Positions 1 to 64,000 of a stretch of DNA of 64,000 nucleotides are shown piece by piece. The DNA comes from Rhizobium leguminosarum. GTDB lineage: Bacteria; Pseudomonadota; Alphaproteobacteria; Rhizobiales; Rhizobiaceae. Below the pieces are notes generated by a model. That model did not search any database and had not been told where the DNA came from. It saw nothing but the letters and a program-made list of their open reading frames with translations. The translations under genes and the position numbers were made by a program. The stretch covers positions 1,576,501-1,640,500 of the forward strand of contig NZ_JAGIOR010000001.1 in NCBI RefSeq assembly GCF_017876795.1, written 5' to 3'. Every line of letters starts with the position of its first letter. Position 1 is the first letter of the stretch.

Positions 1-2
1 AT

Positions 3-605
3 GCCGGCGATCCATATCTGCCCTGCGTGGAAAACAGGCTCACGGTTTTCGACCGGTCGATCCGCCAGATGCTCTCGCCGCAGACACGCCGCACGGACAG
101 GATGACCGAGGCGCCCGTGCCGGGCTATATCTACAGGACGACCGCGCCTTCCTGCCTCATCGTGCCGCCGGGCTTTGTGCCCGATAAGGTAAGGCCCTTT
201 AGCGGCGTGCTGAACAAGGTCGCCGGCTGGGCCTTCAAGAAGGACGGCTCGATCACCATCGGCCCGTTCCCGGCTGGATTCCCGATCAACGCGCTGACCA
301 ATACCGAGTTGCTGCCCGACAATGACGAAGCGGACAAGTTTGCAAATTACAAGCGCCTGATCGCCAACGGCCCGGCGCTGATCGGCGCCTTCGCAGAGCT
401 CGGCGGCCAATGCACGCCGCAGGAGCTTGCCGATCCCGCCGTGCAGGCCAATGCTGAGAAGGTGGTCCGCGACACCAAGCTCATCGATCGCCTGGTGGGC
501 TTGAGCAAATGCCCTGATTACGTGGTCAATGGCGGACACACCTTCGGCGCCGATCTGTCGCAATCGGACAAGAATGCCCTGATTTCCTATCTCAAGCAGT
601 TCTGA
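3..605 (+). CDS. C-terminal part of a c-type-cytochrome-like protein (5' end outside window)
   Basis: The frame is open from the first bases of the window, so the gene starts upstream; a GTG at 27 is an internal codon in this view. The last ~30 residues (GGHTFGADLSQSDKNALISY and following) resemble the closing helix of di-haem or monohaem cytochrome c domains, where this helix packs against the haem. No CxxCH haem motif lies in the visible part, so the cytochrome call rests on the C-terminus only. The stop codon overlaps the start of the GMC oxidoreductase by one base (TGATG), which fits an electron acceptor co-expressed with a flavin dehydrogenase. That role is inference. Confidence 0.5.
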   Translation, partial: AGDPYLPCVENRLTVFDRSIRQMLSPQTRRTDRMTEAPVPGYIYRTTAPSCLIVPPGFVPDKVRPFSGVLNKVAGWAFKKDGSITIGPFPAGFPINALTNTELLPDNDEADKFANYKRLIANGPALIGAFAELGGQCTPQELADPAVQANAEKVVRDTKLIDRLVGLSKCPDYVVNGGHTFGADLSQSDKNALISYLKQF

Positions 606-2404
606 TGATGTCGGGCGGGCCAACCCACGATTATATCGTCATCGGCAGCGGGGCCGGCGGCGCCGTCGTCGCCGCGCGGCTCGCGGAGGAGGGCCGGACC
701 GTCCTCGTCATCGAAGCTGGCGGCGATCCGCTGGCCAAAGCGGATGACGACACCGATATGCCCCTTGCCGATGCGTCCCGCGTGCCGGCCTTTCACGCTT
801 TTGCTTCGGAGCATCCCGGCGTGGCCCATGACTATTGGGTGCGCCACTACGAAAACCAGGAGATGCAGGAGCGCGACTGGCGTTACTGCAAGGAAAAGGA
901 CGGGGTGCTATATCCGCGTGTGCGCGGGCTCGGCGGCTGCACCGCCCATCATGCGATGATCGTCGTTCGGCCCAATCATTGCGACTGGAACCACATCTTT
1001 GCGATCACCGGCGACGAGAGCTGGAAGGCTTCGCATATGCAGGGCTATTTCGAGCGCATCGAGCGCTGCGGCTACCGCTTCTTCCTGTGGCGGTGGCTTG
1101 CCGCGGCAACCGGCCTCAATCCGACGGGCCACGGATGGCGGGGATGGATGACTACGGAGCGCGCGCTGCCGCTACGCGCCTTGCGCGACTGGCCGCTATG
1201 GCGGGCGCTGCTGCGCTGTGTGGGTGCGGCCGCCGATGCTTTCGGCAAGAGGGGCACCGAGGATTGGGAGACGACCGAGATCGACCCCAACGACCGCCGC
1301 AACTGGAACGTCGGCGCCTGCGGCGTGCGCGTGACGCCGCTCGCAACACGCCGCCATGCGCGCCACGGGCCGCGCGAGCGGTTGCTCGATGTGATGAAGC
1401 GGCACCCGGACCGCCTGACGCTCCGTCTGAACACCATGGTCACGCGCATCGAATTTTCCGGCAAGCAGGCAGTCTCAGTTCGCTGCGTTGACGGGGAGGG
1501 GCGGGAAGAGGTCATCCGTGCCGGCCGAGAGATCATCCTGGCGGGGGGCGCCTTTGCCTCGCCGCAACTTCTGATGCTCTCCGGCATCGGAGATCGCGGC
1601 CATCTCAAGCAGCACAAAATTCCCGTCGTCGAGCCGCTCCCGGGCGTCGGGCGGAATTTGCAGGATCGCTACGAGGTCTGCGTCGTCAGCCGGATGAAGC
1701 AACCTTGGTCCGCGCTCAAGGGCGCTACCTATACGACCAAGGACGTGAATTACCGGCTGTGGCGAAGATTCCGTATCGGCAATTATACCAGCAACGGCGT
1801 CATGTTTTCGCTGATGCTGAAATCCCGCGACACGTTGACCGAACCCGATCTCCACTGTTTTTCGCTGCTTGCCGATTTTCGCGGCTACTATCCGAAATAT
1901 TCCGAGCGCATCCGGAAACCGGACTATATGACCTGGGGCATCCTCAAGGCCTACACCGAAAACCAGGGTGGAACGGTGCGGCTGAAAAGTGCCGACCCGG
2001 TGGTTCCTCCGGCCATCGTCTTTCATTCCTTCTTCGAGGGAACCGGCAATTACAACCTCGATCTCGACGCTGTGGTCCATGCCATCCGCTTCGTCCGCAA
2101 GGTCAATGATGCGATGGAAGACCTCGTGGACAACGAGGAGGAGCCCGGCCGGCAGAACGAGAGCGACGAGGCGATTCGCCGCTATGTTGCGGAAAACGCC
2201 TGGGGGCATCATGCCTGCGGCACTTGCGCCATCGGCCCCCGCGAGAAGGGCGGCGTGATCGACAGCCGCTTCAAGGTGCACGGCATTGAGGGCCTGCGCA
2301 TCGTCGATGCCTCGGTCTTCCCGAGGATTCCCGGCTATTTCCTCGCCACTGCCGTCTATATGATCGCCGAGAAGGCAGCCGACGTCATCCTTGCCGATAG
2401 CTGA
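605..2404 (+). CDS. GMC-family FAD-dependent oxidoreductase
   Basis: A 599-aa flavoprotein of the glucose-methanol-choline oxidoreductase family. It oxidises an alcohol, sugar or sterol-like substrate using FAD; the substrate cannot be read from sequence. The N-terminal Rossmann motif IVIGSGAGG (about residues 11-19) with the downstream VLVIEAGG binds the ADP part of FAD. A GMC signature region follows (RVRGLGGCTAHHAM, ~100-115). The C-terminal domain carries WGHHACGTCAIG with the catalytic His pair near residue 537, then the FAD-contacting IVDASVFPRIPG. Full length for the family. It is translationally coupled to the cytochrome-like gene upstream and 14 bp from the patatin-like gene downstream, suggesting one operon in which electrons pass to the cytochrome (inference). 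Confidence 0.9.
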   Translation: MMSGGPTHDYIVIGSGAGGAVVAARLAEEGRTVLVIEAGGDPLAKADDDTDMPLADASRVPAFHAFASEHPGVAHDYWVRHYENQEMQERDWRYCKEKDGVLYPRVRGLGGCTAHHAMIVVRPNHCDWNHIFAITGDESWKASHMQGYFERIERCGYRFFLWRWLAAATGLNPTGHGWRGWMTTERALPLRALRDWPLWRALLRCVGAAADAFGKRGTEDWETTEIDPNDRRNWNVGACGVRVTPLATRRHARHGPRERLLDVMKRHPDRLTLRLNTMVTRIEFSGKQAVSVRCVDGEGREEVIRAGREIILAGGAFASPQLLMLSGIGDRGHLKQHKIPVVEPLPGVGRNLQDRYEVCVVSRMKQPWSALKGATYTTKDVNYRLWRRFRIGNYTSNGVMFSLMLKSRDTLTEPDLHCFSLLADFRGYYPKYSERIRKPDYMTWGILKAYTENQGGTVRLKSADPVVPPAIVFHSFFEGTGNYNLDLDAVVHAIRFVRKVNDAMEDLVDNEEEPGRQNESDEAIRRYVAENAWGHHACGTCAIGPREKGGVIDSRFKVHGIEGLRIVDASVFPRIPGYFLATAVYMIAEKAADVILADS

Positions 2405-2418
2405 CTGGAAACACAGCC

Positions 2419-5304
2419 ATGAGCGAACACCATACCCACCATGAAGGCCGCATCTACAACTGGCTTGGCAAGCACGTCAGAGGTTTTGTCCGATGGTGGC
2501 GGGCGTTCGATGCATGGCTCAATCAGCCGCTGCCGAAAGGGCGATGCCTTGCCTGGCGATGGCTCGCCCCCGACGGCTATCCCTGGTTCGTGCCGCTGCT
2601 TTCAGGCGTTCTCATCCTCACCATGGCGCTCGGGCCGACCATCGAGATGCGCTGGGGCAATCTCGGTCTTCTGGCGATCGGCTTCGCATTTCTTTTCCTC
2701 CTGCATGTCGCTGCGGCCCGGCGCGCAGTCTTCAATCAGTATCTGCTTGCCGGACAGCTCGCGATCCTCGCGGTCCTTGCTGCTCTTCTCCTCGTCAATT
2801 CGCGCCCCGAAACCTATGGCATGCTGACGGCGCGGCCCCGGCTGCATATCGGGGCGGCGATCGTCTGCACCTTGGTGATTGCGCTCACGGCCGCCTGGTT
2901 CCTCTCGCGGACACTGTTTCGCTCCAGTGCGGGGGGCAGGCTTGCAGCGAGCCTGCCGAAGGTGGAGCTCTTCCTGCCGAAGGACCGCTACGATTTCATG
3001 GGGCGCGGCCCGATCGCCGCTCTCGTATCGGCCCTTGCCATCGCACCGATCCGCTATCCGGTCGAAATCCTCCTGCCGGGATCATTGCTGACTCTCTTCG
3101 TGCCGGACCATTATCTCTGGTATGCTTTCTGCATAACCGGCATTGCCGCATGGATCGTCCTTTTCCTGGGCATCCTCTTCGACCGGCTGATGGAAATATT
3201 GCAGACGCTCGGCCGTCTTTTCTTCATCGGCCCGCAGCGCGTCATCAGCGTTCTCGTCATCGTCGTGGCGATCCTGCGCCTTTTCGACGTCCACTACATC
3301 ACCTATCTCTTCAACGCCGGCAGCGGCCGCTACGGCAACACGACGATCATGCGTTACATTGCGCTCGCCTATGTCGCCACCTGGTACTACGCCTTCTGGT
3401 GTGATCACTTCGTCGCGCGCAGGCTGATCTGTCTTATCGACCGGGACCGAAGCGCAGTCACGCCCGTCGAGATCGACTATGATTACGAAGGCAGCGAGAC
3501 CCTGAGCGCTGTCAAGAACAGCGGCCGGAAAATCGCCCTGCACGGGGCAGGGCGGCTCCGGATCGAGGGGGTCTACGAGGATCAATACAAGGCGGAGACC
3601 AAGGCCGCATCGAAGCGGGCGCTGCAGTTCATGTCGCCGGCCGAAATGCTCGCCCAGTTCCGCACGCAACTAGAGCGCTTGCCTGCAGAGCAAGCGCCGG
3701 CGGGAGACCTGCTTGCGAGCGTTCGCAATTTCCAGCGATCGACGATCGTCTATCCCGCTCTCGTCGGCGCGCTCGCTTACGGACTAATCGGCGGTCCCGC
3801 CCTGTTCACCTTCCTGCGGGCGGTCCAGCCACCGGAGCTTGCGATCCGCTCCGAACGGCATGTGAACCGCGATCCCGCGGCATTACTGTTTGCCGGCCCT
3901 CAGTCCAATGAGAACTGCAAGTCGCTGCCGCCTGATGCGCCGAGAATTGCCGTTGCCGCCTCCGGCGGCGGTACACGCGCGGCGCTCTACACGGCCTCGC
4001 TTCTGCGCGGGCTCGCCGAGCACGACCTGATCTGCAACGTTGTGCTCGTCAGCGGCGTGTCGGGGGGCAGTGCGGCTCTCGGCTATTTCGCGCTTCACGA
4101 ACAGGAGCTGCGAAAACCGCGCGACATGATGGACGTCAAGGCATGGGATGATTTTTCGCAAACCATGGCGCTGCCTTTCATCGAACAGGTCATCGACGGG
4201 GCCAGCGACATGCGCATTTCCTTCGGCCGTTGGCATTGGGCGCCCTCGGCCTGCGGCGAGGCCCCAAAACGGGAGGAAGGGGCAAGAGGCTGGATACCGG
4301 CGCGCTCGCGGTTCGGCGCAGTCCTCGGCGAATCCTTCGTCTGCAACATGGGCGCCGGAACGATGGCGGCGCCGACCTTCGGCCTGATCCTCAACACCGC
4401 GATCGTCGGGTCCTTTTCCGATCAGAACCACGCTTGCGACGTCGATCAGAGCCTATCGCTTGCCGAAAGGGCGACGCGCTGCCGCCAACTCCTCGATGCC
4501 GCGCAGGCGGGGGGACGGCTCGTGCTGACCAATCTTGCCGCGCTTGCATCCGCGCCGGACGATGGATCGTTGCGCATGCAGCTTATAACGCTCAACAATG
4601 CGGATATATCTATCGCGCGGGCGGCCGCCTTGAGCGCAAACTTTCCGCCGGTCTTTCCCGATGCCGCGATCGATATCGAGGCGCCCGGCGAAGCAGAGAA
4701 GCGATATTGGGTGACCGACGGCGGGGCGGTCGAAAACCGCGGCGCGATGACGTTCTACTACGCCGTCCGTGATGTGCTCCAATCATCCTCCGCGAAATCC
4801 GAAAGCCTGCCACCTCTTCATGTCATCATCGCCGACGTCTCCGCATCGGCCGGCCGCTATAGCGAAAGTTTCGGCTTCGGTTCGGTTTTCGGCGCGGGAG
4901 GCCAGCTGGGCCTCGGCCTCGAGCAGGAGCTTCGCATGGCGATCGAGCAACTCTACTGCGATCATAATTCCCAACTCAGCATACACGATATCACTATGCC
5001 CCCGGTCTTCAGGGACGGCGGAATCGGCACGCACTGGCTGCTACCGAACTCGCTCTCCTTTACCAATCCTGATCCAAAAGATCCGTCGAAGACCAGGATT
5101 CTGTCGGCTCAAGACGTCAAAACCCTGGTCTTGGCGCTCCACAATGACATAAGCCCGGCATACGAGAACAAGGAGGCGGCCGAGACGGTGGCCGGCTGGG
5201 CGCAGGATAGTGCGGCATCAAAGCATCATGCGAACTGGAAGGCTCTGCTCGCTGCTCTCGCGGCGCCTCAACGCGGACCCGGAAAGTCTTGCGGAGATCG
5301 ATGA
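2419..5304 (+). CDS. Membrane-anchored patatin-like phospholipase
   Basis: A 961-aa protein with a long hydrophobic N-terminal half (several membrane segments between about residues 50 and 330, another near 440-465) and a C-terminal patatin-like acyl hydrolase domain. Visible catalytic elements are an oxyanion-type SGGGTRA near residue 515, the nucleophile elbow GVSGGS with Ser at ~548, and the dyad motif TDGG with Asp at ~767. Patatin domains hydrolyse acyl esters of membrane lipids through a Ser-Asp dyad. The exact substrate is unknown. It closes the cytochrome/GMC operon and ends 44 bp before an IS6 element, so any further operon genes may have been lost there. Confidence 0.85.
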   Translation: MSEHHTHHEGRIYNWLGKHVRGFVRWWRAFDAWLNQPLPKGRCLAWRWLAPDGYPWFVPLLSGVLILTMALGPTIEMRWGNLGLLAIGFAFLFLLHVAAARRAVFNQYLLAGQLAILAVLAALLLVNSRPETYGMLTARPRLHIGAAIVCTLVIALTAAWFLSRTLFRSSAGGRLAASLPKVELFLPKDRYDFMGRGPIAALVSALAIAPIRYPVEILLPGSLLTLFVPDHYLWYAFCITGIAAWIVLFLGILFDRLMEILQTLGRLFFIGPQRVISVLVIVVAILRLFDVHYITYLFNAGSGRYGNTTIMRYIALAYVATWYYAFWCDHFVARRLICLIDRDRSAVTPVEIDYDYEGSETLSAVKNSGRKIALHGAGRLRIEGVYEDQYKAETKAASKRALQFMSPAEMLAQFRTQLERLPAEQAPAGDLLASVRNFQRSTIVYPALVGALAYGLIGGPALFTFLRAVQPPELAIRSERHVNRDPAALLFAGPQSNENCKSLPPDAPRIAVAASGGGTRAALYTASLLRGLAEHDLICNVVLVSGVSGGSAALGYFALHEQELRKPRDMMDVKAWDDFSQTMALPFIEQVIDGASDMRISFGRWHWAPSACGEAPKREEGARGWIPARSRFGAVLGESFVCNMGAGTMAAPTFGLILNTAIVGSFSDQNHACDVDQSLSLAERATRCRQLLDAAQAGGRLVLTNLAALASAPDDGSLRMQLITLNNADISIARAAALSANFPPVFPDAAIDIEAPGEAEKRYWVTDGGAVENRGAMTFYYAVRDVLQSSSAKSESLPPLHVIIADVSASAGRYSESFGFGSVFGAGGQLGLGLEQELRMAIEQLYCDHNSQLSIHDITMPPVFRDGGIGTHWLLPNSLSFTNPDPKDPSKTRILSAQDVKTLVLALHNDISPAYENKEAAETVAGWAQDSAASKHHANWKALLAALAAPQRGPGKSCGDR

Positions 5305-5348
5305 GGGAGTAAGTTTAGACTCCCGCGAGCGCGGGGATCAGCCAGGCG

Positions 5349-6167
5349 GGCACTGTAACGTTAACCGGGCGTCGAGCAAAATGTGGGATCTGGCGGCATG
5401 ACCCGACTTGCCCGTGATCCTCTTTATCGTCGCCCCCGATTTCCAGCCGATGTGATTGCACATGCCGTTTGGCTTTATTTCCGGTTTCCGCTCAGTCTGC
5501 GCATGGTCGAGGATATGCTGGCGGCGCGTGGGGTCATCGTATCTCACCAAACCGTGAGGCTCTGGGCTGAGAAATTCGGAGGGCACTTTGCCAACGATAT
5601 CCGGAAGCGATCGACCGGCAAGCTCGGCGACAAATGGCACCTCGATGAGGTCGTCATCTCCATTGGCGGCAAGAAACACTGGCTTTGGCGCGCCGTCGAT
5701 CAGGACGGCTTCGTCCTTGATGTTCTGGTCCAGAACCGCCGAAATGTCAAAGCTGCAAAGCGTCTGATGCGAAAGCTTCTGAAAGGGCAAGGTCGTTCAC
5801 CGCGTGTGATGATCACCGACAAACTTCGGTCCTATGGCGCCGCAAAACGCGATATCATGCCAGGTGTCGAGCATCGCTCGCACAAGGGATTGAACAATCG
5901 TGCTGAGAATTCTCATCAACCGACCCGGCGGCGAGAACGGATCATGAAGGGCTTCAAGTCAGCCCGACATCTCCAGCGTTTTGCTTCAATTCATGACCCT
6001 GTTGCCAACCTTTTTCACATTCCACGCCACGAGATCTCATCAGACCATCACCGCGAACTGAGAACCGAAGCTATGCAGATGTGGAACGAAATCGCACGCC
6101 TGCAAACCGCATAAGCGAAAGCCGTGGGACCCCATTTTTGACTAGTGCCGATTAACTTTACAGTGCC
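5349..6167 (+). mobile_element. IS6-family insertion sequence, copy 1
   Basis: An 819-bp element with imperfect inverted ends: the left end begins GGCACTGTAACGTTAACCGG, and the right end read in reverse begins GGCACTGTAAAGTTAATCGG. The same element occurs at 9154-9972 in the same orientation and, interrupted, at 27493-29820 in the opposite orientation. The 8 bp flanking the two ends do not match, so no target duplication survives. This fits replicative IS6/IS26-type cointegration or deletion at this end. Confidence 0.9.
5398..6114 (+). CDS. IS6-family transposase (copy 1)
   Basis: A DDE transposase of about 238 aa, the usual IS6 size. Landmarks are RFPADVIAHAVWLYFRFPLS near the start, the first catalytic region WHLDEVVISIGGKKHWLWRA, the second at MITDKLRSY and the third Glu region NRAENSHQPTRRRER. 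The ATG at 5398 was chosen because homologues begin [10 protein letters not shown]; an in-frame GTG lies 15 bp upstream. It differs from the other copies at a few positions (for example RRPRF against RRHRF), so the copies are not perfectly identical. Confidence 0.92.
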   Translation: MTRLARDPLYRRPRFPADVIAHAVWLYFRFPLSLRMVEDMLAARGVIVSHQTVRLWAEKFGGHFANDIRKRSTGKLGDKWHLDEVVISIGGKKHWLWRAVDQDGFVLDVLVQNRRNVKAAKRLMRKLLKGQGRSPRVMITDKLRSYGAAKRDIMPGVEHRSHKGLNNRAENSHQPTRRRERIMKGFKSARHLQRFASIHDPVANLFHIPRHEISSDHHRELRTEAMQMWNEIARLQTA

Positions 6168-7728
6168 AATCGCGATGTTCGCCCCCGACCTGGTAATTGC
6201 GCCCTTTCTCAAGCGGCCGATCCCGGCCGACGTCTGGCGCAAGACGCTATGTCTGATCGTCCATCCCGGCATCCGGGGCGACAAGGGGCCAAGCGCGCTC
6301 GACTGGGCGATCCTGAGCGATGAACCGGTCTGGGGCGTGACGCTCGTCGAAGCGCGTGAGGATATGGATGCAGGGCCGGTCTGGGCGTGGCGCGAATTTA
6401 AGATGCGCCAGGCCCGGAAATCGAGCCTCTACCGGCACGAGGTGACCGAGGCCGCGGTCGCCTGCGTGTTCGAGGCGATCGAACGCCTTCAGCGCGGCCG
6501 GCGCGCCGGGATGCCGGCCAACTGGGGTAAGGGACGGCAGCGCCCGGCCTGCCGCAAGGCCGATCGAACCATCGATCCCGCGATGCAGACGGCGGGTGAG
6601 GCGCTGCGAATCATTCAGGCCTCGGATGGTGATCCCGGCGCGCTGGTCACAATCGCCGGCCAGCCGTTCCTGGCCTTCGATGCGACGGTTGCGGAGGGAC
6701 TTTCCGGTCCTCCCGGCGCGCTGATCGGCCGCGCAGGTGGGCGTGTCTGCCTGGCGTTCGCCACGGGCGCGCTCTGGATCGGCCATCTCCGCCGGCCCGA
6801 GAAGGGCGCGCTCAAACTGCCAGCGGCGCGATTGCTCGAAAGGGAGACTGCCGATCTTCCGGCTCTGGAGGCGCCGGCCAATTGCCTGCTTCGTATCGAG
6901 GGCGGTGTCGGCTTCCTCGACTTTCATTTCTACAACGGCGCGATGTCGGCAGACGATTGCGACGAGATGCGCAAGGCCGTGGTGGCGGCGAAGACAAGCG
7001 GGCTGTCCGTACTCGTGCTGCAGAGCGATGCGGATTGCTGGTCGAACGGCATCCATCTCGGCGTGATCGAAAGCGCAGCCAGCCCCGCCGACGAATCCTG
7101 GTGCAACATCAACGCCATGAACGCTCTGGTGCTAGAGATCATCGACAGTCCCGATTGCATCGTCATCGCCGGCCTTATCGGCAATGCCGGTGCCGGCGGC
7201 GTGTTTCTGTCGCTTGCCGCCGATGAGGTATGGATGCGGGGCGGCGTTATTCTCAATCCGCACTACAAGGACATGGGCAATCTCTACGGCTCGGAATACT
7301 GGACCTATCTGCTGCCGGCGCGAGTCGGGGAAGATCGCGCGCGTCATGTGACCCAGGCGCGGCTGCCGATGGGGATCGATGAGGCCATGACACTCGGCCT
7401 AGTGACGCGCCGTCTGGCGGCCGATGCCGCCGCCGCCCGCGCCGAGATTTGCGAGTCTACCCTCGCCTTGGCCGCTTCGCCTGTGCTTGCGGAGCGGCTT
7501 GCCGAAAAACGCGCCCGTCGCGACCGCGATGAAGCGGCCAAGCCGCTGGAGGCTTATCGAGCCGAGGAACTGCAGCGCATGCGCCGCAACTTCTACGGCT
7601 TCGACCCGAGCTATCACGTGGCGCGGTATAATTTCATCCGCAAGACCCCCAAATCGCGCACACCGGTGACTCTTGCCGTCCATCGGGCCAACAAGGAAGG
7701 CGTGGACCGCGGGAGGAACATGCGATGA
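6145..7728 (+). pseudogene. hypX: HypX/HoxX hydrogenase-maturation protein, 5' truncated by IS6
   Basis: HypX supplies the CO ligand of the [NiFe]-hydrogenase active site from formyl-tetrahydrofolate under aerobic conditions. The frame starts inside the IS6 terminal repeat (GTG at 6145) and becomes genuine at about 6168 with FAPDLVIAPFLKRPIP, followed by VHPGIRGDKGPSALDWAI of the formyltransferase domain. A crotonase-like domain lies downstream (LIGNAGAGGVFLSLAADEVW, HYKDMGNLYGSEYWTYLLP). Family members are ~560-580 aa with about 50 further N-terminal residues, which carry part of the formyl-THF fold and are missing here. It overlaps hoxA by 4 bp, the order seen in rhizobial hydrogenase clusters. 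Probably non-functional unless the IS-derived start yields a working enzyme. Confidence 0.88.
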
Positions 7729-9206
7729 CAAACCCGCATGCCACCGTTCTCGTCGTCGACGACGAGGTGCGCTCCATCGAGGCGATCCAGCGGGTGCTGT
7801 CCGACGAATTCGAGGTCATTGGCGCCCGCAATGCCCGGGAGGCTGAGGAAGTGCTCAAAGGCGAACTGGTGCAGGTGATCCTCTGCGACCAGCGCATGCC
7901 CGGCGAATCCGGGGTCGAATTCCTCAAGCGGGTGCGGGAACTCTGGCCCGATACGATCCGCATCATCATCTCTGGCTATACCGATTCCACCGACATTATC
8001 GAAGGCGTCAACAATGCCGGCATCTTCCAATACATTACCAAGCCCTGGAGCCCGGGCAAGCTGATCGACTGCGTGCGGGAAAGCGCCAATCTCTGGCGGT
8101 TGCAGCATGAAGCGGCCGGCGTTCGGGTTGAGATGAAGCCGGTCAGTGAGGCGCAGCAGAAGGTTATCAGCGACCGGCGGCGCAACCAGGGACAATCCTT
8201 CGGCTTCGACCGGATCATCCATCGGAGCGACAGCCCGCTCATCGGCGCGATCACACTCGCTAAGCGCGCTGCGCGCTACGACGTCTCGGTGCTGATCACC
8301 GGCGCATCGGGCACCGGCAAGGAACTCTTGGCGCGCGCCATCCACCAGGAATCCGCTCGCGCCGAAAAGCCGTTCGTCGTCGAGAACTGCGGCGCCCTGC
8401 CGGACGATCTGCTCGAAAGCGAGCTCTTCGGCTGCAAGAAGGGTGCCTATACCGGCGCCTATCAGGATCGCATAGGCCTCTTCGAACTTGCCGATAGCGG
8501 CACGATCTTCCTCGACGAGATCGGCGAGACTTCGCCTGCCTTCCAGGTCAAGCTGCTGCGCGTGCTGCAGGAAGGCGAGATCCGCCCGCTCGGCGCCCAG
8601 CGGCCGCGCAAGGTCAATGTCAGGGTCATCTCCGCGACCAACCGCGATCTGCTCGCCGAGGTCGCGGCCGGCCGTTTCCGCCGCGACCTCTATTACCGGC
8701 TGGCGGCCTTCCCGATCCACATGCCGGCGCTCCGGGACCGGATCGGGGACATCCCCGCCATCGCCGCGCGCATGCTCACCCATATCAACCAGTCCTTCAA
8801 TCGCCAGGTGTCGGGTTTCCACCCCCGTACGCTCGATCTGATGATCGCCTATGGCTGGCCGGGCAATGTGCGGGAACTGCACAACGAGATCCAACGGATG
8901 ACGGTGCTGTCCGATGGCAACGCGCCGCTTGTCCCGGATCTCCTGTCACCGGCTATCCGCAATGGCGAACCGCCCATACCGGATGCCGGCACCTCCGGCC
9001 CGCGCCAGCTCAAGGATATCGTTGCGGCGATCGAGAAGGCAGCGATCGAGACCAGCCTTGCCCGCCACGGCGGCAATATCAGCCGCACCGCCGACGAATT
9101 GGGCTTGTCGCGGGTGGGATTACGCAGCAAGATCGAGCGCTACGACCTGCGGCGGCACTGTAACGTTAACCGGGCGTCGAGCAAAATGTGGGATCTGGCG
9201 GCATGA
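7725..9206 (+). CDS. hoxA: HoxA-type sigma-54-dependent response regulator, 3' end replaced by IS6
   Basis: An NtrC-family activator of uptake-hydrogenase genes. The receiver domain has phospho-acceptor Asp55 in [10 protein letters not shown]. The AAA+ domain has Walker A GASGTGKE near 193, a GAYTGA version of the sigma-54-contacting GAFTGA loop near 240, and Walker [13 protein letters not shown]-type helix-turn-helix closes the protein ([20 protein letters not shown]). Native sequence ends at RYDLRR (base 9153), where IS6 copy 2 begins; the last ~16 residues are translated IS sequence. Little native sequence is missing, so activity is possible, but no hydrogenase structural genes or hydrogenase promoter are in the window. 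Confidence 0.9.
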
Positions 9207-9972
9207 CCCGACTTGCCCGTGATCCTCTTTATCGTCGCCACCGATTTCCAGCCGATGTGATTGCACATGCCGTTTGGCTTTATTTCCGGTTTCCGCTCAG
9301 TCTGCGCATGGTAGAGGATATGCTGGCGGCGCGTGGGGTCATCGTATCTCACCAAACCGTGAGGCTCTGGGCTGAGAAATTCGGAGGGCACTTTGCCAAC
9401 GATATCCGGAAGCGATCGACCGGCAAGCTCGGCGACAAATGGCACCTCGATGAGGTCGTCATCTCCATTGGCGGCAAGAAACACTGGCTTTGGCGCGCCG
9501 TCGATCAGGACGGCTTCGTCCTTGATGTTCTGGTCCAGAACCGCCGAAATGTCAAAGCTGCAAAGCGTCTGATGCGAAAGCTTCTGAAAGGGCAAGGTCG
9601 TTCACCGCGTGTGATGATCACCGACAAACTTCGGTCCTATGGCGCCGCAAAACGCGATATCATGCCAGGTGTCGAGCATCGCTCGCACAAGGGATTGAAC
9701 AATCGTGCTGAGAATTCTCATCAACCGACCCGGCGGCGAGAACGGATCATGAAGGGCTTCAAGTCAGCCCGACATCTCCAGCGTTTTGCTTCAATTCATG
9801 ACCCTGTTGCCAACCTTTTTCACATTCCACGCCACGAGATCTCATCAGACCATCACCGCGAACTGAGAACCGAAGCTATGCAGATGTGGAACGAAATCGC
9901 ACGCCTGCAAACCGCATAAGCGAAAGCCGTGGGACCCCATTTTTGACTAGTGCCGATTAACTTTACAGTGCC
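9154..9972 (+). mobile_element. IS6-family insertion sequence, copy 2
   Basis: Same 819-bp element and orientation as 5349-6167. It truncates hoxA on its left and an IS21 istA gene on its right, with unrelated flanking 8-mers. Together with copy 1 it brackets the hypX-hoxA segment like an IS26-type composite unit. Confidence 0.92.
9203..9919 (+). CDS. IS6-family transposase (copy 2)
   Basis: Essentially the same protein as the copy-1 transposase, from [15 protein letters not shown] to the IARLQTA C-terminus, with all DDE landmark regions intact. Start chosen at the ATG for the same reason as copy 1. Confidence 0.92.
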   Translation: MTRLARDPLYRRHRFPADVIAHAVWLYFRFPLSLRMVEDMLAARGVIVSHQTVRLWAEKFGGHFANDIRKRSTGKLGDKWHLDEVVISIGGKKHWLWRAVDQDGFVLDVLVQNRRNVKAAKRLMRKLLKGQGRSPRVMITDKLRSYGAAKRDIMPGVEHRSHKGLNNRAENSHQPTRRRERIMKGFKSARHLQRFASIHDPVANLFHIPRHEISSDHHRELRTEAMQMWNEIARLQTA

Positions 9973-10579
9973 CCTCACTGGGAACGCCGCCAAAGCGAAG
10001 GAACGCGCCCTCCATCCCCTCGAACCAATCGGTCTGCCCCTCTCTCAACGAGGCACGGATGTGAATCCGTCTGGAATAGCCCAATGTGGCAACAAACACG
10101 TTTACTCGGACCCGTTCCTCACCGATCCAGACACGCGTCTGACCAAAGTCGATCTGTAACTGACGACCCGGTGGCGTTTCGAACCGGACTGTTGCACGCT
10201 TTTGGGCTCGCAACTCGCGACGCCACTGTCGAACGCGAAGCTCCACCGAACGCAGACCGATGTTTATTCCGTGCTCGCTTGCCAATTCCTGACGGATCAC
10301 ATCGGCATTGCCATCATGCCGGAAGAACCGCTCGCGAAGCCAATCATCAAGGCCGTCGAATGCACTGCGCCGATCAGGCTTTTTAAACGGTGCAGCTCCA
10401 CCTTCCCGCAAATATCGACGCACCGTGTTACGGGCACAGCCGAATTCCTTGGACAGGCGCTTGGCACCCCAGCCAAGCTCATGCAGCCGCAACATCGCCA
10501 CCACCTCATCAGCTTGAAGCATATCCCCGTCCTGCATCGTTCGCGACAATGCAGGATGCGATGAAATCTCACTCGTCAT
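9973..10579 (-). pseudogene. istA: IS21 istA transposase, N-terminal fragment
   Basis: About 200 residues of an IS21 transposase. It contains the N-terminal helix-turn-helix (LHELGWGAKRLSKEFGCARNTVRRYL) and the start of the integrase core (PGRQLQIDFGQTRVWIG, with the first catalytic Asp). It breaks off at the IS6 end; the ten last codons of the open frame are IS6 terminal repeat. Not functional as a transposase. Confidence 0.85.
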
Positions 10580-10627
10580 CCATCTCTCCTCGTTCTGACA
10601 CGAGGGGGTCAGTTCTTCACTTCGTTA

Positions 10628-11559
10628 GAGCCTGACCGAAAAAGAGTTGAGTGAAATCAGCCAGTTGTGATTCTGTTTGTTTGCTTAGGACGAACGGAGA
10701 CCACAATGGGCTGGACTGATTTCACCCGTCGGCAATATGCCCGACGCACAGTGCGGTATGCAAGCGATCTGACGGACCGGGAGTGGGGATTGATCTCGCC
10801 TTGCCTGCCTGGACCGAGGCGGTTGGGCAGGCCGCGCAGTACCGATCTTCGCGAGGTCGTGAATGCGTTGCTTTACATCGCCACGACGGGGTGCCAGTGG
10901 CGGATGATGCCCAGAGATTTTCCACCTTTTACAACTGTGCAGTCCTATTTCTATGAATGGCGAGCGACAGGGTTATGGGGTCGGATCAACCATCATCTTG
11001 TGATGGAGGCGCGTGACTTGGAAGGTCGGGAAGCCTCGCCGTCTGCGGGCGTGATCGACAGTCAAAGCGTGAAAACCACGGAAAGCGGCGGAATTTCGGG
11101 CTATGACGCGGGCAAGAAGATAAAGGGACGCAAGCGTCATATCGTCGTCGACACGCTCGGACTGATGGTCGGCCTCATGGTTCACAGCGCCGATATTCAG
11201 GATCGCGACGGCGCGCCTGCGGTTCTCAAAACCATTCTCAAGCGCTGGCCGTGGCTGAGACATATCTTCGCCGATGGTGGTTATGCCGGACCGAAGCTGA
11301 GGGGCGCACTGCAAAAGATCGCTGCGTTCACTCTCCAGATCGTCAAGCGGACCGACAAGGCCAAGGGCTTCGAGGTTCTGCCGCGTCGCTGGGTAGTGGA
11401 GCGCACCTTCGCATGGCTTGGCAGATGCCGACGATTGGCGAAGGATTGGGAAAAGTCCGTCGCCTCAGCCGAGGCCTGGGTCACTATCGCCCACATCCGG
11501 GTCCTGACACGACGCTTGGCAAGGTACGGATATCGTTGAAACCTTTTCGAGTCAGGCTC
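10628..11559 (+). mobile_element. IS5-family element (IS427/IS1031-like group), copy 1
   Basis: A 932-bp element with ends GAGCCTGAC...GTCAGGCTC, flanked by a TTA duplication (10625-10627 and 11560-11562), the TNA-type 3-bp duplication of this IS5 subgroup. It interrupts the terminal repeat region of IS21 element A. An identical-looking copy is at 47254-48185 with a different duplication (TGA), so the element has transposed recently in this lineage. Confidence 0.92.
10706..11539 (+). CDS. IS5-family transposase (copy 1)
   Basis: A DDE transposase of ~277 aa. The N-terminal DUF4096-like region (YASDLTDREWGLISPCLPG), the catalytic region AGVIDSQSVKTTESGG, the second motif HIFADGGYAGPKL and the YREK-like WVVERTFAWLGRCRRLAKD are all present. 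The ATG at 10706 follows a good GGAG site; a longer frame runs back to 10667 through the IS end. Full length with no frameshift. Confidence 0.92.
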   Translation: MGWTDFTRRQYARRTVRYASDLTDREWGLISPCLPGPRRLGRPRSTDLREVVNALLYIATTGCQWRMMPRDFPPFTTVQSYFYEWRATGLWGRINHHLVMEARDLEGREASPSAGVIDSQSVKTTESGGISGYDAGKKIKGRKRHIVVDTLGLMVGLMVHSADIQDRDGAPAVLKTILKRWPWLRHIFADGGYAGPKLRGALQKIAAFTLQIVKRTDKAKGFEVLPRRWVVERTFAWLGRCRRLAKDWEKSVASAEAWVTIAHIRVLTRRLARYGYR

Positions 11560-11596
11560 TTAGGGGGTCAGTTTCTCATTTCGCCTGACACGGTGA

Positions 11597-11958
11597 TGAC
11601 GGACTTTTCTAAAAAGAAAGATGATGAGATCGATCAGTGGATCGTAAAACTTCGAGAAGCGTGGCCAGACTGACGCTGCGCTTTACTATGAACTCCTTGA
11701 AGAGCGCGGCTGGCGGTCCGGTAAACGCCAAGGGCTGGATCTCGAAAAATCCCTCTCTGCCTTGAAGCAGGCGGCTATCTCCGGGATCTGCATTACATAT
11801 GGTGACCTGGCGAAAGCAAGTGGTGTCGAATGGAGCAAGGCACGGCATCAGATGAACGGAAAGCACGGTCATCTGGATCGGCTTCTGGAAATCTGCCATG
11901 CGCGACAACTCCCGTTGTTGACGGCGATCTGCGTCAACCAAAGCGGCCTGCAGGATGG
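11597..11958 (+). pseudogene. Frameshifted, truncated gene remnant of unknown family
   Basis: Two frames can be joined across a one-base shift near 11670: MTDFSKKKDDEIDQWIVKLREAWP, then DAALYYELLEERGWRSGKRQ and on to ITYGDLAKASGVEWSKARHQMNGKHGHLDRLLEICHARQLPLLTAICVN. The second part has the look of a genuine folded domain (winged-helix-like), but I do not recognise the family. The gene is cut at 11958 by the left end of IS21 element B and begins immediately after the end of IS21 element A. Confidence 0.5.
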
Positions 11959-12091
11959 TGTCAACGCCGGAGTAAAATCAGGCCAATGGGCGGAGCAAAA
12001 CCAGGCCACTTGTGGCGCACGCATGAAACCTCCGGGAGGGCGTAGCCCGAGCGGGGGTCTCATGCGTGCGCGGAGATTTTCTGAAGGGGTT

Positions 12092-12850
12092 TCAGCCGGC
12101 CTTTCGGGCGCGGCTTTGGGCGAGACGATAGCTATCGCCGTTCATCTCCAGGATGTTGACGTGGTGGGTGATGCGATCGAGCAGTGCGCCGGTGAGACGC
12201 TCCGATCCCAAGGTTTCTGTCCATTCGTCAAACGGAAGATTGCTGGTGACCAGGGTCGCGCCGCGTTCATAGCGTTGTGAGATCAGCTCGAACAGCAATT
12301 CTGCGCCGGTTTTTGAGAGCGGCACAAAGCCCAGCTCATCGATGATGAGAAGCTGGTAGGCTGCCATCTGCTTCTGGAACCGCAGCAGCCGTCGCTCGTC
12401 GCGCGCCTCCATCATCTCACTGACCAGGGCGGCGGCCGTGGTGAACCCAACGGACAGGCCCTTCTGGCATGCCGCCAGGCCGAGACCGAGCGCGACATGC
12501 GTCTTTCCCGTGCCGCTCGGGCCGAGCGCAATGACGTTCTCCCGCCGTTCGATCCATTCGCAACGCGCCAGTTCCAGCACCTGCATCTTGTTGAGCTTCG
12601 GGATGGCGGCGAAGTCGAAGCTGTCGAGGCTTTTTACGACCGGGAACCTGGCCGCCTTGATGCGGCGCTCGACCTTGCGGCGATCCCGTTCGATCATCTC
12701 CCTTTCGGCAAGCCGGAAGAGATAGCCGACATGATCGACGCCCTCGGTGGCACATAGCCGGGCCAGCTTCTGGTATTCGCGCTGGAATGTCGGGAGCTTC
12801 AGGATCTTGAGGTAATGGACAAGCAGGATCTCAGGTGCTTCGGTGCTCAT
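12092..12850 (-). CDS. istB: IS21 IstB helper ATPase
   Basis: A 252-aa AAA+ ATPase (DnaC-like) that helps IstA select and strain target DNA. Walker A is ALGPSGTGKTHVALGL, Walker B LLIIDELGFVPLS, and the sensor region TLVTSNLPFDEWTE. The start MSTEAPEILL was chosen because its ATG overlaps the istA stop (ATGA), the usual IS21 coupling; a longer open frame upstream runs back through istA and is not used. Confidence 0.93.
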   Translation of the reverse strand: MSTEAPEILLVHYLKILKLPTFQREYQKLARLCATEGVDHVGYLFRLAEREMIERDRRKVERRIKAARFPVVKSLDSFDFAAIPKLNKMQVLELARCEWIERRENVIALGPSGTGKTHVALGLGLAACQKGLSVGFTTAAALVSEMMEARDERRLLRFQKQMAAYQLLIIDELGFVPLSKTGAELLFELISQRYERGATLVTSNLPFDEWTETLGSERLTGALLDRITHHVNILEMNGDSYRLAQSRARKAG

Positions 12851-14343
12851 GCCGCTTCTTCCGCATCCGATGACAGGAGGCGCATGTACGCCTTCGCTGA
12901 TGTCGTCTCGACCGTCGCCTTCGGCAGGTAGGGGTAGATGGACAGGTCCAGTCGCGGCGGCCGGCGCTCCACCCGGCAAAGGATCAGATGCTTTACAGCG
13001 TCGAAGCCGATCGCTCCGAGTTGCAGAGCCTGCTTTACCGCCGCATGCAGATCAGAAAGCTCGAAGCTTTCCAGCAAGCGCAGAACCTGCACATACTCCC
13101 GCCGGCCATGCTTTGCCATGCGGCCTTCCATCAACCGCCGCAGAGTGGCGAATTCCTCTGGCAAGTCCCAGCCCTGGAGAGGTGCTGCCTGATCCAGCGC
13201 ATTGATCTTATGCTCGATCAGCGGCAAGTAATGCACAGGATCGAAGACGACATCTTCTCGTTCCCAGCTCCGCGGATGGCGGGCGACAATCTCACCACGG
13301 CAACCGATCACCACTTCGTCGACATAGCCCCGGACCCAAACATCCTGGTGGCCATAGGCAACCGGGACGGAATAGTCGTTGGTCTTGTACCGCACCAGCG
13401 ACTGAGCCGTGACCTTGGCACTGGTCTGATCGCAGGCATCGAAGGGCGATAGTGGCAACGAACGCATGGCAGCCAGATCGCGCTGCAGCCGTTCTCCGAT
13501 CGTCTCGCTCTCGCTGCGCAGTCTATCGCGCTGACGCTTGCGGCATTGCTCCTCGAGCCAGATATTGAATGCACCCCATGTCGGAAACTGTGGGATCGGA
13601 ACCATGAAGTTGCGCCTGGCGTAGCCAACAAGCCCCTCGACATTCCCCTTGTCGTTGCCTTTCCCCGGACGGCCATAGCGATCCCGGATCAGGTAGTGGG
13701 ACAGGAAGCCGCTGAACAACCCGGCGCGCTTGCGTGTCCCATCGGGCAGGATCTTTGCCACAAGGCAGCGGTCGTTGTCGTAGACGATCGACTGTGGCAC
13801 CGCCCCGAAGAACGCGAACGCATGGATGTGGCCGTCGACCCAGGCCTCAGAGACCGCCGCCGGATAGGCCCGTACATAGCAGCCATCGCTATGCGGCAGA
13901 TCCAGCACGAAGAAATGGGCCTTCCGCTCGACACCGCCGATCACCACCATCGCCTCGCCGAAATCGGCCTGCCCATGGCCCGGCGGATGAGCCAGCGGCA
14001 CGAACACCTCCTGACGGCGCTGATCCCGTTCGCGCATGTAATCCTTGATGATCGTGTAGCCGCCGGTGAAGCCGCGCTCGTCCCGGAGCCGGTCAAACAC
14101 TCGCTTGGCCGTATGGCGCTGCTTGCGCGGCACCTTCAGATCTTCATCGAGCCAATGATCGATCGTCGAAACAAATGCATCCAGCTTGGGTCGCCGGATC
14201 GGCAACTGACGCTGATAGCCGGGCGGTGTCGAATACGACACCATCTTGGAAACGCTGTCGCGAGATATGTTGAAATGCTTCGCAGCCTGACGACGGGTCA
14301 TCCCTTCCGAGACGGCCAGGCGAACCTTCAGATATAATTCCAC
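12847..14343 (-). CDS. istA: IS21 IstA transposase
   Basis: A 498-aa transposase. The N-terminal helix-turn-helix (AVSEGMTRRQAAKHFNISRDSVSKM) is followed by an rve-type integrase core with HGQADFGEAMVVIGG (first Asp), the IVYDNDRC region (second Asp) and the GNDKGNVEGLVGYARRNFM segment with the catalytic Glu. A C-terminal DNA-binding region carries the NDYSVPVAYGHQDVWV motif. Length is normal for this IS21 group. Confidence 0.93.
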   Translation of the reverse strand: MELYLKVRLAVSEGMTRRQAAKHFNISRDSVSKMVSYSTPPGYQRQLPIRRPKLDAFVSTIDHWLDEDLKVPRKQRHTAKRVFDRLRDERGFTGGYTIIKDYMRERDQRRQEVFVPLAHPPGHGQADFGEAMVVIGGVERKAHFFVLDLPHSDGCYVRAYPAAVSEAWVDGHIHAFAFFGAVPQSIVYDNDRCLVAKILPDGTRKRAGLFSGFLSHYLIRDRYGRPGKGNDKGNVEGLVGYARRNFMVPIPQFPTWGAFNIWLEEQCRKRQRDRLRSESETIGERLQRDLAAMRSLPLSPFDACDQTSAKVTAQSLVRYKTNDYSVPVAYGHQDVWVRGYVDEVVIGCRGEIVARHPRSWEREDVVFDPVHYLPLIEHKINALDQAAPLQGWDLPEEFATLRRLMEGRMAKHGRREYVQVLRLLESFELSDLHAAVKQALQLGAIGFDAVKHLILCRVERRPPRLDLSIYPYLPKATVETTSAKAYMRLLSSDAEEAA

Positions 14344-14466
14344 GGTGTAGATCCCCTGTCCCTCCTGCTGTCATTTGCAGAAAGGAAATAGGTGGCCGGA
14401 TTTTACTCCGCCCGCGGCTGGATTATTCCGCCGCTACCGTGGCCGACTTTTGCACCGCCGCTCTCA

Positions 14467-14639
14467 GCTTCGGGATCTGTCGTTAAGCCGGCAGGAAGCG
14501 CACCCTCTTTCTCAATTCTAGTGAGAAGAATCCTTACCGCGTCAGAGATTGTCAGGCCAAAGTTTGCCAGGACCTCTGAGGCGTTTTGCTTCAGTTGGTC
14601 GTCGATACGAACGTGAAGCATTGAAGATTGAGTGCTCAT
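14467..14639 (-). pseudogene. RelB/DinJ-type antitoxin, 3' end cut by IS21
   Basis: The N-terminal ~58 residues (MLHVRIDDQLKQNASEVLAN, GLTISDAVRILLTRI, then LTTDPEA) match the ribbon-helix-helix antitoxins of the RelB/DinJ family, which bind a toxin through the missing C-terminus. The frame continues into IS21 end sequence after EA. No RelE/YafQ-type toxin gene survives next to it. An inverted repeat just upstream looks like its operator. Confidence 0.75.
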
Positions 14640-14663
14640 TTAGATCTCCTTGGTGGAAGGTTT

Positions 14664-14681
14664 GTATCTCAAATGAGATAC
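14664..14681. promoter_or_regulatory. Palindromic operator upstream of the RelB-like gene
   Basis: GTATCTCA-AA-TGAGATAC is a perfect 8-bp inverted repeat with a 2-bp spacer, 25 bp upstream of the antitoxin start. RelB/DinJ antitoxins autoregulate by binding such palindromes, so this is probably the autoregulatory operator. Not tested. Confidence 0.55.
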
Positions 14682-14721
14682 ATTAGCAAGGAAAATGTAA
14701 GATGATGCCTGAAGGTTCCGC

Positions 14722-15921
14722 CTAACCCTTCCGCGATGGGAAGGGCAAAATCGTCGATGCTTCACCGGTGGTGCGATCTGTCACGGCTTCGCGAAGCTTC
14801 AGCCCTATGACCTCCGCATTTTTTGAAAACCATCCTGGCGGCAAGGCAGTAAGATTTTCTATGTCGCCGGCCTTCATGGTGAATTCTACGCTCAGCAGGT
14901 CAGATTTGCTACGTACAGCCGAATCCACGATCAGCTGCAGGGCGTTTGCAAGAACCGTTGGCTCGGAGATCGGCCAGTTCTTATCCAGAGGTTCCTCTCG
15001 GCTCCACCCCTTGGCTGAATAAAGCTTGTACAGCGATGTTGCATGGTCTGGGGGGATGATGTCCAAGTCGGAGAGACGCCGGATCTGCGCCTTTACCGAA
15101 ACGCGCCAGCGCTCCTTCAAGGATAGTAGGGACGCAAGCGAAGCGCTCTTCACCTCATAGGAATATGTTGTCGCGGGCATCAAGAATGCGCTCGCAAACC
15201 GAAACGCCTGGCGTTCGATCTCCTTGAGATCCTTTTTCAGTTCTTCCTCGGTAACGTGGCGATGCAGGATTGCATGACCGAGTTCGTGCGCGGCATCCAT
15301 CTGCCGGCGCGGGAACGACATCTTGTCCGTCGACAGCAAAATATGCGGCCGATTGCCTCCTTGAGCCCAGCTGCAAAGGCCATCCAGCTTTGAGGTCCCC
15401 ATCTCAATGGAGCCGACAATGCACCCAATCCGTTCGAGCAGGGGCATCATATCGATGCACGGGCCATCACCGACGCTCCAATGGGCGCGCAGGTCTGAGG
15501 CAATCTGTTCAATGTCTTCGTCGCGGAGCTTCTTATAGGACGCGCCCCGCAATACGTCCGGAATATCGACCTCCGGGAAATCCACATAATGCTCCACGAT
15601 GCTGCCGATTTCCTGCAGCCAGTGCATCTGGGATTCCTGGTAGTTCAGATCTTTCACCAAGGTCGATGCCAAGGTGCGGTAAAACAGAGGCCGGTCGCTG
15701 TTGGCGACCGGTCTAAGAAAAAACTCTCTGCGAACGTGAAGGTGAGCCGCCAACTCGGCTAAGGCATCGGCATCAGGGGCGCTGGTCCCGTCCTCCCAGC
15801 GGGTGACTGTGCTGGGGTTGACGCTGATCAGGGTAGCCAATGCCTTCTTGCTCAGAATTCTTCGTGCTGCTCTCGCCTCGATCAATCTTTCAGGGACAAA
15901 CCCCGGAGTTCCTACACGCAT
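14722..15921 (-). CDS. XRE-family regulator with ImmA/IrrE-type metallopeptidase domain
   Basis: A 399-aa two-domain protein. The N-terminal Cro/C1-type helix-turn-helix (LSKKALATLISVNPSTVTRWEDG, residues ~22-45) is followed by an ImmA/IrrE peptidase domain with zinc motif HELGH near residue 211, preceded by MDAAHELGHAILHRH. Such proteins cleave or sequester repressors of mobile elements or stress regulons, and some act as the antitoxin/regulator half of toxin-antitoxin-like pairs. It lies 31 bp downstream of, and in the same direction as, a 263-codon partner gene, so the two are probably co-transcribed. The active-site residues look intact. The target is unknown. Confidence 0.85.
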   Translation of the reverse strand: MRVGTPGFVPERLIEARAARRILSKKALATLISVNPSTVTRWEDGTSAPDADALAELAAHLHVRREFFLRPVANSDRPLFYRTLASTLVKDLNYQESQMHWLQEIGSIVEHYVDFPEVDIPDVLRGASYKKLRDEDIEQIASDLRAHWSVGDGPCIDMMPLLERIGCIVGSIEMGTSKLDGLCSWAQGGNRPHILLSTDKMSFPRRQMDAAHELGHAILHRHVTEEELKKDLKEIERQAFRFASAFLMPATTYSYEVKSASLASLLSLKERWRVSVKAQIRRLSDLDIIPPDHATSLYKLYSAKGWSREEPLDKNWPISEPTVLANALQLIVDSAVRSKSDLLSVEFTMKAGDIENLTALPPGWFSKNAEVIGLKLREAVTDRTTGEASTILPFPSRKG

Positions 15922-15952
15922 GCATTTCCTTCCCCGGCTTTATCAGCACGGG

Positions 15953-16744
15953 TCACTTTGTATCTCTCTCGTTGTCATCACCGCCGTCAGGCTGTTCCGG
16001 CGGCACAAACGGCTTGATCGTCTTTTTCAAGCTGATGATCGGTGTCTTCGTCCCAGTACCAGACGACGGCGCCGGCGCCGGCGCCGGCGCCGGCGCGATT
16101 ACCGGTTCATCGGCATAACCTTCAAGGTATTTGTCGAGCGGCTCGTAGAAAAGATATTGCTCATAGGCCGCATCAATCACACCGATGGCGAATTCGCTGA
16201 TCTTTCCGCCCCGCTCACGGTCACGAGCGACAAGGAACAGCACAAAAATGTCGCCGATCTTGGGCCCTGTTCCATCAAGGTCGAGGCGCGGGTAGAGGTA
16301 GTAGTTGAGCGTTACGCCAGCCTTGCGTGACACGTTTTTCACGGGCAGCGCTTTCGGCTCCGGCATTGCTGCAAGACCGAAGATGATCCCCTGCCCGTTC
16401 ACCTCAAACCGCATGAAAGGCTGGAAGATCTTCAAATCGGTGAGCGGAATGATGCCGTTCTCGAGCAACTTGCCACCGTGAAGTTCACAGGTTTCCCGAA
16501 ACGACTTCTCCATCATGCGAAAACGGGCATGCCCCTCCAGCTCTCGGCTTGGCTAGGGGTCGAGGCCAGCGTGGTCGCGTACCATCGTGAATGCCTTGAG
16601 TGCGGAAGCGCTCAACCGGTCTTCCAGATCTAGGAAGAGATTCTTGAACAAGGCCGGCGGGAACCGTCTTTTGATATAGTGCTCCACAGTGCGCTCCGCA
16701 TTGAATTGCAAAATACAGGATTTACATATTAAAAAATTGCGCAA
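15953..16744 (-). pseudogene. Partner gene of the XRE-ImmA protein, split by one in-frame amber codon
   Basis: Two open frames, 16744-16553 and 16516-15953, are in the same register, separated only by a TAG (16553-16555) and twelve sense codons (PSRELEGHARFR). Read through, they give a ~263-codon protein: KAFTMVRDHAGLDP, amber, RELEGHARFRMMEKSFRETC and on. The C-terminal ~40 residues contain an Ala-Pro repeat (APAPAPAPAP) encoded by a GGCGCC tandem at 16067-16096, then a charged tail. I do not recognise the family. A 187-aa product could still be made from ATG 16516. The first frame lacks an ATG and would need TTG 16744 or an internal GTG. Confidence 0.6.
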
Positions 16745-17141
16745 AGAACAAGTGGGTGTAATGATCCTAATTTGTCATCCCGAAAAACTCATGGGCACGT
16801 CTCTCCGTGACCAGGCTCTATTCCGCTGCGGCTGTGCCGCTGCTCCACGGAACCCCGTTCCGGGTTTCCGCCGACAAACGGTAACGATCCTTCGTGCTCC
16901 GGCATACTCGCCGGGACATGACGCGCGTTGCGCGAGTTCGTTTGTCTGATGGGGAACCGAGGGCTTTGCCCTTCTGCCCCCAAAATAGCCTTCCGCCCAG
17001 CTTCCTCCACTGCGCTTGCGCTGCGTTCCGTGCAGCCGGTTCCCCGCGAAGGCTATTTTCCCCTCCATCCCACCGCTCGCGCGGCCCCGGGAAGCAGGAC
17101 GAGGTCCTGGTTCCCAGTCCAAGGAAAGAAAGGACAAGGGA
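16745..17141. other. Non-coding interval with a long-armed inverted repeat
   Basis: No convincing gene is seen in these ~400 bp. AAAATAGCCTTC at 16982-16993 recurs inverted at 17048-17059, with a ~54-nt GC-rich loop, and could form a large hairpin just upstream of the two small genes that follow. Function unknown; a regulatory leader is possible. Confidence 0.4.
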
Positions 17142-17348
17142 ATGTGCGAACCTACTTTCGAGGAATGGTTTTTCAGCTTTGCAGGCGAACTGGCCCGGCT
17201 CAGCGGCGAGCTACCGGATTTCGATGCCGCCTATGACCGGTATTTCCCGACCTTTGAGAGCGGCATTTGTGGCGGAACATGCGCCCGCAACGTCGCCGGG
17301 ATCGGCTCGGCTGCCGTCTATGCCGACGAATGGGAGGACGCCGAATGA
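17142..17348 (+). CDS. Small acidic hypothetical protein
   Basis: A 68-aa protein starting MCEPTFEEWFFSFAGELARL behind an AAGGACAAGGGA ribosome-binding region. It is acidic and has two cysteines in GICGGTCARN. A longer frame extends upstream to 17016, but only this start has a plausible binding site. The stop overlaps the start of the next tiny gene (ATGA), indicating translational coupling. Family not recognised. Confidence 0.55.
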   Translation: MCEPTFEEWFFSFAGELARLSGELPDFDAAYDRYFPTFESGICGGTCARNVAGIGSAAVYADEWEDAE

Positions 17349-17488
17349 TGCGTTTCGCCCCCTCACGCGATTTCTACATCCCGAAAGGCTCCGTGAAGAT
17401 CGCCGACAAGGCGGGTGACGGCCTTGTTTACATCTATAGGCCCTGTCGGCTCGAAGCTGGGATTTTGGCCAAGTTGAAGAACGGTTAG
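17345..17488 (+). CDS. Small basic hypothetical protein
   Basis: A 47-aa ORF, MMRFAPSRDFYIPKGSVKIA and on, overlapping the previous stop by 4 bp. It ends about 30 bp before the convergent resolvase gene, so the Tn3-family element may have truncated it. No family recognised. The only support is the coupling and codon use. Confidence 0.4.
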   Translation: MMRFAPSRDFYIPKGSVKIADKAGDGLVYIYRPCRLEAGILAKLKNG

Positions 17489-18031
17489 TGAACGTTAGGG
17501 CTTTGCCAGAGGTTGCTCATTTGGAAGCCCCTTTGCGCACCTGATAGACTGTGCCGCGCGATATACCGAGATCGCCGGCGATCTTGCTGGGTCCTTGACC
17601 CTGTTGCAGGCGAAGCAGGATTTCTGCGCGATCAATCTTCGGTGGGCGCCCTTTGTAGATGCCACGTTTCCTGGCGGCGGCGATGCCTTCAGCCTGCCGT
17701 TCGCGTCGCAGGTTGGTTTCGAACTCCGCGAAGACCCCGAGCATGTCGAAGAACGCCTTGCCGGCGGCTGTGGAGGTATCGACGGGCTGCTCGGTGGCCA
17801 CCAGATGCGCACCCTTGGCCTTCTTGGCCTTGAGCCGGTCGACTATCACCTGAAGATCTCGCAATGACCTTGCCAATCGGTCGATGCGGGTGATGACGAG
17901 GGTTTCGCCAGCATGAATGAAGTCGAGAATGGTTGTCAGTTGCGGCCGGCCTTCGAGCGATGCACCGCTTTTCTGCTCCTCGCGGATGACCTCGCAGCCA
18001 GCGTTCTTGAGGGCGGCGATTTGGGCAGCTA

Positions 18032-19177
18032 GTGGTTTGATCAAGACAAAGGAGTCCGATTTAGGATTCCAATTTTCGCATGAATATGCGACGGTCCTGC
18101 ATGCGCACAGGTGTCACATTTGAGGTTTCCGCTGCCGACCGGGTTCGGCTGAACGCAATCGTTTCGGCAGGCAGATCGCCGCAAAAGCATGTGTGGCGGG
18201 CGAAGATCATCTTGATGACCGACGAGGGTTTGGGAACGGTCGCGATCATGGAGGCGACGGCTAAGTCGAAGACCTGCGTCTGGCGTTGGCAGGAGCGCTT
18301 CATGACGGAAGGCGTAGACGGCCTTTTGCGCGACAAGAGCCGGCCGCCCGGCACTGCGCCGCTTGAGGTTGATCTTGTCGACCGGGTTGTTGCTCTGACG
18401 CAGGAGCCGCCCACGCAGGAAGCCACTCACTGGACGGTTCGTGCGATGGCAAAGGCTGTGGGGATTGCGGCGTCCTCAGTCGTCAAGATCTGGCATGAGC
18501 ATGGTCTCGCACCCCATCGGTGGCGCAGCTTCAAACTATCGAACGACAAGGCTTTCGCCGAGAAGCTTCACGATGTGGTCGGTCTCTACGTCTCGCCGCC
18601 TGCCCATGCGATTGTCCTCTCCGTCGATGAGAAAAGTCAGATCCAGGCGCTGGATAGGACGCAGCCGGGTCTTCCCATGAAGAAGGGTCGTGCCGGCACG
18701 ATGACCCATGATTACAAGCGCCACGGCACCACCACACTTTTTGCTGCCCTGAATGTTCTCGACGGCTCCGTCATCGGCCGCAACATGCAGCGCCACCGGC
18801 ATCAGGAGTTCATCCGCTTCCTCAACACCATTGAGGCTCAGTTGCCGAAGGATAAGGCGGTTCACGTCATCCTGGACAACTACGCCACACACAAACAGCC
18901 CAAAGTCCGGGCCTGGTTGGCGCGCCATCCACGCTGGACCTTCCACTTCGTTCCGACATCCTGTTCCTGGTTGAACGCCGTCGAAGGTTTCTTCGCAAAA
19001 CTCACCCGTCGTCGGCTGAGGAACGGTGTCTTTCATTCGGTCGTTGATCTTCAGGCAGCCATCAACCGCTTTATCAAAGAGCACAATGAAGAGCCGAAGC
19101 CCTTCATCTGGAAAGCAGACCCTGACGACATCATCGCAGCCGTCAGACGTGGGCACCAAGTGTTGGAATCAAACCAC
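18032..19177 (+). mobile_element. IS630-family element a (IS870-like), complete copy
   Basis: A 1146-bp element with ends GTGGTTTGAT...ATCAAACCAC, flanked by TA (18030-18031 and 19178-19179) inside a CTAG target in tnpR. Tc1/mariner-like IS630 elements duplicate TA, and IS870-type members prefer CTAG. A 5'-deleted copy lies at 23403-24056. Confidence 0.9.
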
Positions 19178-19180
19178 TAG
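18080..19180 (+). CDS. IS630-family transposase (full copy)
   Basis: A 366-aa DDE transposase. An N-terminal helix-turn-helix (TVAIMEATAKSKTCVWRWQERF) is followed by the DDE_3 core with [19 protein letters not shown] (first Asp), [16 protein letters not shown] (second Asp) and [19 protein letters not shown] (Glu). The stop codon TAG is not encoded by the element: TA is the duplicated target and G the next target base. This is a known peculiarity of IS870-type elements that insert in CTAG. Confidence 0.92.
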   Translation: MNMRRSCMRTGVTFEVSAADRVRLNAIVSAGRSPQKHVWRAKIILMTDEGLGTVAIMEATAKSKTCVWRWQERFMTEGVDGLLRDKSRPPGTAPLEVDLVDRVVALTQEPPTQEATHWTVRAMAKAVGIAASSVVKIWHEHGLAPHRWRSFKLSNDKAFAEKLHDVVGLYVSPPAHAIVLSVDEKSQIQALDRTQPGLPMKKGRAGTMTHDYKRHGTTTLFAALNVLDGSVIGRNMQRHRHQEFIRFLNTIEAQLPKDKAVHVILDNYATHKQPKVRAWLARHPRWTFHFVPTSCSWLNAVEGFFAKLTRRRLRNGVFHSVVDLQAAINRFIKEHNEEPKPFIWKADPDDIIAAVRRGHQVLESNH

Positions 19181-19225
19181 GTTCTGGTCTGTTGTAGATG
19201 TACGAGCATATCCGATACGAGCCAT

Positions 19226-19367
19226 GTCCTATACCACGCAAACTGTTCAATTTGGGTGTGCCATCGTGCCGACTTGTTCAATATCTCGTACTTGACCCAA
19301 AATAAACAGGAAACCACAGCCTCGACCTGTTCATTGACGATGTTTACGATGGGTATACGCAAAATAT
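19226..19367. promoter_or_regulatory. Candidate Tn3-type res site between tnpR and the passenger gene
   Basis: This AT-richer ~140 bp lies between the start of tnpR and the end of the 525-aa gene. It contains three TGTTCA motifs (near 19249, 19274 and 19330), the spacing style of the three resolvase-binding subsites. The assignment rests on position and repeats only. Confidence 0.4.
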
Positions 19368-20945
19368 TCACCACAGAGATCCGCCGCCTGCGTCCAGTGT
19401 GGTCATAACGATATCTTCCACGAGCGGGATGTCCTGTAGAGGATGCTTGTGCATCAGCGCGAAGGCTGCGGCTGCCAGTGCTTTTGACATTCGCTCCTTC
19501 TTAGCCGATTTGAGAATGATCGCGGTTTGCAGAAATCGTCTCGCCCAAATGTCGCGCCGAGCTTCGAGAAAGGCCCAGATCTTCTTTTCAACAGTCCGCA
19601 CTGAGCGAGATCCTTTGATGATGGCGCGCGTTTCTCCTGTGTCTTCAAACCAGCTGTCGGTGAACGGGACGAGCGCATCCAGTGCAGGCACGTTGCGAAG
19701 CATCCGATCCAGTTGCGCCGCCGTCGCATTCTGGATTTCCTTTTCCGGATCGACGTGATCCAGCAAGGCCTGCAGATCCCTTTCCTGGGGCCGCAATTGG
19801 CTCAAGCTGCAAGCCTCCATGACGTCAATGAAGCCTGGCGCTGGTGGATGACCGTTTTCTATCCCATCCGCCAGAGCCGCCTCCAGCAGCAGTTCGGCAG
19901 TCATTCGATCTATTCGGACGCTGTTTGCTTCCTGGCGAGCATAGGAGACGATGCTGGCTGCTTCGCGCTTTGAACGGCAGCGAATGACAAAGGCATCCTT
20001 GATGCCGTATCCGGTCTTTAGCAGGATCATCGCGACAAATGTCTGGGCTTGCAGTTTTCCGACAATCGTCAGGCCTTGCGCTCCGACACCGTCAGCGGTG
20101 GTCGCCATGATGTCGCTGACTATCGGCTCCGCCCTGTTTTGATTGGAAACATCGGCAAGACCTCGTCGCCGAGCCAGCTTGCCAAGGTCATCGATAGCCG
20201 CCCTGGCGGCGCCTGCGGGCAACCAGCCGCGAATGATCGGCAAATAGGATAAAGTTTCAGGCTCCAGCTTCCCGCGCATGAGCCTTTCTCGCAGGCTGGC
20301 GGCCACGGCCTCTCGCGTCAATGATGCGCCGGAAACCAGCCAATAGAGGGCACAGCGCTCCAGAAGGGGATTATCGAGGCTCAACAGATGATGGACGAAC
20401 GCGGCTTTGGCCTCCTCGGGCATGCCTGCCGACATCTCATCCAGGCCACTGAAGAACTCATAAGCGCCGCCACCTTCAGCTTCAACGTCTGCCGCTAAAC
20501 CGGCAAGCGCGCCATCAAGATCCGGCATCGGGGTCTCGTCGGCGGGATTTTCCCCAACCGGGTCGAGCATCAGTATGTCCGGCACGGGCAGACCCGCACG
20601 CCGATACAGGCCAGCGATTTTCAAACGGTGAAGCGGTTCGCAGGCGCCCGCAGCAATGCGAGCCTTGATCGCCTTCTCCGCATTTTCCAGGAAAGCCTTT
20701 CCATATTGGCCATCATTCTCGATGGCCATTCTCGCCTCATCCAGCAGCAATCCGAACAAGGTTGCCGCGCCCGGATGATCCATGGACTGCATAACCTCCG
20801 CAACAATGGCGTCGCAGGCCAGGTCATTGGCCAGGAGTTCATGCTTTGCTCTCTCGAAACAGAACTGGAACTGCGGCGACGACAACCCATGTTGGTAGAG
20901 AACATTCAGGCACGTTTCAGCGATTTTAACCACTATCGTCTCCAA
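19368..20945 (-). CDS. Tn3-element passenger protein of unknown function
   Basis: A 525-aa soluble, probably all-helical protein starting METIVVKIAETCLNVLYQHG, beginning 4 bp after the tnpA stop and reading in the same direction. Short Ala/Leu-rich helical segments through the length (for example AATLFGLLLDEARMAIENDG and ALAAAAFALMHKHPL) suggest a repeat-type alpha solenoid. No catalytic motif, signal peptide or membrane segment is evident. The position between tnpA and the resolvase/res module makes it transposon cargo. No family recognised. Confidence 0.7.
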   Translation of the reverse strand: METIVVKIAETCLNVLYQHGLSSPQFQFCFERAKHELLANDLACDAIVAEVMQSMDHPGAATLFGLLLDEARMAIENDGQYGKAFLENAEKAIKARIAAGACEPLHRLKIAGLYRRAGLPVPDILMLDPVGENPADETPMPDLDGALAGLAADVEAEGGGAYEFFSGLDEMSAGMPEEAKAAFVHHLLSLDNPLLERCALYWLVSGASLTREAVAASLRERLMRGKLEPETLSYLPIIRGWLPAGAARAAIDDLGKLARRRGLADVSNQNRAEPIVSDIMATTADGVGAQGLTIVGKLQAQTFVAMILLKTGYGIKDAFVIRCRSKREAASIVSYARQEANSVRIDRMTAELLLEAALADGIENGHPPAPGFIDVMEACSLSQLRPQERDLQALLDHVDPEKEIQNATAAQLDRMLRNVPALDALVPFTDSWFEDTGETRAIIKGSRSVRTVEKKIWAFLEARRDIWARRFLQTAIILKSAKKERMSKALAAAAFALMHKHPLQDIPLVEDIVMTTLDAGGGSLW

Positions 20946-20948
20946 AAA

Positions 20949-22324
20949 TTATGCCGCCAGCCGATCAAAATCGATCCGACTACTCAAGTCGAGATCGAAG
21001 CGGCCATAAGGATTGACGTGACTGTAGATCAGAGGCGTGAGGCCGCGATAGTCTTCCGGCGCCATCCGTGCAGCCCATTTCGGTTCCACCAGCACGGTCT
21101 GAAGCATGCGTGTGTTCACATAAACCAGCGACGCTTGCAGCAGATGCAAAGCCAGAGCGGATATCTCTTGCTCATCGATCCGATTGGTGGCGATCTCGCC
21201 GCCCTTGCCGAAGAAGACAAAGCCGTTGGCGCTGTTCCAGTTCTCGACGACATTCAGCCCCTCGTTGATTTCCCGGCGGAATGCTTCCTGGCGAAGATAC
21301 CGGCACAAGAATATCGTCTTGACCGCACGGCCGAGTTCGCTCAGCGCCTTGTAGGTCGGATGCATCACTTCGGCACGGGCGAACCGGCGCAAGATCGCTT
21401 CCGGATCCGCCGTTCTCGTCTGCATGGCGGCCGTATATTTGACCATCTCGTCATATTGCTGCTCGATCTCGTCCCAGTTGATCGCACCGGAAAGGACTGG
21501 CAGGAGATTCGGCAGCCTTGTGCGCATCGCCGCATCCGGGAGGGCCAGCTTCTGCCGGGCAATCGCCTTCAGGCGTGGGGCGAGTTCAAAGCCGAGAAGG
21601 CGGCAAAATGCGAAACCGACTGCGCTCTGACCATGACTGTCGACATACTGGCGCTGGATTTCCATATCGGTGCAATGACGCAGCACGCCCTCGATCATGG
21701 AGGCGACCTCCGAGGATGAGCACCGTTTCAATTGCGAATAGACGCAGGTCGCGCGTTTCTCGACATGCCAGTAGATCATCACACCGCGCCGCCGTAACGG
21801 GCATGCCATTCCGTCATAAGGTTCCGTTCCCATGCTCCGAACTTTGTCGAATCGGACGCGCAGGCCGTCCCCGCGTCACCCCAGACAGCCGCATTGCGGA
21901 TGGTCAGGGTGGCATTCGCCACCCGTGCGCAGGCCTCCCTCAGCGCCGGCGCGTGGATAAAGCGGCGGTGAACATGCAGCAACTCGTCGTAGCTGACATC
22001 AGGTGTCGCGCCGGCGACCCGCTTGAGCCCGACATTCGTGCCGAGACCATAGAGGCACAACAGAAGCCGCCGGTCCAGCGCCTCGCGCGACAGAGCAACT
22101 CTCGACGCCGATGTTTCGAAGGCCTCCAGCAGACCGGTATCGAGGGCGGCTTCCTTCAGCACGTCGAGCAATCCCGTCATCGGCCAACGCTGACCGATCT
22201 CGCCCTTGATCGCTTCTAGCCCCTTCGGTTCAGGCAGAGGCTTGAACGGTGTGATCGATATGCGGTTTTCGCCGCGCCACAGCAGCCGGACCTTGTCGTT
22301 TCGTGGGATCGTTTCGTTCAGAAG
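20949..22324 (-). pseudogene. tnpA: Tn3-family transposase tnpA, C-terminal half with a frameshift
   Basis: From 22324 the frame reads NETIPRNDKVRLLWRGENRI and on to [20 protein letters not shown] (catalytic Asp), ending WHARYGG; after a one-base frameshift near 21785 the next frame continues [20 protein letters not shown] and [20 protein letters not shown] (second Asp region) to the C-terminus. Tn3 TnpA proteins are ~950-1000 aa; roughly the N-terminal half is gone at the IS5 junction (22325). The frameshift and truncation make it inactive. Confidence 0.88.
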
Positions 22325-23402
22325 GACCGTGTTGCACGGATCAGATGGTAATCAGCATTTAGCCTTTCAGCAAATGATCAGCTGACACGCTCGTAGTTGG
22401 CCCTTCCAAAGGCGGACATACGGTTGAGCGCACTGGCGGCGATGTGCGTTTCGGTGGTCTGGTTTTCGATGTTCCTGGCGTGCAGCCGGTCGCCGATGAC
22501 CGACTTCCAGCGCCCTATCTGAGTTTCGATCCGGGATCTCTGATTATAACCGGTCGCGGCCTGCCAGGCCATCCGGCCGTGTTTGGCGATATGCTCGATA
22601 TGCTGGTTCCGCTGGCAATTGCCGCCGGGAACAGCGTTCTTCGGAGGCGGGACAACGACATCGACTTCATGTCCGAAAGCGGCCGCCAGGCAATCTGAAA
22701 CGCCAGAGCCATCATAGGCGCCGTCTGCCAGAAACCGACCTACCGGTGCATCGACACGTTTGAGAAGACTTGGAAGCACGGTCTCGTCGCCAACGTGCTC
22801 GGTCGTCAGTTCGGATGCGAGAATGTCTCCGCTGTCAGGATCGAGGGCAAGGTGCAGCTTTCGCCAGGTCTTACGAGCGCCTTTGGCACCGTGCTTGTGA
22901 CCGTTCCAGCCAACCTCGCTGTAAACCTTCAGTCCTGTGCTGTCCACGATCAGAGTGATCGGCTTGTCGGACGCACGGCGCTTTTGTGCCACCTTCAGGC
23001 CCATGCCGCGCCGAGAAAGGGTCGAGAAATCCGGCACCGGCAGGGCCAACCCCATCAGCTTCGCAATCGACCGCATGAAGCCTTGGGTCTGGCGCAACGC
23101 CAGGCTGAACGTAACTCGCAGTGTCAGGCAGATCTCGATCGCAAGATCGGAATACCTGCGCTGTCCGCCTCGCGTCTGGCGCCGTGCCGCCATCCATTCT
23201 TGCGCGACATCCTCCGAAACCCAGATCGTCAGATCGCCTCGACGGCGCAGGCTCTCGTTATACGCCGGCCAGTTCGTAACCCGGTACCGCCCCTTCTGGA
23301 ATTTGCCACGACGGCTATCGTGAAATTTGTAGGGCATCGGACCGGCTCACAGTTGGGAAAAATGCGGCAATAGCTCCCCAACACGATCCGTGCAACACGG
23401 TC
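22325..23402 (-). mobile_element. IS5-family element (1078 bp) with 18-bp terminal repeats
   Basis: Both ends read inward GACCGTGTTGCACGGATC, a perfect 18-bp inverted repeat. The flanking sequences differ (tnpA on one side, IS630 on the other), so no target duplication remains and this element marks a recombination or deletion junction. Confidence 0.88.
22378..23337 (-). CDS. IS5-family transposase (319 aa)
   Basis: A full-length DDE transposase of the IS5 group. It starts MPYKFHDSRRGKFQKGRYRV; DDE landmarks are ITLIVDSTGLKVYSEVGW (first Asp), GRFLADGAYDGSGV (second Asp) and YNQRSRIETQIGRWKSVIGD (Glu). No frame disruption. Confidence 0.92.
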   Translation of the reverse strand: MPYKFHDSRRGKFQKGRYRVTNWPAYNESLRRRGDLTIWVSEDVAQEWMAARRQTRGGQRRYSDLAIEICLTLRVTFSLALRQTQGFMRSIAKLMGLALPVPDFSTLSRRGMGLKVAQKRRASDKPITLIVDSTGLKVYSEVGWNGHKHGAKGARKTWRKLHLALDPDSGDILASELTTEHVGDETVLPSLLKRVDAPVGRFLADGAYDGSGVSDCLAAAFGHEVDVVVPPPKNAVPGGNCQRNQHIEHIAKHGRMAWQAATGYNQRSRIETQIGRWKSVIGDRLHARNIENQTTETHIAASALNRMSAFGRANYERVS

Positions 23403-24056
23403 GCGCAGCTTCAAACTATCGAACGACAAGGCTTTCGCCGAGAAGTTTCACGATGTGGTCGGTCTCTACGTCTCGCCGCCTGCCCATGCGATTGTCCTCT
23501 CCGTCGATGAGAAAAGTCAGATCCAGGCGCTGGATAGGACGCAGCCGGGTCTTCCCATGAAGAAGGGTCGTGCCGGCACGATGACCCATGATTACAAGCG
23601 CCACGGCACCACCACACTTTTTGCTGCCCTGAATGTTCTCGACGGCTCCGTCATCGGCCGCAACATGCAGCGCCACCGGCATCAGGAGTTCATCCGCTTC
23701 CTCAACACCATTGAGGCTCAGTTGCCGAAGGATAAGGCGGTTCACGTCATCCTGGACAACTACGCCACACACAAACAGCCCAAAGTCCGGGCCTGGTTGG
23801 CGCGCCATCCACGCTGGACCTTCCACTTCGTTCCGACATCCTGTTCCTGGTTGAACGCCGTCGAAGGTTTCTTCGCAAAACTCACCCGTCGTCGGCTGAG
23901 GAACGGTGTCTTTCATTCGGTCGTTGATCTTCAGGCAGCCATCAACCGCTTTATCAAAGAGCACAATGAAGAGCCGAAGCCCTTCATCTGGAAAGCAGAC
24001 CCTGACGACATCATCGCAGCCGTCAGACGTGGGCACCAAGTGTTGGAATCAAACCA
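23403..24056 (+). pseudogene. IS630-family element a, 5'-deleted copy
   Basis: Near-identical to 18525-19177. The N-terminal ~155 codons, the left end and the helix-turn-helix are missing, replaced by the IS5 end at 23402. The remaining DDE core (from [18 protein letters not shown]) is open to its TAG, again formed with the TA target. A start at 23455 could give a 201-aa product without a DNA-binding domain. Confidence 0.88.
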
Positions 24057-24815
24057 CTAGTTGGAGCCCAGGATGTAACGGCGATTGGCAATGAGCGCTG
24101 GGCGCGCGTTCATTGAGTAGAGCGCGGTGAATTTCTTGATGTCCGCCGCATCTACCTCAATCGGGTCCATGGCCACCATCCAGTCGACGATCTCACTGCA
24201 GGGAGGCGTTGTCAGTGATCCCTCATAGGTCCAGTATTTGAGAGATGCTGGCAGCAAGCCGCTCGGGTTAACGCCATCGGCTGAGGCTTCCGCTCCTGCT
24301 TTTGTAGGAAAAGCGGCAGCTAGGGCGGCGAACGTGGGATTGCCTACTCCAGGAACCAGAAACACGCCCAACACGCCGAGAGCGCCCGTTTCGACATGCT
24401 TGTGGACGAAATGCGCCTCCATGGGGAAGTTGCGGCCTTCAATTAGGTGTTCACTCGGTGCGTGGAAATGGTACTGCACCAATTCGTATGTCTTGTCGCC
24501 ACGACGAAGCGCGCCGCCCGGCAGTGCCTTGATCTGAATAGTATGTCCATTGTTGACGATTGTGCCGCCCGTTTTCCAATCCGTCACCAAGTCCGGAATA
24601 TTGGCCTTGATCACCCTTGTGATGTCCAGCGGAGATTGCTGGGAGCCGGCAGAACAGGCACTGTTTTCTTTGCTCAATGCACCCCAATGGTCGGGACCGG
24701 CTTCGCCCTCGTAGGCCCAATGCACGCCTTCCGCCGCAAAGGAGGTCTTGACGCAGAGGGGGCATGCGGCCAGCAGCGCCAACCCCCTGATGAAATCACG
24801 TCTTTCCATATTCAT
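24057..24815 (-). CDS. Alpha-class carbonic anhydrase with Tat signal
   Basis: A periplasmic zinc enzyme that interconverts CO2 and bicarbonate. The N-terminus has a twin-arginine signal ([14 protein letters not shown], cleavage probably after SFAAE). Catalytic-domain landmarks are [13 protein letters not shown], the zinc ligands in [10 protein letters not shown] and EAHFVHKH, and the substrate-pocket Thr region SLTTPPCSE. About 252 aa, normal for the family. The start MNMERRDF follows a GGAAGGGA site. The stop codon TAG is formed from the TA target and the first base of the neighbouring IS630 end, so the native C-terminus may have been trimmed or altered by a residue or two. It is an isolated gene among mobile elements. 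Confidence 0.93.
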
Positions 24816-24953
24816 TCCCTTCCGAGATAGCGGGAAATAGCACCCAGGACCGCGCATCTTTCAGACAGAGTTTCAATTGTCAATTGTCCCCTGCTGTGAG
24901 GGGGGCATGAGCCCAAGCGGCGGTGACCTGCCGTCAACTGGCAGGGTGACGTA

Positions 24954-26105
24954 CCAACCGGCATTGATCATGACCGATGAGCCCAATCTCGCATTCCGAT
25001 TGACATTATCTTCCATGGTTGATCGATGAGCTTGTTCCAGGCCTCGCAGCAGTGATCGACGATGTCGTCGTAGGATGTGAAGACCCGGTTTGACAGCCAG
25101 TTGTCGCGCATGAACTGCCAGACATTTTCGACGGGATTGAGTTCGGGGGAGCGCGGCGGCAAGAACAGCAAAGTGATGTTTTCGGGCACGATCAGCTTGG
25201 CCGATGAGTGCCAGCCCGCCTGATCGAGGATCAGGACCGCGTGCGCACCGGGATCGACCTCACCACTGATTTCCAGAAGATGTTCGTTCATAGCCAGCGT
25301 GTCGCACCAGGGCATGACAATACCGGCTCCCTTACCCTTCTTCGGGCAGATCGCGCCGAATATGTAGGCCGATAGGGTACGTTGATAGTGCGGCGCGGAT
25401 GGACGTGTCCCCCGTTGTGCCCACCGCCGGGTGATCTTGTTCTTTTGTCCGATGCGGGCTTCGTCCTGCCACCACAGCTCTATTTCTATGCCGGGAGCGA
25501 GATTTTTGCGGATCGTCTCGATTTCCTGCGCGAAGCTTTTTTAAAATCCTCACCAATTCGTTCTGGGCATAATGCCGCGGGCGGGCGGAAAGCTTGGCAA
25601 AGCCCATGGCCTTCAACTCGCGGCCGACCGTGCTTTCATCCAGAGATATCCGGTGCTCCTGGAATATCCAACGCGCCAAATCCTTCAGCCTCCAGCGCAC
25701 AACGCCATGGATCGCCGGGATCGGCCCCTTCTCCACAAGACGACGAAGCTCCTGGCGCTGATTGTCGCTGAGTTTCGGACGCTTTCCGGGAGCTTTCACA
25801 TTGAAAAGCCCTTCGGAGCCTTGCACGTTGAAACGCTCAACCCAGTCGCGCACAATTTGTACGGGCACGCAGCCGACTCTGGCTGCATGCCCGCGAGAGC
25901 CACCGTCGTAAATCTCCGCGAGAGCCAGAAGTCGTCGCGTCTGGCTGGCGTCTTTTGACAGCCGCGCCGCCTTGCGAAGATCATCGCCAACGTAATCCGT
26001 CCGAAGCCGAAGTGCCAGATCCCATGGCAAACCTCCTGTTTGCACCATGGATTCAGATTCAGCGCGCTTTGTGAACCCTCAAGAGTCTGCGGCAATGCCG
26101 ATTGG
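24954..26105 (-). mobile_element. IS630-family element b, decayed
   Basis: A 1152-bp element with ends CCAACCGGCATTG...CAATGCCGATTGG, flanked by TA on both sides (24952-24953 and 26106-26107). A different IS630 type from element a. Confidence 0.85.
24968..26048 (-). pseudogene. IS630-family transposase b, frameshifted
   Basis: The N-terminal frame (26048 down to ~25540) carries the helix-turn-helix region and breaks at an A-rich run (TTTTAAAAAAGC near 25540). The next stretch, ELWWQDEARIGQKNKITRRW, is in a second frame, and from RPSAPHYQ a third frame runs into the intact C-terminus (VLILDQAGWHSS, PPRSPELNPVENVWQFMRDN). The A-run resembles a slippery site, but at least two frame changes are needed, so decay is more likely than programmed frameshifting. 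Confidence 0.82.
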
Positions 26106-26454
26106 TAGTAGCCCGCAGGTAAAGGGGATTGAGGCGAAGTCGTTACGCCAAGATGGGGAACACGAACCGGTTCACCCGCATCTGAGGGCTGGAATGTCGC
26201 CTTCGCCTACACGGCTTAACAGGCGAAATGCTGATGATGACGCCTGAGATGTAAGCCAGCGTCATCCCAACACGGACGCAAACGTAGGCTGTCCGTGGCA
26301 GCCATGGGGAGAATACAGCCAGACCATGGCATCGGCATCGACTTGCGGAAAGCATGTCAACGCCGGAATAAAATCCGGCCAGGCGGCGGAGTAAAACCAG
26401 GCCACTTGTGGCGCACGCATGAGACCTCCGGGAGGGCGTAGCCCGAGCGGGGTT

Positions 26455-26991
26455 TCATGCGTGCGCGGCGTTTTTTGAGAAGGGTTTCAGCCTGCCTTTC
26501 GGGCGCGGCTTTGGGCGAGACGATAGCTGTCGCCGTTCGTCACGCGCCTCCATCATCTCGCTGACCACGGCGGCGGCCGTGGTGAAGCCAACTGACAGGC
26601 CCTTCTGGCATGCTGCCAAGCCGAGGCCGAGCGCGACATGCGTCTTGCCCGTGCCGCTGGGGCCGAGCGCAATGACGTTCTCGCGTCGCTCGATCCATTC
26701 ACATCGGGCCAGTTCCAACACCTGCATTTTGTTGAGCTTCGGGATGGCTGCGAAGTCGAAGCTGTCGAGGCTTTTGACGACCGGGAACCTGGCCGCCTTG
26801 ATGCGACGCTCGACCTTGCGGCGATCGCGTTCGATCATCTCCCGTTCGGCAAGCCGGAACAGGTATCCAACATGATCGACGCCCTCTGTTGCACATAGCC
26901 GGGCCAGCTTCTGGTACTCGCGCTGGAAGGTCGGTAGCTTCAGGATCTTGAGGTAGTGGGCAAGCAAGATCTCCGGGACTTCGGTGCTCAT
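26455..26991 (-). pseudogene. istB: IS21 istB with internal deletion
   Basis: The N-terminal ~150 residues match the intact IstB, including Walker A ALGPSGTGKTHVALGL, up to MMEARDERR. The sequence then jumps to the extreme 3' end of the gene in another frame. About 300 bp, including Walker B, are missing, so it cannot hydrolyse ATP normally. Confidence 0.85.
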
Positions 26992-27492
26992 GCCGCTTCT
27001 CCCGCATCCGACGACAGAAGGCGCATGTAGGCCTTCGCCGATGTCGTCTCGACCGTAGCCCTTGGCAAGTAGGGATAGATCGACAGGTCCAGTCGAGGCG
27101 GCCGGCGCTCCACCCGGCACAGGATCAGATGCTTAACGGCGTCGAAGCCGATCGCTCCGAGCTGGAGGGCATGCTTTACCGCTGCATGCAGATCAGCAAG
27201 CTCGAAGCTTTCCAGCAAGCGCAGGACCTGCACGTACTCCCGCCGACCATGCTTTGCCATGTGGCCTTCCATCAACCGCCGCAGCGTGGCGAACTCGTCC
27301 GGCAAATCCCAGCCCTGGAGTGGTGCTGCCTGATCCAGCGAATTGATCTTCTGCTCGATCAGCGGCAGGTAATGCAGCGGATCGAAGACGACGTCTTCTC
27401 GTTCCCAGCTCCGGGGATGGCGTGCGATGATCTCGCCTCGGCAGCCGATCACCACTTCGTCGACATAGCCCCGGACCCAGACATCCTGATGG
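26988..27492 (-). pseudogene. istA: IS21 istA, C-terminal fragment
   Basis: Retains only the C-terminal ~165 residues of IstA (HQDVWVRGYVDEVVIGCRGE to the end) and is cut by IS6 copy 3. The open frame continues a little into the IS6 end. Confidence 0.85.
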
Positions 27493-27518
27493 GGCACTGT
27501 AAAGTTAATCGGCACTAG

Positions 27519-29023
27519 CAGGCTGTTGAAAAACGTCCTGGCGCATCGGCCTTGGTCGTGATTCACTAGCTCTGTTGCGATTTGGAGCTGATGGATGCGC
27601 GGCAGCGATGCAAAGACAGGGGAACTTTTCAGCTATGTCGATTTGGAGGATCGCGTTCGTCGTGATCATCCGCTACGGGCTATCCGGCAAATCGTGAACG
27701 AGGCACTCGTTCTGCTGGAACGAGATTTTGCAGCGCTTTATTCACCGATCGGACGGCCGTCGATCGCGCCTGAAAAGCTTCTTCGAGCCATGCTTTTGCA
27801 AGCCTTCTACTCGATCCGCTCTGAGCGGCTTTTGATGGAGCGGTTGGAATACGACCTTCTTTTCCGCTGGTTCGTCGACATCGGCATTGACGACCCCGCT
27901 TGGGACCATTCGGTGTTTTCGAAGAACCGCGACCGGTTGCTCGATGGTGACATCGCTGCGAAGTTCCTGGGTGCAATCCTTTCTCAGCCCAAGATAAAGC
28001 GGCTGCTGTCAACCGACCACTTCTCTGTCGATGGCACGCTGATCGAAGCCTGGGCGTCGATGAAGAGCTTTAAGCCGAAGGACGGCTCAGGCGAACCGCC
28101 ATCGGATGGCGGCGGCCGGAATGCGCAAGCAGACTTCCATGGTGAAAAGCGTTCCAACGAGACGCATGCTTCAACGACCGACCCGGATGCAAAGCTCTAT
28201 AGGAAGGGCAAAGGCAAGGAGGCGAAGCTCTGCTTCATGGGGCATGGGCTGATGGAAAACCGCCATGGCCTGCTGGTCGACGCTTGCCTGACGGAGGCGA
28301 GCGGATTTGCCGAACGGGTCGCGGCTCTTGGGATGATTGAACCCTTTTCCGATCGGCCGCAAGCGATCACGCTGGGTGCCGACAAGGCCTATGACACCAA
28401 GGACTTCGTCAAAGACTTGCGGTCGATGAAGGTAACACCCCATGTGGCGCAGAACATCAACGGGCGCAGCTCAGCCATTGATGGGCGCACGACGCGCCAT
28501 TCCGGCTACAAGATCAGCCTGCGCATCCGCAAGCGGATCGAGGAGGCGTTCGGCTGGATCAAGACTATCGCGGGGCAGGACAAGACGAAGTTCCGCGGCC
28601 GAGACCGCGTCGGATGGGCCTTCACCTTCGCCGCCGCTGCCTATGACTTAGTGAGGTTACCGAAACTGATGGCGGTGTCGTCATGAGCGCGGCTTCAAAC
28701 TGCCGGCTGATTGGTCGCTGGCGGATCGTCGAGGCCGATCTATGGGATCGGGATTATCTCGACCTAGTCGAGCCAGCGGCGATCGCCATCGGCCCAAACG
28801 GTCGCGGCGAAATCGCCTTCGGCGCAATGCAAGCGGGCCTCGATCTCGGCTATGGCCAATCCATAGTTTCCTTCACTTGGTCTGGATTTGACGAGATGGA
28901 CGAAGTCTCGGGCGATGGTCATGCTGAGATACTCGAGGATGGCTCGATCGAGATAACCTTCACCTACCACAATGGCGACGAGGCCATCCTCAAAGCCAAA
29001 CCCGAGACTTCTTCAACAGCCTG
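27519..29023 (+). mobile_element. IS5-family element with passenger gene, inserted in an IS6 end
   Basis: A 1505-bp element with ends CAGGCTGTTGAA...TTCAACAGCCTG, flanked by CTAG (27515-27518 and 29024-29027), the 4-bp YTAR-type target of the IS5 subgroup. It carries two coupled genes, a transposase and a 114-codon passenger. Confidence 0.9.
27595..28686 (+). CDS. IS5-family transposase (363 aa)
   Basis: An intact DDE transposase. The DUF772-type N-terminus (HPLRAIRQIVNEALVLLERD, PEKLLRAMLLQAFYSIRSER) precedes the first catalytic region STDHFSVDGTLIEAWASMKS, the middle ITLGADKAYDTKDFV and the C-terminal KRIEEAFGWIKTIAGQDKTK. Its stop overlaps the passenger start (ATGA), so the two are translationally coupled. 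Confidence 0.92.
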   Translation: MRGSDAKTGELFSYVDLEDRVRRDHPLRAIRQIVNEALVLLERDFAALYSPIGRPSIAPEKLLRAMLLQAFYSIRSERLLMERLEYDLLFRWFVDIGIDDPAWDHSVFSKNRDRLLDGDIAAKFLGAILSQPKIKRLLSTDHFSVDGTLIEAWASMKSFKPKDGSGEPPSDGGGRNAQADFHGEKRSNETHASTTDPDAKLYRKGKGKEAKLCFMGHGLMENRHGLLVDACLTEASGFAERVAALGMIEPFSDRPQAITLGADKAYDTKDFVKDLRSMKVTPHVAQNINGRSSAIDGRTTRHSGYKISLRIRKRIEEAFGWIKTIAGQDKTKFRGRDRVGWAFTFAAAAYDLVRLPKLMAVSS

Positions 29024-29027
29024 CTAG
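28683..29027 (+). CDS. IS5 passenger protein of unknown function
   Basis: A 114-aa acidic protein beginning MSAASNCRLIGRWRIVEADL, with DLVEPAAIAIGPNGRGEIAF and SFTWSGFDEMDEVSGDGHAE, likely a small beta-rich fold. It lies wholly inside the IS5 element, coupled to the transposase. The last codons (SSTAC) read through the right terminal repeat and the stop TAG is the last three bases of the CTAG target, so the element does not encode its own stop. Role unknown; proteins of this type occur widely as hypothetical proteins in proteobacteria. Confidence 0.8.
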   Translation: MSAASNCRLIGRWRIVEADLWDRDYLDLVEPAAIAIGPNGRGEIAFGAMQAGLDLGYGQSIVSFTWSGFDEMDEVSGDGHAEILEDGSIEITFTYHNGDEAILKAKPETSSTAC

Positions 29028-29054
29028 TCAAAAATGGGGTCCCACGGCTTTCGC

Positions 29055-29771
29055 TTATGCGGTTTGCAGGCGTGCGATTTCGTTCCACATCTGCATAGCT
29101 TCGGTTCTCAGTTCGCGGTGATGGTCTGATGAGATCTCGTGGCGTGGAATGTGAAAAAGGTTGGCAACAGGGTCATGAATTGAAGCAAAACGCTGGAGAT
29201 GTCGGGCTGACTTGAAGCCCTTCATGATCCGTTCTCGCCGCCGGGTCGGTTGATGAGAATTCTCAGCACGATTGTTCAATCCCTTGTGCGAGCGATGCTC
29301 GACACCTGGCATGATATCGCGTTTTGCGGCGCCATAGGACCGAAGTTTGTCGGTGATCATCACACGCGGTGAACGACCTTGCCCTTTCAGAAGCTTTCGC
29401 ATCAGACGCTTTGCAGCTTTGACATTTCGGCGGTTCTGGACCAGAACATCAAGGACGAAGCCGTCCTGATCGACGGCGCGCCAAAGCCAGTGTTTCTTGC
29501 CGCCAATGGAGATGACGACCTCATCAAGGTGCCATTTGTCGCCGAGCTTGCCGGTCGATCGCTTCCGGATATCGTTGGCAAAGTGCCCTCCGAATTTCTC
29601 AGCCCAGAGCCTCACGGTTTGGTGAGATACGATGACCCCACGCGCCGCCAGCATATCCTCGACCATGCGCAGACTGAGCGGAAACCGGAAATAAAGCCAA
29701 ACGGCATGTGCAATCACATCGGCTGGAAATCGGTGGCGACGATAAAGAGGATCACGGGCAAGTCGGGTCAT
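29055..29771 (-). CDS. IS6-family transposase (copy 3)
   Basis: Intact coding sequence of the same IS6 transposase as at 5398 and 9203, on the opposite strand. The element's right terminal repeat is disrupted by IS5, so the protein may act only on other copies. Confidence 0.92.
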   Translation of the reverse strand: MTRLARDPLYRRHRFPADVIAHAVWLYFRFPLSLRMVEDMLAARGVIVSHQTVRLWAEKFGGHFANDIRKRSTGKLGDKWHLDEVVISIGGKKHWLWRAVDQDGFVLDVLVQNRRNVKAAKRLMRKLLKGQGRSPRVMITDKLRSYGAAKRDIMPGVEHRSHKGLNNRAENSHQPTRRRERIMKGFKSARHLQRFASIHDPVANLFHIPRHEISSDHHRELRTEAMQMWNEIARLQTA

Positions 29772-29820
29772 GCCGCCAGATCCCACATTTTGCTCGACGC
29801 CCGGTTAACGTTACAGTGCC

Positions 29821-30718
29821 GTCATGACGGCCTTCCTTGTCAAGCTCTCGAACGCGTGGTTGAATAGCATATGACTTAGTAGACTATAAGGCGCAGACAT
29901 TTGCATGACGATGCCAGTCCATCCCAAATAAACCCTCGGCGATAGAAAAGAATTCCAGTTCACAATCCCACATTGTAACATCCGACAGGCATCAGCCGTT
30001 CAAAAAATTAGGCGGACACCTGGAAACGACCAATCTGCTAAACCTGCATCCACAGGCAAGGTGATCCAGGAAAGACGGCTTAGCGAACCGACGCTCCATT
30101 GGCTTTCGCCCGAAAGCGTCATCGGGAATAGTCTGATCACGGACGAGCTCTATGGGGTTTGCACCACCGATCCCGACGACCTGCTGAAGCGGACCCGTCA
30201 GAAAGGCCATGCCGTTCCCGCTGCTCACGAAGGAGAGACCGACGCTTCGTAACCGCTGTTCCACTCCCACCTTGCCCGTAGTCACCTGATCTGTGATCGG
30301 CTTTATGGATGAAGAACGGGAGTTTCTCCATGGAGACTTTTGAGGCGCCCGTATCATGCCCTTCGTTACGCTCGACTCCGGTGCGCCCGCGGCGGCGCTG
30401 CGTGGAACATCGCCAGGCAACGGTCAGTCGTCCCATTCGCTCCGGCCGCTGCCGACTGAGTTGCCCAAGGCGACGCGAACGTGGGCAGATCCGTGTTTTA
30501 AGGTATTTGCTTGCTAAGCAAGCTGGGCGCAGAGTTCGATCCCTTTCAAGGCGAACGCTCGCCTCTCAGTGGCAAGTGACTTCCAGAAGCGGCTGATGCA
30601 AATAGAACGATAGCCTTGGGCATGGCTCGGGGAAACCCTAAAAAGTGATCTCAACAAAAATAAAGGTCTTCTTAAAGTTGCGAAACGCCGCTAGTCTTCC
30701 CGCGAGAGGGAGGCAGCA
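29821..30718. other. ~900-bp interval without a convincing gene
   Basis: Short open frames exist on both strands (for example 30061-30252 plus, 29992-30420 minus), but none shows a recognisable domain or a good ribosome-binding site, and the two strands compete. The last ~100 bp before 30719 are AT-rich and end with GAGAGGGAGGCAGCA, a strong ribosome-binding site for the large helicase gene, so its promoter is presumably here. Confidence 0.4.
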
Positions 30719-33493
30719 ATGCAGATTTTCGAAAGTAATGGTACAGAGGAACAAGAAGCCGAAAAATCCGACAATCCTACCGTTGTTGTCGATGTTGCCG
30801 CCAGCTTCACCTACGCATCTTACCAAAATGCCATTCCGGTAATCCGCTCGATTCAGATTGAGAATAATACTGATAGGCACATTGAAAACTGCCGTCTCGA
30901 CCTGACGTCTTCGCCTTCGTTCCTAAGGCCGAAATCATGGATTGTTGATCGCCTGATGCCGGGCGATCGCCTTCCGCTGGTCGATCGGAAAGTCGAATTC
31001 GACGCCGCCTATCTCTCCGGCCTAAATGAGGCAGAGCGCGGTGAGATCACGCTACGTCTATCCAGGGGTGGAGAGATTCTGGACGAACGACGCCTTCCCG
31101 TCAGACTGCTTGCGCGAGACGAATGGGGAGGCGTTGCCGATATGGTGCAACTGCTGCCAGCCTTCGTCATGCCGAACGATCCGGGAGTTGCCCAAATCCT
31201 GCGGATGGCAGCGGAAAGGCTAGCTGCCCACGGTCAGCCAGGAGGATTGGACGGCTATCAGTCGCAGAATCCCCAGCGAGCCTACGTGCTCGCCGCAGCT
31301 ATCTATTCAGCCGTTGCCGGGATGGGGTTTCACTACGCAGAGCCGCCGGCAAGTTTTGAAAGTCGCGGCCAGAAGATTCGGCGTCCCAGCACAATTGCCG
31401 AGGAGCGCCTGGCGACCTGTCTTGATACTACCCTTCTTTTTGCCGCCGGGCTGGAAGCCGCCGGATTGCATCCGGTCGTCTTGATGTTCGATGGGCATGC
31501 GGCAGTTGGTGTATGGCTGTCCAAGAGAACCTTTGCCCATGCGATCGAGACGGATCATATGGAGGTCCGAAAGGCCCTGGCATCGCGCGAGTTGATAGTG
31601 TTTGAAACGACTGGCGTGACGCATCGTCCCGCCATGACCTTGGAAAGTGCACAGCGGGCCCTGGACAGCCGTCTCGGAGAAGGCGAAGCTCACGCATTCG
31701 TCGCGGCGATCGATGTCAGGCGATCGAGAAGCGGCGGGGTTATGCCACTCGCCTCACATGAGCCGATCCGGCGCAATGTCCTCGATGACGAAATGTCACC
31801 CGTCGCAGATTTGCCACTTCCCTCAGCCCCCAATTTCGGCGAGTTACCGGCTGATATCATCGAGGTCAGACCGACCACCGCCGCGGGCCGCATCGACCGC
31901 TGGCAGAAGAAGCTGTTGGATCTCACCCTTCGCAACCGGCTCCTCAACTTTCCGGAATCGAAGAAGACGATTCCATTTCTCTGCACTGACGTCGCCTTTC
32001 TCGAAGACCGACTCGCGAATGGCGCTGCAGTACGGATCATTTCGTTGCCCGAACAGAACCCGCTCGGCGAACGGGACGCGGCGCTCTATCGTGACGTGCA
32101 CGGCCGCGATCTTCAGCGCAATTTTGCTGCCGAAGCTCTACTGAGGGACGAACTCCCGTCGCCACTGGACACGCACCAGCTCGAGGCTCGGTTGATCGAC
32201 CTGTACAGGCAGGTCCGTAATGATTTTGCCGAGGGCGGAGCAAACACCCTCTTTCTTGCCGTCGGCTTCCTGCGGTGGAAGAAGAAACCGGAGGATGAGC
32301 GCAGCTATCGAGCCCCGCTTTTGTTGGTTCCGGTAAAGCTTGAGCGCCGCAGTGCCAGTTCGCGCTTTACGATCCGCTTTCATGAGGATGAGCCGCGCTT
32401 CAATGCCACTCTCTTGCAATTCCTGGAGCGGGATTTTGACCTGACGCTTCCCCAGTTCGGCGGCGATCTGCCGCTCGATGACAATGGGGTGGATGTACCG
32501 CGTCTTCTCGCGATGATGCGGCAGGCGGTCCGTGACGTGCCAGGTATGGAGGTTGTGGACGAGACAGCATTGTCGACCTTCTCCTTCGCGAAATTCCTCA
32601 TGTGGAAGGATCTCGTCGAACGCACCGAGGCGCTTCGCGAGAACCGGGTGGTCCGCCATCTGATCGATACGCCGGAGGAAGCTTTCCAAGCAGGCGGCGG
32701 ACAATCGGCGTTCCACGACGAGCGCGAACTCGATCATGCTTACGCGCCAGCGGACATCATTTGCCTTCTTCCGTCAGATTCATCCCAGACAGCGGCAAGC
32801 CTGGCGGCCGCTGAGGGCCGAGATTTCGTCATTGTCGGTCCTCCCGGTACGGGCAAGAGCCAGACCATCGCAAACATGATCGCGAACTGCCTCGCGGTGG
32901 GAAAAACGGTCCTGTTCGTCGCTGAAAAGACGGCCGCGCTCGACGTGGTCTATCGTCGATTACGCGCGCACGGCCTCGGCGATCACTGCATCGAATTGCA
33001 TTCGCACAAGGCTGATCGCCGTCATTTCCTTGGACAGCTCAAGGCAGCCTGGGAGCATGGCGGTCGGACCGATGCGTCGGAGTGGGTCGCGATCAACGAG
33101 CGACTTCGATTGCGCCGCGACGAGCTCAATGCCTACGTCGGAGCTTTGCACAATCGTTATCCAAACGGCTGGACCCCTTATCTGGCATTGGGCGTCGCGC
33201 TCCTGGCTGTCGACGCTCCGGCACCAACCTTGTCATGGTTGGAACGAGACGCTCATGACGCGCAGACGTTACGCGAGCTTGAAGACCTTGCGGGCGAGCT
33301 CGGCCTCGTTTTCGCATCGGTGGAGCGGCAGCCCGCACTGGACCTTGTGAGGGTTGGCGAATGGACTTCCGCCTGGCAGGATGGGTTGTTAGCGTCCGCA
33401 CAATCGTTGCAGAATGCGATCGATTTGTTGGCCAGCTCAATCGACGGGTATCTCGCGAGCATGAGCCTGAAGCCGCGGGAACGGTCGTCATAA
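30719..33493 (+). CDS. Hhe-like DUF4011/helicase protein, N-terminal part (ends at an in-frame TAA)
   Basis: The first 924 codons of a ~1993-codon frame. Order: a beta-rich N-terminal domain (~20-130); a transglutaminase-like region with Cys and His in RLATCLDTTLLFAAGL and FDGHAAVGVWL (~235-270); a DUF4011 domain starting RWQKKLLDLTLRNRLLNF (~395) through FLRWKKKPEDERSYRAPLLL; then a superfamily-1 helicase core with Walker A GPPGTGKSQT at ~707. The frame stops at TAA 33491-33493, but the same register continues with coherent sequence (VELQALEGLARALQKC) to 36700. This is the architecture of the single-protein Hhe anti-phage family. A GGGAGGCAGC site precedes the ATG. First gene of a three-gene operon. 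Confidence 0.85.
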   Translation: MQIFESNGTEEQEAEKSDNPTVVVDVAASFTYASYQNAIPVIRSIQIENNTDRHIENCRLDLTSSPSFLRPKSWIVDRLMPGDRLPLVDRKVEFDAAYLSGLNEAERGEITLRLSRGGEILDERRLPVRLLARDEWGGVADMVQLLPAFVMPNDPGVAQILRMAAERLAAHGQPGGLDGYQSQNPQRAYVLAAAIYSAVAGMGFHYAEPPASFESRGQKIRRPSTIAEERLATCLDTTLLFAAGLEAAGLHPVVLMFDGHAAVGVWLSKRTFAHAIETDHMEVRKALASRELIVFETTGVTHRPAMTLESAQRALDSRLGEGEAHAFVAAIDVRRSRSGGVMPLASHEPIRRNVLDDEMSPVADLPLPSAPNFGELPADIIEVRPTTAAGRIDRWQKKLLDLTLRNRLLNFPESKKTIPFLCTDVAFLEDRLANGAAVRIISLPEQNPLGERDAALYRDVHGRDLQRNFAAEALLRDELPSPLDTHQLEARLIDLYRQVRNDFAEGGANTLFLAVGFLRWKKKPEDERSYRAPLLLVPVKLERRSASSRFTIRFHEDEPRFNATLLQFLERDFDLTLPQFGGDLPLDDNGVDVPRLLAMMRQAVRDVPGMEVVDETALSTFSFAKFLMWKDLVERTEALRENRVVRHLIDTPEEAFQAGGGQSAFHDERELDHAYAPADIICLLPSDSSQTAASLAAAEGRDFVIVGPPGTGKSQTIANMIANCLAVGKTVLFVAEKTAALDVVYRRLRAHGLGDHCIELHSHKADRRHFLGQLKAAWEHGGRTDASEWVAINERLRLRRDELNAYVGALHNRYPNGWTPYLALGVALLAVDAPAPTLSWLERDAHDAQTLRELEDLAGELGLVFASVERQPALDLVRVGEWTSAWQDGLLASAQSLQNAIDLLASSIDGYLASMSLKPRERSS

Positions 33494-36400
33494 GTCGAAC
33501 TCCAAGCACTGGAAGGTCTAGCGCGAGCACTGCAGAAATGCCGAGGTCGCGACATCACGATCGCATTCGATCGTGACTTCGCGCGATGTGCCGAGGCACT
33601 GGAAAGTCTTCGAAATTCTATCGAGGCCTATCGCGAAGCAGAGCGCGGACTTGCAGCATCTTATGGAGCCTCCGCCGTCCGCGATCTCGATCCGGACGTG
33701 CTGGATCGCCAATGGCGAGAGGCGAGCGCTTCGTTTTGGCCAAACGCGATGCTCGGCAAGCGCAAGATTCAAAAGCTGCTGCAAAGCTATGCCGATAAAG
33801 GTACCGTGGAACCGGAGCAGGACCTTCCACTATTGCGCCGCATGAAGGATTGCCTGGCGGCGATCGACCAGAATCTGTTGAACGGAAAACCCTTGCCGAT
33901 ACATGGCCTGGGCACAGACGTCGGAGTGGTTGCCCAAACTTTGGAACTAGCGCGAGAGTTTCGTGCTACCATGCCGCTTCCGGGACGTGATCAGGAAGAG
34001 ATACGGTCGGCGCTCCGCATCATCGCACCATGTCTCCACGCAGTGGTTGAAATCGATGGCGTCCGGCAAGGGGGAGAAAGGCTTCTTGCCGCAGTCGAAG
34101 GCTTTAAGGAAGCGCGACAGCGCTTCAGCACGATTGCGGGGTGGGATCGCTCTGGTGAGAAAGACGTGGCCGACCTTGCGACGCTCAGGGACAAGCTTGA
34201 TGCACTCATCGGAGCACGACATCTGCTTCGCGATTGGTCGGCCTGGTGCCGGATCAGAAGCCGCGCAATGCACGCGAACCTGTCCTCTCTGGTCGAACAG
34301 ATTGAGACTGGGGTGATCCGGCCCGAGGAAGCGCGAGCTGCGTTTCGCCTCGGTTACGCGAGGTGGTGGCTTCCGAAGGTTCTGGACGCAGACCCTGTTC
34401 TGCGGAATTTCCGCCGTTTCCAGCACGAAAACGCAATCCGTGAATTTCGTGAAATCGATGATCTCGTTCGATCACACGCTACCTCACGTGTCGTCAGTGT
34501 GATTGCTCACGGGTTGCCGCCGGTTCAGAGCGTTCCACGGAATTCGGAACTCGGCCTCTTGCGCTACCAGATGGAGTTGCAACGGCCGAGCCAGTCAATA
34601 CGAGACATGATCGGCAAGATGCCGCAGAACTTTTCAAAGCTCGCACCCTGCATGCTTATGTCGCCGCTTTCCATTGCTCAATATCTTCCACCGAACCAGG
34701 CGTTGTTTGACGTTGTAATCTTCGATGAGGCGTCGCAGATCACCACTTGGGACGCTGTTGGCGCCATAGCGCGTGCGCGCCAGACCATCATCGTCGGGGA
34801 TCCGAAACAGTTGCCCCCGACTAACTTCTTCGGGCGCAACGAGGAAGAGGAGGACGTCGCCGATCACGAGAAGGATCTGGAGAGCATTCTTGACGAGGCG
34901 AAGGCGGCTGGTATTCCAGTCCGCGATTTAAGATGGCATTACCGCAGTCGAAGCGAATCTCTGATCGCTTTCTCCAACCACCACTACTACCAGAACCGTC
35001 TGGTGACGTTTCCGTCGCCTGCCGTCGAAGACCGCGCCGTGCATCTGCGCAAGGTACCTAACGGCATTTACGACCGTGGGAAAAGCAGAACCAACCGCAC
35101 CGAAGCAGAGGCAGTCGCGAAAGAAGCCGTTTCCCGAATGAAGGCGTGGCTGAAACTGCCTGAAAAAGATCGCCCGACGCTTGGGGTGATCACCTTTAAC
35201 GCGCAGCAGCAGTCCCTGATTCTCGATCTCCTGGATGCCGCGCGCCGAGACGATCCGGAGCTCGAGTGGTTCTTTGTCGAGGAACGGGTCGAGCCCACGA
35301 TCGTCAAGAACCTGGAGAACGTGCAGGGCGACGAGCGAGACGTCATCCTGTTTTCGATCACGTTCTGGAAGGACGCCGCTGGCAAGCTAACGATGGATTT
35401 CGGCGCGCTCAACCGGGACGGCGGCGAGCGGCGCCTCAATGTTGCTGTGACGCGTGCGCGCCAAGAACTCGTCGTCTTCTCGGGTTTCACGGCTGACCAG
35501 ATCGATCCTACCCGAACCAAGGCGGTCGCCGTACAGCATCTGAAGACATTCCTCGACTATGCCGAGCGTGGCGCGATCGCCCTGCCGGCCCAGGATATCG
35601 GTTCTGTCGGCGGTTTCGACTCCCCTTTCGAGGAGGCAGTTGCTGCACAATTGGAGCGGCACGGCTGGAGAGTCGTGCCGCAGGTCGGGATTTCCGGATT
35701 CCGGATCGATTTCGGTATCCGCCACCCGGATCTGGCAGGTACCTATCTGGCAGGCGTGGAGTGCGATGGCGCCACCTATCACGGATCGGCCACCGCCAGA
35801 GACCGCGACAAGGTCCGTGAACAGGTATTGAGGGGCCTTGGCTGGAATATACTGCGCGTCTGGTCGACCGATTGGTGGTTTGATGCGGCAGGCTGCGCCG
35901 AGCGGCTTCATGCCGGCCTCGAAGCCCTGTTGGAGGAGAGCAGGGCGCGTCGCGCTACCGAACTGGAGGACGCTGCGACCCATTGGGACATGGGACATGA
36001 GGTGGAGGGGATTGACGAAATTCGTGACGACGAAGCCGCCACTCCTGTCGAGCAGGCTATTTTGCCTCCAGAGACCGTCAAGACCGAACTCGTCTCTGTG
36101 GGGACGCCACTGTCCAGCGTGTCTGAGTCGGTCGAAATGCAACCACCTGCAGCTTCGGTTGGCGACGAAGCCTCGGATAAGCGGCGATACTGTGTCGCCG
36201 ATCTGTCCAGCTTCCGAGCCGATCCCGATCAGTTCTTCGAATTCGGCTATAGGGATACCCTGCGAGGTATGATCGAAGTGGTCATTGAAACCGAAAGCCC
36301 GTTACGCACAGACATACTAGCCCAGCGGCTATCTCGTGCGCACGGCTGGTTGCGGACCGGCGGACGAATCCGGGAGAGGATTGACCTTCATCTCCGCGGT

Positions 36401-36700
36401 CTCGACACGACCAAGGAATCGAGCGGCGAATTTGTCTGGAAGGTGGGGACCGTTTCCGAAATCATTCCGTATCGGCAACCAGCCAGCGAGGATGCACGCA
36501 GGTCGATCGCCGATATCCCGCTTGCGGAACTCGCTTTTGTGGTACTCGACAATCCCGACTTACTGGACCAGTTGGACCCCGCGCGGGATCTGGCTCGGCT
36601 GCTTGGTGTCGAGCGCCTCGCCGCTGTTTCCCGTGCGCGGCTCGACGAAGCGATTGCGAGGGCGCGGCAGCATATTTCAACCACTCATTCATTCGAGTAG
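33494..36700 (+). CDS. Hhe-like protein, C-terminal part: helicase motifs, Vsr/DUF559-like nuclease, DUF3320
   Basis: In frame with the preceding ORF after its TAA; an internal GTG at 33698 is the first start-like codon of a 1000-codon ORF. Numbered over the whole ~1993-aa protein, Walker B is VVIFDEASQITTWD (~1334), then GDPKQLPPTNFF, the motif III-VI region LENVQGDERDVILFS and NVAVTRARQELVVFS. A PD-(D/E)xK nuclease of the Vsr/DUF559 kind follows at ~1633-1725 (FDSPFEEAVAAQLERHGWRV, ISGFRIDFGI, AGVECDGATYH, GWNILRVWSTDWW), and a DUF3320 domain at ~1824-1885. Helicase and nuclease motifs look intact. Whether this half is made depends on read-through or re-initiation. Two bases separate it from the SbcD-like gene. 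Confidence 0.82.
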   Translation, partial: VELQALEGLARALQKCRGRDITIAFDRDFARCAEALESLRNSIEAYREAERGLAASYGASAVRDLDPDVLDRQWREASASFWPNAMLGKRKIQKLLQSYADKGTVEPEQDLPLLRRMKDCLAAIDQNLLNGKPLPIHGLGTDVGVVAQTLELAREFRATMPLPGRDQEEIRSALRIIAPCLHAVVEIDGVRQGGERLLAAVEGFKEARQRFSTIAGWDRSGEKDVADLATLRDKLDALIGARHLLRDWSAWCRIRSRAMHANLSSLVEQIETGVIRPEEARAAFRLGYARWWLPKVLDADPVLRNFRRFQHENAIREFREIDDLVRSHATSRVVSVIAHGLPPVQSVPRNSELGLLRYQMELQRPSQSIRDMIGKMPQNFSKLAPCMLMSPLSIAQYLPPNQALFDVVIFDEASQITTWDAVGAIARARQTIIVGDPKQLPPTNFFGRNEEEEDVADHEKDLESILDEAKAAGIPVRDLRWHYRSRSESLIAFSNHHYYQNRLVTFPSPAVEDRAVHLRKVPNGIYDRGKSRTNRTEAEAVAKEAVSRMKAWLKLPEKDRPTLGVITFNAQQQSLILDLLDAARRDDPELEWFFVEERVEPTIVKNLENVQGDERDVILFSITFWKDAAGKLTMDFGALNRDGGERRLNVAVTRARQELVVFSGFTADQIDPTRTKAVAVQHLKTFLDYAERGAIALPAQDIGSVGGFDSPFEEAVAAQLERHGWRVVPQVGISGFRIDFGIRHPDLAGTYLAGVECDGATYHGSATARDRDKVREQVLRGLGWNILRVWSTDWWFDAAGCAERLHAGLEALLEESRARRATELEDAATHWDMGHEVEGIDEIRDDEAATPVEQAILPPETVKTELVSVGTPLSSVSESVEMQPPAASVGDEASDKRRYCVADLSSFRADPDQFFEFGYRDTLRGMIEVVIETESPLRTDILAQRLSRAHGWLRTGGRIRERIDLHLRGLDTTKESSGEFVWKVGTVSEIIPYRQPASEDARRSIADIPLAELAFVVLDNPDLLDQLDPARDLARLLGVERLAAVSRARLDEAIARARQHISTTHSFE

Positions 36701-36702
36701 CC

Positions 36703-37827
36703 ATGTTCCGATTTATCCATTCAAGCGACCTCCATCTCGGCAAGCGCTTCGGCAATTTCTCGGGCGACTTGCCCAGTCGATTGCGCGAGGCAAGACACGC
36801 AGTTATCGCGCGGCTCGCTCAGCACGCTCGCGAGCAGGGCGCCACCACTATTCTGCTCGCGGGCGACACATTTGATACCGAAACGCCTGCGCCGAATGTG
36901 CGGAGACAGGCTCTCGCGGAGATGCGGAACCACGCGCCGATCCAATGGATAATTTTGCCTGGCAATCACGATTCACTGCAGGCAACGCAGCTTTGGACTA
37001 CGCTGAATGCGGAAGTGCCGGAAAATGTCGTGCTCGCGGTCGAGCCTCGGCCGATCGAGTTGGCGAGGGACGTCGTTCTATTGCCGGCCCCGTGCACCAC
37101 ACGCCGCCCTGGCCGGGATCTGACCGAATGGATGGACGGCGAAGCAACACCAGAGGGGGTGCTTCGTATCGGGCTCGCCCATGGCGCGATCCAGAGTTTC
37201 TCAGAAGAGGCAGTCGCCTCTGATGTTATCGCGGCGGATCGGGCACAGCGAGCCGGCCTTGACTATCTGGCGCTTGGCGATTGGCACGGCGCAATCGTGG
37301 TCGATCAGCGAACCCATTACAGCGGTACGCCTGAACCTGACCGTTTCAAACACCAACGTCCAGGCACCGCGCTGTTTGTGAGCATTGCCGGCCCCGCCGC
37401 CCAGCCCGAGGTAACGCCGTTGCCGACGGAGAGCTTTGCCTGGCGTAGGCTGGATCTCCACCTCCTCGAAAGTGACAATCCCGTGTCGGCCCTACAAGCG
37501 CTCCTGCCGGATTCCAGGCATCGAAGAATGACACTCGCCCGACTAGTGGCGACAGGCCGCAGTCGTGTGGCGGGGCGGGCGGCGTTGGCCCGTGCGACCG
37601 AGAGACTGTTGCCGGATTTCGCATTTCTCGAGTTGGATGACATGGGTGTTGTGACGGAGTGCGAGGTAGGAGACCTTGACCAGATAGATCGTGGAGGCGC
37701 GCTTCGCGAGGCCGCGAATGCGTTGCGCGCCGAGGCCGACGACGAGAGTCGTGCATCGACTGAGCGTGATATTGCCCGGGCGGCGCTGGTGCGCCTTTAT
37801 TCTTACACACAGGTGATCACACCATGA
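36703..37827 (+). CDS. SbcD/Mre11-like metallophosphoesterase
   Basis: A 374-aa calcineurin-like phosphoesterase of the DNA-repair nuclease type. All metal-binding motifs are visible in order: SSDLHLG (DxH), LLAGDTFD (GDxxD), LPGNHDS (GNHD), GLAHGAIQ and LALGDWHG (GDxH). In SbcCD/Mre11-Rad50 complexes this subunit cuts DNA ends and hairpins under control of the ATPase partner. It starts 2 bp after the helicase stop and overlaps the ATPase gene by 4 bp (ATGA). It is probably a dedicated paralogue rather than the housekeeping SbcD, given the neighbours and mobile context (inference). Confidence 0.9.
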   Translation: MFRFIHSSDLHLGKRFGNFSGDLPSRLREARHAVIARLAQHAREQGATTILLAGDTFDTETPAPNVRRQALAEMRNHAPIQWIILPGNHDSLQATQLWTTLNAEVPENVVLAVEPRPIELARDVVLLPAPCTTRRPGRDLTEWMDGEATPEGVLRIGLAHGAIQSFSEEAVASDVIAADRAQRAGLDYLALGDWHGAIVVDQRTHYSGTPEPDRFKHQRPGTALFVSIAGPAAQPEVTPLPTESFAWRRLDLHLLESDNPVSALQALLPDSRHRRMTLARLVATGRSRVAGRAALARATERLLPDFAFLELDDMGVVTECEVGDLDQIDRGGALREAANALRAEADDESRASTERDIARAALVRLYSYTQVITP

Positions 37828-40454
37828 AGATCTCGGCACTACGCTTGTTCAACGTGAAGCGATTTGCTGGTCGCGGTGTTGCCATTGACGGTATTAGCGA
37901 CGGCGTTAATGTGCTTTGCGCTGCCAACGAGTTTGGCAAGTCGACCAGCTTCGAAGCGCTGCACGCACTCTTTTTCCAACCACATTCTGGCACTCCGACC
38001 GATGTTCAACGGTTGCGGCCCTACAGTGGTGGCAATCCGCTGCTCGAAGCCGACATCTCTACTGCGGAGGGCCGTTTTCGAATTACCAAGCAATACTACG
38101 GCGACCGATCTGCACGTGTTACCGATCTGGAGAGCGGTCGGCTATTGGCTCAGGCGGACGAGGCTGAGAACTTTATTGCCAGCTTGATCAGAGGGGGTAC
38201 CGCCGGGCCAGCCGGTCTCCTTTGGGTGCGCCAGGGCATCACTGGGATCGAAAAACGAACTCGTTCAGAGGAGGATGGTGAAAAGCAGGTCCGACAGAGC
38301 TTGCTGGAATCCGTGCAGGGAGAGGTTGAGGCCGTTACAGGGGGGCGCCGAATGGCCGAGATCATGGCCGCCGCGAGAGATGCCCTTTCGGAGATGGTCA
38401 CTTCCACTGGAAGACCGAAGAGTGGTGGACGCTACGCCGCCGCGATCGAGGAGCGCGATAAGCTCGCCGCGGACGAGGAGACACTTTTAAACGAAGTCAC
38501 TGTTCTGCGCGAGGCGTTGAACAAGCGGACGAATGCAGCAAAGCGGCTTGGCGAACTCGACAGTGCCGAGGATAGGGCAGAGCGGCGAAAGGCAATCGAG
38601 AAGGCGCAGGCTAATTTTGACGCTGCGAAGGCGCATAGCGAGAAGGTGAAGACGGCCGAAGCGGAACTAAATCTCGCTCGCGAACGGCGGAACGGTGCGG
38701 AGCGGGAACTCAAGACGTTCCTGGCAGCCCTTGAAAAGGAAAAGGCACTGCAGGAGAGGCTTGTTGCAGCCGAGAGGCGCCGTGCCGATGCCTTGATTAA
38801 GCGCCGCGAGGCCGTTGAAGCAATCGAAAAGGCTCGTGAGGACGTAGATGCCGCCGAGACGGAGGAGCAGGAGGTACGAGACCGGCTTTCCCGCTTGGAT
38901 GCGGCATTGAGGGCGCGTGAGGCAGCCGAACGCTTAACGCAATTGAAGGAACAACTTGCCCAGTCGGAGGCGGTCCGCCAGGCTCTCGAAGAGGGCGAAG
39001 CGCAACTCTCACTTCTGAAGATACCTCCGAATGCCATCGATGAGCTTCAAACCCTGGAAGTCGAAATTGCGAAGCTCCGCGCCGTCGATGAGGCCGCTCG
39101 ACCTTCACTTGCGATTAACTACAGCAAGGATGCGGCAGGCCTTGTGACCATGAACGGCACGCCGTTGACCGACGGGGAAGAGCGCACCTACGATGGTCAA
39201 GCGCAGCTGGAAGTGCCGGGATTTGGCACGATTACGGTACGCTCAAACCACCAGGCTGGGAGCGACAACCGCCTCAAGCAGGCTGAAGCGAAGCGGAGCA
39301 CGCTCCTTGCATCAATGGGTGTTGACAGCCTGGCTACGGCGCGGGCGCGGCAGGTCAGCGCGCAGCAGGTTGACGCTGACCTGCGTGAGCGGCGGGCTCG
39401 GCTGTCGCTTCTCGCGCCGGAGGGACTGTCCAAGCTTCGACAGAATGTTGCCGCGGATGAGTTGATCAGCGCCGAGACGGTCGAATTGAAAGAGGATCCC
39501 ACGCTGGTCCGGGCAGCGCTTGTCGAAGCCGAAGAGCGGCGCAAGAAGACGCGGCAGGCCTTGCGGGAGGTAGAGCCCCAACAGGCACGAGCCGACGAAG
39601 CCTTCGTCGCAGCAGAGACGGCGTTGGCCACGTTGATGGCCGAACAAGCCCAGCTCGAAGCGATCCTAGGTTCAGAAGAAGCTCGGGTTGGACGCACGCA
39701 GGCTTTGTCGAATACATTGGCTGACCTTGACGTAGCGCTCTCCACGGCCGAAACGCATATTGAGAAGCTCGGCTCTGCCGCGATCGATCTGGACGCGGTC
39801 GAGGCCGCACTGAAGCGCGCGCTTTCAATCGAGCAGGCAACCGATAGGGAGATCAACGCGCTACGCGAGATCATGGCCGGCCTGAACGCCGAGATCCGTG
39901 CGCAGTCAGACGAGGCGGTGGAAGAGAAATGGCGTGAGGCCGCCGAAGCTTATTCTGCCGCGAAGGCGCGCGCCGAGGCGTTCGAGAAGGAAGTAGCTGT
40001 TCTACAGCGGCTGACTGTAGCATTGGAGACTGCCCGGTCCGAAGCCCGCGAACTTTATCTCAAGCCCGTCATGGCAGAGCTGGGGCCGCTTCTAAGGCTC
40101 CTCTTCGACGACGTTTCGATTACCTTCGACGAGAAGACGCTTCTGCCGCAGACTATTCTGCGCAACGGACAGGAAGAGGAGGTCGATCGCCTGAGTGGAG
40201 GAATGCGGGAGCAGCTCTCTGTACTGACACGACTTGCCTTTGCGAGGCTGCTTGCGCGCGACGGTCGGCCGGCGCCGGTTATCCTTGACGACGCGCTCGT
40301 CTATTCGGATGACGATCGCATTGAGAAGATGTTTGACGCACTCCATCGACAGTCGAGAGATCAGCAGATCATCGTTTTTTCCTGTCGCCAACGGGCTTTT
40401 CAGAAGCTCGGGGGAAACATACTCCACATGTCAGAGTGGCAGCCGAGCCTTTGA
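37824..40454 (+). CDS. SbcC/Rad50/SMC-like ATPase without zinc hook
   Basis: An 876-aa ABC-type ATPase with split head domains. The N-terminal Walker A is AANEFGKST (~32-40); long Glu/Ala/Arg-rich coiled coil occupies about residues 190-400 and 480-755; the C-terminal head has signature LSGGMREQLSVL (~788) and Walker B APVILDDALVYSDD (~815). No CxxC zinc-hook motif lies at the coil apex; a short globular insert (SLAINYSKDAAGLVTMNGTP) sits there instead, unlike canonical SbcC/Rad50. Expected to pair with the SbcD-like phosphoesterase. Last gene of the operon; about 240 bp of non-coding sequence separate it from an IS110 end. Confidence 0.88.
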   Translation: MKISALRLFNVKRFAGRGVAIDGISDGVNVLCAANEFGKSTSFEALHALFFQPHSGTPTDVQRLRPYSGGNPLLEADISTAEGRFRITKQYYGDRSARVTDLESGRLLAQADEAENFIASLIRGGTAGPAGLLWVRQGITGIEKRTRSEEDGEKQVRQSLLESVQGEVEAVTGGRRMAEIMAAARDALSEMVTSTGRPKSGGRYAAAIEERDKLAADEETLLNEVTVLREALNKRTNAAKRLGELDSAEDRAERRKAIEKAQANFDAAKAHSEKVKTAEAELNLARERRNGAERELKTFLAALEKEKALQERLVAAERRRADALIKRREAVEAIEKAREDVDAAETEEQEVRDRLSRLDAALRAREAAERLTQLKEQLAQSEAVRQALEEGEAQLSLLKIPPNAIDELQTLEVEIAKLRAVDEAARPSLAINYSKDAAGLVTMNGTPLTDGEERTYDGQAQLEVPGFGTITVRSNHQAGSDNRLKQAEAKRSTLLASMGVDSLATARARQVSAQQVDADLRERRARLSLLAPEGLSKLRQNVAADELISAETVELKEDPTLVRAALVEAEERRKKTRQALREVEPQQARADEAFVAAETALATLMAEQAQLEAILGSEEARVGRTQALSNTLADLDVALSTAETHIEKLGSAAIDLDAVEAALKRALSIEQATDREINALREIMAGLNAEIRAQSDEAVEEKWREAAEAYSAAKARAEAFEKEVAVLQRLTVALETARSEARELYLKPVMAELGPLLRLLFDDVSITFDEKTLLPQTILRNGQEEEVDRLSGGMREQLSVLTRLAFARLLARDGRPAPVILDDALVYSDDDRIEKMFDALHRQSRDQQIIVFSCRQRAFQKLGGNILHMSEWQPSL

Positions 40455-41753
40455 TCAGCAGCTCTGATTTATGGAATGAAAACAATGCTTCGTTGGCGAC
40501 GCGGTATGTTAAGCATCTGACTAAATTTGCTTATTAGGACTTTCTGGCCTCGGAGCGCTTCTGGTTCGAATCCTTTCACATCAGGACTTTTGTCAATTGT
40601 TCATTCGAATGGCATCGAATTTCTCCTTGGTGGGCGGATCCACGGTCTGAGCCCATAGCAATTACCGGCCCGTCCTCGGGCCTATACAACCTCATATGTG
40701 GAACGGCCCGCGGTGCAAGGGGCTTCTCACCCGATTTATCCACGCGGACGATGCGTTCATATGTACGGCCTTTGAATGCGGCACATGACCACTGGCCTCG
40801 ATGAGATCCGCGGAACGAGGAGCTAAATCACATCCACGCACTTTGAAGTGCACTGAGGTTGACGGCTTCGTTCGTCCGGATTTCGTCCCATGGGTTCATC
40901 GTTTGCTTTGGCACCTTGCATCTGCCGGCCGACGCCGGTCAGATCAGTTCTATCGGTTCACTACTCCTCAGGCCTGCGCATTCGAGGTTAGATCTGATGA
41001 ATCGTAGATCCCGCCCTTGGTGAGTAGTGCCCAGATGATCCGAGCCATTTTATTAGCTAACGCGACCGCAGCCACTTTGAATGGCGCCTGGCAAGTAGCG
41101 CTTTCAGCCAAGGCCGTGCCTTCTCACTTCTGCGCGCGATCCGCAGAACTGAGGTTGCTCCGAGGACGAGAAGAACACGGAGCTCAGGATTGCCCATTTT
41201 AGAGATCCTGCCCAATCGTTCTTTGCCCCCGCTGGAGTGAGGCCTAGGGGTAAGTCCCATCCAAGCGGCGAAGTGGCGACCGGACTTAAATCCACCGGGA
41301 TCCGGGACCACGGCTTTAATCGTCGTTGCCGTAATGGCACCCACGCCTGGGATCGTTGTCAGCCGACGCGCGGTCTCATCGCGCTTTGCTTCGATAACGA
41401 TAGTGCGTTCGATCATTTCAATCTGAACAGCCAAGGCGTCGATCTGATCTACGATGGCCGTGAGGGCGAAGCGTGCTGACGTCGGTAGTCGGGTGTCTTC
41501 GACATCTCGAACAATATCTATCAGGGCAGCGACATTAGGAATGCCCCCGGCTGCGATGATGCCCAATTCCGCCAAATGCGCTCTTAAGGCATTTACCGAC
41601 TGCGTCCTTTGTTGCACGAGCAGAGCGCGGGTCTTCATCACCATGGCATCTGCTTGCTGGTCCGAACTCTTTATGGGGACAAAGCGCATGGTCTTGCGGA
41701 TCACCGCCTCACTGATTGCCTCCGCATCGGCGGCGTCCGTCTTCCCACGTTTA

Positions 41754-41814
41754 ACTAATCGTCAGGTCCCCATAATGCGGAGGAACGCTGCCTGATCGGC
41801 GGATTTTCGCCGTT
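41754..41814 (+). repeat. RIT left terminal inverted repeat (61 bp)
   Basis: Perfect inverted match to 45508-45568. It contains ATAATGCGGAGGAACGCTGC and GGCGGATTTTCGCC, the latter itself partly palindromic. Confidence 0.9.
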
Positions 41815-41887
41815 TTCGGCTCGGCTTGCTTTGCATTAATCGGTGCCGAACCCTCTGCAGGTCAATCGACCAACAGAGGACTTGCCA

Positions 41888-43117
41888 ATGCCCGATAGCA
41901 GTCACGAACTAATTGCCACACTCAATTCCTCGCTTGTCAGTCAGCGATACAGCCCGGTCGTGGCGAGGAACTACTGCGCCTACGCATCTGAGTTTCTCGA
42001 TTATCTGGGGCAGCGCGGTATCTCGATCGCGGACGTGATCGACGTGCAGGTAGAGCAATACCTGCTGCACGCGATCGTAAGGTTCGAAAAGCAACGTGGC
42101 CGACGTCCCAGCGCGCGCTGGCACGAGGTCCCGCGCTCCGGAATTCATGCTCTGTTGCGGCTAGCTCACGGTCATTGGCCGCCAGCTATCGAGCCTACCT
42201 GCGCGGCCGATGTGGCCCGATTTGCAATTTGCGACGCATACGAAAGCTGGCTGCGTGAGGAACGCGGGTTGGCTCGCTCCAGCGTCGCAGCGTTAATGTG
42301 GGAAGCCCGGAACTTCCTTGCGTGGCAGATCGATCATGGAAGCGGCAGCTTGGCGGGGCCGAGCGTCGTTGACGTAGACCGTTATATGGATATGCGCGCA
42401 CCGAAACTGACGCGCTGCTCGCTGAAGTCTGTCGCAGAGCGACTTCGCTCGCTGCTGCGTTATCTCCACATCACGGGTCGCGTTACAACGGACCTGTCAG
42501 GGCATGTCATAGCGCCGATGCTTTATGCGTACGAAGGCGTACCATCAGTCCTGAACCGCGACCAGATAGTCGCTGTGCTGGAGCGCGCGAAGAAGGACAA
42601 GACATCGGCGGGGCTGCGGGACCATGCGATCCTGCAACTCCTTGCAACATATGGGCTCCGGTCTGGAGAAATCCGCAATCTGCGGATCGAGGACATCGAC
42701 TGGCGCACGGGAGCCATCCATGTTCGCCACCACAAGACGCGAGCCAGCACATCGCTGCCCCTGATGGAGCCGGTCGGCGAAGCCGTGCTTGCTTATCTGC
42801 GTTTCGGGCGACCCATGACGGACGCCAGGGAAATCTTCCTCCGCACACGCGCGCCGTACCGCAAGCTCGACAAGCTTTACAGCCTGGTTCGCCGGCGACT
42901 CCGTGACGCTGGCGTTCAACCGACTGGTAAGTGTGGACCCCATATCTTCCGTCATGCGCGCGCGGTTGAGATGTTGCGGGTCGCGGTGCCCCAAAAGGTC
43001 ATCGGCGACGTGCTGGGGCACCGTTCGACAGGATCGACGGCTCCCTACCTCAAACTCGCCACCGAGGACCTCAGGGCCATTGCGCTTGACGTGCCGGGGA
43101 TGGAGGTGCTGGCATGA
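41888..43117 (+). CDS. RIT tyrosine recombinase A
   Basis: About 409 aa with an N-terminal SAM-like core-binding domain and C-terminal catalytic domain. Catalytic residues: Arg in YGLRSGEIRNL, HxxR in HIFRHARA, His in LGHRST and the Tyr nucleophile in TAPYLKLA. The ATG at 41888 (MPDSSHELIA) was chosen because an AGAGGA site precedes it; the frame extends back to 41843. The stop overlaps the next start by 4 bp. Confidence 0.9.
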   Translation: MPDSSHELIATLNSSLVSQRYSPVVARNYCAYASEFLDYLGQRGISIADVIDVQVEQYLLHAIVRFEKQRGRRPSARWHEVPRSGIHALLRLAHGHWPPAIEPTCAADVARFAICDAYESWLREERGLARSSVAALMWEARNFLAWQIDHGSGSLAGPSVVDVDRYMDMRAPKLTRCSLKSVAERLRSLLRYLHITGRVTTDLSGHVIAPMLYAYEGVPSVLNRDQIVAVLERAKKDKTSAGLRDHAILQLLATYGLRSGEIRNLRIEDIDWRTGAIHVRHHKTRASTSLPLMEPVGEAVLAYLRFGRPMTDAREIFLRTRAPYRKLDKLYSLVRRRLRDAGVQPTGKCGPHIFRHARAVEMLRVAVPQKVIGDVLGHRSTGSTAPYLKLATEDLRAIALDVPGMEVLA

Positions 43118-44481
43118 CCGCCCGCTGGCCCGATCCCGACCGCGCGATCATTGGCCGCCATGTCGCGAGCCTTAATCTGCGCAGCATGAAAAGCCGAGCT
43201 TGCTATCGGCAAGTCTTGCATGGCTTCCAGGATGTCGCTGAACGTTACGATGCACTCGGCCAGGAAGTGTTGCTGGCCTGGCTACGAGAATCAGGCGTTC
43301 GCCGAGCGCCGTCCACGCTCTTGCACCGCACCCGCATCATTGACCGATTCCTCGAACGCCTGATGGAAATCGGCGCGATCGAATGCAATCCCGTCGTCGC
43401 TCTGCGCGATGAGTGCAATATCAAGCAGTGCATGCCGATCTGGCGGGCATTGGCGTCGCGGGACCCGGAACAGGCTCTTGCCGAACTGCGCCAACCCAAG
43501 CCGTTCGGCAGCATGCTGGGCGAAATGATGGCCGAGCATGTCGCGATGATGCGGCGCAGAGGATACAAATACACTTCGCAGCCCCTGTTGCTCTTGCGGT
43601 TCGATCGGTTCCTGCAGTTGCATCCGGGACCGCAAACCGAACCGCTGAGCGCCATGATCGATCGATGGGCAGAAACGAATGTGACGCGTCAGCATGCGGA
43701 AGAATGCGAAAAGCTCAAGCGCGTCTTTGCGAAAATCCTTCGTCACCGCGACCCGTCGACACCTGTGCGGCGACCGGACCCGAGGCCGAGGAAGGAGGCC
43801 GCCAAGCAATGGCGAAAGCCTCATATCTACTCGCCTGCCGATGTGCGGCGGATGCTCGAGGTTGCCCGCACCTATCCGTCTCCACGGGTGCCACTTCGGC
43901 CGCTGAGCATGTACACGATGCTGCTGCTCGCCTATTGCGCAGGCTTGCGGCGTGGCGAGATTGCCCGCCTCGATCTTGGTGATGTTGACCTGCAGGACGG
44001 TACGATAATCATCCGGCAGACCAAGTTCTTCAAGACCCGGATCCTACCGTTACCCGACAGCGTTGTGGTCGAGCTTCGGGCCTACATCGATGCGCGGCGG
44101 CGTGCCGGTGGATCACAGGATACGCGCTCCGGTCTGTTCTGGCACGAGCGAGGCGACGGCCATTACACGCCGGAAATGATTACATGGCTGCTCGCCGACG
44201 TCATACGCCGCGCCGGGTTGAAGCCATTGCGAGGAAAAACGGGCCCTCGCGTTCATGATCTGCGCCACTCGATGGTCGTGAACAGGATCCTCGAATGGTA
44301 CCGGACGGGCATCAATCCACAGGATCGCTTGCCGTTCCTCGCGACCTACCTTGGCCATCGGGATATCAACTCCACCCTGGTCTACATCACCGTCACGCAG
44401 GACCTGCTGCATTACGCAAATGAACGGTTCCGGGCGATTGGCGCGCCGTGCCTCAGCCTGGGGCAGGAGATGCGGCCATGA
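43114..44481 (+). CDS. RIT tyrosine recombinase B
   Basis: 455 aa, the middle and longest recombinase. Catalytic residues: Arg in AGLRRGEIARLDLG, Lys region RQTKFFKTRILPLP, HxxR in HDLRHSMV, His in LGHRDINST and Tyr in LVYITVT. Coupled to A and C by ATGA overlaps, indicating one transcript and probably a heteromeric recombinase. Confidence 0.9.
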   Translation: MTARWPDPDRAIIGRHVASLNLRSMKSRACYRQVLHGFQDVAERYDALGQEVLLAWLRESGVRRAPSTLLHRTRIIDRFLERLMEIGAIECNPVVALRDECNIKQCMPIWRALASRDPEQALAELRQPKPFGSMLGEMMAEHVAMMRRRGYKYTSQPLLLLRFDRFLQLHPGPQTEPLSAMIDRWAETNVTRQHAEECEKLKRVFAKILRHRDPSTPVRRPDPRPRKEAAKQWRKPHIYSPADVRRMLEVARTYPSPRVPLRPLSMYTMLLLAYCAGLRRGEIARLDLGDVDLQDGTIIIRQTKFFKTRILPLPDSVVVELRAYIDARRRAGGSQDTRSGLFWHERGDGHYTPEMITWLLADVIRRAGLKPLRGKTGPRVHDLRHSMVVNRILEWYRTGINPQDRLPFLATYLGHRDINSTLVYITVTQDLLHYANERFRAIGAPCLSLGQEMRP

Positions 44482-45482
44482 GCAGGGTTGACCGGTTCCC
44501 GGACCTGATGCGCGCGTTCTTCTACGAATGGCTGGTCGAGCAGCGCAACGCGTCTATCCATACGGTTCGATCATATCGCGATACCTGGCGGTTGTTGCTT
44601 CGGTTCGTCGCCCAGCGGACTGGAAAGAAGGTGGCTATGATCACGCTGGCCGATCTCGGCGCCAGCGAGGTCGCCGCGTTCCTCAGTCACACCGAACATG
44701 ACCGTGGCGGTACGATCGGCACGCGCAACTGCCGGCTTGCCGCGATCCGCAGCTTCTTCCACTTCGTCGCCACCAGGGATCCCGGATCGATCGCGCAATG
44801 CGTGGAAATCCTCAACATACCGATCAAGCGCGCTCCGGTGTCGGAACCGAGCTATCTGGATCCGGCGGAAGTGACGGCGATCCTCGCTCAGCCAGACCGT
44901 TCGACCGTTGAGGGCATGCGCGATCATGCGCTGCTCTCGTTCCTCTACAACAGCGGTGCACGAATACAGGAAGCGCTCGACCTGTGCCCCGAAGCAATCC
45001 GGTTCGAAAGCCCGAACTGCGTGCGTCTGACCGGCAAGGGCCGGAAGGAACGAATCTGCCCGCTCTGGCCGGAAACCGTCATGTTGCTGAAGAAACTGCT
45101 TGAGCGACAACCCCGGGCACCCGACCAGCGGCTGTTCGTCAACCGCTATGGCGAGCCTCTCAGCGCCTCGGGGGTCCGCTTCAAGCTCGTCGCCTACGTG
45201 AGGGCAGCGGCCAATACCATGCCAACGCTGCGGGCCAAGCAAGTAACGCCACACGCCTTCCGGCACGCCACCGCCGTGCACCTCATCTCGGCCGGCGTCG
45301 ACGTTACGGTGATCCGCAGCTGGCTCGGTCATGTCAGCCTCGACACGACCAACCACTATGCCAGGGCCAATCTGGAAACGAAGCGGAAAGCCCTGGAAAA
45401 GGTCACCGTTCCAGCCATACCCGGCGGCCAGCCATCCTGGAAGCGCGATGCAAGCGTGCTCGCCTGGCTCGACACACTCTGA
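44478..45482 (+). CDS. RIT tyrosine recombinase C
   Basis: About 334 aa from ATG 44478 (MSRVDRFPDLMRAFFYEWL), chosen because it overlaps the stop of B by 4 bp. XerC/D-like. Catalytic residues: Arg in SGARIQEALDL, Lys in LTGKGRKERICPLW, HxxR in HAFRHATA, His in LGHVSLD and Tyr in TNHYARAN. The stop lies 25 bp before the right terminal repeat. Confidence 0.9.
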   Translation: MSRVDRFPDLMRAFFYEWLVEQRNASIHTVRSYRDTWRLLLRFVAQRTGKKVAMITLADLGASEVAAFLSHTEHDRGGTIGTRNCRLAAIRSFFHFVATRDPGSIAQCVEILNIPIKRAPVSEPSYLDPAEVTAILAQPDRSTVEGMRDHALLSFLYNSGARIQEALDLCPEAIRFESPNCVRLTGKGRKERICPLWPETVMLLKKLLERQPRAPDQRLFVNRYGEPLSASGVRFKLVAYVRAAANTMPTLRAKQVTPHAFRHATAVHLISAGVDVTVIRSWLGHVSLDTTNHYARANLETKRKALEKVTVPAIPGGQPSWKRDASVLAWLDTL

Positions 45483-45507
45483 AATAATGCGGAGGAATAT
45501 GGACAAG

Positions 45508-45568
45508 AACGGCGAAAATCCGCCGATCAGGCAGCGTTCCTCCGCATTATGGGGACCTGACGATTAGT
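45508..45568 (-). repeat. RIT right terminal inverted repeat (61 bp)
   Basis: Perfect inverted match to 41754-41814. Confidence 0.9.
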
Positions 45569-47253
45569 GAAGTTATGCTCACCTCGCCATAACTTTACGA
45601 AAGGTTTGACGTAAGCCGGTGGGATCAGGCGCACATCATGACCAAATCGGGCAATCTCTCTCGCCCAATAATGAGCGCCACCGCATGCCTCCATGCCAAC
45701 TAGGCACGGAGGTATCCTTTCGAAGAATCGCAGTACTTCGGTCCGACGAAGTTTTCGATTGAACAAAGGCAAGCCTTCAGCGTCGGCTCCGTGTACTTGG
45801 AAGATGTGTTTGGCTAAATCCAACCCGATTGTGCTAGCTTGCTTCATGGAACGGTCCCTCCTTTGTGGCGTTCAAGCAACGACCACGTTTTAGCACTAGA
45901 TGCTGTCGGAGCGGGCCGTTCCACCTCATCACATCCGGTCGCCGCACTTGGCGGCTGCACCATTATCCCGCTTTCGACGGGCACGGGCTCAGGAGAACGG
46001 GGCTAAACTCAAGGTCGGCGTTTAAAGCCAAAAGGATTCCCGGTCCGTTCACCTGGATCCGTCAGGACTGATTGGGCCCTGAGGATTAGTGTTCTGATTA
46101 GGAGCTGTGCCTGCGCTTCAGGCGTTTTTCATGATCGCACCTTCGATTACGACGCCGGAGCTCACGTACTTCCAAAGTGCGACCAGTAATTTACGCGCCA
46201 GCGCCACGATCATCGGCGTTTTAAGTCGGCCGGCGTTACGTGCAATGCGCTCCTTGAACCATAACGTTAACGCCGATTTCGGTTGGTGCCGCAGCCATAG
46301 CCAGGCGAGTTCGACCATTGTCGCTCGCAAACGCGGATTTCCCGCTTTCGAGACACCTTGTTCGCGATTGACGTTGCCGCTTTGCCACGGGGAGGGCGCC
46401 AGGCCCGCGTAAGAGGCAACTTGCCGCCGATTATCGAAGTGTCTGAACAAACCTTCCGTGTAGAGTATCGTCGCGAACTCGGGACCAATTCCTCTGACCT
46501 TCAAAAGCGCGACCGCTCTTGCCGGCGTTTCCGGTGTCTCGCGGACGATCAAGGTATCTCGCTCTGCTTCCACGGCCTTGATTTGCGTTAGCAGTAATTC
46601 GAGACGATCGAGTTCTCTGCAAATTTCGGCTTTGAGATGCTTGGACAGAACCCTGCCATCTCCAGTTCGAAGCTCGTCCAGACGCTGGCGGCGATCTCGA
46701 CGTAGAGGCTCGTAATCTCGTACACCTTGGGCGAAGAGTAGCCCTTTGATGCGATTGACGTGGAAGACACGTTCCGCAATCAGGGTTTTCCGCTCCCGCC
46801 CGAGCCTGCGGATGTCTTCCTCATCCGGCGTGAGCAGCTTGACCATCGAGCAGGCACGCGGCTCGCCACGTTTCCATGCCATTAGAGCGCGGATTAAGGT
46901 TTCGCCGTCGATGCGATCCGTCTTTGCCCGGCGATGGCGGCGGGGCATGGCAATGGATGCGGCCTCGACAATATGGCTTTCGATCCAGGCTTCCTTGCTG
47001 AGCACCCGCCCCAACCAGAAGCCATCAAGCCCGACCTCGTGAATGACCACCAGCGGATAAAGCCTGTTCTTGCGCCGCTGACCTTTCTGGCGAAGTGCGG
47101 CAAAACACGAAAACAGGCCAGCGATGTCACCTCCGGAAACCGTATGGCGCGACATCTTCTCGCTTCCAGGCGACAACGCTGTCACCAGCCATGCCGATTT
47201 ACTGAGACCGTATGTTCTCGGGGTGAAGGCGGCTCACCCTCGCCGTAAGCTGA

Positions 47254-48185
47254 GAGCCTGACCGAAAAAGAGTTGAGTGAAATCAGCCAGTTGTGATTCT
47301 GTTTGTTTGCTTAGGACGAACGGAGACCACAATGGGCTGGACTGATTTCACCCGTCGGCAATATGCCCGACGCACAGTGCGGTATGCAAGCGATCTGACG
47401 GACCGGGAGTGGGGATTGATCTCGCCTTGCCTGCCTGGACCGAGGCGGTTGGGCAGGCCGCGCAGTACCGATCTTCGCGAGGTCGTGAATGCGTTGCTTT
47501 ACATCGCCACGACGGGGTGCCAGTGGCGGATGATGCCCAGAGATTTTCCACCTTTTACAACTGTGCAGTCCTATTTCTATGAATGGCGAGCGACAGGGTT
47601 ATGGGGTCGGATCAACCATCATCTTGTGATGGAGGCGCGTGACTTGGAAGGTCGGGAAGCCTCGCCGTCTGCGGGCGTGATCGACAGTCAAAGCGTGAAA
47701 ACCACGGAAAGCGGCGGAATTTCGGGCTATGACGCGGGCAAGAAGATAAAGGGACGCAAGCGTCATATCGTCGTCGACACGCTCGGACTGATGGTCGGCC
47801 TCATGGTTCACAGCGCCGATATTCAGGATCGCGACGGCGCGCCTGCGGTTCTCAAAACCATTCTCAAGCGCTGGCCGTGGCTGAGACATATCTTCGCCGA
47901 TGGTGGTTATGCCGGACCGAAGCTGAGGGGCGCACTGCAAAAGATCGCTGCGTTCACTCTCCAGATCGTCAAGCGGACCGACAAGGCCAAGGGCTTCGAG
48001 GTTCTGCCGCGTCGCTGGGTAGTGGAGCGCACCTTCGCATGGCTTGGCAGATGCCGACGATTGGCGAAGGATTGGGAAAAGTCCGTCGCCTCAGCCGAGG
48101 CCTGGGTCACTATCGCCCACATCCGGGTCCTGACACGACGCTTGGCAAGGTACGGATATCGTTGAAACCTTTTCGAGTCAGGCTC
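47254..48185 (+). mobile_element. IS5-family element (IS427/IS1031-like group), copy 2
   Basis: Same 932-bp element as 10628-11559, flanked by TGA (47251-47253 and 48186-48188). It lies in the 5' noncoding part of IS110 element Y(A); the uninterrupted target is visible in Y(B) near 59610. Confidence 0.93.
47332..48165 (+). CDS. IS5-family transposase (copy 2)
   Basis: Identical in translation to the transposase at 10706-11539: intact DDE regions AGVIDSQSVKTTESGG, HIFADGGYAGPKL and WVVERTFAWLGRCRR. Confidence 0.93.
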   Translation: MGWTDFTRRQYARRTVRYASDLTDREWGLISPCLPGPRRLGRPRSTDLREVVNALLYIATTGCQWRMMPRDFPPFTTVQSYFYEWRATGLWGRINHHLVMEARDLEGREASPSAGVIDSQSVKTTESGGISGYDAGKKIKGRKRHIVVDTLGLMVGLMVHSADIQDRDGAPAVLKTILKRWPWLRHIFADGGYAGPKLRGALQKIAAFTLQIVKRTDKAKGFEVLPRRWVVERTFAWLGRCRRLAKDWEKSVASAEAWVTIAHIRVLTRRLARYGYR

Positions 48186-48246
48186 TGAGATCGGGGGTTG
48201 CTTCGGAGTGGCCGAAGCCGAGCCCCAAGCTTAGCGAGGATGAACC

Positions 48247-49365
48247 ATGGATCAGCATAGCAGACTTTTCGTCGGTCTGGACGTCTCGAAACTGAAGATT
48301 TCTGTAGCCGTCGCGGATGGCGAGCGGGGTGGTGAGGTGCGATTTTTCGGAGACATATCCTCAGATCCAGCCTCGGTTGCGAACGTCGTGCAAAAGCTGG
48401 CCAAGCGAGGAGCTAAGCTCCACTTCTGCTATGAGGCAGGTCCTACAGGTTACGAACTCTACCGTCAGCTCCTCGAGATGGGTCATGACTGCGTGGTGGT
48501 GGCGCCGGCACTAATTCCCAAGCGTCCCGGAGATCGGGTGAAGACGAACCGGCGCGATGCGGTCAGCCTGGCACGACTACATCGTGCTGGTGAACTGACA
48601 GCGGTCTGGGTACCGGACCGGGGGCATGAGGCTATGCGCGATCTCGTGCGGGCACGCGAGGCTGCGCAGGAGGCACAAAAGCGAGCACGTCAGCAGCTTC
48701 AGTCGTTCCTACTTCGACATGGCCGCATCTATTCGGGCCGCTCATCCTGGTCGCTGGCGCATATGCGGTGGATATCGACTCTGAAGTTCGAGCATCCAGC
48801 CCACTTCGTTGTGCTGAAGGAATACTGCCAGGCGATCGAGGATGCCGAGGTGCGCTTGAAGCGTCTGACCGATCTGATCTCGGAGACTGTCAAATCCTGG
48901 ACGATGGCTCCTGTTGTCGAAGCCTATCAGGCGTTGCGAGGCGTGTCGTTGATTGCCGCCGTCGTCTTTGTTGCCGAAATTGGCGACATCCGCCGCTTCG
49001 AAAATCCCCGCCAACTGATGGCCTTTCTTGGCCTCGTTCCGTCAGAGAGCTCGACAGGTGAACATGTCAAACGTGGCGGCATCACTAAGGCCGGAAACTC
49101 TCGGGCCCGTCGCATGTTGATCGAAGGCGCATGGGCTTACCGCTTCCCTGCGCGGGTAAGTCGAACCAAGCAAGCGCAGTTGGAAGGTTTGCCGAGAAGC
49201 GTTCGCGAAATAGCGTGGAAGGGCCAACTTCGGCTCTGCTCTCGCTATCGAAAGATGATCCTCGCGGGGAAGCACAAGGCCATCGCAATCACTGCGATCG
49301 CTAGAGAAATGGGGGCCTTCCTGTGGGCTATCGGTCAGGAAGTGCAACCGGCTCACCAAGCTTAG
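48247..49365 (+). CDS. IS110-family transposase Y (copy A)
   Basis: A 372-aa DEDD/serine transposase. RuvC-like domain: RLFVGLDVSKLKISVAVADG (Asp), LHFCYEAGPTGYELYRQL (Glu), RVKTNRRDAVSLARL (Asp). The C-terminal Transposase_20 domain has the Ser-containing LGLVPSESSTGEHVKRGG and ITKAGNSRARRMLIEGAWAY. Full length and identical to copy B. IS110 enzymes work with a bridge RNA made from the element's noncoding end and insert without target duplications. Confidence 0.93.
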   Translation: MDQHSRLFVGLDVSKLKISVAVADGERGGEVRFFGDISSDPASVANVVQKLAKRGAKLHFCYEAGPTGYELYRQLLEMGHDCVVVAPALIPKRPGDRVKTNRRDAVSLARLHRAGELTAVWVPDRGHEAMRDLVRAREAAQEAQKRARQQLQSFLLRHGRIYSGRSSWSLAHMRWISTLKFEHPAHFVVLKEYCQAIEDAEVRLKRLTDLISETVKSWTMAPVVEAYQALRGVSLIAAVVFVAEIGDIRRFENPRQLMAFLGLVPSESSTGEHVKRGGITKAGNSRARRMLIEGAWAYRFPARVSRTKQAQLEGLPRSVREIAWKGQLRLCSRYRKMILAGKHKAIAITAIAREMGAFLWAIGQEVQPAHQA

Positions 49366-49840
49366 CCAACCACCCCCCATATCGCGCATTACAAAGAGGA
49401 GACAAGATCGATCATCTGCTGATGCTCAATGTTGGAGGCAGGGCCCCGGTCGGGGAATCTTCGATGGAACTGAGTGGCCGACTACGTCGATGCCCGTGCT
49501 AAGATAGAAGCAGCCCCAGGCGTACACACGGAAATGCGGTATCCAACCCGCGTATAAGAGTTTGCAAACCGTCGTCTTGAGGTCCTGTCTCCTACATTGC
49601 GCATTAGCTACACTATGCAGGACCAGCCATTGTTGGCGGGATGAGCAGTCATGGCCACGCCGCTTGCAAATGAACATAAGAGAGTTCCAACGAGACGAAA
49701 ATTGCTCCAAGATCAAGAGGGGTAGCGGTCTGTGCTTGAGTTTGATCTGCTGTCATCGGCATGATTGGCCTCCAGAGAGTTTTCTAGCGACCTCACTCTG
49801 CCACGGTGCAGGCCGCTACTCACCCTTGATGGGATCTCAA

Positions 49841-50574
49841 GGCGAGCAGGGCTGGATCACTTTCGCAAGCGCCATATCGGAAATGAAGATTAGCTGGCTG
49901 AACGTCAGCTGTGCGCCCCGTTATGTGGGTCGTTCAGGCATTCGGAGCGGGGCTTCAGGCTGCTGTCGCTATGGCGAGCAGAGGAGCTGGGAAGGTCTTA
50001 TGGCATCGAAAAGTCGGCGATGCTGTCGGTTTGATGTTCTGATTCAGGACCGTGGGAGGCAAAGCCCGGACCCAGCGCGCTTGAAGGATTGGCCGTATCG
50101 AGTTCGGTGAATGGGTTCACGTTGGTGCGGGCAGACGCCCGGTCCGCCTGCGAAACCCAATCGAGGTTCCGGCCACCGACCGTCAGACCACTCACAGTCT
50201 CAGAGGAGGGCGTTGTGCCAGAGTGCTCCAATCGCCGGCGACCTGGGCATTGCGGGCTGTTTGAACTTCTTGCCCTTGAGCTGCATGTGGTCGAAAGCTC
50301 ACCACTCATCTCATCATCGAGCATCTGCAGCGCGCCACCGATATGGTCGCCGTCGATTTGTGAGACATAGACGACACCTGACTCTCCGGCGCCGCCATTG
50401 CGGCGGGCTGCCATTGATCTCGACCGCCACTGCCCGAGACAGTCAAGCAGCCTGAGTAGCTCTTTATTCACTCAAAGGTGGGTTTCTCCTTCGCGGTAGA
50501 CGCAAAAATTGTAAATGTCCGGCTAGCCCACGACCTTCCAACACGACCGGCCAGAAACTTAGGATGTCTTCGAA
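49841..50574. other. Interval with one doubtful ORF
   Basis: Beyond the 5' end of X(A) there is no recognisable gene before the AraC-type regulator. A 157-codon minus-strand frame (50471-49998) has a non-random-looking C-terminal part (SGLTVGGRNLDWVSQADRAS), but no good ribosome-binding site or known domain, so I do not call it as a gene. Confidence 0.35.
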
Positions 50575-51282
50575 TTGCATGCTTCGTTCCTGGCCGCATA
50601 CCTCGGCTCGGATCCAGTAATGGCAAACTCTCTGTCGCGCATAGCAAGTTCGCTGCGGCAAGTCGACGTTATCGATCACCGGCGGCTGCAACCGGGACGC
50701 TCTGCACAAATCCTCATCGTCGATTGCCGACAGCAGGGGAGAGACGAGCACACGTCTGCAAAACTCTCTCCCGAACTGCTACGGCTGGCACTGGTTTCCG
50801 AAAACAACGTGCACCGTGCCGTGATTTTTGCCAGTGGATTTTCCGACTATCTGATGTGGCCCCTGATTGAGCGGGAAGTTCTCAGCCGGCTCGCCGGTTG
50901 CGTCGCCGAGATCGAACGGCGATCTGGCGGGCGATTCTTCTCTGCTGACCCGCTTGTGCAGAAATCATGCGATTTGCTGGCGCAGCGCGTCGACCAGCGG
51001 ACCGCTCTCAGCGAGCTGGCGCGGATGGTCGGCAGCAACAGGACCACGCTCGTCGACCGGTTTGAAGGCTCCTTCGGTTGCGGGCCGATGACCTGGCTGC
51101 GCCATTACCGCATGGCCGAGGCGGCCCAGCGCTTGCGGAGCGGACGCGAAAGCGTCGCTAACATCGCGGAATCGTTGGGTTACGAAAACAGCAACAACTT
51201 CTCGACGGCGTTCAGGGCCATCCATGGCGTCTCGCCACTGCAGTACCGCAAAATGGCATTGCGCAGAGAAAAGCCTGTCTGA
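50575..51282 (+). CDS. AraC-family transcriptional regulator
   Basis: Up to 235 aa (TTG 50575), or 220 aa from the ATG at 50620. The C-terminal ~100 residues form the two helix-turn-helix motifs of AraC/XylS proteins: RTALSELARMVGSNRTTLVD and RESVANIAESLGYENSNNFS followed by AFRAIHGVSPLQYRKM. The N-terminal part is short and without a recognisable cupin, so the effector is unknown. It lies directly upstream of four co-directional small genes and probably controls them (inference from position). Confidence 0.82.
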   Translation: MHASFLAAYLGSDPVMANSLSRIASSLRQVDVIDHRRLQPGRSAQILIVDCRQQGRDEHTSAKLSPELLRLALVSENNVHRAVIFASGFSDYLMWPLIEREVLSRLAGCVAEIERRSGGRFFSADPLVQKSCDLLAQRVDQRTALSELARMVGSNRTTLVDRFEGSFGCGPMTWLRHYRMAEAAQRLRSGRESVANIAESLGYENSNNFSTAFRAIHGVSPLQYRKMALRREKPV

Positions 51283-51414
51283 CCCAAAGGTGGAGACCGG
51301 AACGGCCTGGTATACATCCAGTGAGAGCAGGTGACAGTAATGCACTCAATGGTTACAACCGGAGCCCTCGCGGCTCTCTAAGCAACGTTGATCTCACAGC
51401 AGGAGATACAAGCA

Positions 51415-52289
51415 TGCCAAGCACATCCGCAGTGAATATCAAGGAACACGAGCAGGCCTATTCAAACAAGGGCTACGACGCAGCACGTGCCTTCTTTCAT
51501 GCCAAGCCACTAGTTCTGGCCCAGACAAACGCCGCCCCCCCGAGCGATGATACGATCGCTAACGACCAGGGCACGGTACAGTTCCACCTCATTGGCCAAA
51601 AAACCGATGATCCAAAATACAGCGGTATCATGAACGAGAACCAGGACAATCTCCTGGCGATGGGTGGCCTCATTTACGACTACATGCATACGAACTATCC
51701 CAATATCGACTCGAAAAAACTCGACCTAAACACCTGGACAAACGTCGTTGGCTATATCCCCGATCTTGCAGTCGGAGCGCAGAAGCAGAAGACCTACTCG
51801 AATAAGTTTGCCGGCACATCCGTTTCCGGCACCTTCCTCTCACTGATTGCCAAGGCCATCGTCACTGATGGGGCATCCTTGCTGACGGACTTCCAGTCCT
51901 TCCTGACCCAGATGGGCAACCTAACGTTCAGCGCCAGCAGCAAGGCGCAGCAATACAAGGCGTTGACGTGCACCTATCAGAGCTACCTGCTTGACAACGG
52001 AGCCGGCGGATATTTCGATTATGGCGCCATCGTTTTACGGCAGATCGAGTTCAAGGAATACTTCCTCGAGCTGAAGTCTTCCTGCTCCTCGACGCAATAC
52101 GTCAACATTGACATGGACTACACGGAGGTCACCAACCTCATTCAGACGCGGCGCATCCGAAAGGGCGGCCCCGATTATCAGAACTTCCAGGATCTGGTGA
52201 ACAAGAACTCCAACGAGCAGTTCAAGAGGGCCAAGAACTTCTTCAACGGAGGCTCAACTCCGCAAAACGACATCAAACCCCAGGTCTGA
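51415..52289 (+). CDS. Unknown protein 1 of the AraC-linked cluster
   Basis: A 291-aa protein from ATG 51415 (MPSTSAVNIKEHEQAYSNKG), preceded by AGCAGGAGA; the frame is open back to 51321. No signal peptide or strong membrane segment. It shares local features with the next gene product: LDLNTWTNVVGYIPD here against LDPRTWQNAVQMIPS there, and a later LTC followed by an aromatic/Gly segment, so the two may be diverged relatives. Family not recognised. Confidence 0.7.
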
Positions 52290-52454
52290 TTGTTCAGACC
52301 TCGATCTCAAACAATGCAGCTAATCAGACAACGGTGTGGGATAAAACCTGCTCCACGCAAGGCGACAGGGTAATCCGGAACACATCGCGACTGCGGGTGC
52401 TCTGTCGCGCTGCCTGGGGCGGCGATGTCCGCTGCCGCTTCCGGAGGAACCGAC

Positions 52455-53027
52455 ATGAACCCATTCGCGAAAACAGTTGCGGGTCTATTCACAGTCATCG
52501 GGCCCAAGAGCAATACACCCCTCGAAGCAGAGAGAATTTGCTCTGCCCTGATCCAGAAACTGTCGGAAGACCCGTCACGCAACCTAGACCCACGTACCTG
52601 GCAGAATGCGGTACAGATGATCCCGAGTCAGGTGGAAAGTGCGATAACGTCGCAGACGTTGAACCGCACAATGCCGCTTGGCGATTTGCCTGGCGCCCTT
52701 GCGTCGATCTGCGCCAATGGCGCGAGCGGAGGTCGCTCCTCTGCCGACCTGGCAAAGCCGATCGTATCCTACCTGAGCAAGTACGGGGAACCGACCGCGT
52801 TCAATTTCCTGGTCCTGGATCAAAGCGACAGTTCTGAGATCCACCTGAATCTGACATGCCTGAATGTGACCGACGGTCCCGATTTCGGGAATTTCAGCAT
52901 CACCTCGACCTTCCTTGCGGCATCGCTGAACCTGTCGAACAAACAAACGCAGTCTACCATCACGAGGGTTTTCGGCTCTTTCGGCCCGCCGGACGAGCAG
53001 CCCTTCTATCTGCGCATCTTCGCCTGA
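52455..53027 (+). CDS. Unknown protein 2 of the AraC-linked cluster
   Basis: A 190-aa protein from ATG 52455 (MNPFAKTVAGLFTVIGPKSN), chosen because GGAGG lies 8 bp upstream; an in-frame ATG at 52425 has no such site. It contains NLDPRTWQNAVQMIPSQVES and a C-terminal beta-rich part (FLVLDQSDSSEIHLNLTCLN). Locally similar to the preceding gene product. Family not recognised. Confidence 0.7.
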   Translation: MNPFAKTVAGLFTVIGPKSNTPLEAERICSALIQKLSEDPSRNLDPRTWQNAVQMIPSQVESAITSQTLNRTMPLGDLPGALASICANGASGGRSSADLAKPIVSYLSKYGEPTAFNFLVLDQSDSSEIHLNLTCLNVTDGPDFGNFSITSTFLAASLNLSNKQTQSTITRVFGSFGPPDEQPFYLRIFA

Positions 53028-53062
53028 TCGAAAGCCCGCCAACATCCAACTCAACGGAGATT

Positions 53063-53527
53063 ATGATGATTATCGCAGCCTGCACTGACGATAGAATGGT
53101 CGAAGACATTGCCCGCAATGCCGCCGAGGGCAATCACCACGTCTTTGGCAAATGGTACAAAGTATTTGACAAAGGCATTCCTGACCTCCGCGCGACGGAA
53201 GACCTGTTCATCGTTGCCCATGGCGCGGCCTTCGGCGACGAAGGCCAGCCCGTCATCGGCAGCAAGGGGGATGACTTTTACCTGACTGCCCGTGATCTGA
53301 ACACAAACCTGACGGTCTTTCCCGATGGCTATTCTGGCCGCGTCTACGTGTATGCCTGCCTTTCGGCAGCTCCTGGCGCCGGCGGGTTGAGCTTTGTCGA
53401 GTCCTACAAGGCACTCATTGGCCAAAGCTTTCCAAAACTGACTGCCTGGGGCCAGACGGGAAAGCCCTCAGGCCCCTTGCCCCTGCCGACGGACAAGTCC
53501 TGGATCGAAGCGCGCAACGGACAATAG
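53063..53527 (+). CDS. Small protein with clan-CD (caspase-like) peptidase dyad pattern
   Basis: 154 aa, start MMIIAACTDDRMVEDIARNA behind AACGGAGA. A hydrophobic strand ends in His-Gly (EDLFIVAHGAAF, His53), and a second strand ends in Ala-Cys-x-Ser-Ala (GRVYVYACLSAAPGAGG, Cys99), preceded by LTARDLNTNLTVFPDGYSGR. This is the spacing and context of the His/Cys dyad in caspase/CHAT/C80-type peptidases, in a very compact form. No CHAT partner domain is attached. The enzymatic call is inference from the motif pattern alone. Confidence 0.55.
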   Translation: MMIIAACTDDRMVEDIARNAAEGNHHVFGKWYKVFDKGIPDLRATEDLFIVAHGAAFGDEGQPVIGSKGDDFYLTARDLNTNLTVFPDGYSGRVYVYACLSAAPGAGGLSFVESYKALIGQSFPKLTAWGQTGKPSGPLPLPTDKSWIEARNGQ

Positions 53528-53607
53528 TCCTCCGCCGCGCCGGCCTGCAGGGCCAGGAAGTAACGTTGCAATCACGCTTTAGCTGATCACAAATGGAGTT
53601 AAGAACG

Positions 53608-53847
53608 ATGTCTGATTGGGAAAACGTCTCTGTGAAGCATGCTGACGGAGGGGATCATTTGCTCGAAGGTGGAACCGGAAGTGGCGGTGAGAAGGTATTT
53701 GCCTGCGGCAAATTCGCTTCCGACAAGCGCCCGAGGAAAGGCGAGAAGTACGATATCACCGCAACGCCCCAGGGCGGAGTCTTCGCAATGGATTGGACCG
53801 CCACCTGCACGTTCTCAGGAGAGACGTCTGAGTTCAAAGTCGAGTAG
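53608..53847 (+). CDS. Small unknown protein 4 of the AraC-linked cluster
   Basis: 79 aa from ATG 53608 (MSDWENVSVKHADGGDHLLE), with GGAG upstream. Gly/Thr-rich with alternating hydrophobics (YDITATPQGGVFAMDWTATC), probably a small beta barrel or sandwich. Two cysteines. No signal peptide. Last gene of the cluster, 80 bp after the peptidase-like gene. Family not recognised. Confidence 0.6.
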   Translation: MSDWENVSVKHADGGDHLLEGGTGSGGEKVFACGKFASDKRPRKGEKYDITATPQGGVFAMDWTATCTFSGETSEFKVE

Positions 53848-54088
53848 AATAAATCATCCGAGGCGCCCTTCTCCAGGGCGCCTCCCGCAGGGAACTAAGG
53901 AAACCGCCGTCCAGGCCGCGCCGTTGCCCCGGGCGGGATCCCGGGCGAGTCACGTCCAGATTCTTGGCTCCTAAGCGGTCGTCCGAATCTCCGGAGCGCT
54001 CAAGGCTTCCTATACCGACGAACTCACCGCCATCATCAACGGTCGTCGCCGCGCGCGAAAACGCTTCACTCGGCTGTGACCCCGCATC

Positions 54089-54442
54089 TTGCCTCCGTGC
54101 ACCACCGCCGCCGGTAACGAAGCGGCCGACATCGCGAAGCGATTAGCGGTCGAGATGGGAATGAGAAATGAGCGCGCTCAACGCGTTTGGGACATAGTTG
54201 CACTCAATTCGACGCCCTCTGTTGCTCTGTACAAGGAGACAGACGTTTCCCTTTGCACACCGCCATCGGTCTGGACGTCATCGGCTATCGGTCCGCTCTG
54301 ACCTCGGCGGAAGAGATGAGCACAATCCTGGAGGAACACCCCCGCTTGAAGCTCAAGGAGCAGCTTACCACGTGCTTTTTCCACATCGCCGACGCCGCGC
54401 CAGAAACGACGTTCGACAACTTCGTAAGGGATTACGGCCCGC
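54089..54442 (+). pseudogene. HD-domain phosphohydrolase fragment, frameshifted
   Basis: The first frame reads NEAADIAKRLAVEMGMRNER and AQRVWDIVALNSTPSVALYK; after a one-base shift near 54250 the second reads TAIGLDVIGYRSALTSAEEM and LKEQLTTCFFHIADAAPETT. The order and wording match the C-terminal half of HD-family hydrolases. The N-terminal half with the HD metal motif is not recognisable upstream. Confidence 0.55.
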
Positions 54443-54529
54443 CCATGCGTCGCGATCGAGGATGACGATGGAGATGGTCGAGCTGCCATGGGGGCTGCGT
54501 CCCCGCGAGGGCGGCCCGCGCGCCGTAGG

Positions 54530-54745
54530 AAATCCCGGCCGACGCGTTGAGGCCGGTCACGTCTTTGATTTTCGCGCGTATCTCCACCGCGATCTCGGTG
54601 GCGATCTTCATACCCTTGAGATTTTCAGTGACATCGAGATAGGCCTCGTCGAGCGAGAGCTGCTCAATCATCGGTGTGTATTCGGCGAAGATCTCGCGGA
54701 TCTGCTGCGACACCGCCTTATAGACATCGAAGCGCGGCGGCACGA
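54530..54745 (-). pseudogene. dinB: DNA polymerase IV (DinB) internal fragment
   Basis: About 70 residues (RFDVYKAVSQQIREIFAEYT, QLSLDEAYLDVTENL, IRAKIKDVTGLNASAGISY) from the palm domain of Y-family polymerases, including the SLDEAYLD metal-binding motif. Both ends are missing: after AGISY the frame becomes unrelated, and upstream nothing matches. A relic only. Confidence 0.82.
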
Positions 54746-55194
54746 AAAATCAGATCCTGACATTTCCGCTTTGCGGTAGACGTCAAGAACCTGTTCATCG
54801 TCCAGTTTTCGCCGGACGGAACGGTCTCGGGGCTCTCGGGGGGAGGGCGGCGGTCAAGCGAAAGAAGCCGACGTCCGACCAAAAGATTCCAGACTGATAA
54901 ACTTAGCCGGCGGCGGCCTCTTCAACGCCCTGAAAACTATCGCTCAGCCCGACGGAAACAAAGCGGGCATGAGTTACCAAAATCGCCGCGCCTGGCGCGG
55001 CCGTTGTCGTCAACTGACCGGCATTGAGATGCGATGCGGCATTAGTGGTTCGTGGCCTGACGCCTTTGGCTACCTGTTCCACATCATGCCGAACGCGGCA
55101 CGATCACACGCATCCCGGTCGCTGCGATGCAGTTGTAGGATCCGCACCAACGCCATGAAAACAGACAATAATAGGGTTGCCGCACAGAGCCTTG
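54746..55194. other. Non-coding debris between DinB fragment and IS21 element C
   Basis: No ORF here shows a recognisable domain or start. It looks like degenerate former coding sequence. Confidence 0.4.
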
Positions 55195-55371
55195 CCCTAG
55201 CTGCGGGTTTCGCAAAGTCACGGACAGGGATTTCAGTAAGTCGCGGACACCGATTTCACTAAGTACGGGACAGTGATTTCACAAAGTCGCGGACAGTGTC
55301 GCGACAGATTTTGATCGATTTTCGTGTGCGCCGATCTGGCACTTTGCCCTCGTGGTTTGAGCGAGGACAAG

Positions 55372-56925
55372 ATGCCCAGGCGGAAGCAAGCGAGACATAC
55401 CGACGTGAAGGATATCCGATCGATCCTGCGGCTGACGTTCGAGCAGGGATTATCGATACGTGCCGTTTCTCAGCGGCTGAAGATGAGCAAGACGTCGGTT
55501 TCGACGTACCTGCTGCGGGCAAAGGAAGCCGGGCTTGCCGTCTGGCCGCTACCTCCGGGCCTGGACGAGGACGATGTTCTTGAGCATCGACTATTCCGGC
55601 GAATGGGACGGCCTCCACGCGATACCGTCGAGCCGAATTGGCCGAAGATGGCCAGCGAACTGAAGCGCAAGGGCGTCACGCTCCATTTGCTGTGGCAGGA
55701 ATACCGGGAAGCTCACCCGGACGGCTATGGCTATACATGGTTTTGCGGCCGGTTTGCCGATCACGAAAGCCGAGCCAGGCCCACCTACCGCAGCCGTCAC
55801 GTTGCTGGTGTCGCGATGGAATGCGACTACGCCGGCCATACGATCCCGATCATCGATCCATCTACTGGCGAGATCCGCTCGGCACAGATTTATGTGGCGG
55901 TGCTGAGCGCGACTCAATTGACGTTCGCTTATGCCAGCTTCAGCCAGAAGCTGCCCGATTGGATCGAAGCAAACCAGCGGGCCTTCAGTTACTTCGGTGG
56001 CGTGACGAAGACGACGATCTGCGACAACCTCAAGGCGGCGGTGGCCAAGGCGCTATGGTTCGAACCGACATTGAATGCGACCTTTGCCGCCTTCGCCGAG
56101 CACTACGACACAACAGTAGTTCCGGCACGCCCTCGGCATCCTCGCGACAAACCCTCCGCTGAAGGGACGGTTTTAATCGTCGAGAGATGGGTCCTGGCCA
56201 GACTTCGAAACGAGCAGTTCTTTAGCCTTGTCGATCTCAATATCCGCATCAGCGCCTTGATCGAGGACCTCAATACCCGAACTATGCGGCGGTATGGCAA
56301 ATCTCGACGCGCCTTGTTCGATGAAGTTGAGCGCTCTGAGCTCAAGCCGCTGCCTTCAACGCCGTTTGAGTATGCGGAATGGAAGACCGCCAAGGTCCAT
56401 CCCGATTACCATATCGAGGTCGAGAAGACCTTCTATTCCGTGCCGCATGGACTGATCGGAAAGCGGGTAGATGTCAGGCTAACGTATCGGACTGTCGAGA
56501 TCTTTTTTGACCACAGACGTGTGGCCAGCCATATCCGGAGTTCGCAGCGCTCAGGCCACGTCACCGTCAATCAACACATGCCCAAGGCGCACCAGCGCTA
56601 CGCAAACACGACACCCCACACGTTACGCCGGGAAGCAGCGAAGGTTGGGGCCAATACGGCGACTTTTATCGAACGTCTGCTCAGCGACCGCCCACATCCC
56701 GAACAGGGCTACCGGTCCGCTCAAGGCGTTCTCTCCCTGGCGCGCCGCTACCAATCCGACCGGCTGGAGCGGGCTTGCGAACGGGCGCTGATCATCAACG
56801 CACTGAGCTATTCGTCTGTTGCCAACATTCTCAGATCTGGTCTCGATCAGGCTCCGGCCATGAGCGAGGCCGTGAAGCCGGCGCCGCCGCACGGCAATAT
56901 CCGCGGCAAAACCTACTACCAATGA
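55372..56925 (+). CDS. istA: IS21-family IstA transposase (element C)
   Basis: 517 aa from ATG 55372 (MPRRKQARHTDVKDIRSILR); the frame is open to 55324. N-terminal helix-turn-helix (GLSIRAVSQRLKMSKTSVST), rve core with AMECDYAGHTIPIIDP (Asp), TTICDNLKAAV (Asp) and RHPRDKPSAEGTVLIVERWV (Glu). A different IS21 subgroup from elements A and B (IS408/IS1162-like size). Confidence 0.93.
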   Translation: MPRRKQARHTDVKDIRSILRLTFEQGLSIRAVSQRLKMSKTSVSTYLLRAKEAGLAVWPLPPGLDEDDVLEHRLFRRMGRPPRDTVEPNWPKMASELKRKGVTLHLLWQEYREAHPDGYGYTWFCGRFADHESRARPTYRSRHVAGVAMECDYAGHTIPIIDPSTGEIRSAQIYVAVLSATQLTFAYASFSQKLPDWIEANQRAFSYFGGVTKTTICDNLKAAVAKALWFEPTLNATFAAFAEHYDTTVVPARPRHPRDKPSAEGTVLIVERWVLARLRNEQFFSLVDLNIRISALIEDLNTRTMRRYGKSRRALFDEVERSELKPLPSTPFEYAEWKTAKVHPDYHIEVEKTFYSVPHGLIGKRVDVRLTYRTVEIFFDHRRVASHIRSSQRSGHVTVNQHMPKAHQRYANTTPHTLRREAAKVGANTATFIERLLSDRPHPEQGYRSAQGVLSLARRYQSDRLERACERALIINALSYSSVANILRSGLDQAPAMSEAVKPAPPHGNIRGKTYYQ

Positions 56926-56937
56926 AGAGGACATCAG

Positions 56938-57714
56938 ATGCTGACACATCCGACACTGGAGCAGATGAACACGCTTGGTCTTGCCGGCATGGCAACGGCC
57001 TATCGCGAGCTTATCGAACAAGCTCATGGAAATGACCTTAGCTTCGACGAACGACTGGGGTTGATGCTTGACCGGGAGATCGCCGTAAGAACTGACCGCC
57101 GGCTGACAAACCGGCTCGCCACCGCAAAACTTCGGTTCGCCAATGCTTCGATCGAAGACATCGATTTTGGATCCCATCGCGGCCTGGACCGCCGTAACGT
57201 CCTATCTCTGGCGCAAGGTGCATGGCTGAAGGCGAACGAGAACCTGATCCTGACCGGCCAGACAGGGACCGGCAAGACGTGGATTGCTTGTGCTTTTGCA
57301 CGCCAAGCGGCCCGCCTCGACTATTCGGTCCTCTACGTTCGTATGCCGCGGTTGTTTGAGGACCTCGCGCTTGCCAGGCTGGACGGGCGCTTTCCGCGCC
57401 TCATCGACAAGCTTGCACGGGTTCACCTCCTGGTGCTCGATGATTGGGGAACCCACACCTTGAACGACCGGCAGCGCCTTGATCTGCTAGAGATATTCGA
57501 GGAGCGATATCGACGAAAGTCGACCCTGATCACCGCTCAACTTCCCGTGGCTGCCTGGCATGAGATGATTGGAGAGGCCACTTTAGCTGACGCAATCTTA
57601 GACCGTATTGTTCATAACGCACACCGCATAACGCTCGAAGGCGACAGCATGCGGAAGCGGAAAACACCAATGCTCTTGACCGGCGCCGAAATAAACGAAA
57701 TCAATCACCCCTAA
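56938..57714 (+). CDS. istB: IS21-family IstB ATPase (element C)
   Basis: 258 aa, 12 bp after istA. Walker [19 protein letters not shown], Walker [14 protein letters not shown], sensor region [17 protein letters not shown]. Intact, so element C is likely competent for transposition. Confidence 0.93.
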
Positions 57715-58116
57715 CAGCAACTAGGCAGGCGGAATTCGATCGAACCCGCTGTCCGCGACTTAGCGAAATGCCTGTCCGCGACTTGCTGAAATGGCTGTCC
57801 CGATTCACCGAAATCCGCACCCTAGCGCCGGACGTAACCGCAGGTAGCGATGTCAAAGCCGAACAGGGCTGCGACATCGCCAGCCAATTAGAAACGCAAC
57901 ACTGGCTCTGCCGATCAGCCCCCGATCCGACCGGCTGGGCCGGGTTGCAAGGGCGGAGCGGGGGCGGGTGATGACATTCCCTTTCGGCTTTAGATCCCAT
58001 GAGGAGTGAACAGCGGCCGCCGCTCTGGCAGAGTGAGGTTGCATCAAAACACTCGCTCAGGAGGAGCAGTTTATGGAACCTGCATCCATTCATCCGACCG
58101 CTGTCCGCACTGATCT

Positions 58117-59655
58117 TATGTTCATTTGCAAGCGGCGTGGCCATGACTGCTCATCCCGCCAACAATGGCTGGTCCTGCATAGTGTAGCTAATGCGCAATG
58201 TAGGAGACAGGACCTCAAGACGACGGTTTGCAAACTCTTATACGCGGGTTGGATACCGCATTTCCGTGTGTACGCCTGGGGCTGCTTCTATCTTAGCACG
58301 GGCATCGACGTAGTCGGCCACTCAGTTCCATCGAAGATTCCCCGACCGGGGCCCTGCCTCCAACATTGAGCATCAGCAGATGATCGATCTTGTCTCCTCT
58401 TTGTAATGCGCGATATGGGGGGTGGTTGGCTAAGCTTGGTGAGCCGGTTGCACTTCCTGACCGATAGCCCACAGGAAGGCCCCCATTTCTCTAGCGATCG
58501 CAGTGATTGCGATGGCCTTGTGCTTCCCCGCGAGGATCATCTTTCGATAGCGAGAGCAGAGCCGAAGTTGGCCCTTCCACGCTATTTCGCGAACGCTTCT
58601 CGGCAAACCTTCCAACTGCGCTTGCTTGGTTCGACTTACCCGCGCAGGGAAGCGGTAAGCCCATGCGCCTTCGATCAACATGCGACGGGCCCGAGAGTTT
58701 CCGGCCTTAGTGATGCCGCCACGTTTGACATGTTCACCTGTCGAGCTCTCTGACGGAACGAGGCCAAGAAAGGCCATCAGTTGGCGGGGATTTTCGAAGC
58801 GGCGGATGTCGCCAATTTCGGCAACAAAGACGACGGCGGCAATCAACGACACGCCTCGCAACGCCTGATAGGCTTCGACAACAGGAGCCATCGTCCAGGA
58901 TTTGACAGTCTCCGAGATCAGATCGGTCAGACGCTTCAAGCGCACCTCGGCATCCTCGATCGCCTGGCAGTATTCCTTCAGCACAACGAAGTGGGCTGGA
59001 TGCTCGAACTTCAGAGTCGATATCCACCGCATATGCGCCAGCGACCAGGATGAGCGGCCCGAATAGATGCGGCCATGTCGAAGTAGGAACGACTGAAGCT
59101 GCTGACGTGCTCGCTTTTGTGCCTCCTGCGCAGCCTCGCGTGCCCGCACGAGATCGCGCATAGCCTCATGCCCCCGGTCCGGTACCCAGACCGCTGTCAG
59201 TTCACCAGCACGATGTAGTCGTGCCAGGCTGACCGCATCGCGCCGGTTCGTCTTCACCCGATCTCCGGGACGCTTGGGAATTAGTGCCGGCGCCACCACC
59301 ACGCAGTCATGACCCATCTCGAGGAGCTGACGGTAGAGTTCGTAACCTGTAGGACCTGCCTCATAGCAGAAGTGGAGCTTAGCTCCTCGCTTGGCCAGCT
59401 TTTGCACGACGTTCGCAACCGAGGCTGGATCTGAGGATATGTCTCCGAAAAATCGCACCTCACCACCCCGCTCGCCATCCGCGACGGCTACAGAAATCTT
59501 CAGTTTCGAGACGTCCAGACCGACGAAAAGTCTGCTATGCTGATCCATGGTTCATCCTCGCTAAGCTTGGGGCTCGGCTTCGGCCACTCCGAAGCAACCC
59601 CCGATCTCAGCTTACGGCGAGGGTGAGCCGCCTTCACCCCGAGAACATACGGTCT
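58117..59655 (-). mobile_element. IS110-family element Y, copy B
   Basis: 1539 bp, inverted relative to copy A and not interrupted. Subterminal repeats TATGTTC at 58117-58123 and GAACATA at 59643-59649. Flanked by the core dinucleotide CT in the X transposase gene. Confidence 0.85.
58430..59548 (-). CDS. IS110-family transposase Y (copy B)
   Basis: Identical in translation to 48247-49365 (372 aa): DEDD RuvC-like domain and Ser-containing Transposase_20 domain intact. Divergent from the X(B) transposase it interrupts. Confidence 0.93.
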   Translation of the reverse strand: MDQHSRLFVGLDVSKLKISVAVADGERGGEVRFFGDISSDPASVANVVQKLAKRGAKLHFCYEAGPTGYELYRQLLEMGHDCVVVAPALIPKRPGDRVKTNRRDAVSLARLHRAGELTAVWVPDRGHEAMRDLVRAREAAQEAQKRARQQLQSFLLRHGRIYSGRSSWSLAHMRWISTLKFEHPAHFVVLKEYCQAIEDAEVRLKRLTDLISETVKSWTMAPVVEAYQALRGVSLIAAVVFVAEIGDIRRFENPRQLMAFLGLVPSESSTGEHVKRGGITKAGNSRARRMLIEGAWAYRFPARVSRTKQAQLEGLPRSVREIAWKGQLRLCSRYRKMILAGKHKAIAITAIAREMGAFLWAIGQEVQPAHQA

Positions 59656-61147
59656 GAGCCGATCGACCTGGTTGATCACTTCGTTGTCGCCGGGCAGTGG
59701 CGAGAAGATGTCGAAGTATGTAGTGGCCGGTGGCAATGTGGCCGAGTTGCTGGATCGATTTGAGCAGCTACAGCAGAAAGCGCGGTTAAGAACAGGGAAG
59801 TTGTTTCCCATCGTAACGATCCAGGAGGCCGGATTGGACGGCTTCTGGATACACCGCGTGCTGGAGGCTCACGGCATCGAGAGTTACGTCGTCGACGCAG
59901 CTTCGATCGCGACCTCCCGTCGACGTCGGCGTGTGAAGACCGACAAGATTGATGGAGAGGCTCTGACGCGCACATTGCTCGCGTTCAAGCGCGGCGAGCC
60001 ACGCGTATGCGTGATGGTTAGAGCGCCAGATCCGAAGGACGAAGATCGGCGTCGGATTTGCCGGGAACGCAAAGTTTTGATTGCTGAACGGGTCAGGCAT
60101 GTCAATCGCGTCAAGGGGCTACTCTTTGCTCAAGGCGTCAGCGGCTATCAACCGCTCCGTAAGGATCGCCGTCAGCGGCTGGAGGAGCTCCAGACCGGAG
60201 ATGGGCGCGAGTTACCGAAACACCTGAAGGCTCAAATCAATCGCGAACTCGACCGTCTCGAGTTGCTGCTAGAACAGATCGCTGCAGTGGAGAGCGAGCG
60301 TAATTCCCTCCTATCGACGTACGAGCAGCCAGCGGTCGAGGCAACCTCGCCCGCAGCGATGCTGCTGTCCTTGAAGGGTGTTGGCGCTGAATTTGCCGCC
60401 ATTCTTTGGACCGAAGCCCTGTCCCGGCATTTTGATAATCGGCGGCAGATTGCCGCCTATGCAGGTTTGACACCAACCCCATGGATGAGCGGGACCATCG
60501 ACCACGAGCAGGGGGTCTCAGAAGCAGGAAACCCTCGGCTGCGCACCACGATGATTCAACTGTCTTGGTTGTGGCCACGCAATCAGCCAGCGTCAGCGCT
60601 CAGTCGTTGGTTTGTGGATCGGGTTCAGTTGAACGGGGGACGTTTAAAGAAAGCCGCGATAGTTGCTCTGGCGCGCAAACTCCTTATCGCGCTGTGGAAG
60701 TTTGTTACTGCGGGGGTTGTCATCGAAGGGGCTGTCATGAAGACGGCCTGACGACCGAAAAATTGCCGAACACACGAATCTTCCAGGACTGATCACTCCT
60801 GGCGGATCCAGGTGAGCGAACCGCCTCAAAGTCGGGCTTCAAATGCCGCGCTTTAGATTGGTCCCGTTCTCCTGAGCCTCGCCGCTACGCAAGCGGGATA
60901 ATGGTGCTGCCGGACAAAACGGCGACCGTATGTGAGTTTGAACCGGTGACGGAAACGTGCCGCGTCAAGCAAGGTGGCTCAGACCAGGGTTCGATACGAA
61001 ATCGAAGGGGCAAGCTATGAAACTATGATTGATCTTGACGGCGAAATCCTCATGTGAGCTTTCTCAGTTTCCCATATCATCGACACCCTCGGATTGCTGC
61101 CGCTTCGGTTCTACTTTAGAAACCAGCTATGGTCCTTGCTCGTAAAA

Positions 61148-61420
61148 TAGTCCTTCACAGCACCGATCTCGGCGGAAGCCGATCTACAGGATTTTGTAGA
61201 GCGATGTCTTACCGAAGGCGTATCGCTGCTTGCGATCGTCGGGCCAGAGGCAGGCGCACTTGAAGATCAGGTGGATTGGATTGTTGTTGGAGACGGCAGC
61301 AATCCAAGCCGGTTTCTTTGCACAACATCACATCCCGACGAGCCACTCGACGATGTGCTCGGCATGGCGAACGCCTGGGATGCTGGCGCTGATGGCCGCG
61401 TGCAACAGGTCTTTCTTTAG
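61148..61420 (+). pseudogene. 5'-truncated ORF of unknown family
   Basis: An open frame without a plausible start codon. It reads ISAEADLQDFVERCLTEGVS, then LLAIVGPEAGALEDQVDWIV, GDGSNPSRFLCTTSHPDEPL and DDVLGMANAWDAGADGRVQQ to a TAG at 61420. The composition is that of a real protein C-terminus rather than a shadow frame. Its 5' part was probably lost when the neighbouring elements inserted. Family not recognised. Confidence 0.4.
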
Positions 61421-61446
61421 GCTGCCAGTTCGGCGGCGGAGCCTCA

Positions 61447-61911
61447 TCACTTCGCCGCTTCCATCTTCGCCAGCGCCTTCAGTCTTTTGGCAATCACCGC
61501 CGGATCGTTCATGTAATCTGTCCTCGGCTTGCGGCCACGCTTCTGGTAGCCGTTCTCCTTGCAAACGCGAACACGACTGAGGCCGTCCGACAGCAGGCGT
61601 CCGGCAATCTGTTCGGGAGACCAGCAAGCCTCCAACTGGTTGATGATCTCCGTTCGCAAATTCGGGTGACGCCGCAGCTTTTTCAGCCGGCGACGTCGGT
61701 CTTGCGCAATGTCGTTCGCAACCGTGCTGTAGTAGCCGTCGTAGTCCGGCAGTTCACGATCGCGAAATGTGTTGCGCTTGATCTCGCGGTAAATGGTCGA
61801 GCGATGACGGCCAAGCCGACGTGCCATCTCGCTTACCGGAACTTTTGCCGCCACCAAGTGATGCAGGCGTCGGCGATCGGCGAGAGTGATCTGCGTATAG
61901 CATCGAGACAT
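61447..61911 (-). pseudogene. IS30-family transposase, N-terminal fragment
   Basis: The first ~115 residues carry the IS30 helix-turn-helix (MSRCYTQITLADRRRLHHLV, VSEMARRLGRHRSTIYREIK) and the LRTEIINQLEACWSPEQIAG region. After VRVCKE the expected DDE domain is absent, and the frame ends with an unrelated tail (RGRKPRTDYMNDPAVIAKRL) that may be the 3' end of another gene. Inactive. Confidence 0.82.
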
Positions 61912-62059
61912 GCCAGAATCTCCAAAGTGAAGCCATTGAAATTACTGGCATGTCGCCCTTTGAAATAGAATGTACCCCTCCTACAAGCGATGATCGCATA
62001 ATGTATGGAACTTTAACGGACTCTCCCGCTTGTCCCTTACGTTCCGCCCAGAGCAGGCT

Positions 62060-63010
62060 TTACAGGTCAAGCCGCAGCACACCCGTTGCGCGCGACACGC
62101 AGGGCATGAAGCGGTGGCTGCGAGCGTCCTTCGACAGGACCGCATCCCTGTGGATCGGCTGCCCTTCCAGGAAGCCGCACTCGCAGGTCCCGCACACTCC
62201 GTTTTCGCAAGATGCCATCAACAACACCCCAGCCGCGCGAATTGCCGACAGCGCCGAAGTGTCGGCCGGAACGAAAATCTCTGTCCCATTGCGCAGGATG
62301 ATTGTGAATGGCTCCGGTGGAGCATCGTCGAGTAGCGCCGGCTGGAACGCCTCGAAATGGACGGAACCCTCAGGCCAGTGTTCGGAGGCTCGGGCGATGG
62401 CAGCCATGAATCCCGGTGGTCCGCAGTAATAAACCTGCGCGTCGCTGGGACGAGTCGATAGCAAGGCTTCGATATCCTGTCTGGTCTCAGGATCGTCGTC
62501 GAAGTGAAGCCGTAACTTGCTTCTGTCGACAACCTGCTCAATCACCGCCAAAAAGGGCGCGACCGCCCGACCGCGGGTAAAGTAATGCAACTCGAATGGC
62601 TTGCCCTGCCGGTTCAAAACGCCCGCCATCGCCAGGAGAGGCGTGATACCGATCCCGCCGGCCAACAGCAGGACCGGCCAATTTCCTTGCTTCAGCGGAA
62701 AATGATTGCGCGGGGCAGAAACCGGTAATTCGGCGCCAACGCAAACGGCAGCATGAAGCCAGGTCGAGCCTCCACGGCCTTCCGGCTCGCGTTTCACCGC
62801 AATTGTGTAGCGGCTGAGGTCTGCCGGGTCACCGCACAACGAATATTGGCGGACCCGTCCGTCGGACAGATGGACATCGACGTGCGAGCCCGGTTCGAAC
62901 GCTGGCAAAAGAGGCTTGCGCGGATGCTGAAGTTCAACGACGAGGACGTCGCCCGGTTCTTTTCGTGTAGCGACAACCTTCAGCTTCATGATGATACGTG
63001 GAGATGCCAT
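62060..63010 (-). CDS. Phthalate-dioxygenase-reductase-type FMN/[2Fe-2S] oxidoreductase
   Basis: 316 aa from ATG 63010 (MASPRIIMKLKVVATRKEPG); an upstream extension of the frame overlaps the MOSC gene and is rejected. Order: flavin-binding domain with RQYSLCGDPADLSRY, NAD(P)H-binding domain with LLAGGIGITPLLAMA and VYYCGPPGFM, and a C-terminal plant-type ferredoxin domain with cluster ligands in CENGVCGTCECG and a later MPCVS. Such reductases (VanB-like) pass electrons from NAD(P)H to an oxygenase or similar partner. It follows the MOSC gene by 5 bp, so both act together; no oxygenase component is in view. Confidence 0.9.
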   Translation of the reverse strand: MASPRIIMKLKVVATRKEPGDVLVVELQHPRKPLLPAFEPGSHVDVHLSDGRVRQYSLCGDPADLSRYTIAVKREPEGRGGSTWLHAAVCVGAELPVSAPRNHFPLKQGNWPVLLLAGGIGITPLLAMAGVLNRQGKPFELHYFTRGRAVAPFLAVIEQVVDRSKLRLHFDDDPETRQDIEALLSTRPSDAQVYYCGPPGFMAAIARASEHWPEGSVHFEAFQPALLDDAPPEPFTIILRNGTEIFVPADTSALSAIRAAGVLLMASCENGVCGTCECGFLEGQPIHRDAVLSKDARSHRFMPCVSRATGVLRLDL

Positions 63011-63015
63011 TCGTT

Positions 63016-63507
63016 TTACTCGTCCATAGGAAGAATCGGGTCGCCTGGGCGGATGATGCCACCAAACTCGATCGTGCAGTTCAGGCCGGAGCGGTTCAGC
63101 AGGCCTTCGTAGAGGCCGGGCATGCCGAGCAACTCCTCGATATATCTGCAAGGAAAGTTCATCCGCGCTGCTCGAAGAATTGTGTCGCCGACCCGGAAGC
63201 GTTTACCGACGAGATGGCCGAGCGGGACGCCGCGGGTCGTCAGATTGCGTCTATGATCCTCGGGTGCGAGCTCGGCTTTGAAGCCCGGGATCTTTGGCTG
63301 GCCTTTGGCCATTGCCTCCAGAACCTCAACCTCGATCAGCGTGACTTCGCGAACGTCGGGTTTCGGGGAATAGGTTCCAGTGCCGAGAAAGTATCGGTCG
63401 CCAACAATTCCACGTCCCGCAATGAGTTGCGCTTCCGCCAGTTCTTCCATTTCGTAGGAAGCCGCAGGCGCAATATGGATGTGGAGCAGTCTACCCTGCC
63501 AAGTCAT
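63016..63507 (-). CDS. MOSC-domain protein
   Basis: 163 aa. MOSC (molybdenum cofactor sulfurase C-terminal) domains bind Mo cofactor or carry sulfur through a conserved Cys. Visible features: GIVGDRYFLGTGTYS near the start, LAPEDHRRNLTTRGVPLGHL and the Cys-containing ARMNFPCRYIEELLGMPGLY. The pairing with a ferredoxin reductase resembles YiiM/YcbX-type systems that reduce N-hydroxylated compounds, where MOSC and reductase domains are often fused. First gene of the two-gene unit. Confidence 0.85.
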   Translation of the reverse strand: MTWQGRLLHIHIAPAASYEMEELAEAQLIAGRGIVGDRYFLGTGTYSPKPDVREVTLIEVEVLEAMAKGQPKIPGFKAELAPEDHRRNLTTRGVPLGHLVGKRFRVGDTILRAARMNFPCRYIEELLGMPGLYEGLLNRSGLNCTIEFGGIIRPGDPILPMDE

Positions 63508-63775
63508 GAAACAGCCTCATCAAGCCTCGATCCGGACCTTCAAGGGAAGACCATCTCAATTTCGTCCATCGGCGTGCTGGTGCTCGTGTCTGGAAAGGCA
63601 AAAACGGTCACGGTACCAGTCGCGGTCCTCCCTGAAGTTTGGCGGGGAACTGGTCTTCGCGACAGTGCCAGTTTGATCACATGTGGCTGGTCCAGTTTCC
63701 GCCTCGCATACGAGTGGCTCATGCAGGAGAGGCTCCTCGCGTTTTGTCTCGGTTTCGGCCATGCCAAACTTTACT

Positions 63776-64000
63776 TCAGAATTGGCTTTTCAATGTTTCG
63801 ACCGCTGCCAGAAGGAGTTGAACACCCCGTTCGATCTGCCGCGGGGTCAAGGCTGAATACCCCATGACAAGCCCGAGCCTGTCCGCGGTCGTCTCGTCTG
63901 GTTGCGGTTCATAAAGAGGTGAAATGCAGTAAACTCCAATGCTGGCGCTTCGCGCGGTTTCCACTAAAGCCGTCTCGACCGACTTCGGCAATTCGTTGAA
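63776..64000 (-). CDS. MocR/PdxR-like regulator, C-terminal end (runs off window)
   Basis: The frame is open to the window edge. The visible 75 residues (IGVYCISPLYEPQPDETTAD, RLGLVMGYSALTPRQIERGV, LLAAVETLKSQF) match the end of the aminotransferase-like domain of MocR-type GntR regulators. The helix-turn-helix and PLP-binding Lys lie outside the window. It reads in the same direction as the MOSC operon and ends 268 bp upstream of it; this gap holds no convincing gene. Confidence 0.7.
   Translation of the reverse strand, partial: FNELPKSVETALVETARSASIGVYCISPLYEPQPDETTADRLGLVMGYSALTPRQIERGVQLLLAAVETLKSQF

Follow-up and report, generated by a model that had tools for sequence, protein, structure and literature searches.

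Does a giant helicase-nuclease gene that is closely followed by an SbcD/SbcC-like gene pair encode one composite defence system, or have independent genes gathered at the same place? The question arises from a locus of Rhizobium leguminosarum within a 64,000-nucleotide stretch of DNA (the window, to which all positions refer), which a sequence-only reading had described as a three-gene operon of a Hhe-like helicase-nuclease and an SbcDC-like pair dedicated to it. The features of this operon are compiled in Table 1.

Table 1. Features of the operon with their positions in the window.
Feature	Position	Strand	Remark
ProA-type gene, NCBIfam NF058533 / PADLOC PDC-S37	30719..36700	+	interrupted by a single in-frame stop
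N-terminal beta-sandwich domain, residues 17-132 of ProA	30767..31114	+	
Transglutaminase-like region of ProA, residues 139-332	31133..31714	+	Cys234, His260, Glu296 almost invariant
DUF4011 of ProA	31910..32425	+	Pfam, 157 bits
SF1 helicase N-terminal (Walker A) part of ProA, AAA_11	32777..32968	+	Pfam
In-frame TAA interrupting ProA	33491..33493	+	
SF1 helicase C-terminal parts of ProA, AAA_11/AAA_12	34697..35479	+	Pfam
MTES_1575 (Vsr-type) endonuclease domain of ProA	35627..35914	+	Pfam, 119 bits
DUF3320 of ProA	36227..36376	+	Pfam
P0001, SbcD/Mre11-like phosphoesterase	36703..37827	+	motif V GDWH
P0002, SbcC/Rad50-like ATPase	37824..40454	+	without CxxC hook

Domain searches agreed with the composition first read for gene 1, namely a transglutaminase-like region, DUF4011, an SF1 helicase, a Vsr-type nuclease and DUF3320, the last of which overlaps a winged helix-turn-helix according to excerpts of PMC3710099. 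The family label had to be replaced: the two halves of the protein reach 237 and 544 bits against the Hhe model NF042953 with its cut-off of 2000, so that identity with Hhe was rejected, and judged by these profiles Hhe is a relative of gene 1 only. With the stop codon read through, the protein instead scores 2171 bits against the NCBIfam ProA model NF058533, passes its cut-off of 1500 and belongs to this family over its full length, while the halves singly obtain 1042 and 1112 bits, both below the cut-off. A PADLOC search, named in the sequence-only reading as a check on the operon, returned PDC-S37 as the best model for gene 1 (375 and 806 bits for the halves), above Hhe (168 and 372 bits). 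Hhe is a single-gene system, and its architecture, which we take to be DUF4011, SF1 helicase, Vsr-type nuclease and DUF3320, recurs in the window ProA. ProA itself is already catalogued; the new part is its association with the pair.

In the window ProA is not one uninterrupted gene, as it is in the near-identical loci L075 and L076. Eleven of 12 aligned relatives are free of stops and only L055 carries an in-frame stop of its own, six alignment columns away, which led us to dismiss both recoding at the window stop and a conserved division of the gene there. More than one frame was needed for ProA at ten of the 100 ProA loci surveyed (window, L055, L060, L080, L082, L104, L114, L121, L124 and L152), where assembly errors are possible. 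As its ProA is interrupted, the system is probably inactive in this strain, unless translation continues past the stop or the two halves function separately. The three-gene operon originally proposed was seen again as a unit in relatives; its first gene is broken here. Neither promoter matches (2 versus 3.2 in shuffles) nor terminator matches (8 versus 10.4) were in excess.

In P0001, metal motifs I to IV are present as DLHLG, GDTFD, GNHD and LAH, taking what we presume to be the definitions of the five Mre11/SbcD metal-binding motifs, and P0002 combines a Rad50-type ABC head with a long coiled coil. From SbcCD and Mre11-Rad50 the pair differs by the GDWH of motif V, by the score of P0001 against the NCBIfam SbcD model TIGR00619 (58.6 bits, below the cut-off of 77.65) and by the absence of a CxxC zinc hook from P0002 and seven relatives of its short SbcC family; in a structural model of P0002, strands around residues 428-473 are predicted to sit between two helical arms. 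The sole NCBIfam match of P0002 is Rad50 PRK03918 at 46.9 bits, below the curated cut-off of 700. Pairs of the AAA_27 type, which we take to be YhaO-YhaN by gene name, are likewise two-gene Mre11/Rad50-like units, but P0002 reaches only 22.6 bits against AAA_27 (PF13514, cut-off 22) compared with 221-232 bits for three ProA-linked YhaN-type proteins. The scanned pair proteins matched neither a ProB nor a ProC model of NCBIfam, the NCBIfam and PADLOC models that do match do not name the partner pair, and phage records gave just six weak P0001 matches with at most 30% identity.

The sequence-only reading had also raised the prospect that the pair is simply the chromosomal sbcDC orthologue. This was answered in the negative by the profile results for the host, which has no match to the SbcC model TIGR00618 and no SbcD above the TIGR00619 cut-off, and whose YhaO/YhaN-type pair lies on another contig. 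The idea of another intact ProA in the host was likewise rejected: the match on contig C2 (L003, G000:C2:692691-695783) is a fragment of 2,015 bp with 100% identity to window 31821-33835, which includes the same stop and abuts at one end a copy of the window transposase element 22324-23402. The window is dense in transposases altogether. Three adjacent tyrosine recombinase genes (41843-45482) follow 1.3 kb downstream of the operon within a segment at 41751-45571 with 64-bp inverted ends of 98% identity, which presumably resembles a recombinase-in-trio (RIT) element. Three copies, 99.7% identical, of an element encoding an IS240-type DDE transposase lie at 5349-6145, 9153-9950 and 29024-29821 (Pfam check on one copy), and repeat pairs were found at 48185-49681 and 58114-59610 (100%, inverted) and at 10627-11563 and 47253-48189 (99.9%).

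The joining of a helicase-nuclease to a Mre11/Rad50-type pair held up in relatives: members of several genera have the unit, which is also found on plasmids and in the company of other defence genes. All three genes are found at 92-94% DNA identity on plasmids of Rhizobium sp. Pop5 and R. phaseoli, and the gene spacing of ProA and the short SbcDC in Rhizobium copies is +2/-4 bp. Compared with these two plasmid copies, dN/dS is 0.08-0.16 for both ProA halves and the pair, which points to purifying selection on all of them, though the signal may predate the window stop. Mesorhizobium loti 582 and Mesorhizobium sp. 131-3-5 also have all three genes, while SbcC stops at an IS21 element in Rhizobium sp. 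C104 and is split by one in Sinorhizobium alkalisoli, and mere pieces of the pair remain behind ProA in R. rhizogenes and R. leguminosarum TpK, with the TpK ProA also being broken. Nearness to other defence genes, another check named at the outset, was found at several loci, with IetA-IetS near the Pop5 copy, BilD and a UvrD-type helicase near the R. phaseoli copy and GajA near the TpK locus; these genes, like SLATT, differ between loci.

We scanned 103 loci, comprising the window, class-sample loci, plasmid loci and the best 80 of at least 577 confirmed contig matches, the last of which therefore favour near relatives. A ProA row for the tree was obtained from 100 of them (none from L083, L135 and L162, the ProA matches of L135 and L162 being lost through ORF choice); the gene-only contigs L026 and L029 stand outside the tree, and the window/L075/L076/L077, L081/L089 and L090/L103/L170 are near-identical rows. 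Partners were sought by tblastn regardless of ORF choice, with short SbcD/SbcC and YhaO/YhaN seeds and the SbcCD seeds of L136 and L098, a search that very distant pairs may escape. Among the ORF clusters within 7 kb of ProA at the surveyed loci, phosphoesterases were commonest (21 loci), followed by SbcC (16), generic ABC-transporter ATPases (13) and YhaN (7).

Nearly all linked loci among those surveyed fall into one mainly alphaproteobacterial ProA clade of 33 rows, 31 of which are informative after L096 and L151 were set aside at contig ends. A pair, part of a pair or a remnant adjoins ProA in 26 of these 31, in differing orders and strands, and it belongs to three different families, where the sequence-only reading had seen a single one. 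The short SbcDC occurs at 16 loci (14 with a pair, in some cases truncated by an IS element or the end of the contig, and two with a remnant only), YhaO-YhaN at eight (L114 shows YhaO up to the contig end, with YhaN not visible) and hook-bearing SbcCD at two, L136 and L098, both with the hook CPVC. In these two, SbcD lies above its cut-off and SbcC scores 249 and 248 bits, below the TIGR00618 cut-off of 478.5, so that the term canonical is owed to SbcD and the hook. The contigs of L091 and L092 end within SbcC. By tblastn, no pair was found at L055, L058, L110, L128 and L130, where L128 offers only about 2 kb downstream and the long branch of L058 makes its placement in the clade unsure. Outside the clade, two of the 67 ProA rows surveyed, several with short flanks, are linked, with the pair convergent with ProA at L142 and about 3.7 kb upstream at L099.

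Within 5 kb of ProA in the clade, with three near-identical sets merged, phosphoesterases occur in 13 lineages, SbcC in nine and YhaN in six; an IS21 transposase follows with four. In a tree of 38 rows (36 with a state, five of these outgroup) the partner state changes six times and presence or absence four times, and three Mesorhizobium loci with divergent YhaN-YhaO nest within the short-SbcDC group (SH-aLRT 96). ProA-linked YhaN genes occupy three positions in a set of 13 rows (three changes), the Bosea YhaN standing next to an unlinked gene. A special clade of ProA-linked SbcDs was rejected with seven changes over 31 rows (AU p 1e-35), in a tree in which long branches meet.

Linkage is a minority of ProA loci in evenly drawn genome samples, which makes it a feature of one ProA clade and not of ProA generally; the adjacency that the sequence-only reading expected in other genomes is thus borne out within the clade but not beyond it. 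In the class sample, 11 of 289 genomes exceed the ProA cut-off; nine loci were read (G033 and G162 left out), two of them gene-only contigs, and two of the remaining seven are linked, the window and G266. The family sample holds eight of 199 genomes above the cut-off plus G377 with ProA in pieces, and two of the five loci read (G330, G412, G445 and G396 left out) are linked, the window and G377. A close SbcD was found in 14 of these 199 genomes of the window's family and ProA adjoins it in two; ten neighbourhoods were read, and G316, G415, G301 and G404 were judged by the ProA search (no or weak match). Most pairs looked at in Rhizobiaceae stand without ProA, including on Rhizobium plasmids. 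These counts and the SbcD tree speak against a pair dedicated to ProA.

Taken together, we lean slightly towards a composite defence against invading DNA, in which a ProA-family (PDC-S37) helicase-nuclease would be coupled to a Mre11/Rad50-type DNA-end nuclease complex, based on gene content, domains, active-site motifs, recurrent linkage, varied partners, nearby defence genes and purifying selection. ProA would recognise foreign DNA and then unwind or nick it, whereupon the SbcDC-like complex would degrade it from ends or blocked intermediates; in the one clade, this second activity would seemingly be supplied by three Mre11/Rad50-type families. The recurrent linkage suggests that the parts work together, three partner families in one clade point to the partner as a functional module instead of a fixed subunit, and a pair swapped for other families while ProA stays is the trace expected from functional need. 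What stands against the composite defence are the five pairless clade loci and the scarcity of linkage outside the clade (among loci surveyed, with several short flanks where distant pairs may be missed), the minority linkage in even samples, the free pairs, the scattered ProA-linked SbcDs and the broken window copy. The rival explanation is that of defence-island neighbours, with ProA as a complete single-gene defence and the pairs as separate defence or repair modules in the same islands, which we consider unlikely. PDC-S37, presumably a single-gene candidate in PADLOC, fits this explanation, as do the 65 of 67 rows outside the clade and the five clade loci with no pair near ProA (among loci surveyed), the pairs without ProA on Rhizobium plasmids and those beside other defence genes. 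However, the other island genes vary, yet a pair or its trace persists beside ProA in most of the clade, the Rhizobium copies keep their tight spacing, and other families of the same kind appear in other branches.

An attack on the invader is not the only role conceivable for the pair, which might instead shield the host or repair damage done by the ProA nuclease. According to excerpts of PMC12624138, E. coli Mre11-Rad50, said to be a phage defence countered by TelN, cuts free, blocked and hairpin DNA ends, and such handling would suit clean-up, as would the intact pair beside a broken ProA in the window and the common pairs without ProA. Many lineages, however, carry ProA with no pair nearby, so that tolerance does not as a rule depend on a pair; we consider this role improbable. 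For the window strain only, and not in competition with the general explanation, we give about even chances to a decaying remnant with a dead ProA and a pair kept for ordinary DNA-end repair. Such decay fits the in-frame stop and the identical ProA piece on contig C2, which has the same stop and borders on an IS copy at one of its ends, and the pair may serve repair in a host without a TIGR00618 SbcC match; the low dN/dS argues against it, albeit with a signal that may be older than the stop, and the linkage in other genomes would be left unexplained.

ProA is perhaps the system Prometheus of DefenseFinder, judging by the name alone; a system so named is reported in excerpts of PMC12629846, PMC12390725, PMC12846349, PMC13356809, PMC12447246 and PMC13101515, in which its composition was not found. 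MTES_1575-type giant proteins combine a transglutaminase-like region, SF1 helicase, Vsr REase, wHTH and also HEPN in the excerpts of PMC3710099, which mention no Mre11/Rad50 pair, whereas the window ProA has no HEPN family (Pfam, E 0.001). A Rad50-like protein is present in Lamassu as well, according to an excerpt of PMC10586767. P0002 reaches just 26 bits against LmuB (34 against mad3), and none of the remaining operon proteins gave an Lmu match at E 0.001. Lamassu consists of an LmuA effector and LmuB in one operon, and since LmuA was not found among the operon proteins (E 0.001), its composition differs from that of our locus. In the literature searched, PDC-S37 was not found and no ProA/DUF4011 protein with an SbcDC pair was recognised; as supplements, preprints and most subscription journals lay outside its reach, absence is unproven.

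If the composite defence is correct, a helicase-nuclease seemingly catalogued as a single-gene defence would have a second half in many Alphaproteobacteria that the NCBIfam and PADLOC models found here leave out. Mre11/Rad50-type complexes would then serve anti-DNA immunity as interchangeable components and not act solely as repair enzymes. Because the pair has been replaced in nature, a dependence on it can be tested directly by swapping. We are more hesitant, and rather doubtful, about the proposal that the one ProA clade requires some DNA-end nuclease complex, with hookless short SbcDC, YhaO-YhaN and hook-bearing SbcCD put in the same slot; if true, such pairs would be general interchangeable executioner modules of prokaryotic defence, also in DUF4297-HerA and other systems.

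At L245, L246, L247 and L055, ProA has about 1750-1770 aa and its family match ends close to position 1731 of 1903, which suggests that the DUF3320 end is absent; the stretch read showed no pair. This might be a sign that ProA is coupled to the pair through its C-terminus. ATPases of the candidate systems PDC-S06 or PDC-S46 adjoin ProA or Mre11/Rad50-type pairs at L081 (17938-20583), L089 (15956-18598, assigned by likeness to L081 only), L099 (6351-8540), L136 (21683-23851) and L068 (10404-12716), with PDC-S06 near the Mesorhizobium amorphae locus and PDC-S46 at L099 and L136. A third recurrent partner among such AAA_13-type or similar ATPases was rejected, as those at L081, L089, L099 and L136 are too few and belong to two families. 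Distant short SbcD-SbcC pairs also stand directly before DUF4297 and HerA at L176 (6880-13722) and L178 (6838-13678), which are plasmid loci of Burkholderia and Sphingobium.
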